From contig JASKMD010000014.1 in the NCBI GenBank assembly GCA_030144725.1, positions 1,310,350 through 1,374,349 of the forward strand: a stretch of DNA of 64,000 nt, read 5' to 3'. Source of the stretch: Haematococcus lacustris (taxonomy: Eukaryota; Chlorophyta; Chlorophyceae; Chlamydomonadales; Haematococcaceae). This document shows positions 1-64,000 of this stretch, piece after piece. The notes beneath the pieces were generated by a model that saw only the letters and a list, made by a program, of their open reading frames with translations, searched no databases and was not told the origin of the DNA. Position numbers and translations under genes: made by a program. Every line of letters starts with the position of its first letter. Positions within the stretch are counted from its first letter, which is position 1.

Positions 1-969
1 GTGGGACCAGAGGCTGCTGGTCACTCCCAAAACCTACTCTCTCATACGGTTCAGGCCACCACTTACCCCCCCCTCCGGCACTCCAGGCCCCCCCCCACCC
101 AGCACACCACTCCCCCTCCCTACCCACAAGGAGCTCAGGGCCAGCAGCAGCTGACAGGTCTTGTCGCCCAGGCCTCTCCCTCCCATCCACCCTCTTCTCC
201 ACCCTCCCAACATGGCGGTCGTCAGCCCAAACGATCTCGCCCGTGTGCCCTGCACCTCAATGGGAACCTCAGCCTTGTCAGCAGGTCAGGGCCCCTTGAG
301 AGGGCCACAGAGGCAAGGGAGCACCTTGCCGCTCACGGTGTCACCGGCTCCCCGTCCAAACGACTGCGGGTGGCCTTACCGCCGGGGCCTAGTGCGAGGC
401 CTAGGCTTGAGGCCGCTCTGCTGGGTAGGCAGGGCAGCGGTCCAGGAGTAGAGGCTCAAGGGAGCTCAAGGGGGCTCAAGCCTGCCTGGCATCCCTCCCA
501 CCTCCTTTTCTCTCTCCCCTCCCCTACCCTATCCCAAAGCACCACCTCCAAACCTCTTCTCCAAGCTTCCAGGCCACGGGAGTCCACCCTCGCCCCGCCC
601 CCTTCTTACCCCAGGCAAGCCCCCTCCCCCTCAGGTTGCTCCTCGCCTTCCCTCCCCCCTGAGCACCCTGGCCCCTTTGCCCCTCTAGGGACCAGACTTG
701 GGGTTCTCTCTGATTTGGAGTCCCTCGTGAGCAGCGAGGATGGAGACGACAGCGAGTGGCAGTCCCTTCCCAACAGCAGTGCTTCCACTCCCCGGGGCTT
801 GGCTCGCCCAGTGGGCCCCACCTCTCGCCCTCCCCCCACCACATGCACCCCCCTCTCTTCCCCTACCCTCAGCCCCCTAGCCACCGTCCTGAGTGACAGC
901 CACAACCCCACATGGCAACGCCTCTTTGACCCAGCACGCGTAGCCCGCGCGGGGGCAAACCAAGACTAG
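1..969 (+). CDS. Non-LTR retrotransposon ORF1, C-terminal part
   Basis: The frame is open from the left edge of the window to a TAG at 967-969, so the start is missing. The 322 visible residues are rich in Pro, Ser and Thr, with a short acidic SSEDGDDSEW stretch near residue 245. I see no zinc knuckle, RRM or coiled coil. It is called ORF1 because ORF2, with endonuclease and reverse transcriptase, starts three bases after its stop codon, as in L1-like elements where ORF1 encodes the RNA-binding protein of the RNP. The function is inferred from position only. Overlapping open frames on both strands are compositional shadows. Confidence 0.55.
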   Translation: MGPEAAGHSQNLLSHTVQATTYPPLRHSRPPPTQHTTPPPYPQGAQGQQQLTGLVAQASPSHPPSSPPSQHGGRQPKRSRPCALHLNGNLSLVSRSGPLERATEAREHLAAHGVTGSPSKRLRVALPPGPSARPRLEAALLGRQGSGPGVEAQGSSRGLKPAWHPSHLLFSLPSPTLSQSTTSKPLLQASRPRESTLAPPPSYPRQAPSPSGCSSPSLPPEHPGPFAPLGTRLGVLSDLESLVSSEDGDDSEWQSLPNSSASTPRGLARPVGPTSRPPPTTCTPLSSPTLSPLATVLSDSHNPTWQRLFDPARVARAGANQD

Positions 970-971
970 CC

Positions 972-2639
972 ATGCAGCGCCCAGGGGTGGCCGCCTTCTT
1001 TGAGGCGGTCACTCTGAACGTCCAAGGCCTGACCCACCCCCACAAGTTTTAGGCCATCCTGGATTGGGCAGCGGACAGCCCCGCCCAGGTGTTTTTCCTG
1101 CAAGAGTGCCACCGGGCAGAGTGTGTCTGGAAGTGGGCAGAGTCGGCCACGGGGGCCAAGCCTTGCTGGAGGGGGCTTTGGTTCTACACCCCAGGTACCG
1201 GCCACTCCCAGGGTTGCCTAGCCCTCTTTAAGCCCTCTACCATCCTGGTTGGCTGCAGCCAGGTGCATCTCCAGGTGGCCGGGGCCCAGGGGCGGGTTCT
1301 GAGGGTGGACGCGGAGTTGGCAGGCAGGCCAGCCTCGCTCGTGTGCGTTTATGCCCCAGCCCAAGCGTCACAACGCGCAGCTTTCTTCAACACCTGCCTC
1401 CCGGCTTGTCTTCCCCTTGCCTTTGAACGGAGGCTGGTCATCATGGGCGGAGATTTCAACTGTATTCTTTCCCCAGAGGACAAGGTGGGCACACCCTGGG
1501 GGGGGAGTACCGCTCACCCTGTGGGTTGGTTGGGCAGCAGGGGCCAGGGGGCCCAGCAGCTGCAGGAGCTGGTTACAGAGCGGGGCCTAGTCGATGCCTG
1601 GCGCCACCTACGTCCTGGTACCCGCGACTTCACCCACTTCATCACCCCTTGGCAAACGGGGGAACGGCTTGACCGTTGGTACATTCCGGCCGAGCTAGTG
1701 GAGTGGCAGCTGGACAGCTCCATCTTGGGCCTTAAGCCAGTGCACACAGATCACGCTGCCGTCTCCCTGGCTGTGTGCCCCCCTAACCTCCCCATCACCG
1801 CCCCAGCCCCCTGGCAGCTGCACCCTGCTTACCTTGACGACCCGGACATGATGGACCGCCTACGGAGCTTTCTGCAAAGAGAGGCAGCTAGCCATGCAAC
1901 CCAGATGTCCAGCCTCCCAAGCCCCCTACCGAGAGATTTGCACAGAGCACGGTGGACACATATCAAGCAAGGGCTAGCTCTTCACGCCCAGCGGTTCATC
2001 CGAGACCGTCGCCGTGCCCAGCGTGCCTTTCAGCGAGCCAGGGAGAGAGCAGCCCATGCAGCCCGGACCCACTTGGTGCAACAGTTGTTGGAGGTAGAGC
2101 AGCTCGGGGAGGCGGCGCTTCAGGCAGCCGTTGTGGTGGGCGAGGCCACGGCGCTCGTGGGGGTCACAGACCGGGCTGAGGCAGCGCAACGTTCCTTGCA
2201 AGCCAGCGCTGTCCTGTCCTGGACGAGTTACGGTGACTCCTCTTCCTTCTATTTTTACCACCGCCACCAGTCAGCTCACACCCCTACTCTGATCACTTCC
2301 CTTCACCTCCCAAACCTGCCGGACCAAGTGGCTGACCTTACCACCCCCCACGGCGTCCAAGCTGCCTGTCATGCCTTCCAATCGCACTTCTCCGCTGCCT
2401 CTCCCCTCGGGGTCTATGCGGCCAAACCAGTTGTCCCTGCCGCTCGGGCCACCCTCCTAGCCAGCCTCACCTCCCGCCTCACTCCCACCCAAGCCGACAG
2501 CAGCGAGGGGCCGGGGGGGGACCCCATGCTGTCAGAGGAGGAGCTAGGCCGCGCCCTCCAGGGCTGCGCCCACAGCAAAGCCCCCGGGAAGGATGGTTTG
2601 CCTATGGAGGTGTACGACCGGCTGTGGCCCCTGCTCCGC
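972..2639 (+). pseudogene. Non-LTR retrotransposon ORF2, 5' part: APE endonuclease and start of RT
   Basis: The ATG at 972 opens a frame with the apurinic-endonuclease order of L1-like ORF2 proteins: TLNVQGL (Asn), FFLQECHR (catalytic Glu), YAPAQ, IMGGDFNCI (Asp/Asn), RLDRWYIP and HTDHAAVS (terminal Asp-His). A linker rich in Ala and Arg follows, then the first RT block KAPGKDGLPMEVYDRLWPLL. The frame is broken by an in-frame TAG at 1050-1052, soon after the start, and is cut at 2639 by insertion of a CACTC DNA element. Translation resumes in phase at 6715 beyond that element. The endonuclease would nick target DNA and the RT would copy element RNA at the nick. As it stands this copy is dead. 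Confidence 0.85.
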
Positions 2640-2816
2640 CACTCACGATAAATAAGGCCGACGCGGGGGCCTTTTTTGCATCGGAAGGACTTTCTGCTCC
2701 GATAGAACGATAGAGCGTTGAGTTTAAGGGGGACCTCGCTCTTGAATGAAGTCCTAACTCGCAGCGGTTCCGGAGATACAACGATCCGCGCGCGAGGTAC
2801 CCCCCCCTTTTTGGGA

Positions 2817-3772
2817 ATCTGTACAGATGCCCGTCGAATGGGCCCGCCATCTGTACAGATGCATGTCGATGGCCACAAGGATATGCGGCATCTGTACAGA
2901 TTCCTTCCTTGCATCTGTACAGATACCACTTGCTGTCATCTGTACAGATTATTTTGGAATATCTGTACAGATACGTGAATCTGTACAGATATTTAAAGGT
3001 AAATTTGTACAGATAGCGTTAAGGTAGCATCTGTACAGATTTTGAGAGGTTATCTGTACAGATGCCGGGGGTAGTTATCTGTACAGATGGCGATAATAAG
3101 CATCTGTACAGATACACCTATAATTATCTGTACAGATGCCCCTAAAGTAAATCTGTTCAGATAGAAAGGTAAAATCTGTACAGATATTGACAAATCGTAT
3201 CTGTACAGATGGCGATAGGTGTATCTGTACAGATGCCGGGGGTAGTTATCTATACAGATGGCGATAATAAGTATCTGTACAGATATGTCTATAATTATGT
3301 GTACAGATGCCCCTAAATTCAATCTGTACAGATAGCAAGGGTAAAATCTGTACAGATGTTGACATGTGGTATCTGTACAGATGGCGATAGGTGTATCTGT
3401 ACAGATGCCGGAGGTATTTATCTGTACAGATGGCGATAATAAGTATCTGTAAAGATACACCTATAATTATCTGTACAGATGCCCCTAAATTGAATCTGTA
3501 CAGATAGCAAGGGTAAAATCTGTACAAATGTCGACAAGTGGTATCTGTACAGATGGCGATAGGTGTATCTGTACAGATGCCGGAGGTATTTATCTGTACA
3601 GATGGCGATAGTAAGTATCTGTACAGATACACCTATAATAATCTGTACAGATGCCCCTAAATTAAATCTGTTCAGATAGCAAGGGTAAAATCTGTACAGA
3701 TGTCGACAAGTGGTATCTGTACAGATGGCGATAGGTGTATTTGTACAGATAGCAAGGAGCATCTGTACAGAT
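2817..3772. repeat. ATCTGTACAGAT subterminal array (left)
   Basis: About 35 copies of the 12-bp perfect palindrome ATCTGTACAGAT, separated by AT-rich spacers of about 8-17 bp that themselves recur in a higher-order block of roughly 200 bp. A few copies carry single changes (ATCTGTTCAGAT, ATCTATACAGAT). The palindrome is better conserved than the spacers, as expected of a protein-binding site. Confidence 0.95.
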
Positions 3773-4621
3773 ACCCGGGGGTTTGAATGTCTTACCATAT
3801 CACGCCCACGCGATTACATTGAGAACTTCAACGATGGCCTTGCTTGGACATCGTAATCCGTAGCAAACCGCCATGCAGCCTCACGCCATGCAACCTCACG
3901 CGTCTCATAGCGTTCGACCTAATAAGTGGCCACGATCAGCAACAACTAGCCTACATCAAGCGCTGTGACTCGCGATTTCGCGATGTGGTCCCTCGCCTTG
4001 GCCTCACAGCCATACGCGAATAGTCACAACAAGGAGGCGCAGCTACTAGCTACAGGAATTATGCAGGAGTCGTAGCCAGGAGGCGCAGCAAGAACAGCCT
4101 GGAGCAGCGGAGCGGATGAACAAGAAAAGCAAGGGGGGCACGAACAACGACGACAAAGGTGCGATCAGCGCATCCCAATCGGGGGTGCATCATATGTGGC
4201 ATGCGCTGCGTTGCGTGTGCATGTGCAGTGCAAAGTAAGCACCGCAAGGAGTGCAAACTTGGAAAGGTAGCTGTGAGCAACAGCCCTGCGGTGCAACCAT
4301 GAGCATTAGCCAAGAGTGATTAGGAGCTCTCAACAGCTAGAGGCCACAGCCATCAGCAGCTGCAAGGGGCAAAAGCCACAAGCTGAAGCCAAGAGCAACA
4401 GCGAGGAGCAGCTGGCACCGATGGCGAGGCACAACCAGGAGGCGTAGCAAGCAACAAGAAAGAATGGGTGAGTCTAAGCACCGCTCTAATTTCCACCCTT
4501 CTATTACTGTCCCTTGTCTTGGTGTTGAGTAATTGCGTTGCGCAGGTGTGCATAAGTAGCTTGGGGCTGCAGCCATGAGCAGCTGCCAAGAGTAGTAGCC
4601 AAGACAAAAAGCCCCTTCCCT
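3773..4621. other. Non-coding body of the ATCTGTACAGAT element
   Basis: No gene is supported here. The stretch is nearly the reverse complement of 20993-21842 in the second copy of the same element, so it is element body. It includes tandem variants of an 'aggaggcgcagcaagaac' type phrase and an intron-like segment with a good donor near 4465. Confidence 0.7.
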
Positions 4622-4955
4622 ACCCAGCCCAGCCCAACCCAACCCAACCCAACCCAACCCAACCCAACCCAGCCCAGCCCAGCCCAGCCCAGCCCAGCCC
4701 AGCCCAGCCCAGCCCAGCCCAGCCCAGCCCAGCCCAGCCCAGCCCAGCCCAGCCCAGCCCAGCCCAGCCCAGCCCAGCCCAGCCCAGCCCAGCCCAGCCC
4801 AGCCCAGCCCAGCCCAGCCCAGCCCAGCCCAGCCCAGCCCAGCCCAGCCCAGCCCAGCCCAGCCCAGCCCAGCCCAGCCCAGCCCAGCCCAGCCCAGCCC
4901 AGCCCAGCCCAGCCCAGCCCAGCCCAGCCCAGCCCAGCCCAGCCCAGCCCAGCCC
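4622..4955. repeat. AGCCC pentamer array
   Basis: About 66 tandem copies of AGCCC, with AACCC variants at the left end. A 5-bp repeat without stop codons is open in all frames, which creates false long open frames (Gly-Leu-Gly-Trp-Ala or Ala-Gln-Pro-Ser-Pro repeats). Confidence 0.97.
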
Positions 4956-5706
4956 CTCTCCTCCCCTCCCCCACCACCACCTCCTTCATCACCCTACCAC
5001 AAGAAGCAGGCGCATGGAGCGCAGGAGCAGCCAGGAGCTGCAGCCATGGAGGCGCTGCCAGGTAGGTATAGAAGTGGCGCTAGCAAAGTGTGAGTGGCCA
5101 GCCCTTGCACATGAGTGGTCCGATGCCCAGCCTAACCGCAGAGTTGCTCCTTGTTTACTGCAGGTCCCATGGTCAGCCCTCCCCCCTTCTCCCCCCTTCC
5201 CCCTTCCCCCTACCCCCCTTCCCCCCCTTTCCCCCTTCCCATCCCTGTCCCACCACCTCCAAGTTTGCCACCCCACCTACCTCCCCCCTTTCCCACCCCC
5301 CGCCCCACAACGCACGCACGACGCTGCAGCCCTCTCCCTACCCTACCCTTGGCGTAGCAGCCCTCTCCCTACCCTACCCTTGGCGTAGCAATCTGGAGCG
5401 GGCAACACGGAGCGGGCAGCTTGGAGTGGGATCCCGTAGTAGCAGCCCACCCAGCCCACCCTGGCCATGCCATGGACACACACCGCAATGACCCTACCCA
5501 TCCCTCTCCATAGGGGACGATAGCTGGATGGTGGAGCACTTGGGTGGTTGTCAGCCCGTGCTTGTTGTGCGACATGGCATAGGTGTAGGTGTGGTAGGTG
5601 GGCGTCAATGGTAGCGTGGTGGGTCAAGGATAGCGGGAGCACGTAAGAGGAGCCTATGAAGTTGCACCCGGTGTAGTACATTACCAAGGAGAGTGTAGCA
5701 TCACCC
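4956..5706 (+). other. Intron-like module and CT-rich body of the element
   Basis: Contains an intron-like unit at 5090-5163 (gtgagtggccagcc to tttactgcag) followed by C/T-rich sequence and two copies of a 31-bp repeat ending in ttggcgta (about 5335-5396). The same unit recurs in several other elements of this window. No coding region can be defended; the frames are low-complexity Pro/Ser. Confidence 0.6.
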
Positions 5707-6300
5707 TTGTTGTATCGTCCATACTCGTTGTCATCTTGCCGCCTTGTTGCAATGTTGTTGTGTTGTCATTGTGGTGTGGTGTGGTGTGTCGTTGTGTTCT
5801 TGTGTTGTCACCATGGTGTGGTGTGGTGTGGTGTTGTTGTTGGTGTTGTTGTTGGTGTTGTTGGTGATGTCATTGTTGGTGTTGTATGGTGTTGTCACCT
5901 TGTCACCTTATGCGGAGGTGTTGCATGTCGTTGATGCATCAATGCAAATGCTTAGCATTCCCATAGGGAGGTGTCTCGGGGTGATGGCGCACTAAGACAT
6001 GTGTCTAGGAGTAGCGGAGTGAGGTGTTGCGGGGTGTTTGGGTGTCAATACATGTGTTTTGCGGAGGTGTTGCGAGGTGTTGCGGGGTGTTTGGGTGTCA
6101 ATACATGTGTTTTGCGGAGGTGTTGCGAGGTGTTGCGGGGTGTTTGGGTGTCAATACATGTGTTTTGCGGGGGTGTTGCGAGGTGTTTGAGCGTCGATAC
6201 ATGTGTTTTGCGGGGGTGTAGCGAGGTGTTGCGAGGTGTTTGAGCGTCAATGCATGTGTTTTGCGGGGGTGTAGCGAGGTGTTGCGGGGTGTTTGGACAA
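5707..6300. repeat. G/T-rich tract and 53-bp tandem repeat
   Basis: 5740-5920 is a GTGTTGTTGTTG-type tract. From about 6017 to 6300 there are about five tandem units of 53 bp (one shortened to 43 bp), each holding tacatgtgttttgcgg and tgttgcgaggtgttg. No gene. Confidence 0.85.
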
Positions 6301-6318
6301 GGAGATATGTAACAAGCG

Positions 6319-6568
6319 TATGAACAGATACTCAAACAAGCGTCTGTACAGATAACAAAACAAGCGTCTGTACAGATAGCGAAGCCAACATCTGTACAGA
6401 TAGCAAAGAAGCATCCGTACAGATAGAAGAGAGGCATCTGTACAGATGGCTGAAAGGGGCATCTGTACAGATAGCTAAGGAGGAATCTGTACAGATGCTA
6501 TTGACTATCTGTACAGATAGCATTATAGACATCTGTACAGATAGCTACCTAGCGAATCTGTATAGATA
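6319..6568. repeat. ATCTGTACAGAT subterminal array (right)
   Basis: About ten copies of ATCTGTACAGAT or one-base variants (gTCTGTACAGAT, ATCTGTATAGAT), just inside the right terminus of the 2640-6714 element. It is much shorter than the left array. Confidence 0.92.
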
Positions 6569-6714
6569 CGAAAGCGAAGAAATTCGCGGCCAAATTACGT
6601 CGCAACGGATGAACGGAGTTACATAAGACTTGTACCGTTCGAACGGCCTTCTACTCTAGTTTTCATAGAGCTATGGTCGGTCCAATCGCGACCGGTCCTT
6701 GTTTATCGTGAGTG

Positions 6715-6934
6715 GCCCCCCGCTTATGGCCATGCTCCGTGAGGCCTTGGCGGACACGTCCAGCCCAGCCCCCCTAGCAGAGTTCCTCACTGGCCTGGTC
6801 ACCCTAGTTCCCAAAGCCGGCAAGCCAAGGGACCAAGTGACTGGCTATCGGCCCATCACCTTGCTCAATTGCGATGTGCGGTTGGTGGCCCGGGCGCTGG
6901 AAGACCGGTTGCAGCGGCCTCTTGACCTCCTGGT
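6715..6934 (+). pseudogene. Non-LTR reverse transcriptase, middle piece
   Basis: Continues the RT from 2639 in phase. It shows the L1-type blocks TGLVTLVPKAGKP, VTGYRPITLLNCD and RLVARALEDRLQRPLDLLV, the usual region around RT motifs 0-2. The piece ends where a 943-bp TIR element has inserted at 6935. The last ten bases (6925-6934) are the left copy of that element's target duplication. Confidence 0.85.
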
Positions 6935-7877
6935 CACCCCCGCCATTGGCTGCACCCCCATGGCTCAAGAGATAACTTTCTGACTCATTTTTGCACGGAT
7001 GAGGCCGCCGATTAGCGCAATGAGCTGCTAATGGCCTGACTAGAGTGTAGCCAGCCCCAGCGGTTTGCCAGGTGGCTGGTCCCCAACACGCGACGTGATT
7101 TGGCGCCACGCAGACACTCTTAGAGACCGCTATAGGCAGCCTAAATCCATCGCGGCGTGAATGGCGCATCCGAAGTAGATTTTAAATCAGCATGTAACAG
7201 CGCTCAATATCGCATTCTTCAACGCAGGTTCAGTCCACATGTGACAGCAATATCAAGGTGTTCTAAGCATTGGTGCCTGTGGTTCCTGTGCAGCTAAACG
7301 CAGCTAGAGTCAGTCAAAAAGATGCAGAAACTGAGCTGATAACCATGTCGATCGCCACACATGTAACGGCCCACAAATGAAGGCAACGCGTTTCTGTTCT
7401 AAGAATACGCTAGTGATCTACACAAGCAGCCGCACAGAAGTAGCAATTCATCATTTGACGTCCTGGTTGGACAGTTAACTGGCCGAGAAAAGTGCCATTT
7501 CTAAGGCATTTGACGCGACACGCAGGGACAGGCCACACGCCATACAAACACTCTCAAACATGTCATCAGCACTAGCACTAGCACTAGAACACATGTCAGG
7601 GGGGGTCCTGCGCCCGACAAGAAATTCAAAATTTTAAAAAGCTGGGCCGCTGAGCGCGATAGCTGTTCGCTGATCACAGCCCCACTAAGCAGGCCAATCC
7701 CGGCACAACGCGACCAGAATTCCCAACACCATCGCCCGCCCCGGCACAGGTGCACATCAGCCCGAGCAGCCCGCTAGCCTCGCGCTGGTGAGCTGCACAG
7801 CGCTGCGCAAGAATCGCTGGAAAAACTCTTAAAGATCAGTCGGATAGTTATCAGGGGTGCAGCCAATGGCGGGGGTG
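6935..7877. mobile_element. 943-bp TIR element, MULE-like by target duplication
   Basis: The ends are exact 24-bp inverted repeats starting CACCCCCGCCATTGGCTG and running on into a weaker match around GATAACT. Flanks ACCTCCTGGT (6925-6934) and ACCTCCTAGT (7878-7887) form a 10-bp duplication with one mismatch. Removing the element and one flank rejoins the RT frame (LDLLV then SPSQSAF). No coding sequence is evident inside. A 9-11-bp duplication is typical of Mutator-like elements, but the terminus is not diagnostic, so class assignment is tentative. Confidence 0.8.
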
Positions 7878-8038
7878 ACCTCCTAGTGTCCCCTTCCCAA
7901 TCAGCCTTCATCCTAGGGCGGGACATCGGCGACAATGTGCAGTTTCACCTCAGCCTGCTGGAGTTCCTCAGACAGCGGGGCAGCCCAGCCTGGCTTCTCC
8001 TTTTGGACCTAGCGGGGGCCTATGACAACGTCTCCTGG
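7878..8038 (+). pseudogene. Non-LTR reverse transcriptase, third piece
   Basis: The first ten bases are the right-hand duplication copy. The frame continues SPSQSAFILGRDIGDN and then LLLLDLAGAYDNVSW, which is RT motif 2a and motif A with the first catalytic Asp. The chain stops at Trp (8036-8038), where a Ty3/gypsy LTR begins. The YADD-bearing remainder of the RT is not found in this window. Confidence 0.85.
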
Positions 8039-8431
8039 TGTAACAGTAGTGTTTGTGCGGTCAGGATGCATGGTCGGCTGAGAGATAAATGTCGGCTGCA
8101 GCCGCCAGGCATGCTGAGTTATGCGGCTATTGCTGCCGCTGCGACTGTCTACATACTGTTCGACAGCCTCCGACTCGCGCTGTGGTAGTGCAATGTACTT
8201 ACATCGTCGAGAATCAGCTCATCCTCAAAACAACTCGCTTCCCAGTCTTAAGTCACTGAGCCAGTCATTCGATCAGCAGTCCACAGAGGTCTCGTAACCA
8301 AGCCTCCCTAAGCCTCGAACACTGCAGGATCTCCTCTTAAGTAGAAAGCAAATCACACCTCACAGGATCATGCATGGAGAAAAGAAACACAAACATACCA
8401 TTCATCCTAGCTGAGTGTCTGGACTGTTGTA
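8039..8431 (-). repeat. LTR of degraded gypsy element (3' LTR by orientation)
   Basis: 393 bp, with TGTAACA at the left and TGTTGTA at the right edge. Adjacent 8432-8447 (ctctccttcactccga) is pyrimidine-rich, consistent with a polypurine tract on the minus strand. It interrupts the non-LTR reverse transcriptase directly after the codon for Trp in DNVSW. Small open frames inside it are not considered genes. Confidence 0.75.
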
Positions 8432-9790
8432 CTCTCCTTCACTCCGAAAAGCTACGTCCCGGAGCTTGCAGTTCTGATATCAGTCAGAATCTTGCGACAA
8501 CAGGCAAAACAGGCATGCACGGACAGGCAGGCAGAAACATGCATGCTTCATGCAACAGACAAGCAAATGCATGAGCTCCATGTGAACCATGCTAGAACTA
8601 TGAAATCAGAGTCTTGAGCTGACCGTCGTCTCGTTCTCCTCCTCCTCCAAAGCTGATTGAAGAAACCATCATGACAGAAACAGGGAAACAGATGATGTGG
8701 TAGCTGTGTTCAGCGCAGGTTGCAATGGGTGATCGGTCCATGCCGGCTGCATAATGCTAGAACAGAGTTGGTGGGATGTAGACAGACATATGCCTTGTCC
8801 CTAACCAGAGTGGATGGTTGCGGGGTCATGTGCTTGGTTGCAGTCATGCCCATGTGATGCAGGTCGGTGCGCATGGGAGTTATATGGCTCCCCCGGCTCT
8901 GCTGTAGTAACTGGCATGTTAGCCAGCCAGTGCAGCCGTAAACGCGGAAACGCTGGTACTGTGCACTTTGAGGTCACTTGAGGTGCAAGGCTGCGAAGCT
9001 CAAGAGCCTAGGCGTATGTGCCCGATCGATTGGATGCAGAGGTGTGTGTGCCTGACTGCATAGTGTGTGGCCCATGCATGAGTGAACATGAGAGAAGCAG
9101 TACGGCAACTGCAACCCTATGCATGATCGCTTTGCCCCGTGCCGTTGTGCGCTACCTCAGGGGACACCTGGGCTGCTCGATTGTGCGCTACCTCAGGGGA
9201 CACCTGGGCTGCTTGATTGTGCGCCGGCTGTGCGGCTAACGACTTGTTCGTAATGGTAGGCTGCTGGCTAGGGAGCTTTGCTGCCATGATGTGTGGATGC
9301 TACCTAATCTCTGCAAGGAATACAGGAGTGTAGGCTGTAGGTGATGTCTCTGTGGCCGAAGCCAGCAGGATGCATGAAGCTAGAGCTGTGCTATGTGCCG
9401 TCTCTGTGGCTGATGCCAACAGGTTGTGGAGTGGCAGTGCGACTGTGCTGTGAGGTCTCGCCTGATGCGGGATGTGCAACGATGCGACTGTGCTGCAGGT
9501 GCGGTGCGAGGACAGCTTACTGCGTGGTCTCCTCATAGAAGCGTAGAAGGGTGGGAGCTCTCCGCTGTGGGGCTCCACTTGCGCTGTGGGTTAGGCTGCA
9601 AATGCGTCGACCGAGTCTAACAAGAGCGATGTCGACAGAAGAACTGTGCGCTGGAGAAGCAGCTATGTGTGGCGTGATTGGTGCTGGGCTGAGCTGAGAG
9701 TGCATGCCTAAAGACGTCAAGATATGACTACTGGGCTGGCCCCCATGCCACTTTGCCCTGCTTGTCGTGTCTATCAGCTTGAGACTATGC
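8039..9790 (-). mobile_element. Degraded Ty3/gypsy element with one LTR
   Basis: 8039-8431 is an LTR (tgtaacagtag to ggactgttgta) related to those of the intact element at 37404-43378. It is followed at 8432 by the complement of a polypurine tract and by 'gctacgtcccggagct', matching the intact element just inside its left LTR. Patches then match the pol gene in minus orientation: about 8870 (gcaggtcggtgcgc), 8920-8965 (gccagccagtgcagccg) and 9735-9770 (ggctggcccccatgccac). Most of pol is deleted or scrambled and no second LTR is seen. Confidence 0.75.
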
Positions 9791-9873
9791 CTGGTAGGCT
9801 GGGTGCTACTGCCAACTGCATGTTATGACTCTCTGCAGGCTGGTGCACTGCAAGGTACTGCAAGGTACGCACG

Positions 9874-11045
9874 GCTGCAGGGTCCTACGACCCACGTCTA
9901 CAGGGTTCTGCCGCACGGCTACAGGGTCCTGCGACACACGTCCACAGGGTCCTGCCGCACGGCTACAGGGTCCTGCGACACACGTCTACAGGGTTCTGCC
10001 GCACGGCTACAGGGTCCTGCGACACACGTCTACAGGGTCCTGCCGCACGGCTACAGGGTCCTGCGACACACGTCTACAGGGTTCTGCCGCACGGCTACAG
10101 GGTCCTGCGACACACGTCTACAGGGTCCTGCCGCACGGCTACAGGGTCCTGCGACACACGTCTACAGGGTCCTGCCGCACGCCTACAGGGTCCTGCGACA
10201 CACGTCTACAGGGTTCTGCCGCACGGCTACAGGGTCCTACGACATTTGTTTACAGGGTCCTGCCGCACGGCTACAGGGTCGTACGACATTCGCCCACAGG
10301 GTCCTGCCGCACGGCTACAGGGTTCTACGTCATTTGATTACAGGGTCCTGCCGCACGGCTACAGGGTCCTACGACATTTGTTTACAGGGTCCTGCCGCAC
10401 GGCTACAGGGTCCTGCGACATTTGATTACAGGGTCCTGCCGCACGGCTACAGGGTCCTACGACATTTGTTTACAGGGTCCTGCCGCACGGCTACAGGGTC
10501 CTGCGACATTTCTATACAGGGTCCTGCCGCACGCCTACAGGGTCCTGCGACACACGTCTACAGGGTTCTGCCGCACGCCTACAGGGTCCTGCGGCATTAC
10601 TCTACAGGGTTCTGCCGCACGGCTACAGGGTCCTGCGACACACGTCTACAGGGTCCTGCCGCACGCCTACAGGGTCCTGCGTCACACGTCTACAGGGTTC
10701 TGCCGCACGCCTACATGGTCCTGCGGCATTACTCTACAGGGTTCTGCCGCACGCCTACAGGGTCCTGCGACACACGTCTACAGGGTCCTGCCGCACGGCT
10801 ACAGGGTCCTGCGACACACGTCTACAGGGTCCTGCCGCACGCCTACAGGGTCCTGCGACACACGTCCACAGGGTCCTGCCGCACGCCTACAGGGTCCTGC
10901 GACACACGTCTACAGGGTCCTGCCGCACGGCTACAGGGTCCTGCGACACACGTCTACAGGGTCCTGCCGCACGGCTACAAGGTCCCGCGGCATTACTCTT
11001 CAGGGTTCTGCCGCACGCCTACAGGGTCCTGCAGGTCACACCGCT
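9874..11045. repeat. CAGGGTCCTG subterminal array, copy 2
   Basis: Tandem units of about 44 bp, each with two half-units: ctacagggtcctgcgacacac and ctacagggtcctgccgcacgg. The core CAGGGTCCTG is an imperfect palindrome. The array lies downstream of the minus-strand transposase at 11209, exactly as the 49665-50975 array lies downstream of the plus-strand copy. The terminal inverted repeat expected at its left edge is absent, so this end is truncated against the gypsy relic. Long Tyr/Thr/Gly/Cys-rich open frames here are repeat artefacts. Confidence 0.95.
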
Positions 11046-11208
11046 AGGTAGCTAAGGCATTCTATCACTAGTTGCTGATGGTGTGTCTGTGGCAGCAGCA
11101 GCAACATGACAGTGACGCAGCCCCAGCAACCACAGAACAGGAACAGCATTACGAGCATCTATTCTGTCATCCGTTCTTACTAGGTGCAGCACCGTGATTG
11201 ATGTATGA

Positions 11209-14200
11209 CTAGCTGCGACTGAGGCTGTGCGCTGGCACAAAGAACATACGGCCGTAGCCCTCCCCATCCTCAAAGCTGGTCACAAAGACTGTGAAGATCT
11301 TGGTGGCGTCAAACATATACCAATGCTGATCTCCATAGCCCTGGTGCATGCTGCCCATGGCTGACTGCTGCGGGCGGTCCTCAACAGGTGGAAGGGGGTC
11401 AGCCTGCCGCTGTGATGCACCGGCTGCGAGCCTCTGGGACTTCCTGGTGCCACCTGTGCTGGCTGCCTCCGCTGCTGCCTGCTCCACGCCACGCTCTGCT
11501 GACCTGTGCTGCTGTGGTCCACCTATACCGCTGGGCCCAGCAGCCCCTTCTGCCTCTCCGTCTGCTGGTGGCTGTCCCCCCCCCTGACCTCCTGCCCCAG
11601 CTGCTGCTCCAGCTCCTGCTGGCTGCTGTGGCACGGGGACAGCCTGGCCAGTTGCTGCCAAGCATGAGGGGTGGGTTGTAGGGCGTGTCAAGTAGATGCG
11701 GCTGACTGCTAGGCGTAGGAACACCCCAGGCAGCTTGGGGTGCTCCAGACGAACCCAGAACTGCACATGGCCAGCCCAAATGGCCCACTTGTCGTCATCG
11801 AGCTCGAACGGGATGCTGACCCAGGTGTTGTTGCGGGTTAAGGGGCGTTTGTACACACTGCTGAACACAATGGTGCCATTGCAGTCTGCCCGCTGGTAGT
11901 ACCGCACTGGATACGGGGGTGCAGGGACAGCGACCCGTCGAGCCTCCTTGGCCTCCTCCTCTGCCTCCCCTTGGGTTAAGACCTCACCGAACACCTGCTT
12001 GACGTGCCATGTGCGCCATGGGGTGGCCTCGTCGCTGTTCTGCAGATCCTGGACTGCCTTCATGCAGCCCCTCATCATGGCACCCGGGCTGTTCTGCAGT
12101 GGGCACTCTGCACTGCCCGCTCCCAGCAGCAGGGCCTGCTGCCCGTCCTGTGTGAGCTCGTCCTTCAGGCGGGCCTTGTAGTCCTGCTGTGCCTCTGGCT
12201 CAGCCCGGTCAAGCAGCCTCTTGCTGGCGTTATGCCCGGCCACCCGCATGGCAATGTGGGCATCCAGCTGGGCTCCAGGAATGCCGCTGGTGGTGATGGA
12301 CTTCAAGTCATGCAGGTCTCGCTCGATCCAGAGCTCGCCAAACAGGTATGTCCTGCCCACATTGCTCTCTTGCATGAACAGCCTGTGCACACCACAGCCA
12401 TGATACCATGTGATGCATGGTCTGCCTGCAGCATGCATGTATTGTTGATGGGTAAGGTTGGCCTGCATGCTACTGTTAAAACTCTCACCTGCAACCCGTT
12501 GTGTGGAGGTTTGGGCAGACTTGGTCAGTAGGCACAGACAGCTTGCCCTCGTTGTCTCCATGCGCTGCTGGAAGCAGAGGATCACGGCGGCAGCGCTCCA
12601 ACCTGGCTGCATAGGTCTTCAGATGTGCATAGCCTGCCGCCATCCCCGCAGGGGTGGCACTGTTCTCCGAGCCTGAATTGGGCAGACAATTCCTCATTGT
12701 TAGATATATGTTAGTCATCATGCAGTGGGACCGTGCCTGTAGATGCTGGTCTGTAAATTACCAGGTGTCAAGTAGTACAGCATAGCGCCCTCCAAGGCTG
12801 TCCACAACCCACGGTAGGGCTCTGGCAAAAGGTTGCCCCGCAACACGATGGGTGAGAAGTGCACATACCAGTGCTTGTAGTCCTCCATGCGCCATCCACT
12901 GCATGATGACATGAGCATTGCAGCACCAGTGCAATCATAAGCGTGTCATGACATGCACCTTGCATAGTCTGCATCTTTGCCTGTCAGTCGTGATATGATT
13001 ATGACATACTGCACTACATGCTTATGGCTTACGTGCGGTTGGCGAGGTCGCCCAGGTCCCGTCCCAAGTCAGATGGGGATTGAATGGCTGCTCCACGCTT
13101 CACTATCTCACGCCGCACATTAATGTGAAGGCCATCTGCACTCATGAACCAATCCAGCTGGTGCTTCAGCAAGCCATACATGAAGCTGTGGTACACAGGC
13201 ACCAGGTGGGCCAACCGGGCGTCCAGGTGTTGCAGCAGCAGGGGCAGGAGGGGCTGGGCGTGGCAGCCCACCACCCTAGGGTCGCCTTGAGACCACCCAT
13301 GGATGAAGGGGGCACCTCGGTCCATGATCTCTCCGTGGGTGAACTTCATGCGCACGTCATAGATGAGCACATACTCCTGCAGTCCACCACCGCAAGCAAG
13401 GATGGTGTGTGCCTAGGGATCCTCGTGTCTGATTTCAATAGCCCATGCTGGTGTTGTGTCAAGTGCTCCATACCTCCCGGTTGGAGCCTGGTAGGGTCTG
13501 CAGCGTTGGCGAGTCGTAGCCAAGGGGCGCTTTCTCTGTAGGGGGGTTGGGTGGCTTGCTGATGTTGCAGTTGTAGCACATCTTCAGGGCGCTGTGGCCC
13601 ATGCCCCTGGTCAAGGTGGCTCTACATGCACACAATCACGCAATTGTGGCCTTAATGGGTGTCATATGTTTGTGGATGGTACATGGCAGGGTACAAGTTG
13701 TATAGGGATAGATTGGACTGGGAGGTGGTGGAACCATGTTTGGTGCAAGCTGTTGGCCTTTGTCTCACTCACGTGGCTGGGGTATCAGCGATCGATACCA
13801 CTGGGACTCCATGGATGCGGACAGGCTCAACACGGGCAGGAGCCACACCATCAACACGTGGGCCTGGGTGTGGCTCCACTATCACACCCAGGTCACCCGG
13901 GCCCTCGATGTGCTTGCTGACTTCCTGGCAGATGGCTTTCATGTAGCCTGTCAGGTGAGACTGGTGCTTCCCCCCGTTGATGACGGCCAACACTGAGCTG
14001 CACGCCCGCTTGCCGCCCACCTCAGCCGGCACATCCAGCAGCCTCAACAGGATCACACCCACTGACCAGGTGCCGTTCTTGCCCATGGTCATCCAGTCAA
14101 CCCCAATCATGAAGTGGGCTGTGTTGGGGGAGGTGGCCACAACCTCTGGTAGCTTGGGCTGCATCTCTCGCCATGCAGGGCCTGCCAAACAACATCACAT

Positions 14201-14775
14201 GGTATGGTGCATGACACTGTACCAATCAACTGGCTATGCGGTCAATTCTATGCCTAGGTCAACCCAAGCCTACTCACTTGCCCGGAAAGAGCCAGGAGGT
14301 GGGTCCACGCCCCGAGCTCGCCTGAACCAGGTCATCACGTCCTTGCGCTCCATGATGTTCTTCACCACTGTGTTCCAGCCGAACAGAGACATGCTCCACC
14401 GAGGCTTCAAGGTGACCTCCTGTGGGCTCCCTGATACCAAGCAAGGGACAGCATACAACCCATTTATACCTCTACAAGTGTCAATAGAGTTTCACCATGC
14501 CCATGTAGATTGGTTCACCTTTTTTCTTGCTCTCAAAGAAGCGAGGCGTCTCGCAGTAGTAGCACTTGTCATCCTTGTGGGCGAGCCACTCAGACCTACC
14601 ATGCATGCACATTAAGGCATCCTTGACCCACACCAACAACATGTGAATTGCGCCATGCATGCATTGCTTAATCCACACCCTTTCCCCTGACCTCACCGTG
14701 TTATCTTCGGGTAGGTGTAGCCTGGGCAGTACTTGTTGTTGGCCTTGTTGTCCTTGCCCGCGTTGCACACGTCTT
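11209..14775 (-). pseudogene. CACTA-like (Tnp2-type) transposase, 5'-truncated copy
   Basis: Near-identical inverse copy of the transposase at 44811-49489. Nine exons can be aligned: about 14775-14697 (part of exon 3), 14595-14519, 14430-14278, 14181-13773, 13621-13474, 13376-13033, 12898-12762, 12672-12489 and 12382-11209. The complete exons have the lengths of the other copy, except that the last is 3 bp longer. Signatures are FMIGVDWMTMGK, SIADTPA, CxxC in MCYNCNISK-type context, and the C-terminal FEDGEGYGRMFFVP. Homology stops abruptly near 14775, so the zinc finger and Gly-rich N-terminal exons are missing. It would not make a full transposase. Confidence 0.85.
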
Positions 14776-14987
14776 GTGACGATATGTCAATCTCATGAGA
14801 TGCTGCATGAAGCCAAACTATAGTATACGTGTACAATCCTGCCACACGATTGTACACGTGCCAAGCTTGAAAGACTTCAACATACGTAAGGCCAGTTCAT
14901 TGTGTATAAGTGTATAAAGTGTATAAGTGTATAAGTGCATAAGTGTATAAACATAACATGTGGGCATATGCTGTTCATGTATTGCAG
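14776..14987. other. Breakpoint and AT-rich spacer between divergent genes
   Basis: Homology to the other transposase copy ends at 14775. Then come an inverted pair (gtgtacaatc and gattgtacac, about 14830-14860) and short tandem gtgtataagt repeats (14907-14950). The 5' exons of the dioxygenase-like gene are not found here and are probably deleted. Confidence 0.5.
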
Positions 14988-17316
14988 GACCTGGAGCAAG
15001 AAGTCCAACGTCTCAAGGTAAGATCCACAGCAAGAAATGGGCAGAAGACAGTAGACAGTGTACCTCGTAGCTACCTGGATGGTTGATAATGTACCTTGGA
15101 ACTACCTGAATCGCAGGAGCTCGTCAACAACATGGCGGCAGGAGGAGCAGGGCCCTCAAGCTCACAGGTAAATGTGTGGGTGTGCAGCAGGACCCTGTGG
15201 CGTGGTGCCAGGACCCTGTAGGTGTGCAGCAGGACCCTGTGGGTGTGCAACAGGACCCTGTGGTGCCAGGACCCTGTGGTGAGGTGCCAGGACCCTGTAG
15301 GTGTGCAGCAGGACCCTGTGGTGTGGTGCCAGGACCCTGTGAGCCAGGACCCTGTGGGTGTGCAGCAGGACCCTGTGGCGTGGTGCCAGGACCCTGTAGG
15401 TGTGCAGCAGGACCCTGTGGGTGTGCAGCAGGACCCTGTGGTGCCAGGACCCTGTGGTGAGGTGCCAGGACCCTGTAGGTGTGCAGCAGGACCCTGTGGT
15501 GTGGTGCCAGGACCCTGTGAGCCAGGACCCTGTGGGTGTGCAGCAGGACCCTGTGGCGTGGTGCCAGGACCCTGTAGGTGTGCAGCAGGACCCTGTGGGT
15601 GTGCAGCAGGACCCTGTGGTGCCAGGACCCTGTGGTGAGGTGCCAGGACCCTGTAGGTGTGCAGCAGGACCCTGTGGTGTGGTGCCAGGACCCTGTGAGC
15701 CAGGACCCTGTGGGTGTGCAGCAGGACCCTGTGGCGTGGTGCCAGGACCTTGTAGGTGTGCAGCAGGACCCTGTGGGTGTGCAGCAGGACCCTGTGGTGC
15801 CAGGACCCTGTGGTAAGGTGCCAGGACCCTGTGGGTGTGCAGCAGGACCCTGTGGTGTGGTGCCAGGACCCTGTGGCGTGGTGAAGGACCCTGTGGGTGT
15901 ACAACAGGACCCTGCAGGGATCCACTGTTGATCCAACAGAGCAAATACTGATCCTTCAGACATTTACATATCCAGACGCTGGGTACACGCAGGCTGGCAC
16001 GGAAGTGTTCACCCAGCCAATACACGCTTGGAACTTCCCCATAAACATGAAGGTGCGTGAAAGGCAACGTATCTGAAGCTGCAACAACCCAAATTCATAC
16101 AATCACTTTTGATGCACGTGCAGGGCAAGGTGTTCAAGCAGCCAACGTACAAAGAGTACACGCGCAATGTCTTCAAGCCAGGCCAGGAGGCTCAATGCAG
16201 GAACGCAGCTCAGGCCGAAGGGTTGGCTGTGTATCAGTTGCCCCAGGACGTCCTTCCAGAGTTGAAAGTGATTGCAGCCATCATCTACATCACCCGGGTG
16301 TACTGCAGCATGATCTTCCACTCTGTGAAGCAGCACAAGACAGCGAAGCAGGAAACACTGTACACCACGCTGTATGCCACTGGTCAGAGGCTGCAGGTGC
16401 TGTTAGCCAAGACAGTCAAGGGGACGCTAGACCTCAGCCTCAAAACCCTCATTACCTACACAGCTGTCAACTCTCAGCTGACCGATGAGGACAAAGCCAA
16501 GGTAAGACGTGACATGATTTCAGTACTTGGCACCAGCACTAAGTACGATGCAGCACACACCAACAATGTATGCTCACACCAACAACCCACAACTACAGAC
16601 CATACTAGCCAGAATGATACATGCAAGTGGATGAGCACAAGGAAGTCCTGACTAAGTACTTCACCCGCTTGCTACCAGTCCTGCGGAACCTCATGGACAG
16701 GCCGCTCAATGCCTTGGCATCCATCATCAACGACCCAGTCAACCAGAGGGAGATGATTGGAGAGGGGGAGGAGCAACAAATGCTCATTGAGCCAGCGCAG
16801 CAGGCAGCCCCGCCCCAGGCCCCCCACACGGACTTCAAACCGGTGGCTGCGGACCAGGACGACGGCTTGGTCTTCCTGTTGGCCTGCCAGGACTTTGACC
16901 TGGTGGCCTACATGTACAGCCATTTGCTCATGGAGCAGGCAGCGCCTTACTTCAAGAACGGCAAGCCGGACCTGCACAGCCTGGGAGCCGTGGCCGCCCA
17001 CGCAGTGCTGCGGGAGGGCACCCTGGTGAAGGTGAAGGCAGGCCAGCTGGTGCTGTTCCGAGGCAACACCGTGCATGCAGGGACAGCAGGCAGGCCAAAC
17101 TCCTGCGGCGCCAGGCTGTATGGCTTTGCCAAGACAGGTCAGCCGGCTGACAACACTACCGTCAATGTGTCCCAGCTTGGCCCCGTCTTCGAAGGGGTGT
17201 TCCAGCCAACTCAAGGGGGAACCATCACATCCATGACAGCGGAGTGGAACAGGAGGGGCCAAGCTGGACAGATGGTGCCAGACACGGAGCCTTATGAGCC
17301 TTCTGATGGGATCTGA
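14988..17316 (+). CDS. 2OG-Fe(II) dioxygenase-like protein of a CACTA-like element (5' incomplete)
   Basis: Five exons fit in phase: 14988-15017, 15117-15167, 15918-16052, 16124-16501 and 16627-17316 (427 residues, TGA). The N-terminus is coiled-coil-like (DLEQEVQRLK). The last exon has the double-stranded beta-helix signature: PHTDF (HxD, metal), DDGLVFLLACQD strand, AGQLVLFRGNTVHAGTAG (distal His), and an Arg 13 residues later in GARLYGF (2OG contact). The same order and spacing occur in the gene at 23583-26165. Known families with this fold oxidise DNA bases (TET/JBP, algal CMD1), proteins or small molecules; the substrate here is unknown. The gene is divergent from the transposase. Oddities: a 750-bp repeat array in intron 2, missing 5' exons, and AA instead of AG before 16627, so the last intron may not splice. 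Confidence 0.7.
15170..15917 (+). repeat. CAGGACCCTG array inside an intron of the dioxygenase-like gene
   Basis: Tandem blocks of 178 bp (repeating from about 15190, 15368, 15546), each made of shorter units with the core CAGGACCCTGT and linkers gtgtgcag, gtggtgc and gaggtgc. The array fills the intron between exons ending at 15167 and starting at 15918. The core is the inverse of the 9874-11045 array core. The apparent Cys-Ala-Ala-Gly-Pro open frames are not genes. Confidence 0.95.
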
Positions 17317-17404
17317 ACTGACATCCAACACTGTTGCATTTGCGCTGCATAAATAACACAAGGGTGGTACCGCACTGAGACGTATAGGTACCTCTTTTAG
17401 TTCA

Positions 17405-18177
17405 GCAGGACCCAGAAGTGCCATGACCCTGTGGTGAGGTGCCAGGACCCTGTAGGTGTGCAACAGGACCCTGTGGTGAGGTGCCAGGACCCTGTGAGCC
17501 AGGACCCTGTGGGTGTGCAGCAGGACCCTGTGGCGTGGTGCCAGGACCCTGTGGGTGTGCAGCAGGACCCTGTGAGTGTGCAGCAGGACCCGGTGGGCCA
17601 GAACCCTGTGGTGAGGTGCCAGGACCCTGTGGTGCCAGGACCATGAGGTGAGGTACCAGGACCCTGTGGTGTGGTGCCAGGACCCTGTGGTGTGGTCCCA
17701 GGACCCTGTGGTGTGGTGCCAGGACCCTGTGGGCCAGAACCCTGTGGTGAGGTGCCAGGACCCTGTGGTGCCAGGACCCTGTGGTGAGGTACCAGGACCC
17801 TGTGGTATGGTGACAGGACCCTGTGGGCCAGGACCCTGTGGTGTGGTGCCAGGACCCTGCGGTGCCAGGACCCTGTGGTGTGGTACCAGGACCCTTCAGG
17901 CCCGGACCCTGTGGTGAGGTGTCAGGACCCTGTAGGCCAAGACCCTGTGGTATGGAGCCAGGACCCTGTGGTGTGATGCCAGGACCCTGTGGGCCAGAAC
18001 CCTGTGGTGAGGTGCCAGGACCCTGTGGTGTGATGCCAGGACCCTGTGGTGAGGTACCAGGACCCTGTGGTGCCAGGACCCTGTGGTGAGGTGCCAGGAC
18101 CCTGTGAGCCAGAACCCTGTGGTGTGGTGCCAGGACCATGTGTGGGAAGGCACTCATCGTAGGACCCTGTACAGGGT
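17405..18177 (+). repeat. CAGGACCCTG subterminal array downstream of the dioxygenase-like gene
   Basis: About 45 cores of CAGGACCCTGTGG with linkers (gtggtgc, gaggtgc, gagc, ggtgtgcag). It lies 3' of the dioxygenase-like gene in inverted orientation to the array at 9874-11045, as expected for the two ends of one element. No terminal inverted repeat is recognised at its right edge. Confidence 0.93.
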
Positions 18178-18326
18178 CCTGGCACACATAGGCAAAAGCA
18201 TCCAAACGGGGTCAACAGAACCAAACACAAGCGATGAAGGAATCCTAGCAGGGTTCTATCACATAGGGATGCAAGGAATGAATATAATATCAACACTCAT
18301 CAGGTACACAGGACCATGCACCGGGT
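18178..18326. other. Flank between arrays
   Basis: 150 bp with one inverted core (ccctgtacagggtcctgg) and no gene. It resembles the sequence just inside the TIR of the 20286-51125 element only around that core. Confidence 0.4.
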
Positions 18327-19562
18327 CACTCGTAGGAATTAGCAGCCAGGCCCAAAACTTTGCACATTGGTAGCTTGTAATGTAAGCAATCCAACCCAAA
18401 AGGAATCAGGCCCAAAAAGGTTGGGGCTCAGTGATCCGTGGCGTTTTGTTCAGTGTATTCAGTGCTAGGGTTCAGTGTTTTCAGTGCTAGGGTTCAGTGT
18501 GTTCAGTGCTAGGGTTCAGTGTGTTCAGTCCTAGGGTTCAGTGTGTTCAGTGCTAGGGTTCAGTGTGTTCAGTGCATGGTTCAGTGTTTTCAGTGCATGG
18601 TTCAGTGCATCCAGTGCATGGTTCAGTGCATTCAGTGCATGGTTCAGTGCGTTCAGTGCTAGGGTTCAGTGCGTTCAGTGCATTGTTCAGTGTTTTCAGT
18701 GCATGGCTCAGTGCGTTCAGTGCTAGAGTTCAGTGCGTTCAGTGCATTGTTCAGTGTTTTCAGTGCATGGTTCAGTGTTTTCAGTGCAGGGTTCAGTGTT
18801 TTCAGTGCATGGTTCAGTGCATTTAGTGCTAGGGTTCAGTGTTTTCAGTGCATGGTTCAGTGTTTTCAGTGCATGGTTCAGTGTTTTCAGTGCATGGTTC
18901 AGTGTTTTCAGTGCATGGTTCAGTGCATTCAGTGCTAGGGTTCAGTGTGTTCAGTGCATGGTTCAGTGTTTTCAGTGCATGGCTCAGTGCGTTCAGTGCT
19001 AGAGTTCAGTGCGTTCAGTGCATTGTTCAGTGTTTTCAGTGCATGGTTCAGTGCATTCAGTGCATGGTTCAGTGCATTCAGTGCATGGTTCAGTGCATTC
19101 AGTGCTAGGGTTCAGTGCGTTCAGTGCATGGTTCAGTGTTTTCAGTGCATGGTTCAGTGCATTCAGTGCTAGGGTTCAGTGTGTTCAGTGCATGGTTCAG
19201 TGTTTTCAGTGCATGGTTCAGTGTTTTCAGTGCATGGTTCAGTGCATTCAGTGCATGGTTCAGTGCGTTCAGTGCTAGAGTTCAGTGCGTTCAGTGCATT
19301 GTTCAGTGTTTTCAGTGCATGGTTCAGTGTTTTCAGTGCATGGTTCAGTGTGTTCAGTGCATGGTTCAGTGTTTTCAGTGCATGGTTCAGTGCATTCAGT
19401 GCTAGGGTTCAGTGTGTTCAGTGCATAGTTCAGTGCATTCAGTGCTAGGGTTCAGTGTGTTCAGTGCATGGTTCAGTGTTTTCAGTGCATGGTTCAGTGT
19501 TTTCAGTGCATGGTTCAGTGTTTTCAGTGCATGGTTCAGTGCATTCAGTGCATGGTTCAGTT
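18327..19562. mobile_element. Left end of a CACTC element with TTCAGTG array
   Basis: CACTCGTAGGAATTAG at 18327 resembles the terminus CACTCCTACAATTTAG of the element at 22866. About 50 bp further in, ttggtagcttgtaatgtaag and aatccaacccaaaaggaatc (18366-18405) match the same positions of that element (22939-22985). A TTCAGTG array follows at 18448-19562. The right end is not identified, so the given end is only the end of the array. Confidence 0.6.
18448..19562. repeat. TTCAGTG minisatellite
   Basis: Units of 15-17 bp alternate between ttcagtgttttcagtgcatgg, ttcagtgcattcagtgctaggg and ttcagtgcgttcagtgc types, with a higher-order period near 106 bp that gives staggered near-identical open frames. 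These Phe/Ser/Ala-rich frames are not genes. Confidence 0.95.
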
Positions 19563-20283
19563 TGTAACCTATGACCAAAGTGTGACCTATGGCTAGGGTG
19601 TGACCCACAGCATCCACTGCACTATCGTCAGCCTTATGCCACTTCATTCATCGTTGCTATTGCACTACTATTGTAGTCGTCACACAACCTGCAAACCCCA
19701 GACCACGTCAATGATGTGACTTGGCTTTGCATGTCTGGGGCTGGGCTTGCTCTTGGGGGGCGGCAGCTGCCCTCTATGCCACACGGGTTGAGCGGCGTTG
19801 TTGGCTGATCATCCCACCAGAGTAGGGTGGAGCGTCAAGGGTGGGGTGGTCTCTCTTCTGGCTGCTTGGGTAAGGGAGGGGGCTGGGATGTCAGGGGGAG
19901 GTGACAGGGAGAAGGGGGGAGGTTGCTTGGGAGGTGATGGGGAGAAGGGAGGAGGATTGAGGAGGGAAGGCTCGAGGGAAGGCAGGGAGGGGAGGCGGGA
20001 GGAAGTGTATTGACAATCTGGGAGGTGGTGGTTGTAAAGGGACGTGGGGTAGGGAGGGGAGGTGCCCATCAGACCTGCAGCCAAGGGGCGTGCACGTGGG
20101 TTAGGAGATCAAGCTAGGAAACGGGTGTTAGCCACATGCTGGTAGCCACTCATTCCTTACCTGTAGCCACAAGTCAAATGAAGCCACCCACTACTTGTAG
20201 CCTGTAGCCACTCACTAGCAGAAAGGAGGTAGGGAGCAAAAGGGCGGAGAGAAGAGGGTGATGAGGGGTGGCTACATCTCACT
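19563..20283. other. G-rich sequence with reverse-orientation intron-like module
   Basis: No gene. 19810-20040 is G/A-rich. 20075-20110 (agacctgcagccaaggggcg) is the inverse of the acceptor side of the intron-like module found in several other elements here. 20110-20230 holds repeated 'tagccact' phrases. Confidence 0.5.
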
Positions 20284-20285
20284 AA

Positions 20286-20492
20286 CACTCGCGCTGGTTA
20301 AGGCCGGAAGTCGCCTACGTCATTTCTTCCCGGGAGGCATACTGCAGATAGCCCCAGGAAAGGCCGACTCATCGCCGTTGTAATCATTGAAAAACTCAAA
20401 GTTGCTGCGATGTTATAACTATTTGAAAAGTTACCTAACCCTGTACCGGGTCCTACCGACCCTGTACAGGGTCCTGTGCCACAGGGTCCTGC
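20286..20492 (+). repeat. Left terminal inverted repeat
   Basis: Matches the inverse of 50918-51125 with few differences (for example ctggttaagg versus ccgattaagg), including ccgggaggcatactgcagat, ggccgactcatcgccgttgt and the first array cores. It runs directly into the assembly gap. Confidence 0.9.
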
Positions 20493-20992
20493 NNNNNNNN
20501 NNNNNNNNNNNNNNNNNNNNNNNNNNNNNNNNNNNNNNNNNNNNNNNNNNNNNNNNNNNNNNNNNNNNNNNNNNNNNNNNNNNNNNNNNNNNNNNNNNNN
20601 NNNNNNNNNNNNNNNNNNNNNNNNNNNNNNNNNNNNNNNNNNNNNNNNNNNNNNNNNNNNNNNNNNNNNNNNNNNNNNNNNNNNNNNNNNNNNNNNNNNN
20701 NNNNNNNNNNNNNNNNNNNNNNNNNNNNNNNNNNNNNNNNNNNNNNNNNNNNNNNNNNNNNNNNNNNNNNNNNNNNNNNNNNNNNNNNNNNNNNNNNNNN
20801 NNNNNNNNNNNNNNNNNNNNNNNNNNNNNNNNNNNNNNNNNNNNNNNNNNNNNNNNNNNNNNNNNNNNNNNNNNNNNNNNNNNNNNNNNNNNNNNNNNNN
20901 NNNNNNNNNNNNNNNNNNNNNNNNNNNNNNNNNNNNNNNNNNNNNNNNNNNNNNNNNNNNNNNNNNNNNNNNNNNNNNNNNNNNNNNNNNNN
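20493..20992. other. Assembly gap (500 N)
   Basis: Exactly 500 N, probably a nominal gap size. It separates the start of the large element's array from the AGCCC-type array of a nested element, so the missing DNA is probably tandem repeats and the other end of the nested element. Confidence 0.95.
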
Positions 20993-22804
20993 GGCTGGGC
21001 TGGGTAGGGAAGGGGCTTTTTGTCTTGGCTACTACTCTTGGCAGCTGCTCATGGCTGCAGCCCCAAGCTACTTATGCACAGCTGCGCAACGCAATTACTC
21101 AACACCAAGACAAGGGACAGTAATAGAAGGGTGGAAATTAGAGCGGTGCTTAGACTCACCCATTCTTTCTTGTTGCTTGCTACGCCTCCTGGTTGTGCCT
21201 CGCCATCGGTGCCAGCTGCTCCTCGCTGTTGCTCTTGGCTTCAGCTTGTGGCTTTTGCCCCTTGCAGCTGCTGATGGCTGTGGCCTCTAGCTGTTGAGAG
21301 CTCCTAATCACTCTTGGCTAATGCTCATGGTTGCACCGCAAGGCTGTTGCCCACAGCTAGTTTCCACTCCTTGCGGTGCTTACTTTGCACTGCACATGCA
21401 CACGCAACGCAGCGCATGCCACATATCATGCACCCCCGATTGGGATGCGCTGATCGCACCTTTGTCGTCGTTGTTCGTGCTCCCCTTGCTTTTTTTGTTC
21501 ATCCGCTCCGCTGCTCCAGGCTGTTCTTGCTGCGCCTCCTGGCTACGACTCCTGCATATTTCCTGTAGCTAGTAGCTGCGCCTCCTTGTTGTGACTGTTC
21601 GCGTATGGCTGTGAGGCTGAAGGCTAAGGCGAGGGACCACATCGCGAAATCGCGAGTCACAACGCTTGATGTAGGCTAATTGTTGCTGATCGTGGCCACT
21701 TATTAGGTCGAACGCGTGAGGCTGCATGGCGTGAGGCTGCATGGCGGTTTGCTACGGATTACGATGTCCAAGCAAGGCCATCGTTGAAGGTCTCAATGTG
21801 ATCGCGTGGGCGTGATATGGTAAGACATTCAAACCCCCGGGTATCTGTACAGATGCTCCTTGCTATCTGTACAGATACACCTCTTGCCATCTGTACAGAT
21901 ACGACTTGTCGACATCTGTACAGATTTAACCCTTGCTATCTGTACAGATTGAATCTAGGGGCATCTGTACAGATAATTATAGGTGTATCTGTACAGATAC
22001 TTATTATCGCCATCTGTACAGATAAATACCCCCGGCATCTGTACAGATACACCTCTTTCCATCTGTACAGATACGTTTTGTCGACATCTGTACAGATTTA
22101 ACCCTTGCTATCTGTACAGATTTAATTCACGGGCATCTGTACAGATAATTATAGGTGTATCTGTACAGATACTTATTATCGCCATCTGTACAGATAAATA
22201 CCTCCGGCATCTGTACAGATACACCTATTGCCATCTGTACAGATACCACTTGTCAACATCTGTACAGATTTTACCCTTGCTATCTGTACAGATTTAGTTT
22301 AGGGGCATCTGTACAGATAATTATAGGTGTATCTGTACAGATGCTTTAAATCGCCATCTGTACAGATAATCATCCCCGGCATCTGTACAGATATCCTCTC
22401 AAAATCTGTACAGATGTTACCTTAACGCTATCTGTACAGATTTACCTATAAATATCTGTACAGATTCACATATCTGTACAGATATTCCAAAAAAATCTGT
22501 ACAGATGACAATAAGTGGTATCTGTACAGATGCAAGGAAGGCATCTGTACAGATGCCGCATATCCTTGGGGCCATCGACATGCATCTGTACAGATGGCGG
22601 GCCCATTAGACGGGCATCTGTACAGATTCCCAAAAAGGGGGGGGTACCTCGCGCGCGGATCGTTGTATCTCCGCAACCGCTGCGAGTTAGGACTTCATTC
22701 AAGAGCGAGGTCCCCCTCAAACTCAACGCTCTATCGTTCTATCGGAGCGGAATGTCCATCCGATGCAAAAAAGGCCCTCGCGTCGGCCTTATTTATCGTG
22801 AGTG
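20993..22804. mobile_element. Second ATCTGTACAGAT element, inverted, left part in gap
   Basis: Reverse complement of 2640-4640: pentamer remnant, body, ATCTGTACAGAT array, then the terminus TTTATCGTGAGTG at 22804. The other end lies in the gap, so the target duplication cannot be read. It appears nested in the 20286-51125 element. Confidence 0.85.
21843..22626. repeat. ATCTGTACAGAT subterminal array
   Basis: About 32 copies of the palindrome with few variants, spacers of 8-20 bp, and a higher-order repeat of about 170 bp. It is the equivalent of 2817-3772 in inverse order. Confidence 0.95.
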
Positions 22805-23028
22805 TTATTGTCTGCTGCTGCTGCTGCCATTGTGCGGTGCCTTGCTAGTGTGCGCGTGGCCTCAACACTCCTACAATTTAGGGCCTGCGTTTCTCCCTGC
22901 GCTTTGGCCGACTTTGTCCGTTTGGGCTGAAACTCGGCCAGTTGGTAGCTTGTGATGTAAGGAATCCATCCCAAAAAGAATCAGGTCAAAAAAGTCAAAG
23001 GCGGAGGCTGGGCGGCCCGTGGCGTTCA

Positions 23029-23483
23029 CGCAGGGACGGATGCAGGGATGGAGGGGGGGGCGCAGGGACAAACGCAGGGATGGAGGGGGGGGTGCAGGGA
23101 CGAACGCAGGGACGACTTGGGGGCGCAGGGACGAACGCAGGGATGGAGGGGGGGGTGCAGGGACGAACGCAGGGATGGAGGGGGGGCGCAGGGACGGATG
23201 CAGGGACGAGTGCAGGGACGAATGCAGGGATGATGGGCGCAGGGACGAGTGCAGGGATGAGCGCAAGGGTGAGCGCAGGGACGAGCGCAGGGATGACGGG
23301 CGCAGGGATGAGTGCGGGGACGCGCGCAGGGACGAGTGCAGGGACGGATGCAGGGATGACTGACGCAGGGACGAGTGCAGGGACGAGCGTAGGGACGAGT
23401 GCAGGGATGACGGGCGCAGGGACTAGCGCAGGGACGAGTGCAGGGATGAGTGCAGGGACAAGTGCAGGGACGAGCGCAGGGAC
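23029..23483. repeat. GCAGGGAC subterminal array (left)
   Basis: Units of about 10-18 bp built on GCAGGGACGA or GCAGGGATGA, with some ggagggggg linkers. Inverse of the array at 30309-31312. The Ala-Gly-Thr-Ser frames are artefacts. Confidence 0.95.
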
Positions 23484-23582
23484 CTTGCATGACATGTCAC
23501 CTTTGTGTATCCCTAACACTTGCATACTCTGTGTAACCCAACCATTTCAACCATGGTCGTGAAGTATCACATGTAGTCCATG

Positions 23583-26165
23583 TCAATCCTCTCGATCTCT
23601 CTTACTGCGTCCACCCCTGCCACCACCCCTGCCACCACCCCTGCTACCACCCCTGCTACCTTCACCGACTGGCTTTCGCTGGGTCTTGCCACCCTTTCCA
23701 GGCTCAGCCTCCTGCTCTTCTGGCTTTGCTGGTGGCCAGCTTACGCCTGCTGCCTCATACCACTGCTGCTCCAACTGCTTCAGACTTGCCTCTGAGAAGT
23801 CTGGGACTTTAAGCCAATCCTCCACCCACATGGCGTCCTCTTCTTTCCGAGCTGGGGGCTTGTATGGGACCTTAGGCACGTGCTTGCCACCTGCTGCTTC
23901 CCCCTGCCAGGCCGGCACCTTGGGGGTGCTGCCGGTCCTGGGCTCCGTGGTGGGCTGGCACAGGCTGTCAAACAGGCGGCCAAACTCAGCTATGTAGCAG
24001 GTGGTGTCCGACACAAAGCCAGTGGAGGCGTAGAAGTGCACCCGCACTGAGCCTGTCCCCTCCCTGCCCTCATCACCTGCATGGATTGTGTACCCACGCA
24101 TCCCCAGCACCTGACCTGGCTCCAATGTCACCCTCACCACCTCCTGGGCTGTCATCTTCTGCTGCAGGTACTCCTGAAGAGCAGCCTGGCACTCATGGCT
24201 CTTGCCCGGACCGTTCCAGAAATGCTCCACTATCTGGACCCACTTGTGGCTGCGGGGGATGAGGAGGATGCTGACCCGCTGCATGGCCATGATGAGCACC
24301 ATGCCATCACGCCCTGGAATGAAACGCCACTGGATGGCGGGCGGCTTCTGCTTAGGGGATGGCTGCCGGCTGGGGGATTGCTGCCGGCTTGGGGATTGCT
24401 GCCGCCTGGGGGATGGCTGCCGCTTGAGGGATGGCTGGCTGGGACCTGCACCTGTACCTGCTGCCTGGCTGCTGCATGCTGCTGAGGAGGGGGCTTCTGG
24501 CTGGGGAGCGTCTGTCGAGGGGGGTTGGGGTGGGAGCAGGGCTGCTTGTCTTGCCTCCTCCTCATCTGACCACGAAGGCCGCACATCCACATGCAGTGCC
24601 TGAGCTGGCACCAAGCCGGTAGCCCCTTTGGGTTTGCCGTTTCCCAGCATCTTGTACGGGTCGTTGCACAGGATGGTGCCACCACGGAGGGGGGAGTTGA
24701 CCAGCTCGTTGGCCCTGGCCTGGAGGCGCTTCAAGCACGCCTGAGCCCACACCTTGGCAGCCAGGTGGCGTGCCTTGATGGTGGCATCCAGATTCTGGAA
24801 CGTCTGCACCGCTTCCTCTGTCAGCATCCCCGCCATGGACACCTCGTCAGCCAGGCTGCCATCATGTTGAGGGCTGGTGAAGAGCAGCTGTTTGCGCTGC
24901 CCTGTCCCAAACTCAGTCACCACCTCCTGCAAGCAAGCAACACACCATAAGCATGTGCCTTGTTGAGATGGTGTATGTGCGCATGCCAATGATGTGACAT
25001 GTAAGTATTGGGGACTAAGATATAGTCTTGTAAGGCTAGAGTTAGGGATAGGGATGGGGACAGGGCTAGGGCTAGGGCTAGGGCTAGGGCTAGGGCTAGG
25101 GCTAGGGCTAGGGCTAGGGCCAGGGTTAGGGATAGGGTTAGGGCTAGGGCTAGGGATAGGGTTAGGGTTAGGGTTAGGGTTAGGGTTAAACTGAAGGGCT
25201 CAACTCTGCACCTGAGCTCAACCGGACAGGTTAGCTATCATTTGAAGCAGTTGTTCTCACCTCCGTTCCCTGCACCTCTCCCGGTACAACCTTAAGCGTC
25301 CCATCGGTGTTGACAGCGCTCTCTTTGAAGATGATGCGAGCGTAGTGCATGGCCAGCGTCAACAGGGCCCAGAGCTCCTTGGCGATTGGCATGATGTCTT
25401 TTCCAACCACCGTCACTGCATAGCCCTCCTCCTCGACCTCAGCCTTGAACTCCTCCTCCTCTCCAAGCTGGAACTCCCTGCAGATAGCGTTCCTGAAGCG
25501 AGGCCCCATCCATGACAGGGTGCCCGTCTTGCCCTTCTTCTGAGGTGGCTCTTTACCCTGCATAAAATCAACAAGGTCAATGATGGTGCCGTTAGATCTA
25601 CACAACTCGTATGTAGGGTGTGCAAGGCATAGGTGACTTGCAGGCATGTAAGTCATGGAAGTTTAAACATGACGCTGTTATGCAATGCAAGTAAATGACA
25701 AGTGACATGCTGCTTTGGCTCCACTGTCAAACCTGGTCAGCCGCCGCCGCCTTGTCCTGCTGCTTGTGCATCTTCAGGTCAAATAGTCCCTCCATCATGG
25801 CCTCCATCCTCTCTACCATGGCCTGCAATGCGTCCCGCTTTTGCAGCTTGGTCGGTGGGAGCAGGCCGCGCCCCAGGCGGTAGCTCCTCCCTTAATGCAC
25901 GCCGGTGAATACCGGAGTAGTCTTCTTCTTCTTCTCTTCTTCTTCTGCATGGCGTCCAGCTGATGATGCTTGGGTAGCATAGCCACCAGCTTGGCGAAAC
26001 GCTCCTCAAGGGCCTGAATTCACAACATGGATTACTGTCATTGTCAATGCTCTACACATCATCAACATGCATGATGCCCCACATGCTGTACTGACTCACA
26101 GCTTGGCTTGTCGAGTCTCTCTCTGCTGCCGACCTCTTCTTCTCTCCTCCCACTTGGCTGGTTCC
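23583..26165 (-). CDS. 2OG-Fe(II) dioxygenase-like protein (transposon partner gene)
   Basis: Exons from the 5' side: 26165-26100, 26013-25733, 25557-25261 and 24926-23583; the true start is not found. The N-terminal part has basic and coiled-coil stretches (EEKKRS; QAMVERMEAMMEGLFDLKMH). In the last exon, QALHVDVRP gives HxD, a Ser/Gln/Pro-rich insert of about 85 residues follows, then GRDGMVLIMAMQRVSILLIP, VTLEPGQVLGMRGYTIHAG (distal His) and an Arg 13 residues later (VRVHFYAS). It ends in an RGG-rich basic tail (RGGGRGGGRGG). A low-complexity insert within the beta-helix is also known in TET enzymes. Substrate unknown; DNA base oxidation is an inference. The coding phase between 25820 and 25940 is unclear (AGAAGAAG tract), so a small frameshift is possible. 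Head to head with the transposase. Confidence 0.72.
25040..25187 (+). repeat. Telomere-like GCTAGGG/TTAGGG run in an intron
   Basis: About 24 hexamer-like units: first GCTAGGG-type (gctagg repeated), ending in five perfect TTAGGG units at 25158-25187. It lies in the intron between exons ending at 25261 and starting at 24926 of the dioxygenase-like gene. Confidence 0.9.
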
Positions 26166-26506
26166 CTACAATCACACATTCAATGCACGTTCTGGGTCTA
26201 TGTCCCTCACAACTATCTAGATGTACCACACATCAATAACGTCATTATGTGATGTACCTCACATACGGACATCAAGCAATTACGCACAATTACATGCACA
26301 GTCATGCGGATTAGCTCATCAGGCTTTAATGAGTAGGTGCCCATTATCCATGGTTATGCAGATATGAGCGGTTTTCCATACACATACTTAATAAAAGGTA
26401 ATAGAACATCCACATCCACATCCATTGGGCTTAATACCACCACCTCCCAGCACACCTCCAATTCTCCCATACTCCCCTATAGACAATGATGGTGTCTTTG
26501 TGACGC
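26166..26506. promoter_or_regulatory. Intergenic region between divergent transposon genes
   Basis: About 340 AT-richer bases separate the dioxygenase-like gene (-) from the transposase (+). It probably contains 5' exons and a shared promoter; an 'aataaaagg' at about 26389 and 'ctatctagatg' are present, but no motif can be defended as a TATA box. The first transposase exons (zinc-finger part) may lie here and were not recognised. Confidence 0.4.
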
Positions 26507-29500
26507 ATGCCATTATGTGGTGCTGTACATGCCATGACAGAGAGTGGCTCCATTGAGGCACGTAGCAGCATCTACCTTCACGGCCTTCAGGACACCCTGA
26601 ACATCCTCATGAACAACCCCCAAGTCAAGAAGTGGCTCCTGGAGCGCCCAGTGAATACAGAACCAGGCTCCTTTGCAGCAAGTAAGAGTGTGTGCATGAC
26701 AGGTGCATATTGGAAAACAACGACAATAAATCCATAGCCCATCAACGTGTGGTTGATTTGGTTGAATCACATGTAGGCCCTGCCGCTGCCCACATCCGGG
26801 AGCATGTTACGCCTGATGTGTATGATAACCCGTACGCTGTGAGGGTCAGCTTAGGGCTGGACTGGGTGAGCATCAACAAGAAATCAGTGGGAGTGCACTT
26901 TCATGATTGTCATGCAGGTGAGAAATCATGATTGTCATGCAGGTGAGAAATCATGATTGTCATGAAATCATGATTGTCATGCAGGTGAGCAAGCAACCTA
27001 GTATCCTTGACACCACACATTGACTTGCCCCTACATACACAACCATCAGTGCAACACCCAGCCAGTCAATGCAGGTTGACACCATGCATAGCTTTTCACT
27101 CATGCCCGCCTTGTGTTTTGTTGTCTGTGAGCTCCAGTTGGTGGACGTCCCAGATCATGTGCGGGGCAAGGACGACACCTGGGCCATCCTGGGCGTCATC
27201 ATCGACAACAAGACTTCAGCTGACTCGCATGTCACCGGCTACATGAAGCCCATCTTTGAGGCTTTCCAGGGAGCGCTGGGACCAGACAGCTCCAAGCACG
27301 TCCACCTGCGCAGTGAGGCCTTTGGCGACCGCCCCATTGAGGTCCCCCGGCTGTACCCTATCGTGATCAGTCTGGTGGCAGACACTCCAGCCAGGCAAGT
27401 TGTTACAACCAGAGGTGCACTATGTGGCTGGCCTCACAATGTCTTCACCAACATGTGGCACCCTGCGTTTGCAGGGCTGCTTGGTCTGGTGGCATGCAAG
27501 CGGGCGCCAACATGAACTGCATGTGGTGCTGGCTCAGTACCCCAAAGCATGGCAAGGAAGGAGTCCATCCCATGGGCTACGTCGAACCTGTGGACGCACC
27601 TACTATCCCCCCAGCAGTCAGACCTCCAACGCCTCTGGCTGCCGGTGAGGCAGCTCCAGCCAAGGTGCATATGATGGATGCGTGCATGCGCCTGACGGCT
27701 GAGGAGTTCAAGCTGCGGGGAGACCTGGTGAAGGCCGCTCTAGAGCATGGGGGTCAGGAGCATGTGGGCCTGAAGCCTGGCCAGCATGGTTGTAACCGCC
27801 CTGCTCTCATCCTGGAGTTCCTTCGGTACGTGGAGGGCACGTGGGTCCATGTCGTGCCCATAGCCCACAGCCTGCTTTTTGGGCTGGTGAAAAACCACCT
27901 GCTGTGGCTGCTTTCTACCAAGGAGAACAGCCCTTTCGACACCCATGAACGCAAGCTCATTGAGGAGCGCTTCAAGCACATCCGCGTGCCAGTTGACTAC
28001 GGACGCAAGCCCCATCACAGTGTCAAATGCAGGTACGATGACAAATCAACAGGGGCAATGGGAGCAACACTAGCATAACTGGGACTAGGGCAGCACAGGA
28101 GTGTAAGACAAGGAGTTGCTATGCAATGTTTGTAACTGTGACTAATTGTGCTTAAGGTAGGAGCATATACACACGAGATGAATATGTTGTGTTTGCATTG
28201 CAGTGCCTGGATCATGGACGACTACATGAACTTCCTCAAGCATGAGTGGGAGTACGTGTTCTTGGACATCATCAAGCGCAACACATCCAGCCGGCGACTT
28301 CACTTTGAGCTGTGGGAGCACCTGGTCCAAGCCGTGCTGCACTATCTGACGCCAGGTATGTAGGTTGTAGATGTAGCTGAGGTACTGATGTTACCAGGAC
28401 CACCATAAGGATCACCATCATGGAGTGCTCTGATAACACAGTCAAATGCTACTTTTGCCAGGTGCTGACACACCTGCAACAGTGGGGGCCAACATCCAAA
28501 AGGGCTTCGACAACCTGCTCGACTACGCTAAGAAGCTGGAGAAGCACAAGGTGGAGCTGCATGTCCCGGCCCACATGTTCTCTCCCAACCTCCATATGTG
28601 TGTATGCCGGTGAGTGAGCAGTAGGGCGTTGATGTCAGATACTCCACCATCTTCGAGACCAATAGCCCCTCCTAGTTTATGACCACGAATAAGATAGCCT
28701 ATAACACCCCTCCAAAGGTAACTATGATGCTCACTTACCATGTACCTATGATTTCTAATGCAGTGCATTGCTTGTTGTGATGTGCGCAGGCTGCTGTATC
28801 AAGAGCTGCAACGTGGCCGCAGCTTTCGTGATGCTGAGTTTTGGTTGGAGCGTGCCATGCAGTACATGAAGCGCTGGGGAGGCAAGCATGCACCTGGTTC
28901 TACCATTGGCCTCTCAGCCTGCCTGCGTGAGAAGGTGTACCGCCGAGTGTACCGCCAAGCTCAGCGTTTCCTGCACAAGATCCGGGCGCTGCAGGGTGGG
29001 GAGGATGAGGAGGGTGGGCACCAATCGCAGCAGGGAGCAGAGGGTGAGCCGATGGGGTCACAGCGGGGGGGGGCAGGGGATGGTTCGAGTTACCTGGTGG
29101 AGCGCCCCAACAGTGGGGCTGGTCAGGTCCGGGCCCCCACCACAGCAGAAGACACCCAGCCAGAGGCGGAGAGGAACTGCCAATTGGTTGGCGCTGGATA
29201 CCGTCAGTGCCCAGTCACGGGTGGGGAGCAGTGGGTGCGCCAGGCGGTCTGCACTATGGTGGGGGAGCTCAATGCTGGGTTGAATGGTGAGGGCAGCGGC
29301 TGGTGTGAGCAGGACGTCCTCGACCTGTTCTCTACTCCCCCTACCACCAGTGGTGCCCCTGCCCAGCCCCCTAACGTGCCAGGGCGGGTATGGTACTTCA
29401 CCCGTGCAGAGTGCACACAGCAGTTGATGTTCAGTGTGGCGTACAAGTGTGCAAAAAAGCGCAACAACAGTTGGGCCATGGATAAGTACTACTACAGAGC

Positions 29501-30230
29501 CAGCTTGTCCACTGTGAACGAGTATGCGGCCCACATTCAGTTCTGGGTGCGACTAGAGCACCCAATCATCTCAGGCCGCTTCCTGCGAGTGGCCATCGCA
29601 AGGCTGTTCCCCATCTACCCTGTGGGTGGCCTGCCCAACTTGTTGCATGGCATGGGCCCTGAACCAGAGACAGCAGAGGCAGCAGCAGCAGCCGCAGCAC
29701 GCACACCCGGGCGCAAGAGACCAGCCCCACAGGACACAGCGGCCAAACGGCGGGCAACAGGTCCAAAACCAGCAGCTGCAACAGCAGCGACATCAGCAGC
29801 AGGAGCAGCGGCTGCAGCAACAGCAGCAGCAGGAGAAGCAGCAGCAGAAGCAACAGCAGGAGGAGCAGGGGCAGCAGCAGCAGAGGCAGCAGCAGGAGAA
29901 GCAGAGGCAGCAGCAGCAGCAGCTCCGCCAGACGGTGCTGGCCCCTCTGTTCCGCCCCCCCACAATGGTGGGGCCAAAGGAGGACAACGCCGCTCAAGCC
30001 GTGTGGCCAAGGGGCCAGCCACCGTCCCACAGGAGCAGCCAACCCAGGCAACCATACCCTACCATCGGCGCGCCAAGTTCAGGACAAAGGAGGCAGGTGC
30101 TGGTCCTGCTGAGTGGTTTGCAGTGAATGGGGAGCAGCTGCACACTCTGTTCGTGTCCTTCTTCCCCACAGGCGAGGGCCATGGGGACATGTACTTTGTT
30201 CCATACAACAGCCTCAGCAAGCAGCACTAG
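26507..30230 (+). CDS. CACTA-like (Tnp2-type) transposase, second family
   Basis: Homologous to the 44811-49489 transposase exon by exon. Segments: about 26507-26681, 26777-26865 (or to 26917), 27075 (or 27132)-27394, 27475-28032, 28204-28355, 28462-28609 and 28790-30230 (TAG). Signatures: VSLGLDW (first Asp), SLVADTPAR (second Asp), GMQAGANMNCMWCWL (CxxC), HVVPIAHSLLFGLVKNHLLW, VLHYLTPG, HIQFWVRLEHP and the C-terminus GEGHGDMYFVPYNSLS. Residues after about 29660 are Ala-rich from a GCA/CAG run. The intron after 27394 has a GC donor. The 5' exons with the zinc finger were not found. It should cut and join the CACTC ends of its family. Confidence 0.78.
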
Positions 30231-30308
30231 ACACTGTCACAGTCGTTCAGGCCACATCATAATGATGAGAATGTGCTGATTGTAATCAGGTTGCGCCAAT
30301 CATCAATA

Positions 30309-31312
30309 CACTCGTCCCTGCACTCGTCCCTGCACTCGTCCCTGCACCCCCCCCCTCCATCCCTGCATTCGTTCCTGCACCCCCAGGTCATCCCTGCACT
30401 CGTCCCTGCGTCCCTCCTTCCATCCCTGCACTCGTCCCTGCACTCGTTCCTGCACTCATCCCTGCACTCGTCCCTGCACTCGTCCCTGCGCCCGTCGTCC
30501 CTGCACTCGTCCCTGCACCCAGAATCCCTGCAATCGTCCCTGCGCTCATCCCTGCACTCGTCCCTGCGTTTATCCCTGCGCTCGTCCCTGCGCTCATCCC
30601 TGCACTCGTCCCTGCGCCCGACATCCCTGCGCTCGTCCCTGCGCTCATCCCTGCACTCGTCCCTGCGCCCGTCGTCCCTGCACTCGTCCCTGCGCCCGTA
30701 ATCCCTGCACTCGTCCCTGCGCCCGTCATCCCTGCACTCGTCCCTGCGCCCGTAATCCCTGCGCTCGTCCCTGCGCCCATCCCTGCACTCGTCCCTGCGC
30801 CCGTCATACCTGCGCTCGTCCCTGCGCTCATCCCTGCGCTCGTCCCTGCGCTCATCCCTGCACTCGTCCCTGCGCCCTTAATCCCTGCGCTCGTCCCTGC
30901 GCTCATCCCTGCACTCGTCCCTGCGCCCGCCATCCCTGCGTTCATCCCTGCGTTCATCCCTGCGCTCATCCCTGCACTCGTCCCTGCACTCGTCCCTGCG
31001 CCCATAATCCCTGCGCTCGTCCCTGCGCTCATCCCTGCACTCGTCCCTGCGCCCATAATCCCTGCGCTCGTCCCTGCGCTCATCCCTGCACTCGTCCCTG
31101 CGCCCATAATCCCTGCGCTCGTCCCTGCGCTCATCCCTGCACTCGTCCCTGCGCCCCCAGGTCATCCCTGCGTTCGTCCCTGCACCCCCCCCTCCATCCC
31201 TGCGTTCGTCCCTGCACCCCCCCTCCATCCCTGCGTCTGTCCCTGCACCCCCCCCTCCATCCCTGCGTTTGTCCCTGCGCCCCCCCCTCCATCCCTGCAT
31301 CCGTCCCTGCGT
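30309..31312. repeat. GCAGGGAC subterminal array (right)
   Basis: About 1 kb of TCCCTGCACTCG/TCCCTGCGCTCA units, the inverse of 23029-23483 and twice as long. It ends just inside the right inverted repeat. Open frames are artefacts. Confidence 0.95.
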
Positions 31313-31476
31313 AAACGCCACGGGCCGCCCAGCCTCAGCCTTTGATTTTTTTGACCTGATTCTTTTTGGGATGGATTCCTTACATTACAAGCTACCAACT
31401 GGCCAAATTTCAGCCCCAACGGACAAGGTCGGCAAAAGCGCAGGGAGAAACGCAGGGCCTAAATTGTAGGAGTGAA

Positions 31477-31760
31477 TTTACTTTCAAAATTCTAGTCTGG
31501 AAGCATGTGATCAACAATACTGCAAACCACGGGCATGGTGATTTGCCCTGTATGCATTATCCCAGTGTCCAGTATTGCGCGTGTTATGCCTCGTTCAGGT
31601 ATATGTGAACACCTTCTAGTGCACTTTACACGGGGTCACTGAAACCCTGCACACGGTCAGCGAAACCCTGCACTAGGTTGACGAAACCCTGCACTAGGTC
31701 AACAAAACCAGCAGCAAGGTTTGGATTGACATGTCCATGAACCTCTTATCAAGCATCTCA
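31477..31760. other. 3' flank of the partner gene with a short GAAACCCTGCAC run
   Basis: No gene. 31632-31707 holds four or five gaaaccctgcac units with acacggtc or ctaggt linkers, the motif also used by the 33409-43745 element. Confidence 0.6.
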
Positions 31761-34700
31761 TCAATCAAACAAGTCACAGCGTGCTGCTGCTGCTGCCACT
31801 GCTGCATCTGCATCTGCTTCTGCTGCTGCCACTGCCTCTGCTACTGCCCCTGCCCCTGCCTCTGCCCCTGCTGTGGCGGGTGCCACTGCCCCTGCCCCTG
31901 CCTCTGCCCCTGCTGTGGCGGGTGCCACTGCCCCTGCCCCTGACTCTGCCCCTGCTGTGGCAGGTGCCCCTGCCCCTGCCCCTGCCTCAGCCCCTGCTGC
32001 CCCTGCCAAAGCTCCTGCTGCCCCCACTGCCCCTGCTGCCACCACTGCCCCTGCTGCCCCCACTGCCCCTGGCCCTGCCCTTGCCCCTGCCACAGCCCCG
32101 GCCCCTGCCCTGCCCCGGCCCCTGTTGCCGACGTTGCCCTTCACCTTGCCCTGCCTCTGACCCTGCCCTGCCCCTGTCCCTGTCCCTGCTGCTCCTGCTG
32201 CTGCCCCTGTCGCCACTGCTGCCCCTGCTGCCAAGCCTGCCTGTAGCACAGCGGCGAGCTCCTCTGCCTCTGCCCCTGCTTCTCTGCCTGCACGCCTCTT
32301 CTTGGCTGCAGCTGGTGTGGGGTGAGCTGCCTTGGCAGCTGCCGTGCCCCCTCGGCGAGGGGGTGAAGCTGGGCCTGCCTGCTGCCCTGCACTGCTGGCA
32401 TCCTGCAGCTCCAGCAACAGCTTCGCCTTGTACTCCACAAGCCGGGTCTTGGTCGTCAACTGCACACAACAAGGTGGCAATATGAATCTTGGAAGGTAAG
32501 ACATGGTATGTGGTATGCTAGGGAATGGTAGGGTAATCACGTTAGAATCAGCTACTTGCCTTCCACCAGGATTGGTCCTGGGTGCATGCCTCCAACAGCA
32601 GGGTCTTGGCCTTCGCCTCCGTCGCCACCTGCACAGCATCAAGCAAAGCACACATACTCGGCCAACATTTCAAATTGCATACCTCAACCAGCATTTCAAT
32701 GAGGTACATACCGGGTCTGCATTGCTGCCGGCGGGGATAGACCTTGCTAGGTCCAGGGCCACCTCGTCAAACTGGTCATAGAATGTCTTGGACATTGCTT
32801 TCCAGGCCTTGGCAGCTTCCGGATGCTTGCCTTCTGGCGTCTGGTCTGGTTTCTTCCAGTTCTCTGCGATCAGGGGTGCACGCAATGTCATGGGTTAGCT
32901 CCACAGGGTCATGGCCCCTCACCACAGGGTCCTGCTGCACACCTACAGGGTCCTGGTACCTCACCACATGGTCCTGCTGCACACCTACAGGGTCCTGGTA
33001 CCTCACCACAGGGTCCTGCTGCACACCTACAGGGTCCTGCTGCACACCTACAGGGTCCACAGGGTTCTGGCTCCACTCACCTGAGGCTGCTCTCAGCTGA
33101 GCAGCTAAGAGCAGGAATGGCTCCATGGCTGTGGGCACAACATCGTCATTGCTGAACGGGGTGCATGATGAGTGGATGCATGCTACCCACTTTTTAAATG
33201 CCGCCAGCAACATCCAGTAGCTCAGCAAAGCCAGGTAGGGTGGGTTGGCCTTGGTGAATTCCTTCCATACGAGGCCGATGATTGCCCGCATGGGGACATT
33301 CCACCTGGCCTCCACTGAGTTGCTGCCCAGTTTGGGGTATTCCCCTGGTACACAGCTGGGGATGGTGTACTGCACAACACACACCAATACTGATTCACTA
33401 ACATTCACCACTCCTGGCAAATAAGGGCTGGCTGGCTCGGCAAACTTGCGAGTTGAGGTCTGAGACTTGGCATGTAGGCTGCTGTGACCTAGTGGAGGAG
33501 AAGACCCCCTTGGGCCAAAGTGAAATTCTTGGTCATTGCGGAGCTGCTGGACCAGCGGCTGGGCCCTCACCCCGAATTTGGTTAAGGGAGATGGTGCTAA
33601 CTGACTGAAGTGACTTTTTAAAATTTCTGAGTATGAGGAGTTGTCAGGCATCAGAATAGAAGCACAACCTAGTCGGTAGCATGTGTAAAGTCAAAGCCAG
33701 TAAGGAATGGGGGCCAGTATACTGAAACCCTGCACTAGGTTTATTCTCTCTTTTAGGCACAAGTAGCCTTTGAAACCTTGTGCAGGGTTTCACTTGACCT
33801 TGTGCAGGGTTTCGCAAACCTTGTGCAGGGTTTTGAGACCTAGTGCAGGGTTCCGCCGACCTTGTGCAGGGTTTCGATCCAAGCATCGATTTCACCTAAG
33901 TCAACTGAGACCTAGCACAGGGTTTCATTAACCTTGTGCAGGGTTTTGCTGACCTTGTGCAGGGTTTCGCAGCCACTATGATTTCACCTAAGTCAACTCA
34001 GACCTTGTGCAGGGTTTTGCTGACCTTGTGCAGGGTTTCGCAACCACTATGATTTCACCTAAGTCAACTCAGACCTAGCACAGGGTTTCATTAACCTTGT
34101 GCAGGGTTTTGCTGACCTTGTGCAGGGTTTCGCAACCACTATGATTTCACCTAAGTCAACTCAGACCTTGTGCGGGGTTTCGTTAACCTTGTGCAGGGTT
34201 TTGCTAACCTTGTGCAGGGTTTCGCAACCACTATGATTTCACCTAAGTCAACTCAGACCTTGTGCAGGGTTTCGTTAACCTAGTGCACGGTTTCGTTCCT
34301 TGTGTTGATTTCTCCTAAGTCATTCAATTTCATTGCAGGGTGCATGTGACTTGCATGCAAGAGCGCGAATTTGACGGGCTTGGTATTGGGATCTGCGCTA
34401 GCTGCCACCAAGCATGCCGTTGGTGTGCCATGAGGTCGCGAGGCGCCATGAGAGGAAACCATGTCGACCTCGCAAAGCCCGCAGTAATGCAGCAACACGC
34501 AACACGCGACACGTCCATCCCAAACTCAGCAGCAGCGACATCGACAGCGCCCAAATGCGCAGCCTCGCAGCCGGCCATGAAAGGCGGGCCAGCTAGCCTT
34601 CGCAACCATCAGTCGTCAGCCAAGAGGCCAGCATGCAGCTCGGTTTCGCAGCCATTAGCGATCAGCGAAAGGAATAGGGTATTTGTGATCAAGCACAGAG

Positions 34701-37700
34701 TTGAGGGCGAACGGCTCAAAGGTAGCTTGCAAAGGTGCGATGCATAGATGCGATTCTGAGGTGCGACCCCGGGGTTGGAGCGTGGCATGTGTCATGTGCC
34801 ATGTGTTGCTTGAGCAGGTTCGGTGCCAAGGCGCAGTGGCACCTTCCATCAGCCAGAAACAGCAACCACAACGGCAACAAGTAGCGGCATCCAGGGCGGC
34901 GGACAAGAGCAAAAGCGTACCCTCCTCCCTCCTCCCTCCTCCCTCTTCCCTCCTCCTCCCTCTTCCCTCCTCCCTCCTCCCTACCACACTGCCAACCACC
35001 ACCTGCCAGACCCCCCACTCCCCCTCTCCCTCCCCATAAGGAATGATCAAGGGACCGCATGGAGCAAGCAGTGAGTGGCTAGCCCCACGCACATAAGTGG
35101 CCTCTTGTACCCAGCCTAACCGCTAGCACGCCCCTTGTTTGCTGCAGGTGTGATGGTCAGCTCAGCAGCCAGAGCGGCAGCAAGGAGCAACATGCCTCCT
35201 CTCCCTCCTCCCCCTCACCTCCTCCCCCTCACCTCCTTCCCTCACACCCCCCTCCTCCTCCTCTCCCTCTCCCTTACCCAGGCCAGGAGTGCACACCCTC
35301 ACCCTCTCCCTTGGTGGCACCACCTGCCAGATCCACCATTCCCCAGGAGGCGCAACCAAGAGGAGCAGCCAAGAGGAGCAGCCAGGAGCGGCAGCCAGGA
35401 GCAGCAGCTAGGAGCGGCAGCCAGGAGTGGCAGCCAGGAGGCATGGGCAAGGCAAGTGGTTGGCCAAGGCCAAGAGGCCCATGCCCCCCACAGCCAGGAG
35501 GCACAGCCAGGAGGGAGGAGCAGCAGCCAACAAGGAGGCAGCAAGGAGTCAGCAATGGCACATGGAGATAACAGTGAGTGGCCAACCCCTTGCACATCAG
35601 TGGCCCCCATTGCCCAGCCTTACCGTGAGCACGCCCCTTGTTGCTTGCAGGTGTGACGGTCACACGCCCACCCCTTGCCCACCCCACCCCTCCCCTAACC
35701 CACCCCACCCCACCCCACCCCACCCCACCCCACCCCACCCCACCCCACCCCACCCCACCCCACCCCACCCCACCCCACCCCACCCCACCCCACCCCACCC
35801 CACCCCACCCCACCCCACCCCACCCCACCCCACCCCACCCCACCCCACCCCACCCCACCCCACCCCACCCCACCCCACCCCACCCCACCCCACCCCACCC
35901 CACCCCACCCCACCCCACCCCACCCCACCCCACCCCACCCCACCCCACCCCACCCCACCCCACCCCACCCCACCCCACCCCACCCCACCCCACCCCACCC
36001 CACCCCACCCCACCCCACCCCACCCCACCCCACCCCACCCCACCCCACCCCACCCCACCCCACCCCACCCCACCCCACCCCACCCCACCCCACCCCACCC
36101 CACCCCACCCCACCCCACCCCACCCCACCCCACCCCACCCCACCCCACCCCACCCCACCCCAGCAAACGGTGAGTGGCCAGCATGAAGCAGATTTGTGGC
36201 TCTTGGTACCAAGCCTAATGGCTAGCATGCCCTTTGTTTGCTGCAGGTCTAATGGTCACACCCTTCCCTTGTCCTTCCCCTAACCCACAGACTCACCCGT
36301 GTCGCTCCGCTTCCCCCCTCCTGCGCTACACTGCAGCCCCTCCCCTACCTTACCCTCACCTTACCCCACTTCCACCACCACCTCCCAGGCCATCAATAGC
36401 AGCCCAGGGCAGCAGCCCGGAGCAGCAGCCTGGAGCGGCAGCTAGGAGTGGCAGCCATGAGGTGGTACATGACGTGTGTAGCCATGAGCCAGCTGCCATG
36501 TGGCAGGTGTGGCAAGGCATGAGCAACAAGGAGCCTTAAGAGAGCAACAAGGAGCCAGCTGCTATGGGGCAAGTGCTGTATGATGCCAGCAGGATACACA
36601 ATGTGTTCGTCAGCAGATTCCTGGATGGTGAGGAGCACGGTCGTATGCTGTTTGTGGCATCACACAGCCTCAGCCGGAGCTAGCCCTCCATCACACCCTC
36701 CCATCTCCCACAACCACCACCACCACCTCCTAGGCCATCACTACAAGGCAGCAGCCGGGCAACAGCCCTTCCCTTATCCCAAGCAATGACACAGCTGCCA
36801 AGGCATGTGTAGCCCTGAGTCAGCTGCCATGTGTCATGAGGTGCATGGCTTCGTTAGCCATGTGTTTGCTGTTGTTCGTCGTAAGTATATAGTTTGAATA
36901 GCCATTAGTCAACTGGTATGAGATGAGCCATGCATGGCGTGTGTAGCAGTGTGTCAGCTGCTATGAGATGAGAGGTGCATGGCGTGTGCAGCCCTGAGTC
37001 TAGTGGCTTGTGTCATGTGGTGCATGCCTGGCAGCACCAGTTTCAGTGTGCAAACAGCAGTTGTTAGCCATGAGTCAGTTTGTGTGCTAGGCATGACTCT
37101 AATGGTGATGCCGTGTGATGTTACATTGATGTAGGAGGCCACATGAGGCAGCAGATGTCAGCAGGCATGTAGGTTGTAAGCCAATGCTGACTATACAATC
37201 ATGCTTTGAGACCCTGTGCACAGTCTATGAAACCCTGTACTAGGTCTTTGAAACCCTGCACACGGTCAGCGAAACCCTGCACACGGTCAGAAACGCCTAG
37301 GAACTGAGCCACACCAAAGCCTGTGCACGGTCAATGAAACCCTGCACTAGGTCAATGAAACCCTGCACTAGGTTAATGAGACCCTGCACACGGTCAGCGA
37401 AACTGTTACAGTACAGCCAGGAACCCAGTATGCATGGCTGCAACTTTAGGGTTTTTGAACTGGCTGGGCTGATCAGCTGTCGCTTATGCGGCTAAAGCAG
37501 CTACAGACTTAGACAACCACTACTAGATGCTATGGCTGCGACTAGAGACGCTGGCTGCACACGTACTCTTGCAAGTGGCGAGCCGAGTTGAATCTGGGAC
37601 TTGTAAGTGACGGGGACGTTGGAGCAGAAGAGCAGAACTTGCTTACAACTTACTCCACGAATCAAGAACTGATCTCAGCTTAAAAACACAGTGTTTCACA

Positions 37701-40700
37701 AGTCACACAGAATCCTGCATGGGAAAAGAAATAAACCTCGCATTCATCCTGGTTACCCGTCCAGCCTGTTACACTCTCCCCTTCCCCGCAGAGCTACGTC
37801 CCGTAGCTTCATAAACAACATGCATGGCATGCAGAGCAGGCAAAGCAGGCAGAGCAGGCATGCAGAACATCAGGCAGGACTCTTGGGCTGTTTCATCCAC
37901 TGTTTAGGCTGGTTGGTACGCACAGCATATGTCTTGACGATCTTGTTGAGAAAGCGCTTGGTCAGGTCTTCTTGCAGCTGTGTGTACGGTAGCCAGCTGT
38001 TCTCGTGGTCGGGGTGTCCCAGCCACTTGACCTGCAATTGCAATTTGCCTCGCTGGAAGCGGTGGTTACGAATCTCTTGTACCTCAAAATGTTCCTCGCC
38101 ATCAATGAGTTCGGGTTCAGGCGGTGGATCTGGGTTGCGTGTGGGGAACTCAGCGGAGCCGTCGTTGTGCACTTTCACGTGCGAGACATGCACAACAGGA
38201 TGCATGTTGCTCCATGCTGGTGGAAACTGCAGTTTGAGGGCGACAGGTGTGACAATCTCCAGGACTTTGAATGGGCCATGTTGCCTGGGTAGGAACTTGC
38301 GTGTGGCATTGTCAGCAGTGGCGTTTGCTGGCTGTGAGTGAGCAAAGAAAGAGTGGGCCAGGTATACCATGTCTCCCACTGCAAAGGTGTGGTCACTACG
38401 CTTCTTGTTTGCATTGGTCGTCTGCCTCTCTTGTGCTTTCACAAGGTGGTGGGTAGCTGATGCCAGGTCAGCTGCCATGCGGTGCACGTAGGCTGCTGCT
38501 GACTCATTGTCTCCTGGCACACTGACGTGTGGTGCTGCCAGGGTTAGTGGTGTATATGGTTCTTGTCCAGAGTTGAGGCGGAACGGGCTGTAGCCTGTGC
38601 TTGCCTGGACAGATGCGTTGTATGCAAACTCAGCAGCTGTAAGGTGCTGGTCCCAGTCATCATGGTGTGGCGACACAAAGTTGCGCAGCATGTCCTCAAG
38701 TGTGCGGTTAGCACGCTCGGTCTGCCCATCTGTTTGTGGGTGGTTGGCAGTGGACATGTTGAGGTGTGTGCCAGTGAGTTTGAACAGTTCTTGCCAGAAG
38801 ATAGAAGTGAAACGTGGGTCTCGGTCTGACACAATGACCTTGGGTAGGCCGTGCAGCCGGAAAACATTGTCGAAAAAGAGACGAGCCAGAGTGGATGCTG
38901 TAACTGTTGTGGTGGTGGGTACAGCATGAATCATTTTGGTGAGTTTGTCCACAAAGACAGCAATGGCATCGTGGCCAGCAGTGGTATTAGGCAGCTGGGT
39001 GATCAGATCCAGACTGACATGTTCCCAACGGTGCTGGGGCACAGGCAGAGACTGCAATAAGGCAATGGGTCGTTGTGTGTTGGACTTGTTACGCTGGCAG
39101 GCAAGACATGTGCGAACATAATCATGCACTGACGCAGCCATGCGCGGCCAGAAGTATAGACGGGATAGCCGTGCGTAGGTCTTGTCCCTGCCTAGGTGGC
39201 CTGAGATGGGTGTATCGTGCGCCTCACACAGCAGGTCGGTGCGCAATGGGCCAACTGGAATGTACAGCTTGACTGACCCCCGCCCTGTGTGGTAAAGCTG
39301 ATTGTCCCTGATGATAAACTGGCGTGCTTTGCCAGCCAGTGCAGCCGCGTGATAGCGCTGGTACTGTGCGTCTGCAGATGCGGTTTCTCCGATCTTTTGC
39401 AGTATGTGCGGGGCGAAGGAGACTTGCGTCTCGTGTCCCTGGGCGCTGGTGCCCGTTGTGGTGAGTGCGTGCAACTCCAGGGTCTGGGTGTACACTTGAT
39501 AGTCTGGCCTGCGTGATAGCGCGTCCGCCACCATGTTTTGCTTGCCAGGAATGTGGTCGATGCTGCAGTTATAGTCCTGCAAAACTTCCATCCATCTTGC
39601 TTGCCTCCTACTGTCTAGGTTTGGCTGTGATTGCAGGTGCTTGTTGGCCCAATTGTCTGTGAGCAGCGTGAAGTGAACACCTAGCAGGTAATGTCTCCAG
39701 ACTTTCAGTGCCTCCACCATGGACAGAAGCTCCTGTTCATGTGTGGGATAGTTACGCTCTGCTGGGAGCAGCTTCCTTGAATGGTAAGCAACTACGCGTT
39801 CAGCAGGTCCCTTGCCCTGTGATAGCACTGCCCCTATGCCAATGCCAGAGGCGTCACAGCGCAGTGTGTATGATTGTGCAGGATCTGGCGCTATGAGCAC
39901 CGGTGCCGAGGTGAGAGCTGTCTTCAAAGCTTCAAAAGCTGACTGCTGGGCTGGCCCCCATGCCACTTTGCCCTGCTTGTCGTGTCCATCAGCCTGAGTG
40001 AGAGCCGTCAGTGGTGCAGCAATGTCAGCAAAGTTCTTGACAAAGCGGCGGTAGAAGTTAGCAAGCCCCAGGAAGCTACGCACGTCTTGTACTGTAGTGG
40101 GGACAGGCCAGGTCTCGACAGCAGTGATCTTTTTAGGGTCACATGCGATGCCGGTGGATGAGATGATGTGTCCTAGGAACTCTGTTTGACTCAATCCAAA
40201 CTCACACTTAGATAGCTTAGCATACAGCTTGTGTTCTTGCAGCAGGCCTAGTACCCGCCGCAGGTGCTGTGCATGGTCTGCATGGGAGCGTGAGAATATC
40301 AAGATGTCATCCAGGTAGACAATCACACAGTCGTCTAGCTCCTGACGGAAAATGTCATTCATGAGCCGTTGAAAAGTAGCTGGGGCATTGCACAGACCGA
40401 ATGGCATGACAGTAAACTCGAAGTGGCCATACCGTGTGCGAAATGCTGTTTTAGGAATGTCCTCAGGGGCAATGCGTATCTGATGGTACCCCTGGCGTAA
40501 ATCTATCTTGCTGAACACAGAGGCTCCATGCAGCCTATCCAGCAGGTTGTCAATGCGTGGAAGCGGGTATCTGTTTTTGATGGTGATGCGGTTCAGTGGC
40601 CTGTAATCAATGCACATGCGGAATGTACCGTCTTTCTTGCGCACAAATAGCACTCCTGAGCCATAGGGTGAGATGCTGGGTCTGATGAAGCCTTTCTCTT

Positions 40701-43700
40701 GCATCTCCGTGATCTGCTGTTTTAACTCAGCAAGCTCAAGGGTAGACATGGCGTATGTGGATCTCACAGGTGGTCTCTTGTTGGGCTCAAGGTCTATGCG
40801 GTGATCAACTGCCCTAGCTGGCGGCAATCCAGATGGCAGGTCCTCAGGGAAGACGGAGGTAAACTCCTTCAACACTGGTGTGCAGTCCATAACCTGATGA
40901 TTCTCAGCTGGTTGATCAGCTGGTGTGATGGAGACCATGAACATGGGTTGTTTTGTGCGGACAGCAACGCGTAGGCCTGCTGTGCTAATGGTGTACTTGT
41001 CTAGATCAGGGTCTCTGGGGGCGGGTGGGGCCCTCAGGGTGTGCTTTTTGCCAGCATGCTGGAAGGTCATGATGTTGTGCTTCCAGTCGATGCGTGGGTT
41101 TATGTATGCTAGCCACGGCTTGCCTAGGATGATGTCAAATCCATGCAGCCGCGTGCAGTGCAGTGTTTGTTCTCCTTTATAGCTGCCCATACGGAAGCGA
41201 GCTTCAGGGATCATTGCGGAACTCTCTTGCTGATGACCATCAGCAAGGCGGATGTGATCAGGGTCATGCTTTTCTGCTGTGTGCAAGTCATGGCGTATGC
41301 AAAACTCGCTGTCGATGAAAGACGCGGTAGCTCCTCCGTCTACCAGTATGCGAACCGGCTGTCCCTTGTAGTTGCCAGCAAAGATGAGCAGTGCACTCTC
41401 AGACTCAGCGTCTGGCTGCGTTGTGGCTAACTTAGTGATTTGGAACCGCGGCTCTACTGGTGCTGGGGTGATAGTGCTCTCAGCAGGTGTTGTGCTTTGC
41501 GCCTTGCGGCAGTGTACTGCCGCAGTGACTATTTTTTTGGTCCAAACTTATTGCGACGAGGGTGCTTGCAGTCACGGTATACATGGCCTTCCTCGCGACA
41601 GAAGGTGCATTTGTTCTTCGCGGTGTAATCTGCCTTTTCCTCGTCAGTCAGCTTGCCGAACACTTTCTTCTCCGCTTCAGTGCGGGGTGCAGCTTTGGTT
41701 GCGGAGCTGCTGCTGCTGCTGCTCGCTGCTGGTCTGAACATGGCTCCCAGTTGCATTGGGGTGGCTGTAGATACTCCTGCATCCCTGTAGGCTGAGTCAT
41801 GTGCCACTGCAATGTTGACTGCCTTCTCAAAGGTATCAGGTGATTGCACATCTACCATGGCACGCAGGGCAGGGTGTAGGCCTCGCCTGAAGCGGTCCAG
41901 CTGCTCGTCATCTGTGATGTTGGGAATTTGCATGAACAGGCTTCTCAGGTGCATGGCAAAGGACAGGGCCGACTGGTTCTGCTTCTGCTTAGCCTCATGG
42001 AGCATGTCCCTGGCTTTAGCTGCCTCTGATTTGCTGATGAAGGCTGCTTTGATGCCAGTTTTGAAGCTTTGCCATGTCATGTTGCTGTCAGCCCGTGCCG
42101 AGCGATACCAGGAGAGAGCCAGGCCTGAGAGTCTTACACTGGCTGACACTATCTTCTGGGCATCAGTCAGGTTTTGATACAGAGAGTACACATCCTCCAC
42201 TTGGAACAGGAAACCTGACACATCCCCCTTGCCGTCAAATGCCTTCACCTCACTCAGCTTCACTAGACCAGACATGGCAGGCCTATTGCCTATGGCAGCA
42301 GCTAGGTTGGCATTGCTCTGGGCTACCCTTTGCATCTCCACTCCTACAGCATTCCATGTCATTAGCAGAGGGTCCAGTGGGTTTGGTTGTGCCATGTTGG
42401 TGCCTAGTTCTGACGTGGAGCCTTATATGCCTTGCGGAGGTGGAAGCCTATTGAGTTATGGGACTGGGCTGGCGCAGGTGGTGCAGGCAGCAGTGCGGGT
42501 GGTGTGGGTGGGACAAAGAACTCGCAGGGCACAGGTGCAAACTGCGGAAAACTCGCGACTGGTGCACTGTAAAACTGCGGTGCGCTCTGCTGGGGCAGGT
42601 ACTGATGTGGAGTCAAACTGCGCTGCACAAATGCGTCTAGGCGTTGCTGCAGCTCGGCTTTGTCATTGCGGAGTTCCTGAATGAGCTTGTGCGAACTATC
42701 AGCTGCGGCCTTATAGTACTGGCAGTGTGTGCAATCAGGTTCAGCAGTGACAGAGTGCGCAGCTCTGGCGCTAGTGCCAGGTGTGTTCCTGCCTCTTCCG
42801 CGGGAAGGACCGGACTGGTGGGCCAACCGTCCAGTACCACGAGCCGAACCCGAACTGAAAGCTGGGTAGGGAATGGCCTCTCGAGTAGGTCGTACTGGAG
42901 GTGGGTTCGCTGGTGGCGCTTCCAGTGATTCAAGCTCGTCGACGAGGTCAGCGACGGTCTCTGGAATAGCGCTCACTGCACAGGGTGATCGAATACGTGG
43001 AAACCAAGTGTTACAGTACAGCCAGGAACCCAGTATGCATGGCTGCAACTTTAGGGTTTTTGAACTGGCTGGGCTGATCAGCTGTCGCTTATGCGGCTAA
43101 AGCAGCTACAGACTTAGACAACCACTACTAGATGCTATGGCTGCGACTAGAGACGCTGGCTGCACACGTACTCTTGCAAGTGGCGAGCCGAGTTGAATCT
43201 GGGACTTGTAAGTGACGGGGACGTTGGAGCAGAAGAGCAGAACTTGCTTACAACTTACTCCACGAATCAAGAACTGATCTCAGCTTAAAAACACAGTGTT
43301 TCACAAGTCACACAGAATCCTGCATGGGAAAAGAAATAAACCTCGCATTCATCCTGGTTACCCGTCCAGCCTGTTACAGAAACCCTGCACACGGTCAGAA
43401 ACGCCTAGGAACTGAGCCACACCAAACCCTGTGCACGGTCTATGAAACCCTGTGCACGGTCTAGAAACCCTGCACACGGTCAGTGAAACCCTGCACACGG
43501 TCTATGAAACCCTGCACAGGGTCAGGAACTGGCTTGACGGCCACCTAGGGGCTGAGCCAGTTGAAACCCTGTGCACAGTTTGGCGAAACCCTGCACAGAG
43601 TTACGAACCTTCAGCTAAAGGCCGATTACAGCCCAACCACGTCGATTAAAATCATGAAACATATGGCGATGGAACGGCCTTTGAAAGGGCTATCTGCAGT

Positions 43701-44600
43701 ACCCCTTACCTAAAATCGCCGACTCGGCCTTACTCACCACGAGTGACATCATACAGCAAATTAGGTTGGTTACATGGCTACACCATTCATTGTACTATCA
43801 CCTGGCCCACAGAACGCGGGCACCACATCCGGATGTATTTGGGGGCGAACTTGCCCCAGAGATCGGACGCATCTTTCTGCAAGCATGCATTGGGTATAGA
43901 TAACCAAGGTGACATGGGCAGTAATGACTTAAGGCTATGGTCAATTGTTGTGTGAACACTACACTAACCTCATATTTGCCCAACGCGCTGAAGGGCTTGT
44001 CGGCGTTGGGTGCATGATCTCTGAACTGAAATCACATGGCCACGATGGGTCATGGTTAGCAAAGGACATTGAGGCACAGGCAACGTGGCCACAGCAAATC
44101 AGGCAGCATAGGCACGCAACACCATGCTCACCCGCTTGAGGAGGATCTTGCTGAACTCATCAGGGACCCGCTTCCCCCCTTTGCGCGTGCGTTTCTTGGC
44201 TGGCCCATGCTTATGCTTCTCTTCCTCATCCTCCTCGTCCTCCCCCTCCATCTCCTCCTCGTCCTCCCCCTCATCCTCCTCCCCCTCCCCCACATCCTCC
44301 AGGTCCTCCTCCTCTCCCACCCCCTCCCCTTCATCACCAGAAGAGGCAAAAGGCTCAAGGGGCTGCTCCATTGGTCGCTGGGCCAAAGGCAAGTCCTCGG
44401 ACTCGTGCCCAGAGTCAGCTGAGCGAGGGGCTGCAGCCTTAATCTGCAGCAACGATAGTTCAAGAGTTAATGAAAGCATGAAGGTGCCTGGCACGGTAAG
44501 GCATCGCGGCAGGCAGGCGGTATTGATACAGGAATTACTATACCTTCTTGGCGGTGGGCTTGACGCCGATGTGCTTCTTGGCGAGCGTGTTGCGGTACAT
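31761..44600 (-). CDS. Partner protein (569 aa) of the large CACTA-like element; gene split by a nested element
   Basis: Eight exons join in phase to 1710 bp: 44600-44544, 44443-44132, 44025-43969, 43876-43802, 33369-33081, 32863-32712, 32628-32560 and 32459-31761. Intron 4 contains the whole 33409-43745 element; without it the intron would be about 95 bp. The start is [10 protein letters not shown] strongly acidic stretch (residues about 45-95) and a basic [10 protein letters not shown] follow, then [18 protein letters not shown], a hydrophobic [13 protein letters not shown] segment and an Ala/Gly-rich low-complexity tail. I do not recognise the family: no HxD motif, zinc finger or DDE is visible. 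Its place, head to head with the transposase, is the one held by the dioxygenase-like gene in the 22866-31474 element, so an accessory role in transposition is inferred. Confidence 0.7.
32899..33066 (-). repeat. CAGGACCCTG run in intron 5 of the partner gene
   Basis: Eight to nine cores of CAGGGTCCTG (as read on +) with linkers ctgcacacctac and tacctcaccac. On the gene's strand it is the same unit mix as the intronic array at 15170-15917 of the dioxygenase-like gene. Confidence 0.9.
33721..34293. repeat. GAAACCCTGCAC-type subterminal array (left)
   Basis: Mostly read on + as ccttgtgcagggtttcg. Blocks of about 104 bp include actatgatttcacctaagtc. The orientation is opposite to the arrays at 37197-37403 and 43379-43610, except for the first unit. 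Confidence 0.93.
34294..35697 (+). other. Element body with intron-like modules
   Basis: No defensible gene. CT-rich tracts lie at 34915-35035 and 35185-35285. Intron-like modules (gtgagtgg, cagcctaaccg, cttgtttgctgcag) occur at about 35069-35148 and 35572-35651. GGAGCRGCAGCC repeats fill 35360-35430. Confidence 0.55.
35698..36162. repeat. ACCCC pentamer array
   Basis: About 93 perfect copies of ACCCC. It lies between two intron-like modules, the same place the AGCCC arrays take in the ATCTGT elements. His-Pro-Thr-Pro-Pro and Gly-Trp-Gly-Gly-Val frames are artefacts. Confidence 0.98.
36163..36572 (+). other. Intron-like module and CT-rich stretch before the relic exon
   Basis: 36169-36246 is a further intron-like unit (gtgagtggccagc to ttgtttgctgcag). 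C-rich sequence and GGAGCRGCAGC repeats follow up to the relic exon. No gene. Confidence 0.5.
36573..36683 (+). pseudogene. Relic of the last transposase exon
   Basis: Reads [32 protein letters not shown], then LSRS and TAG. It matches the C-terminus of the transposases here (FDATKIFTVFVTSFEDGEGYGRMFFVPAHSLSRS-type). Nothing of the rest of the gene is visible upstream, so this non-autonomous element derives from an autonomous one by internal loss. Confidence 0.85.
36684..37196. other. Spacer with repeated 'catgagtcagctg' phrases
   Basis: No gene. Several 40-60-bp imperfect repeats contain tgtgtagc, gagtcagctgccatg and gtcatg. Confidence 0.45.
37197..37403. repeat. GAAACCCTGCAC subterminal array (right, part 1)
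   Basis: Units gaaaccctgcacacggtc and gaaaccctgcactaggtc. The array is split at 37403 by the gypsy element and resumes at 43379. Confidence 0.92.
37404..37773 (-). repeat. 3' LTR of the chromovirus
   Basis: 370 bp, TGTTACAG at the left to CCTGTTACA at the right edge. A pyrimidine run next to it (37774-37789) is the complement of the polypurine tract. Confidence 0.95.
37774..37789 (-). promoter_or_regulatory. Polypurine tract of the chromovirus
   Basis: On the minus strand it reads GCGGGGAAGGGGAGAG directly before the 3' LTR, the usual primer for plus-strand synthesis. Confidence 0.85.
37870..41532 (-). CDS. pol: Chromovirus pol: protease, RT, RNase H, integrase, chromodomain
   Basis: Counted from the slippery site the frame has 1220 residues; its first internal Met is at 41286. 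Order: protease-like [13 protein letters not shown] (DGG in place of the usual D-S/T-G); RT with [26 protein letters not shown] and YLDDILIFS; RNase H with [15 protein letters not shown]; integrase HHCC ([22 protein letters not shown]), DDE core ([35 protein letters not shown]); and a C-terminal chromodomain ([26 protein letters not shown], quoted in parts: [21 protein letters not shown]). It reverse-transcribes and integrates the element; the chromodomain may steer it to modified histones. No stop or frameshift is visible inside. Confidence 0.95.
41529..41541 (-). promoter_or_regulatory. Putative -1 ribosomal frameshift site between gag and pol
   Basis: On the minus strand the gag codons CCA AAA AAA TAG form a heptamer A-AAA-AAA in the correct phase directly before the stop. 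A -1 slip reads ATA GTC and continues in the pol frame. I have not checked for a stimulating RNA structure. Confidence 0.75.
41529..42395 (-). CDS. gag: Chromovirus gag
   Basis: 288 residues, [11 protein letters not shown] to NKFGPKK. A capsid-like retrotransposon gag region ([37 protein letters not shown]) is followed by a single CCHC knuckle, [14 protein letters not shown], near the C-terminus. Gag packages the RNA in virus-like particles. The gene ends in TAG directly after an A7 run, so part of the translation should shift into pol. Confidence 0.92.
42404..43048 (-). CDS. ORF upstream of chromovirus gag, starting in the LTR
   Basis: A 214-residue frame starts at an ATG in the 5' LTR (43048), passes through the primer-binding region and ends 8 bp before gag, in another phase. 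It has Pro-rich parts and a short coiled-coil-like [20 protein letters not shown]. It could be an N-terminal gag extension reached by reinitiation or a shift, or a chance open frame. Conservation in other copies would decide. Confidence 0.45.
   Translation of the reverse strand: MQPCILGSWLYCNTWFPRIRSPCAVSAIPETVADLVDELESLEAPPANPPPVRPTREAIPYPAFSSGSARGTGRLAHQSGPSRGRGRNTPGTSARAAHSVTAEPDCTHCQYYKAAADSSHKLIQELRNDKAELQQRLDAFVQRSLTPHQYLPQQSAPQFYSAPVASFPQFAPVPCEFFVPPTPPALLPAPPAPAQSHNSIGFHLRKAYKAPRQN
42990..43008 (-). promoter_or_regulatory. Putative primer-binding site of the chromovirus
   Basis: Next to the 5' LTR the minus strand reads CT then TGGTTTCCACGTATTCGA. The inverse ends in CCA and carries a TTCGA-like T-loop, as a tRNA 3' end would. 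The tRNA is not identified. Confidence 0.6.
43009..43378 (-). repeat. 5' LTR of the chromovirus
   Basis: 370 bp, same sequence as the other LTR by eye. The transcription start and promoter should lie within; no TATA motif is claimed. Confidence 0.95.
43379..43610. repeat. GAAACCCTGCAC subterminal array (right, part 2)
   Basis: Continuation of the array split by the gypsy element, with units gaaaccctgcacacggtc and gaaaccctgtgcacggtc. It is followed by the subterminal inverted-repeat sequence to 43745. Confidence 0.9.
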
Positions 44601-44810
44601 TTTAAAGGATGTTGTTGCGGGTTGGCAAGACGGGCACAACACGATGTAGCGATTGTTACTCACGAAATTCACGTCCAAGCCACAGGTAACCAAAAGTCAC
44701 TTTGTCGGCCAGCAAGCGACGCCGGGTGGGTACACAGAGAGCGGGCCGCGATGGCCCAGCGGGCACAATGTGACCATTTGCTCTCCAGGCTTCCCAAGAC
44801 ACAGGCAATC
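44601..44810. promoter_or_regulatory. Short divergent promoter region of the large element
   Basis: 210 bp between the start codons of the partner gene (-) and the transposase (+). A shared bidirectional promoter is likely from the layout. No motif can be named. Confidence 0.5.
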
Positions 44811-47800
44811 ATGGTGAAGATAGCCTTTCAATGCCTAGTGTGCGGAGAATCAGGCGGCATAAAAGGAATGCGCACTCACTGTTCCCAGCGCCATCCCCAG
44901 TTCGTGGGAGCCGAAGGCACGAAGGCTTGGGCAGAGAGCCAGGCTATGGCGAATGCTCAGTCCCCAAGTGCTCAGCAACACGCATCGCAAGAGTCGGCAG
45001 TAAGATGTCGCTTGCTTTTAGTTAGTACGTGCTGACTGCATGTGCGCATGAGGCAGCTAATGCGTGCACCTCATCGCGGACAATTTGCGCCGCAGGCCAC
45101 ATGTTGTCCGCATGTTGTGACGACATGTGTGCAGGGGAGCTGTGGAGATGGAGGAGGGGTGGATGAGGACGGGCAAGGAGATGGAGGAGGGGTGGCTGAG
45201 GACGGGCAAGGAGGCAGGGATCAGGCAGCCCCAGCGGGACAAGAGGGTGGCAGGATTCCAGAGGGTGCATGGAGAGGACAGGGAGGAGGGGACGAACAGC
45301 GTGGGAGGGGATAGGAGGACAACAGGGGGGGACAGCGCGGAGACAGAGAAGAGGGGGATGTAGGAGGAAGGGGAGGAGTCGACGGAGGAGGGGACGGAGG
45401 TGACAGTGATGACAGTGGGAGTGAAGACAGTGATGAGGAAGGGGATGGGTATCCAGGAGGTCCAGGAGGTCCAGGAGGTCCCGGTGGTCCAGGAGGTCCA
45501 GGAGGTCCCGGGGGTCCAGGAGGTCCAGGAGGTCCGGGGGGGCCAGAGGGGGATGAAGGAGGGGGGGACGGCGCCAGGGTACGTCGAAGCAAGGTGTTCA
45601 AGCTTGATGCCAACCTTCAACAACCCGTGTTCAGGTACTTAGAAATAACATATAATAGTATCACAAGCAGTGAGTTGTTCAGTATAGTTGTTGCTTGTCT
45701 TTGTCCATGCCATTACAGGAACTGCCCCTTGACAGGCAAGGACCTAATGGACAAGCTGAGCCAGCTTTTGGACATGAGGCTGACCAAGGAGCAGATGAAG
45801 GGGGTGTTGAAGCTGCTCCGTGCGCTACTTGCAAACCAGCCTGATCTCAACCTCATCACCAGCTTCTACCAGCTGATGAGTTTGCAGGGCGTCCAGCACG
45901 CAAATGAGTACGAGGTGCATGTGTGCAACGCGGGCAAGGACAACAAGGCCAACAACAAGTACTGCCCAGGCTTCACCTACCCGAAGATACGACGGTGAGG
46001 TCAGGGGAAAGGGTGTGGATTAGGCTATGCATGCATGGCGCATTACACATGGTGTTTGTTGGGGTCAAGGTTGCCTTCATGTGCATGCATGCATGGTAGG
46101 TCTGAGTGGCTCGCCCACAAGGATGACAAGTGCGACTACTGTGAGACGCCTCGCTTCCATGTGAACAAGAAAAAAGGTGAAACCAATCTACATGGGCATG
46201 GTCAATTTCTAATGACACTTGTAGAGGAATACATGTGTTGTAGGCTGCCCCTTCCTTGGTTACAGGGAGCCCACAGGAGGTCACCTTGAAGCCTCGGTGG
46301 AGCATGTCTCTGTTCGGCTGGGACACAGTGGTGAAGAACATCATGGAGCGCAAGGACGTGATGACCTGGTTCAGGCGAGCTCGGGGCGTGGACCCACCTC
46401 CTGGCTCTTTCCGGGCAAGTGAGTAGGCATGGGTTGACCTAGGAATGGAATTCACAGCATAGCCAGGTGATTAGTACAGTGACATGCACCATACCATGAT
46501 GTTGTTGTTTGACAGGCCCTGCATGGCGAGAGATGCAGCCCAAGCTACCAGAGGTTGTGGCCACCTCCCCCAACACAGCCCACTTCATGATTGGGGTTGA
46601 CTGGATGACCATGGGCAAGAACGGCACCTGGTCAGTGGGTGTGATCCTGTTGAGGCTGCTGGATGTGCCGGCTGAGGTGTGCGGCAAGCGGGCGTGCAGC
46701 TCAGTGTTGGCCGTCATCAACGGAGGAAAGCACCAGTCTCACCTGACAGGCTACATGAAAGCCATCTGCCAGGAAGTCAGTAAGCACATCGAGGGCCCGG
46801 GTGACCTGGGTGTGATAGTGGAGCCACACCCAGGCCCGGGTGTTGATGGTGTGGCTCCCGCCCGTGTTGAGCGTGTCCGCATCCATGGAGTCCCAGTGGT
46901 ATCGATCGCTGATACCCCAGCCACGTGAGTGAGACAAAGGCCAACAGGTTGCACCTACAAATGATTCCACCACCTCCCAGTCCAATCTATCCCTATACAA
47001 CTTGTACCCTGCCATGTACCATCCACAAACATATTTCTCCCATGAAGGCAACAATTGCGTGATTGTGTGCATGTAGAGCCACCTTGACCAGGGGCATGGG
47101 CCACAGCGCCCACAAGATGTGCTACATCTGCAACATCAGCAAGCCCCCCAACCCCCCTACCGAGAAGGCGCCCCTTGGCTACGACTCGCCAACGCTGCAG
47201 ACCCTACCAGGCTCCAACCGGGAGGTATGGAACACTTGACAAACTCGACAGCATGTGCTATTGAAATCAGACACGAGGATCCCTTGGCACACACCATCCT
47301 TGCTTGCGGTGGCGGACTGCAGGAGTATGTGCTCATCTATGACGTGCGCATGAAGTTCACCCACGAGCAGATCATGGACCGAGGTGCCCCCTACATCCAT
47401 GGGTGGTCTCAAGGCGACCCTAGGGTGGTCGGCTGCCACGCCCAGCCCCTCCTGCCCCTGCTGCTGAAACACATGGACGCCCGGTTCGCCCACCTGGTGC
47501 CTGTGTACCACAGCTTCATGTATGGCTTGCTGAAGCACCAGCTGGAGTGGTTCATGAGTGCAGATGGCCTTCACATTGATGTGCGGCGTGAGATAGTGAA
47601 GCGTGGAGCAGCCATTCAATCCCCATCTGACTTGGGACGGGACCTGGGAGACCTTGCCAACCGCACGTAAGCCATAAGCATGTAGTGCAGTATGTCATAA
47701 TCATATCACAATTGACAAGCAAAGATGTGGACAATGCAAGCTGCATGTCATGACACGTTTATGGTGCTGAGTGCTGATGCAATGCTCATGTCATCATGCA

Positions 47801-49489
47801 GTGGATGGCGCATGGAGGACTACAAGCACTGGTATGTGCACTTCTCACCCATCGTGTTCCGGGGCAACCTTTTGCCAGAGCCCTACCGTGGGTTGTGGAC
47901 AGCCTTGGAGGGCGCTTGCCTGCACTACTTGACACCAGGTAATTTACACACCAACATTCACAGGCACGGTCCCACTGCATGATGAGTAGCTCATACCTAA
48001 TTCAGTGTATTTGTCTGCCCAATACAGGCTCGGAGAACAGCGCCACACCTGCGGGGATGGCGGCAGGCTATGCACATCTGCGGACCTATGCAGCCAGGTT
48101 GGAGCGCTGCCGCCGTGATCCACAGCTTCCAGCTGCGCATGGAGACAACGAGGGCAAGCTGACTGTGCCTACTGACCAAGTCTGCCCTAACCTCCACACA
48201 ACGGCCTGCAGGTGAGAGTTTTTACAGTAGCATACTGGCCAACCTTACCCATCAACAATGCATGCATGCTGCAGGCAGACCATGCATCAACATGGTATCA
48301 TGGCTGTGGTGTGCACAGGCTGTACATGCAAGAGGAGAACGTGGGCAGGACATGCCTGTTTGGCGAGCTCTGGATCGAGCGAGACCTGCATGACTTGAAG
48401 TCCATCACCACCAGCGGCATCCCTGGAGCCCAGCTGGATGCCCACATTGCCATGCGGGTGGCCGGGCATAACGCCAGCAAGAGGCTGCTGGACCGGGCTG
48501 AGCCGGAGGCACAGCAGGACTACAAGGCCCGCCTGAAGGATGAGCTGACACAGGACGGGCAGCAGGCCCTGCTGCTGGGAGCGGGCAGTCCAGAGTGCCC
48601 ACTGCAGAACAGCCCGGGTGCCATGATGAGGGGCTGCATGAAGGCAGTCCAGGATCTGCAGAAAAGCGACCAGGCCACACCATGGCGCACATGGCACGTC
48701 AAGCAGGTGTTCGGTGAGGTCTTAAACCCAAGGGAGGCAGTGGAGGAGGCCAAGGAAGCTCTACGGGTCGCTGACCCTGCACCCCCGTATCCAGTGCGGT
48801 ACTACCAGCGGGCAGACTGCAATGGCACCATTGTGTTCAGCAGTGTGTACAAACGCCCCTCAACCCGCAACAACACCTGGGTCAGCATCCCGTTCGAGCT
48901 CGATGACGACAACAGGGACATTTGGGCTGGCCATGTGCAGTTCTGGGTTCGTTTGGAGCACCCCAAGCTGCCTTGGGTGTTCCTACGCCTAGCAGTCAAC
49001 CGCATCTACTTGACACGCCCTACATCCCACCCCTCATGTTTGGCAGCAACTGGCCAGGCTGTTCCCGTGCCACAGCAGGCAGCAGGAGCTGGAGCAGCGG
49101 CTGAGACAGGAGGTCAGGGGGGAGAGCCACCAGCAGACGGAGAGGCAGAAGGGGCTGCTGGGCCCAGCGGTATAGGTGGGCCACAGCAGCACAGGTCAGC
49201 AAAGCGAGGGGTGGAGCAGGCAGCAGCGGAGGCAGCCAGCACAGGTGGCACCAGGAAGTCCCAGAGGCTTGCAGCCGGTGCATCACAGCGTCAGGCTGAC
49301 CCCCTTCCACCTGTTGAGGAGCGCCCGCAGCGGTCAGCCATGGGCAGCATGCACAAGGGCTATGGAGATCAGCATTGGTATATGTTTGATGCCACCAAGA
49401 TCTTCACAGTCTTTGTGACCAGCTTTGAGGATGGGGAGGGCTACGGCCGTATGTTCTTTGTGCCAGCGCACAGCCTCAGCCGCAGCTAG
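44811..49489 (+). CDS. CACTA-like (Tnp2-type) transposase of the large element
   Basis: Eleven exons with GT-AG introns: 44811-44999, 45135-45634, 45719-45994, 46100-46176, 46266-46418, 46516-46924, 47077-47224, 47323-47666, 47802-47938, 48028-48211 and 48319-49489 (3588 bp, 1196 codons). Exon 1 encodes a C2H2 finger (FQCLVCGESGG then HCSQRH). Exon 2 is Gly-rich with a collagen-like GGP run. Later come CDYCETPRF, FMIGVDWMTMGK (first catalytic Asp), VVSIADTPAT (second Asp), KMCYICN, HIQ-like GHVQFWVRLEHP and the C-terminal FVTSFEDGEGYGRMFF. It matches Tnp2/CACTA transposases in motif order. A TAG at 45312-45314 is in frame within exon 2: either an unrecognised intron or a disabling mutation. 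The enzyme would excise and insert CACTC-ended DNA. Confidence 0.85.
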
Positions 49490-49664
49490 TCATACATCAA
49501 TCACGGGGCTGCACCTAGTAAGAAGGGATGACAGAATAGATGCTCGTAATGCTGTTCCTGTTCTGTGGTTGCTGGGGCTGCGTCACTGTCATGTTGCTGC
49601 TGCTGCCACAGACACACCATCAGCAACTAGTGATAGAATGCCTTAGCTACCTAGCGGTGTGACC
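49490..49664. other. 3' flank of transposase
   Basis: Matches 11046-11208 of the truncated copy in inverse orientation. No gene. Confidence 0.6.
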
Positions 49665-50975
49665 TGCAGGACCCTGTAGGCGTGCGGCAGGACCCTGTGA
49701 GAATGTATCGCAGGACCATGTAGCCGTGCGGCAGGACCCTGTGAGAATGTATCGCAGGACCCTGTAGGCGTGCGGCAGAACCCTGTGAGAATGTGTCGCA
49801 GGACCCTGTAAGACTGCGGCAGGACCCTGTGAGAATGTGTCGCAGGACCCTGTAGCCGGGCGGCAGAACCCTGTAGACGTTTGACGCAAAACCCTGTAGC
49901 CGTGCAGCAGGACCCTGTAGACGTGTGCCGTAGGACCCTGTCGGCGTGCGGCAGGACCCTGTAGACCTGTATCGCAGAACCCTGTAGGCGTGCGGCAGAA
50001 CCCTGTAAACAAATGTCGCAGGACCCTGTAGGCGTGCGGCAGGACCCTGTAGACTCATGTCGCAGGACCCTGTAGGCGTGCAGCAGAACCCTGTAAACTT
50101 GTGTCGCAGGACCCTGTAGACGTGCGGCAGGACCCTGTAGACGTGTGTCGTAGGACCCTGTAGGCGTGCGGCAAAACCCTGTAGACGTGTGTCGTAGGAC
50201 CCTGTAGCCGTGCGGCAGGACCCTGTGAGAATGTATCGCAGGACCCTGTAGCCGTGCGGCAGGACCCTGTAAGAATGTGTCGCAGGACCCTGTAGGCGTG
50301 CGGCAGGACCCTGTGAGAATGTGTCGCAGGACCCTGTAGGCGTGCGGCAGGACCCTGTAGACTCATGTCGCAGGACCCTGTAGCCGTGCGACAGGACCCT
50401 GTAGACGTGTGTCGTAGGACCCTGTAGGCGTGCGACAGAACCCTGTGAGAATGTGTCGCAGGACCCTGTAGCCGTGCGGCAGAACCCTGTGAGAATGTGT
50501 CGCAGGACCCTGTAAGACTGCGGCAGGACCCTGTGAGAATGTGTCGCAGGACCCTGTAGCCGGGCGGCAGAACCCTGTAGACGTTTGACGCAAAACCCTG
50601 TAGCCGTGCAGCAGGACCCTGTAGACGTGTGCCGTAGGACCCTGTCGGCGTGCGGCAGGACCCTGTAGACCTGTATCGCAGAACCCTGTAGGCGTGCGGC
50701 AGAACCCTGTAAACAAATGTCGTAGGACCCTGTAGGCGTGCGGCAGGACCCTGTAGACTCATGTCGCAGGACCCTGTAGGCGTGCAGCAGAACCCTGTAA
50801 ACTTGTGTCGTAGAACCCTGTAGGCGTGCGGCAGGACCCTGTAGACGTGTGTCGCAGGACCCTGTAGGCGTGCGGCAGGACCCTGTGGACGTGTGTCGCA
50901 GGACCCTGTAGCCGTGCGGCAGGACCCTGTGGCCCAGGACCCTGTACAGGGTCGGTAGGACCTTGTACAGGGACG
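49665..50975. repeat. CAGGACCCTG subterminal array (right) of the large element
   Basis: About 55 cores of CAGGACCCTGT, alternating between gcgtgcgg and a variable linker (agaatgtgtcg, agacgtgtgtcg, aaacaaatgtcg). Two blocks near 49800-50160 and 50500-50830 are almost identical, showing recent internal duplication. Confidence 0.95.
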
Positions 50976-51125
50976 GGCGATTTTTCAAATAGTTATAACA
51001 TCGCAGCAACTTTGAGTTTTTCGATGATTACAACGGCGATGAGTCGGCCTTTCCTGGGGCTATCTGCAGTATGCCTCCCGGGAAGAAATGACGTAGGCGA
51101 CTTCCGGCCTTAATCGGCGCGAGTG
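50918..51125 (-). repeat. Right terminal inverted repeat of the large element
   Basis: Inverse of 20286-20492. Ends in GGCGCGAGTG followed by AA. Confidence 0.9.
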
Positions 51126-52426
51126 AATGCATGACACACATTACTGTGAGGCATCCTGCACTGGGATGTAACCAACACTGGCTGTGACCAGCATTGGTTT
51201 ACAACCAGCACTGGTTTGCAACCAGCACTGGCTGGCAACCGGCACTGGCTGGCAACCAGCACTGGTCTGCAACCAGCACTGGCTGGCAACCAGCACTGGT
51301 CTGCAACCAGCACTGGCTGGTAACCAGCACTCTCACTGAAAGCAGGCAAGAGCTTGGTTTGGATCAGCAAGCACATTAGCAGCATCAGTGGCAAGCAGCA
51401 TGAGCACGCTACTGAGTGGTGCCGGCAGCAGAGTGGAGAGACCTACTGCCTGCACGCTGCTAACTACTCGCCTTTCGCCTTTCACACTTGCTGCCTGGCT
51501 GGGGAGGGTTGCTGCTCCATGCCACCGCCCCTCTGTGGTGTGGGAGGAGGATGGTGGGAGGGGGCGAAGGTTGCAATGGGGAGGGGAGGGGGTGGGTAGG
51601 AGAGCATTGGCGGGGTGAGGTGGTGGCTGCCATGCCACATGAAGGAAAGGGAACTGAAAGGGAGGGGGATAGAGGAAGGGGATATTGGGATATGGGGATA
51701 TGGGGACTGCCTCCGGACTGCTCGTACAGTGCGCATATGGGGGCACAGGGGCCCATAGGGGACATAGGCGCACGGGTTGTGAGATGTAGCTGTAGCAGCA
51801 GCAACAGCACTCACCACACAGCGACCGACCCCTGCCTGCTCCAGGTGAGTGGTGTAGTTGGTGGTGGTCAGTGGGGCTGGGCTGGGCGGGGGCGCGGGTA
51901 GGGGGTAGGAAGGCGGGAGTAGGGGGGGCGGGGTCGGGGGCAAGGGCGGGGGAGGGGAGGGCAGGTGTCTGCGATGTCAGGGGGTAGAAGGGGGAGGTGG
52001 AAGACAACCAGTACTGGTTTATTCCCAACCAGTACTGGTTTATTCCCAACCAGTACCGGTTTATTCCCAACCAGTACTGCTTTATTCCCAACCAGTACTG
52101 GTTTATTCCCAACCAGTACTGGTTTATTCCCAACCAGTACTGGTTTACCCCCAACCAGTACTGGTATATTCCCAACCAGTACTGGTTTACCCCCAACCAG
52201 TACTGGTATATTCCCAACCAGTACTGGTGTATTCCCAACCAGTACTGGTTTATTCCCAACCAGTACTGGTTTACCCCCAACCAGTACTGGTATATTCCTA
52301 ACCAGTACTGGTTTATTCCCAACCAGTACTGGTTGAACCCCAACCAGTACTGGTTTATTCCTAAACAGTACTGGTTCACCCCCAACCAGTACTGGTTCAC
52401 ACCAAACCAGTACTGGTTCACACCCC
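51126..52426. mobile_element. CCAGTACTGG-array sequence, copy A
   Basis: Near-identical to 59913-61307. It has AACCAGCACTGG units (51165-51330), about 670 bp of unique sequence with G-rich parts, and AACCAGTACTGG units (52006-52420). Its left edge is cut by the 20286-51125 element and its right edge by the 52427-59139 element. No coding region is supported; Tyr-Trp-Leu-Gly frames are artefacts. Confidence 0.75.
52006..52420. repeat. AACCAGTACTGG array, copy A
   Basis: About 23 units of 18 bp (aaccagtactggtttattcc and variants). The core CCAGTACTGG is a perfect palindrome. Confidence 0.96.
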
Positions 52427-52565
52427 CACACAGGCAAATTAGTGCGGATATTCGTCATCCTAGGGGGGTAGTTTTTTGATGCGGTTCGCCTCGGATTGTC
52501 CTTGCGACTCCAACGCCACTTGACGCTTGTTGAAATTCTGAGTATGTGAGCAGTTGGAGTGGAGG

Positions 52566-52654
52566 TACCTACAGTACTGTAGATGTCTACAGTACTGTAG
52601 ATGTCTACAGTACTGTAGATGTCTACAGTACTGTAGACACCTACAGTACTGTAG
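52566..52654. repeat. CTACAGTACTGTAG units (outer left)
   Basis: Five units of 18 bp with the palindrome CTACAGTACTGTAG and linkers atgt, acac. Confidence 0.93.
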
Positions 52655-53146
52655 GTCAGATTTGACAAGGTCTCTTGTAAATAGGGTACCATGCTGTTCT
52701 CCACATTCAAACCACCATTTGCTACCGCGATTGCACCGTCAGCTTCTGCGTGCTATAAATAGTGAGAGGCGTCGAAGCGTAGGCCCGCAAGCTCGATATG
52801 GATATTTGTGCCGAAAGTTGTGTCCACGCAATAAGGTCGCCATAGGGAGCTACATACATACGTGTAAGGTCTAAGGCCGGGGCCCGTCTCTTTCGCAAGC
52901 CAGGTCCGTTCTGTCGGTTGTACAGGGTACATCGGCTTGCAAGCTCCCGCAAAGCTGTGGATGTTGATGATGCCCCGCAATCACAACAACCTCCTGCACC
53001 GCACCCTCCGGTGTAATATCGAGTGCGGCAGAGATTGCCCCAAAAGTTGTTTGCGGTTGGCCCTCAACCATCCATCATTACATCTAACCTCACATCATAA
53101 CATCATGACTCTTAGCCTACATCATTATATCAAACTGCCACTTGTG
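52655..53146. other. Element sequence without recognised gene
   Basis: No coding region recognised. A ctataaatag occurs at 52751, a TATA-box-like motif, but without a linked gene. Confidence 0.4.
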
Positions 53147-53491
53147 CACTCCTACAATTTAGTCCCTGCGTTTGTCCCTGCGTTCTACCGACCTTGTCCG
53201 ATCGGGCTGAAATTTTGAAAGATGGTAGTTTGCAAAATATAAAACATATTTTTCAGAAAGAATATTTTGAAAAAATCAAAGGCGGCTGCGCTGTGGCCCT
53301 GGGGCGTAGGTGCAGGGATGAGTGCAGGGATAGGTTGCGGGCCACAGCGCAACAGCTTTTGGATTTTTCCAAATATATTTCTAGAAAAATATGTTTTATT
53401 TTCTGAAAACTGCCATCTATCAAATTTTCAGCCCGATCGGACAAGGTCGGTAGAACGCGGGGACAAACGCAGGGACTAAATTGTAGGAGTG
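53147..53491. mobile_element. 345-bp MITE of the CACTCCTACAATTTAG family
   Basis: The termini CACTCCTACAATTTAG equal those of the autonomous element 22866-31474. TIRs extend for at least 70 bp (gttctaccgacc, ttgtccgatcgggctgaa) and more weakly to the centre. TG duplications lie at 53145-53146 and 53492-53493. Only two or three GCAGGGAC-like units remain inside. Confidence 0.92.
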
Positions 53492-53750
53492 TGTTCCTGC
53501 CAATCACCGACTGCATGGTATGGGCAAGGGCTCTGGCTCTTGCAAGGGCTGGTCTCAGGGTCGATACCGAATCCTAGAGGCTGAATAAGGCTGGGCAGGG
53601 CTGGGCTGGGATTGGCAACATAGGCACGTTGTGTTGTCCGCACATTTGCACAGCACTGTCGGGATAGCAAACGAGCTTGGGCTACATTGAGTTGTTCCTG
53701 CATGGGGGTGAAGGGGGCATGGGGGTTAAGGATGCATGGGGGGAAGGCAG
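53492..53750. other. Spacer
   Basis: No gene or repeat array recognised. Confidence 0.4.
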
Positions 53751-54502
53751 CTACAGTACTGTAGACATGGACAGTACTGTAGACATGGACAGTACTGTAG
53801 ACATGGACAGTACTGTAGACATGGACAATACTGTAGACATGGACAGTACTGTAGACATGGACAGTACTGTAGACATGGACAGTACTGTAGACATGGACAG
53901 TACTGTAGACATGGACAGTACTGTAGACATGAACAGTACTGTAGACATGGACAGTACTGTAGACATGATCAGTACTGTAGACATGGACAGTACTGTAGAC
54001 ATGGACAGTACTGTAGACATGGACAGTACTGTAGACATGGACAGTACTGTAGACATGGACAGTACTGTAGACATGGACAGTACTGTAGACATGGACAGTA
54101 CTGTAGACATGGACAGTACTGTAGACATGGACAGTACTGTAGACATGGACAGTACTGTAGACATGGACAGTACTGTAGACATGGACAGTACTGTAGACAT
54201 GGACAGTACTGTAGACATGGACAGTACTGTAGACATGGACAGTACTGTAGACATGGACAGTACTGTAGACATGGACAGTACTGTAGACATGGACAGTACT
54301 GTAGACATGGACAGTACTGTAGACATGGACAGTACTGTAGACATGGACAGTACTGTAGACATGGACAGTACTGTAGACATGGACAGTACTGTAGACATGG
54401 ACAGTACTGTAGACATGGACAGTACTGTAGACATGGACAGTACTGTAGACATGGACAGTACTGTAGACATGGACAGTACTGTAGGCACCTACAGTACTGT
54501 AG
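53751..54502. repeat. ACAGTACTGTAGACATGG array
   Basis: About 41 units of 18 bp, almost without variation, each holding the palindrome TACAGTACTGTA. Because 18 is a multiple of three, all frames stay open (Ser-Thr-Val-Asp-Met-Asp); these are not genes. Confidence 0.98.
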
Positions 54503-55270
54503 GCAGCAGCAGGGGGGCAGCAGCAGCAGCAGCAGTCGGGGGGCAGCAGCAGCAGCAGCAGTAGGGGGGCAGCAGCAGCAGCAGTAGGGGGACAGCAGCA
54601 GCAGCAGCAGGGGGGCAGCAGCAGCAGCAGTAGGGGGGCAGCAGCAGCAGCAGCGGGGGGGCAGTAGCAGCAGTAGGGGGGCAGCAGCAGCAGCAGGGGG
54701 GCAGCAGCAGCAGGGGGGCAGCAGCAGCAGCACTAGGGGGGCAGCAGCAGCAGCAGTAGGGGGGCAGCAGCAGCAGCAGTAGGGGGGCAGCAGCAGCAGC
54801 AGTAGGGGGGCAGCAGCAGCAGCAGTAGGGGGGCAGCAGCAGCAGCAGCAGGGGGGCAGCAGCAGCAGCAACAGCAGGGGGGCAGCAGCAGCAGCAGTAG
54901 GGGCGCAGCAGCAGCAGCAGGGGCGCAGCAGCAGCAGCAGTAGGGGGGCAGCAGCAGCAGCAGCAGTAGGGGGGCAGCAGCAGCAGCAGCAGGGGCGCAG
55001 CAGCAGCAGCAGTAGGGGGGCAGCAGCAGCAGCAGCATTAGGGGCGCAGCAGCAGCAGCAGTAGGGGGGCAGCAGCAGCAGCAGCAGGGGCGCAGCAGCA
55101 GCAGCAGCAGGGGGGCAGCAGCAGCAGCAGCAGGGGGCAAGCAGTTTGGTGGCAGCAGCAGCAGCAGGGGGGGCAGCAGTAGGGCAGCAGCAGCAGCAGC
55201 AGAGGGGCAGCAGCAGCAGCAGGGGGGGGGCAGCAATAGGGGGGCAGCAGCAGCAGTGGCAGCAGCAGCA
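54503..55270. repeat. CAG-rich minisatellite
   Basis: Units of (GCA/GCAG)n followed by tagggggg or gggggg, about 20-25 bp each. Poly-Gln/Cys/Ala frames are artefacts. Confidence 0.95.
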
Positions 55271-55357
55271 GACCTAGTAGGGGCACTGTAGCGCCTACCT
55301 ACCTTTTGGCTGGCTGCTGGGAAGGGGGTGGGAGTGGGAGGGGGGGGTAGATGTGGA

Positions 55358-55541
55358 AGGCGGGAGGCGGGAGGCGGGAGGCGGGAGGCGGGAGGCGGGA
55401 GGCGGGAGGCGGGAGGCGGGAGGCGGGAGGCGGGAGGCGGGAGGCGGGAGGCGGGAGGCGGGAGGCGGGAGGCGGGAGGCGGGAGGCGGGAGGCGGGAGG
55501 CGGGAGGCAGGGAGGCGGGAGGCGGGGAGGCGGGAGGCTCA
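55358..55541. repeat. GGCGGGA heptamer array
   Basis: About 25 tandem GGCGGGA units with slight degeneration at the right. Confidence 0.95.
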
Positions 55542-56481
55542 ACCGGGTTGGGCTGGGCGGGGTGGGTTGGGTTAGGGGCATGGGTTGGGTTGGGTGGGGG
55601 CATGGGTTGGGGGCATGGGCGGGAGGCGGGGGGCGGGGGAGGGAGCGGGGGCGGGGTTGGGGTGGGGGAGGATGAATTGGGAGGGGGTGGTTGTATAGGG
55701 GAAAGGAAAGGGGAGGGGAGGTGCCCATCAGACCTGCAACCAAGGGACGTGCACTTGAGGTAGGGTGACCAGGCTGGGCAATGTGTTAGCTATCACCGTG
55801 GCCTTACCTTTGTGGTCCTCCTGGCCTCCTACCTGCTCCCATCAGGCAACATATCTCATGCAGCAGTGGGGTGGGACTGCGGTGGGGAGTGTAGGGTGTA
55901 GGGAAGGGAAGGTGGGGTGAGGTGGGGGTTGCGATGCCACGTCAATCGAAGGGTGGGAGAGGGGAAGAGGAGGCTTGACAAGTATGGGATGGGAGAGAGA
56001 GAGAGGGGGAAGGGAGGGGGTGTTGGTGGTGGGAAGAGGGTGGGTGGGGTGGGCTTTCTCCTGGCTGCTGGGATGTCAGGGGAGAGGTGACGGGGAGGGG
56101 GGAAGTGGGGGGTGGGTAGAGGTGGAAGTGGAGGGACGACAAGCTGGGCGTTGGTGGTGGGCGTGGGAAAGGGGAGGAAAAGGGGATGGGGAAGGGTGTG
56201 ACGATCAACCCTGCAGCGGGACAAGGGGCATGCTAGCGGTTAAGGTGGGTACAGGGTGCCACATACCTGCACTCACCTTTTGCTGGGGTGTGGTGTATAT
56301 GTGTGTGGGAGGAAGGGGAGGAAGGGGAGGGAAGGGAAGGGGAGGTCCATGGGGAGGGCGAGAGAAGTGGGGAGGGCATTGATAGTCTCAGGTGTAGGCG
56401 CACAAGACCTGCGGCAATGGTGAGACGATTTGTGTAACGAAGCAAACATTGGACATGGGTACTGGATGCACTCACCATTAG
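55542..56481 (-). other. G-rich body with intron-like modules in reverse orientation
   Basis: Reverse-strand intron-like units with ctgcag acceptors lie at about 55733-55760 and 56210-56278, and a further one near 56408-56475. They match the modules at 5090 and 36169 in the other elements. No coding region is supported. Confidence 0.55.
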
Positions 56482-57713
56482 TGGGCTGGGCTGGGCTGGG
56501 CTGGGCTGGGCTGGGCTGGGCTGGGCTGGGCTGGGCTGGGCTGGGCTGGGCTGGGCTGGGCTGGGCTGGGCTGGGCTGGGCTGGGCTGGGCTGGGCTGGG
56601 CTGGGCTGGGCTGGGCTGGGCTGGGCTGGGCTGGGCTGGGCTGGGCTGGGCTGGGCTGGGCTGGGCTGGGCTGGGCTGGGCTGGGCTGGGCTGGGCTGGG
56701 CTGGGCTGGGCTGGGCTGGGCTGGGCTGGGCTGGGCTGGGCTGGGCTGGGCTGGGCTGGGCTGGGCTGGGCTGGGCTGGGCTGGGCTGGGCTGGGCTGGG
56801 CTGGGCTGGGCTGGGCTGGGCTGGGCTGGGCTGGGCTGGGCTGGGCTGGGCTGGGCTGGGCTGGGCTGGGCTGGGCTGGGCTGGGCTGGGCTGGGCTGGG
56901 CTGGGCTGGGCTGGGCTGGGCTGGGCTGGGCTGGGCTGGGCTGGGCTGGGCTGGGCTGGGCTGGGCTGGGCTGGGCTGGGCTGGGCTGGGCTGGGCTGGG
57001 CTGGGCTGGGCTGGGCTGGGCTGGGCTGGGCTGGGCTGGGCTGGGCTGGGCTGGGCTGGGCTGGGCTGGGCTGGGCTGGGCTGGGCTGGGCTGGGCTGGG
57101 CTGGGCTGGGCTGGGCTGGGCTGGGCTGGGCTGGGCTGGGCTGGGCTGGGCTGGGCTGGGCTGGGCTGGGCTGGGCTGGGCTGGGCTGGGCTGGGCTGGG
57201 CTGGGCTGGGCTGGGCTGGGCTGGGCTGGGCTGGGCTGGGCTGGGCTGGGCTGGGCTGGGCTGGGCTGGGCTGGGCTGGGCTGGGCTGGGCTGGGCTGGG
57301 CTGGGCTGGGCTGGGCTGGGCTGGGCTGGGCTGGGCTGGGCTGGGCTGGGCTGGGCTGGGCTGGGCTGGGCTGGGCTGGGCTGGGCTGGGCTGGGCTGGG
57401 CTGGGCTGGGCTGGGCTGGGCTGGGCTGGGCTGGGCTGGGCTGGGCTGGGCTGGGCTGGGCTGGGCTGGGCTGGGCTGGGCTGGGCTGGGCTGGGCTGGG
57501 CTGGGCTGGGCTGGGCTGGGCTGGGCTGGGCTGGGCTGGGCTGGGCTGGGCTGGGCTGGGCTGGGCTGGGCTGGGCTGGGCTGGGCTGGGCTGGGCTGGG
57601 CTGGGCTGGGCTGGGCTGGGCTGGGCTGGGCTGGGCTGGGCTGGGCTGGGCTGGGCTGGGCTGGGCTGGGCTGGGCTGGGCTGGGCTGGGCTGGGCTGGG
57701 CTGGGCTGGGCTG
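56482..57713. repeat. GGGCT pentamer array, 1.2 kb
   Basis: About 246 copies of GGGCT with no variant seen. This is the longest perfect array in the window. The 485- and 461-codon frames across it are artefacts of a 5-bp unit. Confidence 0.99.
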
Positions 57714-58204
57714 CAACACAAGGGAGGCAACAGTGGGAACGTTGTGAGAGGTGATGAAATGGTGGTGGTGGTGGTGGTGGTGGTGGTGGTGAGGGGGACT
57801 GGGAGGGGGTGGTAATCAGGGGGGTACTAGGCGTGATTGTAAGACCTGCAGCAACCAGGTGTGGTAGCGGTTAGGCTGGATACTAAGGGCTATGCTGCGC
57901 AATGCTAGCTCCTTCTAAGCTCTTACCTTGGTCCTAAGCTCTTACCATAGTCCGTCTGGCCTCTTCGCTGCTCACAACACGTTGCACCTGCCTTGCGTTG
58001 GTGCATCAATGCTTGCGATTCATTGCGGAGAATCGTTGCGAGGAAACTGGCCGCGAGGCTAGCTGCGATGCTGGCTGCGAGGCTGGCTGCGAGGCTGGCT
58101 GCGAAACTGGCTGCGAGGCTGGCTGCAAGGATAATGGCTGCGAGGCTGGCTGCGAGGTGAGATCCTCGCACCGAGCTGCCTCACAGGTATGCTTCTGCGC
58201 TGCT
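57714..58204. repeat. GGT run, module remnant and GGCTGCGA repeats
   Basis: A GGT microsatellite at 57762-57790, an intron-module acceptor side in reverse at 57846-57890, then about nine ggctgcgaggct-type units at 58046-58157. No gene. Confidence 0.75.
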
Positions 58205-58507
58205 GGACCAGCTGTGTGGCCGCGAGGTTGATTGCCGAGTATGTGGCTGCGAGTATGGGCTAGATGCGGCTGCGAGTATGGGTAACCTCGTGCGATGCCA
58301 TCTGTGGACCAGCTGTGTGGCCGCGAGGTTGATTGCCGAGTATGTGGCTGCGAGTATGGGCTAGATGTGGCTGCGAGTATGGGTAACCTCGTGCGATGCC
58401 ATCTGTGGACCAGCTGTGTGGCCGCGAGGTTGACTGCCGAGTATGTGGCTGCGAGTATGGGCTAGATGCGGCTGCGAGTATGGGTAACCTCGTGCGATGC
58501 CATCGCT
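58205..58507. repeat. 101-bp tandem repeat, three copies
   Basis: Three near-identical units containing gctgtgtggccgcgaggttg and gggtaacctcgtgcgatgcc, spaced 101 bp apart (58211, 58312, 58413). Confidence 0.95.
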
Positions 58508-58597
58508 GCATACCGGCTACACGATTCTGCGACTAAGTGTTGGACGGATGCCTTGAATGCAAGTGAGATGTTCAGAATTTTTCTAAGTGCTTAAAGG

Positions 58598-59004
58598 CTA
58601 CAGTACTGTAAGTGGTCTCTCGAGGTACTTCGAGGTACCTCGAGGTACTGTAGATGTCTACAGTACTGTCGATGTCTACAGTACTGTAGGTGTCTACAGT
58701 ACTGTAGATGTCTACAGTACTGTAGATGTCTACAGTACTGTAGGTACCTACAGTACTGTAAGTGGTCTCTCGAGGTACCTCGAGGTACCTCGAGGTACTG
58801 TAGATGTCTACAGTACTGTAGATGTCTACAGTACTGTAGGTACCTACAGTACTGTAAGTGGTCTCTCGAGGTACCTCGAGGTACCTCGAGGTACTGTAGA
58901 TGTCTACAGTACTGTAGGTGTCTACAGTACTGTAGGTGTCTACAGTACTGTTCGTGTACTCGCGAGGTACCCCGACAGTACTGTAGATACCTACAGTACT
59001 GTAG
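58598..59004. repeat. CTACAGTACTGTAG array (right)
   Basis: Units of CTACAGTACTGTAGATGT or GGTGT interrupted by tctcgaggtacctcgaggta blocks that are palindromic themselves. Inside the right terminus of the 52427-59139 element. Confidence 0.95.
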
Positions 59005-59139
59005 CATGGCCGTATCTCACCAACCGCGCAAAATCACGAATTTTAGTTTCAACCCCCAATCTTACAATGCCTTCATTTGACTATGTACCAAGTCCGAGGC
59101 TCCGAATCTCAAAAATGCTGTTACTAATTTGCCTGAGTG

Positions 59140-59912
59140 CCCCCCCCAAATTAAAAAATTTACAAAAATTTAACCAGTACTGGTTCACCCTAGCCAGTAC
59201 TGTTTCACCCCCAACCAGTACTGGTTCACACCAAACCAGTACTGGTTGGTGATCAGCCAGTACTGGTTCACACCAAACCACTACTGGTTCACACCCCCCC
59301 CCCAAAATACGAAAATTTCAAAAATTTAACCAATACTGGTTCACCCTAGCCAGTACTGGCTAACCTCCAACTAGTATTGGCTGACACCCAACCAGTATTG
59401 GCTGACCCCCAACTTGTACTGGCTGACACCCAACTAGGAGGGCAGCGACAACACACACTATCTAGTACAGTGTGACCCTCATCCATTACTGTGTGACCCC
59501 TCAAGTGCTGAAGGGCTGGGTGAAGGGCTGAAGGAGGGGGCTTGCTTAGAAACATTTACCAAGTTGGAGATTATTATACGTTAGGCTAGAGCCATTGGAT
59601 GTACTTACACGTGACACTGAGCTACTGATGTTGCAAGGTATACAGAGTACATATCACCATGAGGACAACATGCATATGCCATGACCCACTCCTGGTTATC
59701 ACATAGCACACAACGCCATACAATCATCAAGCTATGTAGCGCCAACTAACACCCTCCACAATCTCATGTGCTGGTTGACCTAAGTCAACGCCCTCTTCTT
59801 AATAGGGTCCAACGACCTTGAGGTAATGAAGGTACTCGTCCACGCTCCAGCCCCTAAGCGAAGTAACACAGATTAATCTTACATACAATGCTCTACTGGA
59901 CCCAATGACTAC
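59140..59912. other. Continuation of CCAGTACTGG-type sequence and unique spacer
   Basis: 59165-59300 holds AACCAGTACTGG units, so the 52427-59139 element is inserted in such an array. 59340-59440 carries degenerate ccaactagtattggctgac units. 59540-59912 has no recognised feature. Confidence 0.55.
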
Positions 59913-61307
59913 AATGCATGACACACATTACTGTGAGGCATCCTGCACTGGGATGTAACCAACACTGGCTGTGACCAGCATTGGTTTACAACCAGCACTG
60001 GTTTGCAACCAGCACTGGCTGGCAACCGGCACTGGCTGGCAACCAGCACTGGTCTGCAACCAGCACTGGCTGGCAACCAGCACTGGTCTGCAACCAGCAC
60101 TGGCTGGCAACCAGCACTCTCACTGAAAGCAGGCAAGAGCTTGGTTTGGATCAGCAAGCACATTAGCAGCATCAGTGGCAAGCAGCATGAGCACGCTACT
60201 GAGTGGTGCCGGCAGCAGAGTGGAGAGACCTACTGCCTGCACGCTGCTAACTACTCGCCTTTCGCCTTTCACACTTGCTGCCTGGCTGGGGAGGGTTGCT
60301 GCTCCATGCCACCGCCCCTCTGTGGTGTGGGAGGAGGATGGTGGGAGGGGGCGAAGGTTGCAATGGGGAGGGGAGGGGGTGGGTAGGAGAGCATTGGCGG
60401 GGTGAGGTGGTGGCTGCCATGCCACATGAAGGAAAGGGAACTGAAAGGGAGGGGGATAGAGGAAGGGGATATTGGGATATGGGGATATGGGTACTGCCTC
60501 CGGACTGCTCGTACAGTGCGCATATGGGGGCACAGGGGCCCATAGGGGACATAGGCGCACGGGTTGTGAGATGTAGCTGTAGCAGCAGCAACAGCACTCA
60601 CCACACAGCGACCGACCCCTGCCTGCTCCAGGTGAGTGGTGTAGTTGGTGGTGGTCAGTGGGGCTGGGCTGGGCGGGGGCGCGGGTAGGGGGTAGGAAGG
60701 CGGGAGTAGGGGGGGCGGGGTCGGGGGCAAGGGCGGGGGAGGGGAGGGCAGGTGTCTGCGATGTCAGGGGGTAGAAGGGGGAGGTGGAAGACAACCAGTA
60801 CTGGTTTATTCCCAACCAGTACTGGTTTATTCCCAACCAGTACTGGTTTATTCCTAACCAGTACTGGTTTATTCCCAACCCGTACTGGTTTATTCCCAAC
60901 CAGTACCGGTTTATTCCCAACCAGTACTGGTTTATTCCCAACCAGTACTGGTTTATTCCTAACCAGTACTGGTTTATTCCCAACCAGTACTGGTTTATTC
61001 CCAACCAGTACTGGTTTATTCCCAACCAGTACTGGTTTATTCCCAACCAGTACTGGTTTATTCCCAACCAGTACTGGTTTATTCCCAACCAGTACTGGTT
61101 TACCCCCAACCAGTACTGGTATATTCCCAACCAGTACTGGTTTATTCCCAACCAGTACTGGTTTATTCCCAACCAGTACTGGTTTATTCCCAACCAGTAC
61201 TGGTTAACCCCCAACCAGTACTGGTTTACCCCCAACCAGTACTGGTATATTCCCAACCAGTACTGGTTTACCCCCAACCAGTACTGGTATATTCCCAACC
61301 AGTACTG
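59913..61307. mobile_element. CCAGTACTGG-array sequence, copy B
   Basis: Matches 51126-52420 almost base for base from aatgcatgacacac onward (one visible change: gggtactgcc for gggactgcc). Its array (60793-61307) is longer, with about 28 units. It ends where an ATCTGT element inserts at 61308. The termini of this family were not found. Confidence 0.8.
60793..61307. repeat. AACCAGTACTGG array, copy B
   Basis: About 28 units of 18 bp with the CCAGTACTGG palindrome. One unit reads aacccgtactgg and one ccagtaccgg. Confidence 0.96.
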
Positions 61308-61485
61308 CACTCACGATAAATAAGGTCGACGCGAGGGCCTTTTTTGCATCGGATGGACATTCCGCTCCGATAGAACGATAGAGCGTTGAGTTTAAGGGGG
61401 ACCTCGCTCTTGAATGAAGTCCTAACTCGCAGCGGTTGCGAAGATACATCGATCCGCGCGCGAGGTACCCCCCCCTTTTTGGGAA

Positions 61486-62127
61486 TCTGTGCAGATGTCG
61501 GTTAAATGAGCATGTCATCTGTGCAGCTGCATGTCGATGCCATTACGAAAAGCGACATCTGTGCAGATGCCGGTTATTAAATCTGTGCAGATGCTAATAA
61601 AGGCAACATCTGTGCAGATGCCGGTAATTAAATCTGTGCAGATGCATAAAAAAGCAACATCTGTGCAGATGTTGGTTATAATTGAAGGGCGACATCTGTG
61701 CAGATACTATTAAGGGCGACATCTGTGCTGATGCCGGTTATTAAATCTGTGCAGATGCTAATAAAGGCAACATCTGTGCAGATGCCGGTAATTAAATCTG
61801 TGCAGATGCATAAAAAAGCAACATCTGTGCAGATGTTGGTTATAATTGAAGGGCGACATCTGTGCAGATACTATTAAGGGCGACATCTGTGCAGATGTCG
61901 GTAATTGAATCTGTGCAGATGCATAAAAGGGCGACATCTGTGCAGATGCCGGTATTTAAATCTGTGCAGATGCATAAAAGGGCGACATCTGTGCAGATGC
62001 CGGTAATAAAATCTGTGCAGATGCTAATAAGGGCGACATCTGCGCAGATGCCGGTTATAATTTAAGGACGACATCTGTGCAGATGTCGACATCTGCACAG
62101 ATGAATACCTCGACATCTGCACAGATG
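61486..62127. repeat. ATCTGTGCAGAT subterminal array
   Basis: About 28 copies with G at position 7, so the motif is no longer a perfect palindrome. Nearly all copies share the orientation; the last ones (about 62091, 62114) read ATCTGCACAGAT, the inverse. A block of about 120 bp is repeated near 61560 and 61745. Confidence 0.95.
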
Positions 62128-62770
62128 CCAAGTAGTGCAGCTGTGCACATGAAGATAAGGCTTGCATCAAGGTTACGCAAAGGCACCGCGAAGGAAGCAA
62201 AGTCACCGCGAAGGAATCAAGACTCTTCCATTATTCAACAATCTGTGTGATGTCTGCATGAAGTTTTCGCAAAGGTGGCGCGAAGGAAGCCAAGGAACCG
62301 CGAAGGAGCCTAGATTGCCCCACATAGCAGCAATGAGCAGCCAGGAGCAGCCAACAAAAATCGTCGCCAAAAGGCTAGCTACGAGCCAGCCAGCCGCTTA
62401 GGCGACCAGATGCCATCAGGTTAAGCGATAGGATCAAGATATAGCGACAGAAAACGGAAGGAGGTGCAGCGATGCAGCGACAGAGCGATGCAAAGATGCG
62501 GCAAATGCATGAGGTGCAACTAGGACACGTAGCCCGAAGCCTGTGAGACGGAGCGGAAGAGGAGTGGAGGAGCCCGGAGGCGGTCAGGAGCCATGCAAGA
62601 GACGAAGCTGGGTGCACTTGAAAAAAAGTTGGGTGCACCCACACAAACCCCACCCTAGCGAATGGTGAGTATTTTATCTTGCAGTCATGTGGCTCCAAGT
62701 ACCTTGCCTGACTATTTGCCAACCACTGAATTGTTGCAGGTTCAATGGTCCCAACCTCCCCTTCCCTACA
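62128..62770 (+). other. Element body and intron-like module
   Basis: No gene. 62160-62310 has repeated gcgaaggaagc phrases. 62664-62739 is an intron-like unit (gtgagtattttatc to gaattgttgcag), placed just before the AGCCC array. Confidence 0.5.
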
Positions 62771-63338
62771 CCCAGCCCAGCCCAGCCCAGCCCAGCCCAG
62801 CCCAGCCCAGCCCAGCCCAGCCCAGCCCAGCCCAGCCCAGCCCAGCCCAGCCCAGCCCAGCCCAGCCCAGCCCAGCCCAGCCCAGCCCAGCCCAGCCCAG
62901 CCCAGCCCAGCCCAGCCCAGCCCAGCCCAGCCCAGCCCAGCCCAGCCCAGCCCAGCCCAGCCCAGCCCAGCCCAGCCCAGCCCAGCCCAGCCCAGCCCAG
63001 CCCAGCCCAGCCCAGCCCAGCCCAGCCCAGCCCAGCCCAGCCCAGCCCAGCCCAGCCCAGCCCAGCCCAGCCCAGCCCAGCCCAGCCCAGCCCAGCCCAG
63101 CCCAGCCCAGCCCAGCCCAGCCCAGCCCAGCCCAGCCCAGCCCAGCCCAGCCCAGCCCAGCCCAGCCCAGCCCAGCCCAGCCCAGCCCAGCCCAGCCCAG
63201 CCCAGCCCAGCCCAGCCCAGCCCAGCCCAGCCCAGCCCAGCCCAGCCCAGCCCAGCCCAGCCCAGCCCAGCCCAGCCCAGCCCAGCCCAGCCCAGCCCAG
63301 CCCAGCCCAGCCCAGCCCAGCCCAGCCCAGCCCAGCCC
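62771..63338. repeat. AGCCC pentamer array
   Basis: About 113 perfect copies, flanked by intron-like modules on both sides. Confidence 0.98.
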
Positions 63339-64000
63339 TCCCCTCCCCTCCCCTCCCTCCCCCACCACCACCTCCTTCATCACCCTACCACAAGAAGCAG
63401 GTGCATGGAGCGCAGGAGCAGCCAGGAGCTGCAGCCATGGAGGCGCTGCCAGGTAGGTATAGAAGTGGCGCTAGCAAAGAGTGAGTGGCCAGCCCTTGCA
63501 CATGGGTGGTCCGATGCCCAGCCTAACCGCAAAGATGCCCATTGTTTACTGCAGGTCCCACGGTCAGCCCTTCCCTCTTCCCCCCTTCCTCCTTCCCCCT
63601 TCCCCCTCCCCTCCCCTGTCCCACCACCTCCAAGCCTGGCACCCCACCTACCTCCCGCCTTTCCCATCCCCCGCCCCTCGACACACGCTGCAGCCCTCTC
63701 CCTACCCTACCCTTGGCGTAGCAGCCCTCTCCCTACCCTACCCTTGGCGTAGCAGCCCTCTCCCTACCCTACCCTTGGCGTAGCAGCCCTCTCCCTACCC
63801 TACCCTTGGCGTAGCAGCCCTCTCCCTACCCTACCCTTGGCGTAGCAACCTGGAGCAAGCAACCTGGAGCGGGCAGCTTGGAGTAGCAGCCCACCCAGCC
63901 CACCCTGGCCATGCCATGCCCACACACCACAATGACCCTACCCATCCCTCTCAAAAGGGATAGCTGAGCGCTTGGGTGGTTGTCAGCCCGTGCTTGTTGT
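63339..64000 (+). other. Element body with intron-like module and 31-bp repeat
   Basis: 63480-63554 is an intron-like unit (gtgagtggccagcc to tttactgcag), matching 5090-5163. 63690-63845 has five tandem copies of a 31-bp unit (gcagccctctccctacccta then cccttggcgta); the 2640-6714 element has two. No gene. Confidence 0.7.

Follow-up and report, generated by a model that had tools for sequence, protein, structure and literature searches.

A PhyH-type 2OG-Fe(II) oxygenase-like gene linked with CACTA-like transposons of Haematococcus, and its possible role against silencing

Introduction

In the green alga Haematococcus lacustris, a gene with the motifs of a 2OG-Fe(II) oxygenase lies beside a transposase-like gene. 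The locus raises the question of whether the oxygenase belongs to a transposon, which kind of oxygenase it is, and what it would do for the element. The window analyzed here is a stretch of 64,000 nucleotides of contig JASKMD010000014.1, and all coordinates refer to it. A sequence-only reading had placed the gene at 23583..26165 on a CACTA-like element, had related it to TET/JBP enzymes, and had suggested that it could let the element erase its own DNA methylation.

The focal element and its two genes

The focal element and a small relative have the following parts:

22866..31474, no strand, whole focal CACTA-like element, 8.6 kb (inverted arms and ends read directly)
22866..23028, plus strand, left terminal inverted repeat, beginning CACTCCTACAATTTAGGGCC (arm comparison, ends read)
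23029..23483, no strand, left subterminal tandem array with GCAGGGA cores (core count)
23583..24926, minus strand, oxygenase last exon with HVD, low-complexity insert, TIHAG, Arg at +13 and a C-terminal RGG/KR tail (PhyH match at E=4.2e-4, below Pfam's curated cutoff)
25261..25557, minus strand, oxygenase middle exon, upstream part of the protein, EEEGYAVTVV...HYARIIF (spliced frame)
25733..25819, minus strand, oxygenase first exon in the shortest frame that is intact, MVERMEAMMEG... (spliced frame)
26534..30230, plus strand, transposase-like gene, assembled from seven segments by means of anchors (some splice sites not exactly placed; DW, ADTPA, CxxC and a His in common with other elements)
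30309..31310, no strand, right subterminal tandem array, whose TCCCTGC cores have the inverse orientation to those on the left (core count)
31311..31474, minus strand, right terminal inverted repeat (arm comparison, ends read)
53147..53491, no strand, 345-bp element with five GCAGGGA/TCCCTGC cores (first 16 bp are those of the focal element)

The arms of the focal element, 416 nt long, inverted and 92% complementary, start at 22866 and finish at 31474. The end sequence is CACTCCTACAATTTAGG, with its complement at the other end, so that the termini are 5'-CAC...GTG-3' inverted repeats as in CACTA/EnSpm elements. Outside CACTCC...GGAGTG, AA is found at both ends and may be a 2-bp target-site duplication. 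The 345-bp element is flanked by TG on both sides and is read, from its sequence, as a non-autonomous relative of the focal element. Such 2-bp matches (AA/AA and TG/TG) arise by chance about once in 16 each, and the flanks of neither element match over 3 bp. The subterminal arrays consist of units of ~12 bp and are directed inward, with 31 GCAGGGA cores in the left part of the element (22866-23583) and 72 TCCCTGC cores in the right part (30231-31474).

The two genes are divergent, with ~0.7 kb between their starts. The plus-strand gene, which starts at 26534, is very likely the transposase of a CACTA/EnSpm-like element, because it has conserved motifs and the element has terminal repeats. It shares DW, ADTPA, CxxC and HS...GL.K with the transposase-like protein of another element of the window (element 3, below), to which it is 32% identical over the conserved part, each protein having been joined from pieces. 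Judged by the DDE/C(2)C/H(3-4)H pattern, it has two conserved Asp contexts, a CxxC and a conserved His; the third acidic residue and the H(3-4)H are not fixed. A Pfam scan of this gene matched no family.

Reading the translation of the oxygenase confirmed the motifs that had been claimed for its last exon. The exon's ORF (24926-23586, 447 aa) has ALHVDVRP, a Ser/Pro/Gln/Arg-rich insert of ~85 residues, and then DGMVLIMAMQRVSILLIPRSHKW and VTLEPGQVLGMRGYTIHAGDEGREGTGSVRVHFYAS, with an Arg 13 residues past the distal His and a C-terminal tail rich in RGG/KR. The PhyH match of this exon covers the distal half and scores 21.1 bits, just below the curated cutoff of 22. The gene is present as proposed; its start had to be revised. 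A GT-AG spliced frame runs without interruption from an ATG at 25819 to 23583 and encodes 575 aa, and the family profile described below matches ORF 25662-25234, in the middle-exon region, at 1.1e-5. The 5' end is uncertain: more exons towards 26165 are possible, yet there is an in-frame stop near 25890. An intron of the gene contains a telomere-like GGCTAG/GGTTAG repeat of ~25 units of 6 bp at 25034-25185.

Related elements in the window

Two further elements of the window carry parts that resemble those of the focal element:

11215..14413, minus strand, element 1 transposase-like gene (tblastn pieces 25-35% identical to the focal one; ORFs)
16061..17313, plus strand, element 1 oxygenase, HTD...VHAG...R(+13) (BLASTP, PhyH profile)
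17418..18142, no strand, CCAGGACCCTGT array directly past the element 1 oxygenase stop (array count)
44339..44812, minus strand, stretch in element 3 matching the annotated N-termini of P0030 and P0051 (tblastn, family profile on window ORFs)
46515..49483, plus strand, element 3 transposase-like gene (tblastn with the focal one; ORFs)

In element 1, the oxygenase gene also stands head to head with the transposase-like gene. It reads APHTDFKP ... DDGLVFLLACQDFDLVAYMYSH ... VKVKAGQLVLFRGNTVHAGTAGRPNSCGAR, again with the Arg at +13. It is 30% identical to the focal exon over 159 aa (BLASTP, E=6e-16) and 28% over the core, and matches Pfam PhyH at 7.3e-4 (20.3 bits). A terminal inverted repeat was looked for in element 1 and none was found. 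Over 45921-50830, element 3 is 92.9% identical to 14770-9868 of element 1, in 4935 columns that hold the transposase. The family profile found no oxygenase domain in element 3 over the window ORFs. With tblastn, the oxygenase relative P0030 matches 44339-44812 at 70-72% identity (E=3.5e-25) and a second one, P0051, at 70-83% (E=1.5e-16); since their annotated N-termini are those of gene models, they may be fusions.

A Gypsy-type LTR retrotransposon with a chromodomain adjoins the truncated oxygenase gene of element 3; it lies at 37401-43378, has LTR-like ends that agree at 99.7% over 373 bp, and carries a pol ORF at 41547-37870. A remnant of another element occupies 31730-36680. It has a minus-strand gene, of which the piece at 33291-33190 matches the beginning of P0036 at 97% identity, and a relic of a transposase C-terminus at 36582-36680. 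At 18370-19561, sequence resembling the inner part of the focal terminal repeat adjoins a GTTCAGTGTTTTCAGTGCATG array; this is probably where one more related element, again with an array of its own, ends. The window also holds two inverted copies, ~93% identical, of a repeat with ATCTGTACAGAT palindromes spaced every 24-25 bp (2640-4634 and 20993-22804), and a duplicate segment with CAACCAGTACTGGTTTATTCC arrays, 97% identical over 1.3 kb (51126-52428 and 59913-61213).

The oxygenase family and its catalytic residues

In the last profile search, 7997 candidates with exact words in common were scored, and 59 proteins matched at E<=10, the weakest at 3.3e-9. These are 56 Haematococcus proteins, two labelled Bosea and the window's own; P0008 brings the set to 60. 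Among the 7997 exact-word candidates, the family is found in Haematococcus only, save for two short 'Bosea' contigs. The proteins of the latter, P0010 and P0063 (encoded on contigs 1.2-1.3 kb long), share 89-93% identity with the focal oxygenase, and the bacterial assembly probably includes stray algal DNA. When alignment A6 (element 1 plus third type) and the focal exon were run against viral_contigs and genome_contigs, by a method that reaches close relatives only, there were 44, 109, 1 and 8 pattern matches, and none was confirmed as a relative. Weak matches of the family profile to array ORFs and to ORF 33690-32779 were read as translated array within the alignment's gene models and rejected.

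By identity, without a tree, three types of oxygenase can be told apart: the focal type (including P0064, 37% identical to the focal exon), the element 1 type, and a large third type, of which three sampled members are 55-57% identical to element 1. The Haematococcus protein P0006 is up to 89% identical to the focal exon, and P0013 is 98% identical to the element 1 exon, matches that by themselves suggest Haematococcus as the source of the window. Alignment A5 (55 members) joins the three window exons with 52 of the 60 proteins, leaving out P0006, P0018, P0019, P0028, P0052, P0058, P0060 and P0061. For residue counts, one spurious row, that of a window exon short of the site, was dropped. In the rows that cover each site, the metal triad is invariant (H228 51/51, D230 51/51, H311 52/52), and R324, presumed by analogy to bind 2OG, is kept in 51/52; the exception, P0012, is a gene model ending there.

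Conservation of the metal and 2OG residues in other copies, the lack of which would have told against the sequence-only reading, is seen: of all 60 proteins, 55 have HxD and 56 have the distal His together with Arg at +13. HxD is absent from P0006, P0007, P0008, P0010 and P0028, and the His and Arg from P0006, P0012, P0063 and P0065. P0007, P0010 and P0028 begin past HxD, and P0012, P0063 and P0065 stop short of the Arg. The gene model of P0008 skips HxD, where its relative P0012 has HVD; P0006 begins past HxD and has lost, in addition, the stretch that bears the distal His and Arg. All four residues (H, D, H, R) lie within the 28 of 180 A5 columns that are at least 98% identical, one spurious row having been removed and 6 of 186 columns skipped as holding no focal-type letters. 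If columns are exchangeable, the chance that the four named columns all fall among the 28 is 0.0005. The catalytic motif is thus more than a chance resemblance.

Linkage with transposons and their arrays

The head-to-head pairing of oxygenase and transposase, which had been claimed for the focal element, is seen in two diverged elements, the focal one and element 1. The first 52 residues in the gene model of P0059 read antisense to the C-terminus of a transposase, at 94% identity to element 1, which is once more the head-to-head order. Among the 60 proteins, 23 contain at least three translated words of the CCAGGACCCTGT array in their gene models. All 23 have at least three words after HxD (P0009 and P0037 also have some before it), which parallels the CCAGGACCCTGT array past the element 1 oxygenase stop. 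The remaining 37 are without the mark at the three-word threshold, seven of them having one or two words. The focal gene fits what had been proposed, an oxygenase-like gene on a CACTA-like element, and we regard its oxygenase nature together with its linkage to the transposon as very probable.

The array core differs by element type, being GCAGGGA or CAGGACCCTGT, and type-specific cores would suit an array-directed action. CpG in the arrays is at an observed/expected ratio of ~1.0, versus 0.36 and 0.43 in the genes of the focal element and 0.45 in the window. In 67 seven-base array spacers, the first variable CpG site reads CG in 33, CA in 34 and TG in 0, and the second reads CG in 47, CA in 14, TG in 4 and other in 2. 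No clear pattern of deamination is seen: deamination on both strands should yield CA and TG equally, so that the variants are read as inherited unit variants rather than as a footprint of methylation.

Some members have additions outside the catalytic core. Of the 30 with more than 230 residues before HxD, 9 have KKRR or KRPR and 4 another basic pattern, and 17 have no basic stretch of the kinds sought. By eye, many long members have a coiled-coil-like stretch before HxD. Basic tails are present in focal-type members.

The oxygenase probably belongs to the PhyH branch

The sequence-only reading had called for profile and fold comparison with TET/JBP, AlkB and PHYH. Pfam PhyH matches 48/55 A5 members at E<=0.1 (best 1.7e-6), P0007 and P0008 being among the seven that it does not match. 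Eleven families match the 55 members at this threshold, and no TET/JBP or AlkB profile is among them, in a database that we take to include models of both kinds. PF05721 is listed in the precomputed column for 29/59 relatives. For the 55 members, nothing usable came from NCBIfam, where the lowest E was 0.011, or from PHROGs, where it was 0.0032, to a family without a named function. The proposed kinship to TET/JBP finds no support in these profiles.

No usable model (pLDDT 35) was obtained when the structure of the focal exon was predicted from three sequences. The predicted beta-helix was recovered in a relative, P0011 (87% identical to the element 1 exon, 27% to the focal exon), whose model, the best of five with a mean pLDDT of 58.8, has the double-stranded beta-helix fold. 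Its listed fold matches point to the PhyH-type branch, and no TET/JBP entry is among these 50. The nearest solved structures among them are, judging in part by title, oxygenases that act on small molecules in antibiotic and fungal metabolite pathways; OkaE, AsqJ, FtmOx1, KanJ and SnoN are presumably PhyH-type 2OG oxygenases. By sequence, no PDB entry emerged as a significant relative (lowest E values 1, 0.76 and 0.11); the match at 0.76 is DhiD, which the fold search ranked too. Together, sequence profiles and listed fold matches point to a PhyH-type oxygenase rather than TET/JBP. The algal family shares with PhyH-type 2OG oxygenases (PF05721) the fold, the HxD...H...R motif and the Pfam profile. 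Characterized PhyH-type oxygenases act on small molecules. Unlike them, the algal family is transposon-borne and has N-terminal stretches and basic tails added in some members.

A proposed role and its alternatives

In the proposed mechanism, the PhyH-type oxygenase would be a long-standing second gene of a CACTA-like DNA transposon family in Haematococcus. It would be made together with the transposase, enter the nucleus, and be brought, alone or with the transposase, to the element's own arrays. There it may oxidize a silencing mark on DNA or chromatin, which would keep the element expressed and mobile, as has been proposed for the TET/JBP genes of fungal transposons. A nuclear enzyme kept by selection on transposons would most plausibly aid the element against its host, and mark erasure is, we infer, the likeliest role. 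For the explanation as a whole, a PhyH-type oxygenase as the transposon's anti-silencing second gene, we estimate a probability of about 0.5. The anti-silencing step itself, argued by analogy, is held tentatively, at somewhat less than even odds. We know of no PhyH-type enzyme that acts on DNA. A sequence-directed eraser of DNA or chromatin marks, with each diverged oxygenase paired with its own array, is a possible but doubtful form of the mechanism.

The oxygenase may instead hydroxylate a protein (the transposase, a histone or a polymerase subunit) and so tune transposition directly rather than erase a mark. The conserved active site, the pairing with the transposase and the basic stretches in 9/30 long members would all suit such an enzyme, whose substrate the sequence leaves unconstrained; no PhyH-type transposase hydroxylase is known to us, and the large array that each element owns would be left unexplained, so that we consider this rather unlikely. 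Gene capture by transposons is well established, and since the nearest solved structures among the matches listed are, judging in part by title, oxygenases of small molecules, a metabolic gene captured from the host and without a role for the element has to be considered as well. It is improbable: the oxygenase has the same place and orientation in two elements whose transposases have diverged (25-35% identity per tblastn piece), 23/60 relatives adjoin element arrays, and all four catalytic residues are kept, whereas passengers tend to decay.

Two further explanations are still less probable. The position of the gene and the arrays resemble those of En/Spm and TnpA (passages of PMC10398659), and focal-type members have basic tails, as would suit a TnpA-like array-binding protein that uses the fold as a scaffold without catalysis; near-invariance of HxD, H and R across subfamilies only ~28% identical makes this very unlikely. 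The chances are equally slim for a very diverged TET/JBP enzyme. Fungal PE-type TET/JBP was recognized by structure comparison alone, according to part of PMC12730594, so that sequence searches can miss such enzymes; against this stand the PhyH matches of 48/55 members with none to a TET/JBP profile, and the 50 listed fold matches without a TET/JBP entry. The anti-silencing oxygenase of the PhyH branch thus stays our preferred reading.

Relation to known systems

En/Spm (CACTA) elements are like the algal elements in their CAC..GTG ends, dense subterminal repeats, and transposase with a second gene. Spm subterminal repeats are about 12 bp, and TnpA is not known to us as an oxygenase, nor VANC (below) as a 2OG oxygenase. 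Unlike in En/Spm, the algal transposase-like gene has no Pfam match, and the possible duplication is 2 bp, not 3. TnpA has been linked to demethylation, and VANC of VANDAL elements is described as an element-encoded anti-silencing protein, with element-specific non-coding arrays that diverge between families (passages of PMC10398659). The algal elements share such element-specific, diverging non-coding tandem arrays; array-directed action is here a prediction.

Fungal DNA transposons, including EnSpm-type ones with CAC..GTG ends, carry a TET/JBP second gene in many copies, from which the author infers escape from silencing (Kojima, 2025; passages of PMC12730594). A 2OG-Fe(II) oxygenase as second gene is common to both systems; the fungal enzyme is of the TET/JBP branch (passages of PMC12730594), whereas the algal one is PhyH-type and from a green alga. 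CMD1, the Chlamydomonas TET homologue, acts on 5mC (passages of PMC12730594), with vitamin C as co-substrate; it is likewise a green-alga oxygenase, of TET type where the transposon enzyme is PhyH-type. The two analogies that the sequence-only reading had drawn, to fungal transposon TET/JBP and to TnpA and demethylation, are thus in print (passages of PMC12730594 and PMC10398659) and remain analogies. A term search of the main text of PMC12730594 found no 'green alga', 'PhyH', 'phytanoyl' or 'AlkB', and no paper on PhyH with transposons was found in the open-licence PMC literature. The principle is known from fungi, and a PhyH-type enzyme on an algal transposon looks new.

Significance

Selfish elements with their own anti-silencing factors are a live topic, with fungal TET/JBP and plant VANC and TnpA as examples. 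If the proposed role is true, oxidative anti-silencing encoded by transposons would have been invented a second time, independently, in the algal elements. To our knowledge this would also be the first nucleic-acid or chromatin role for the PhyH branch, and would extend an enzyme family known from small molecules to a new class of substrate. Diverged oxygenase/array pairs in one genome would offer a natural test of own-array recognition, and an algal counterpart of PhyH type would imply that oxygenases were recruited by transposons for counter-silencing on more than one occasion.
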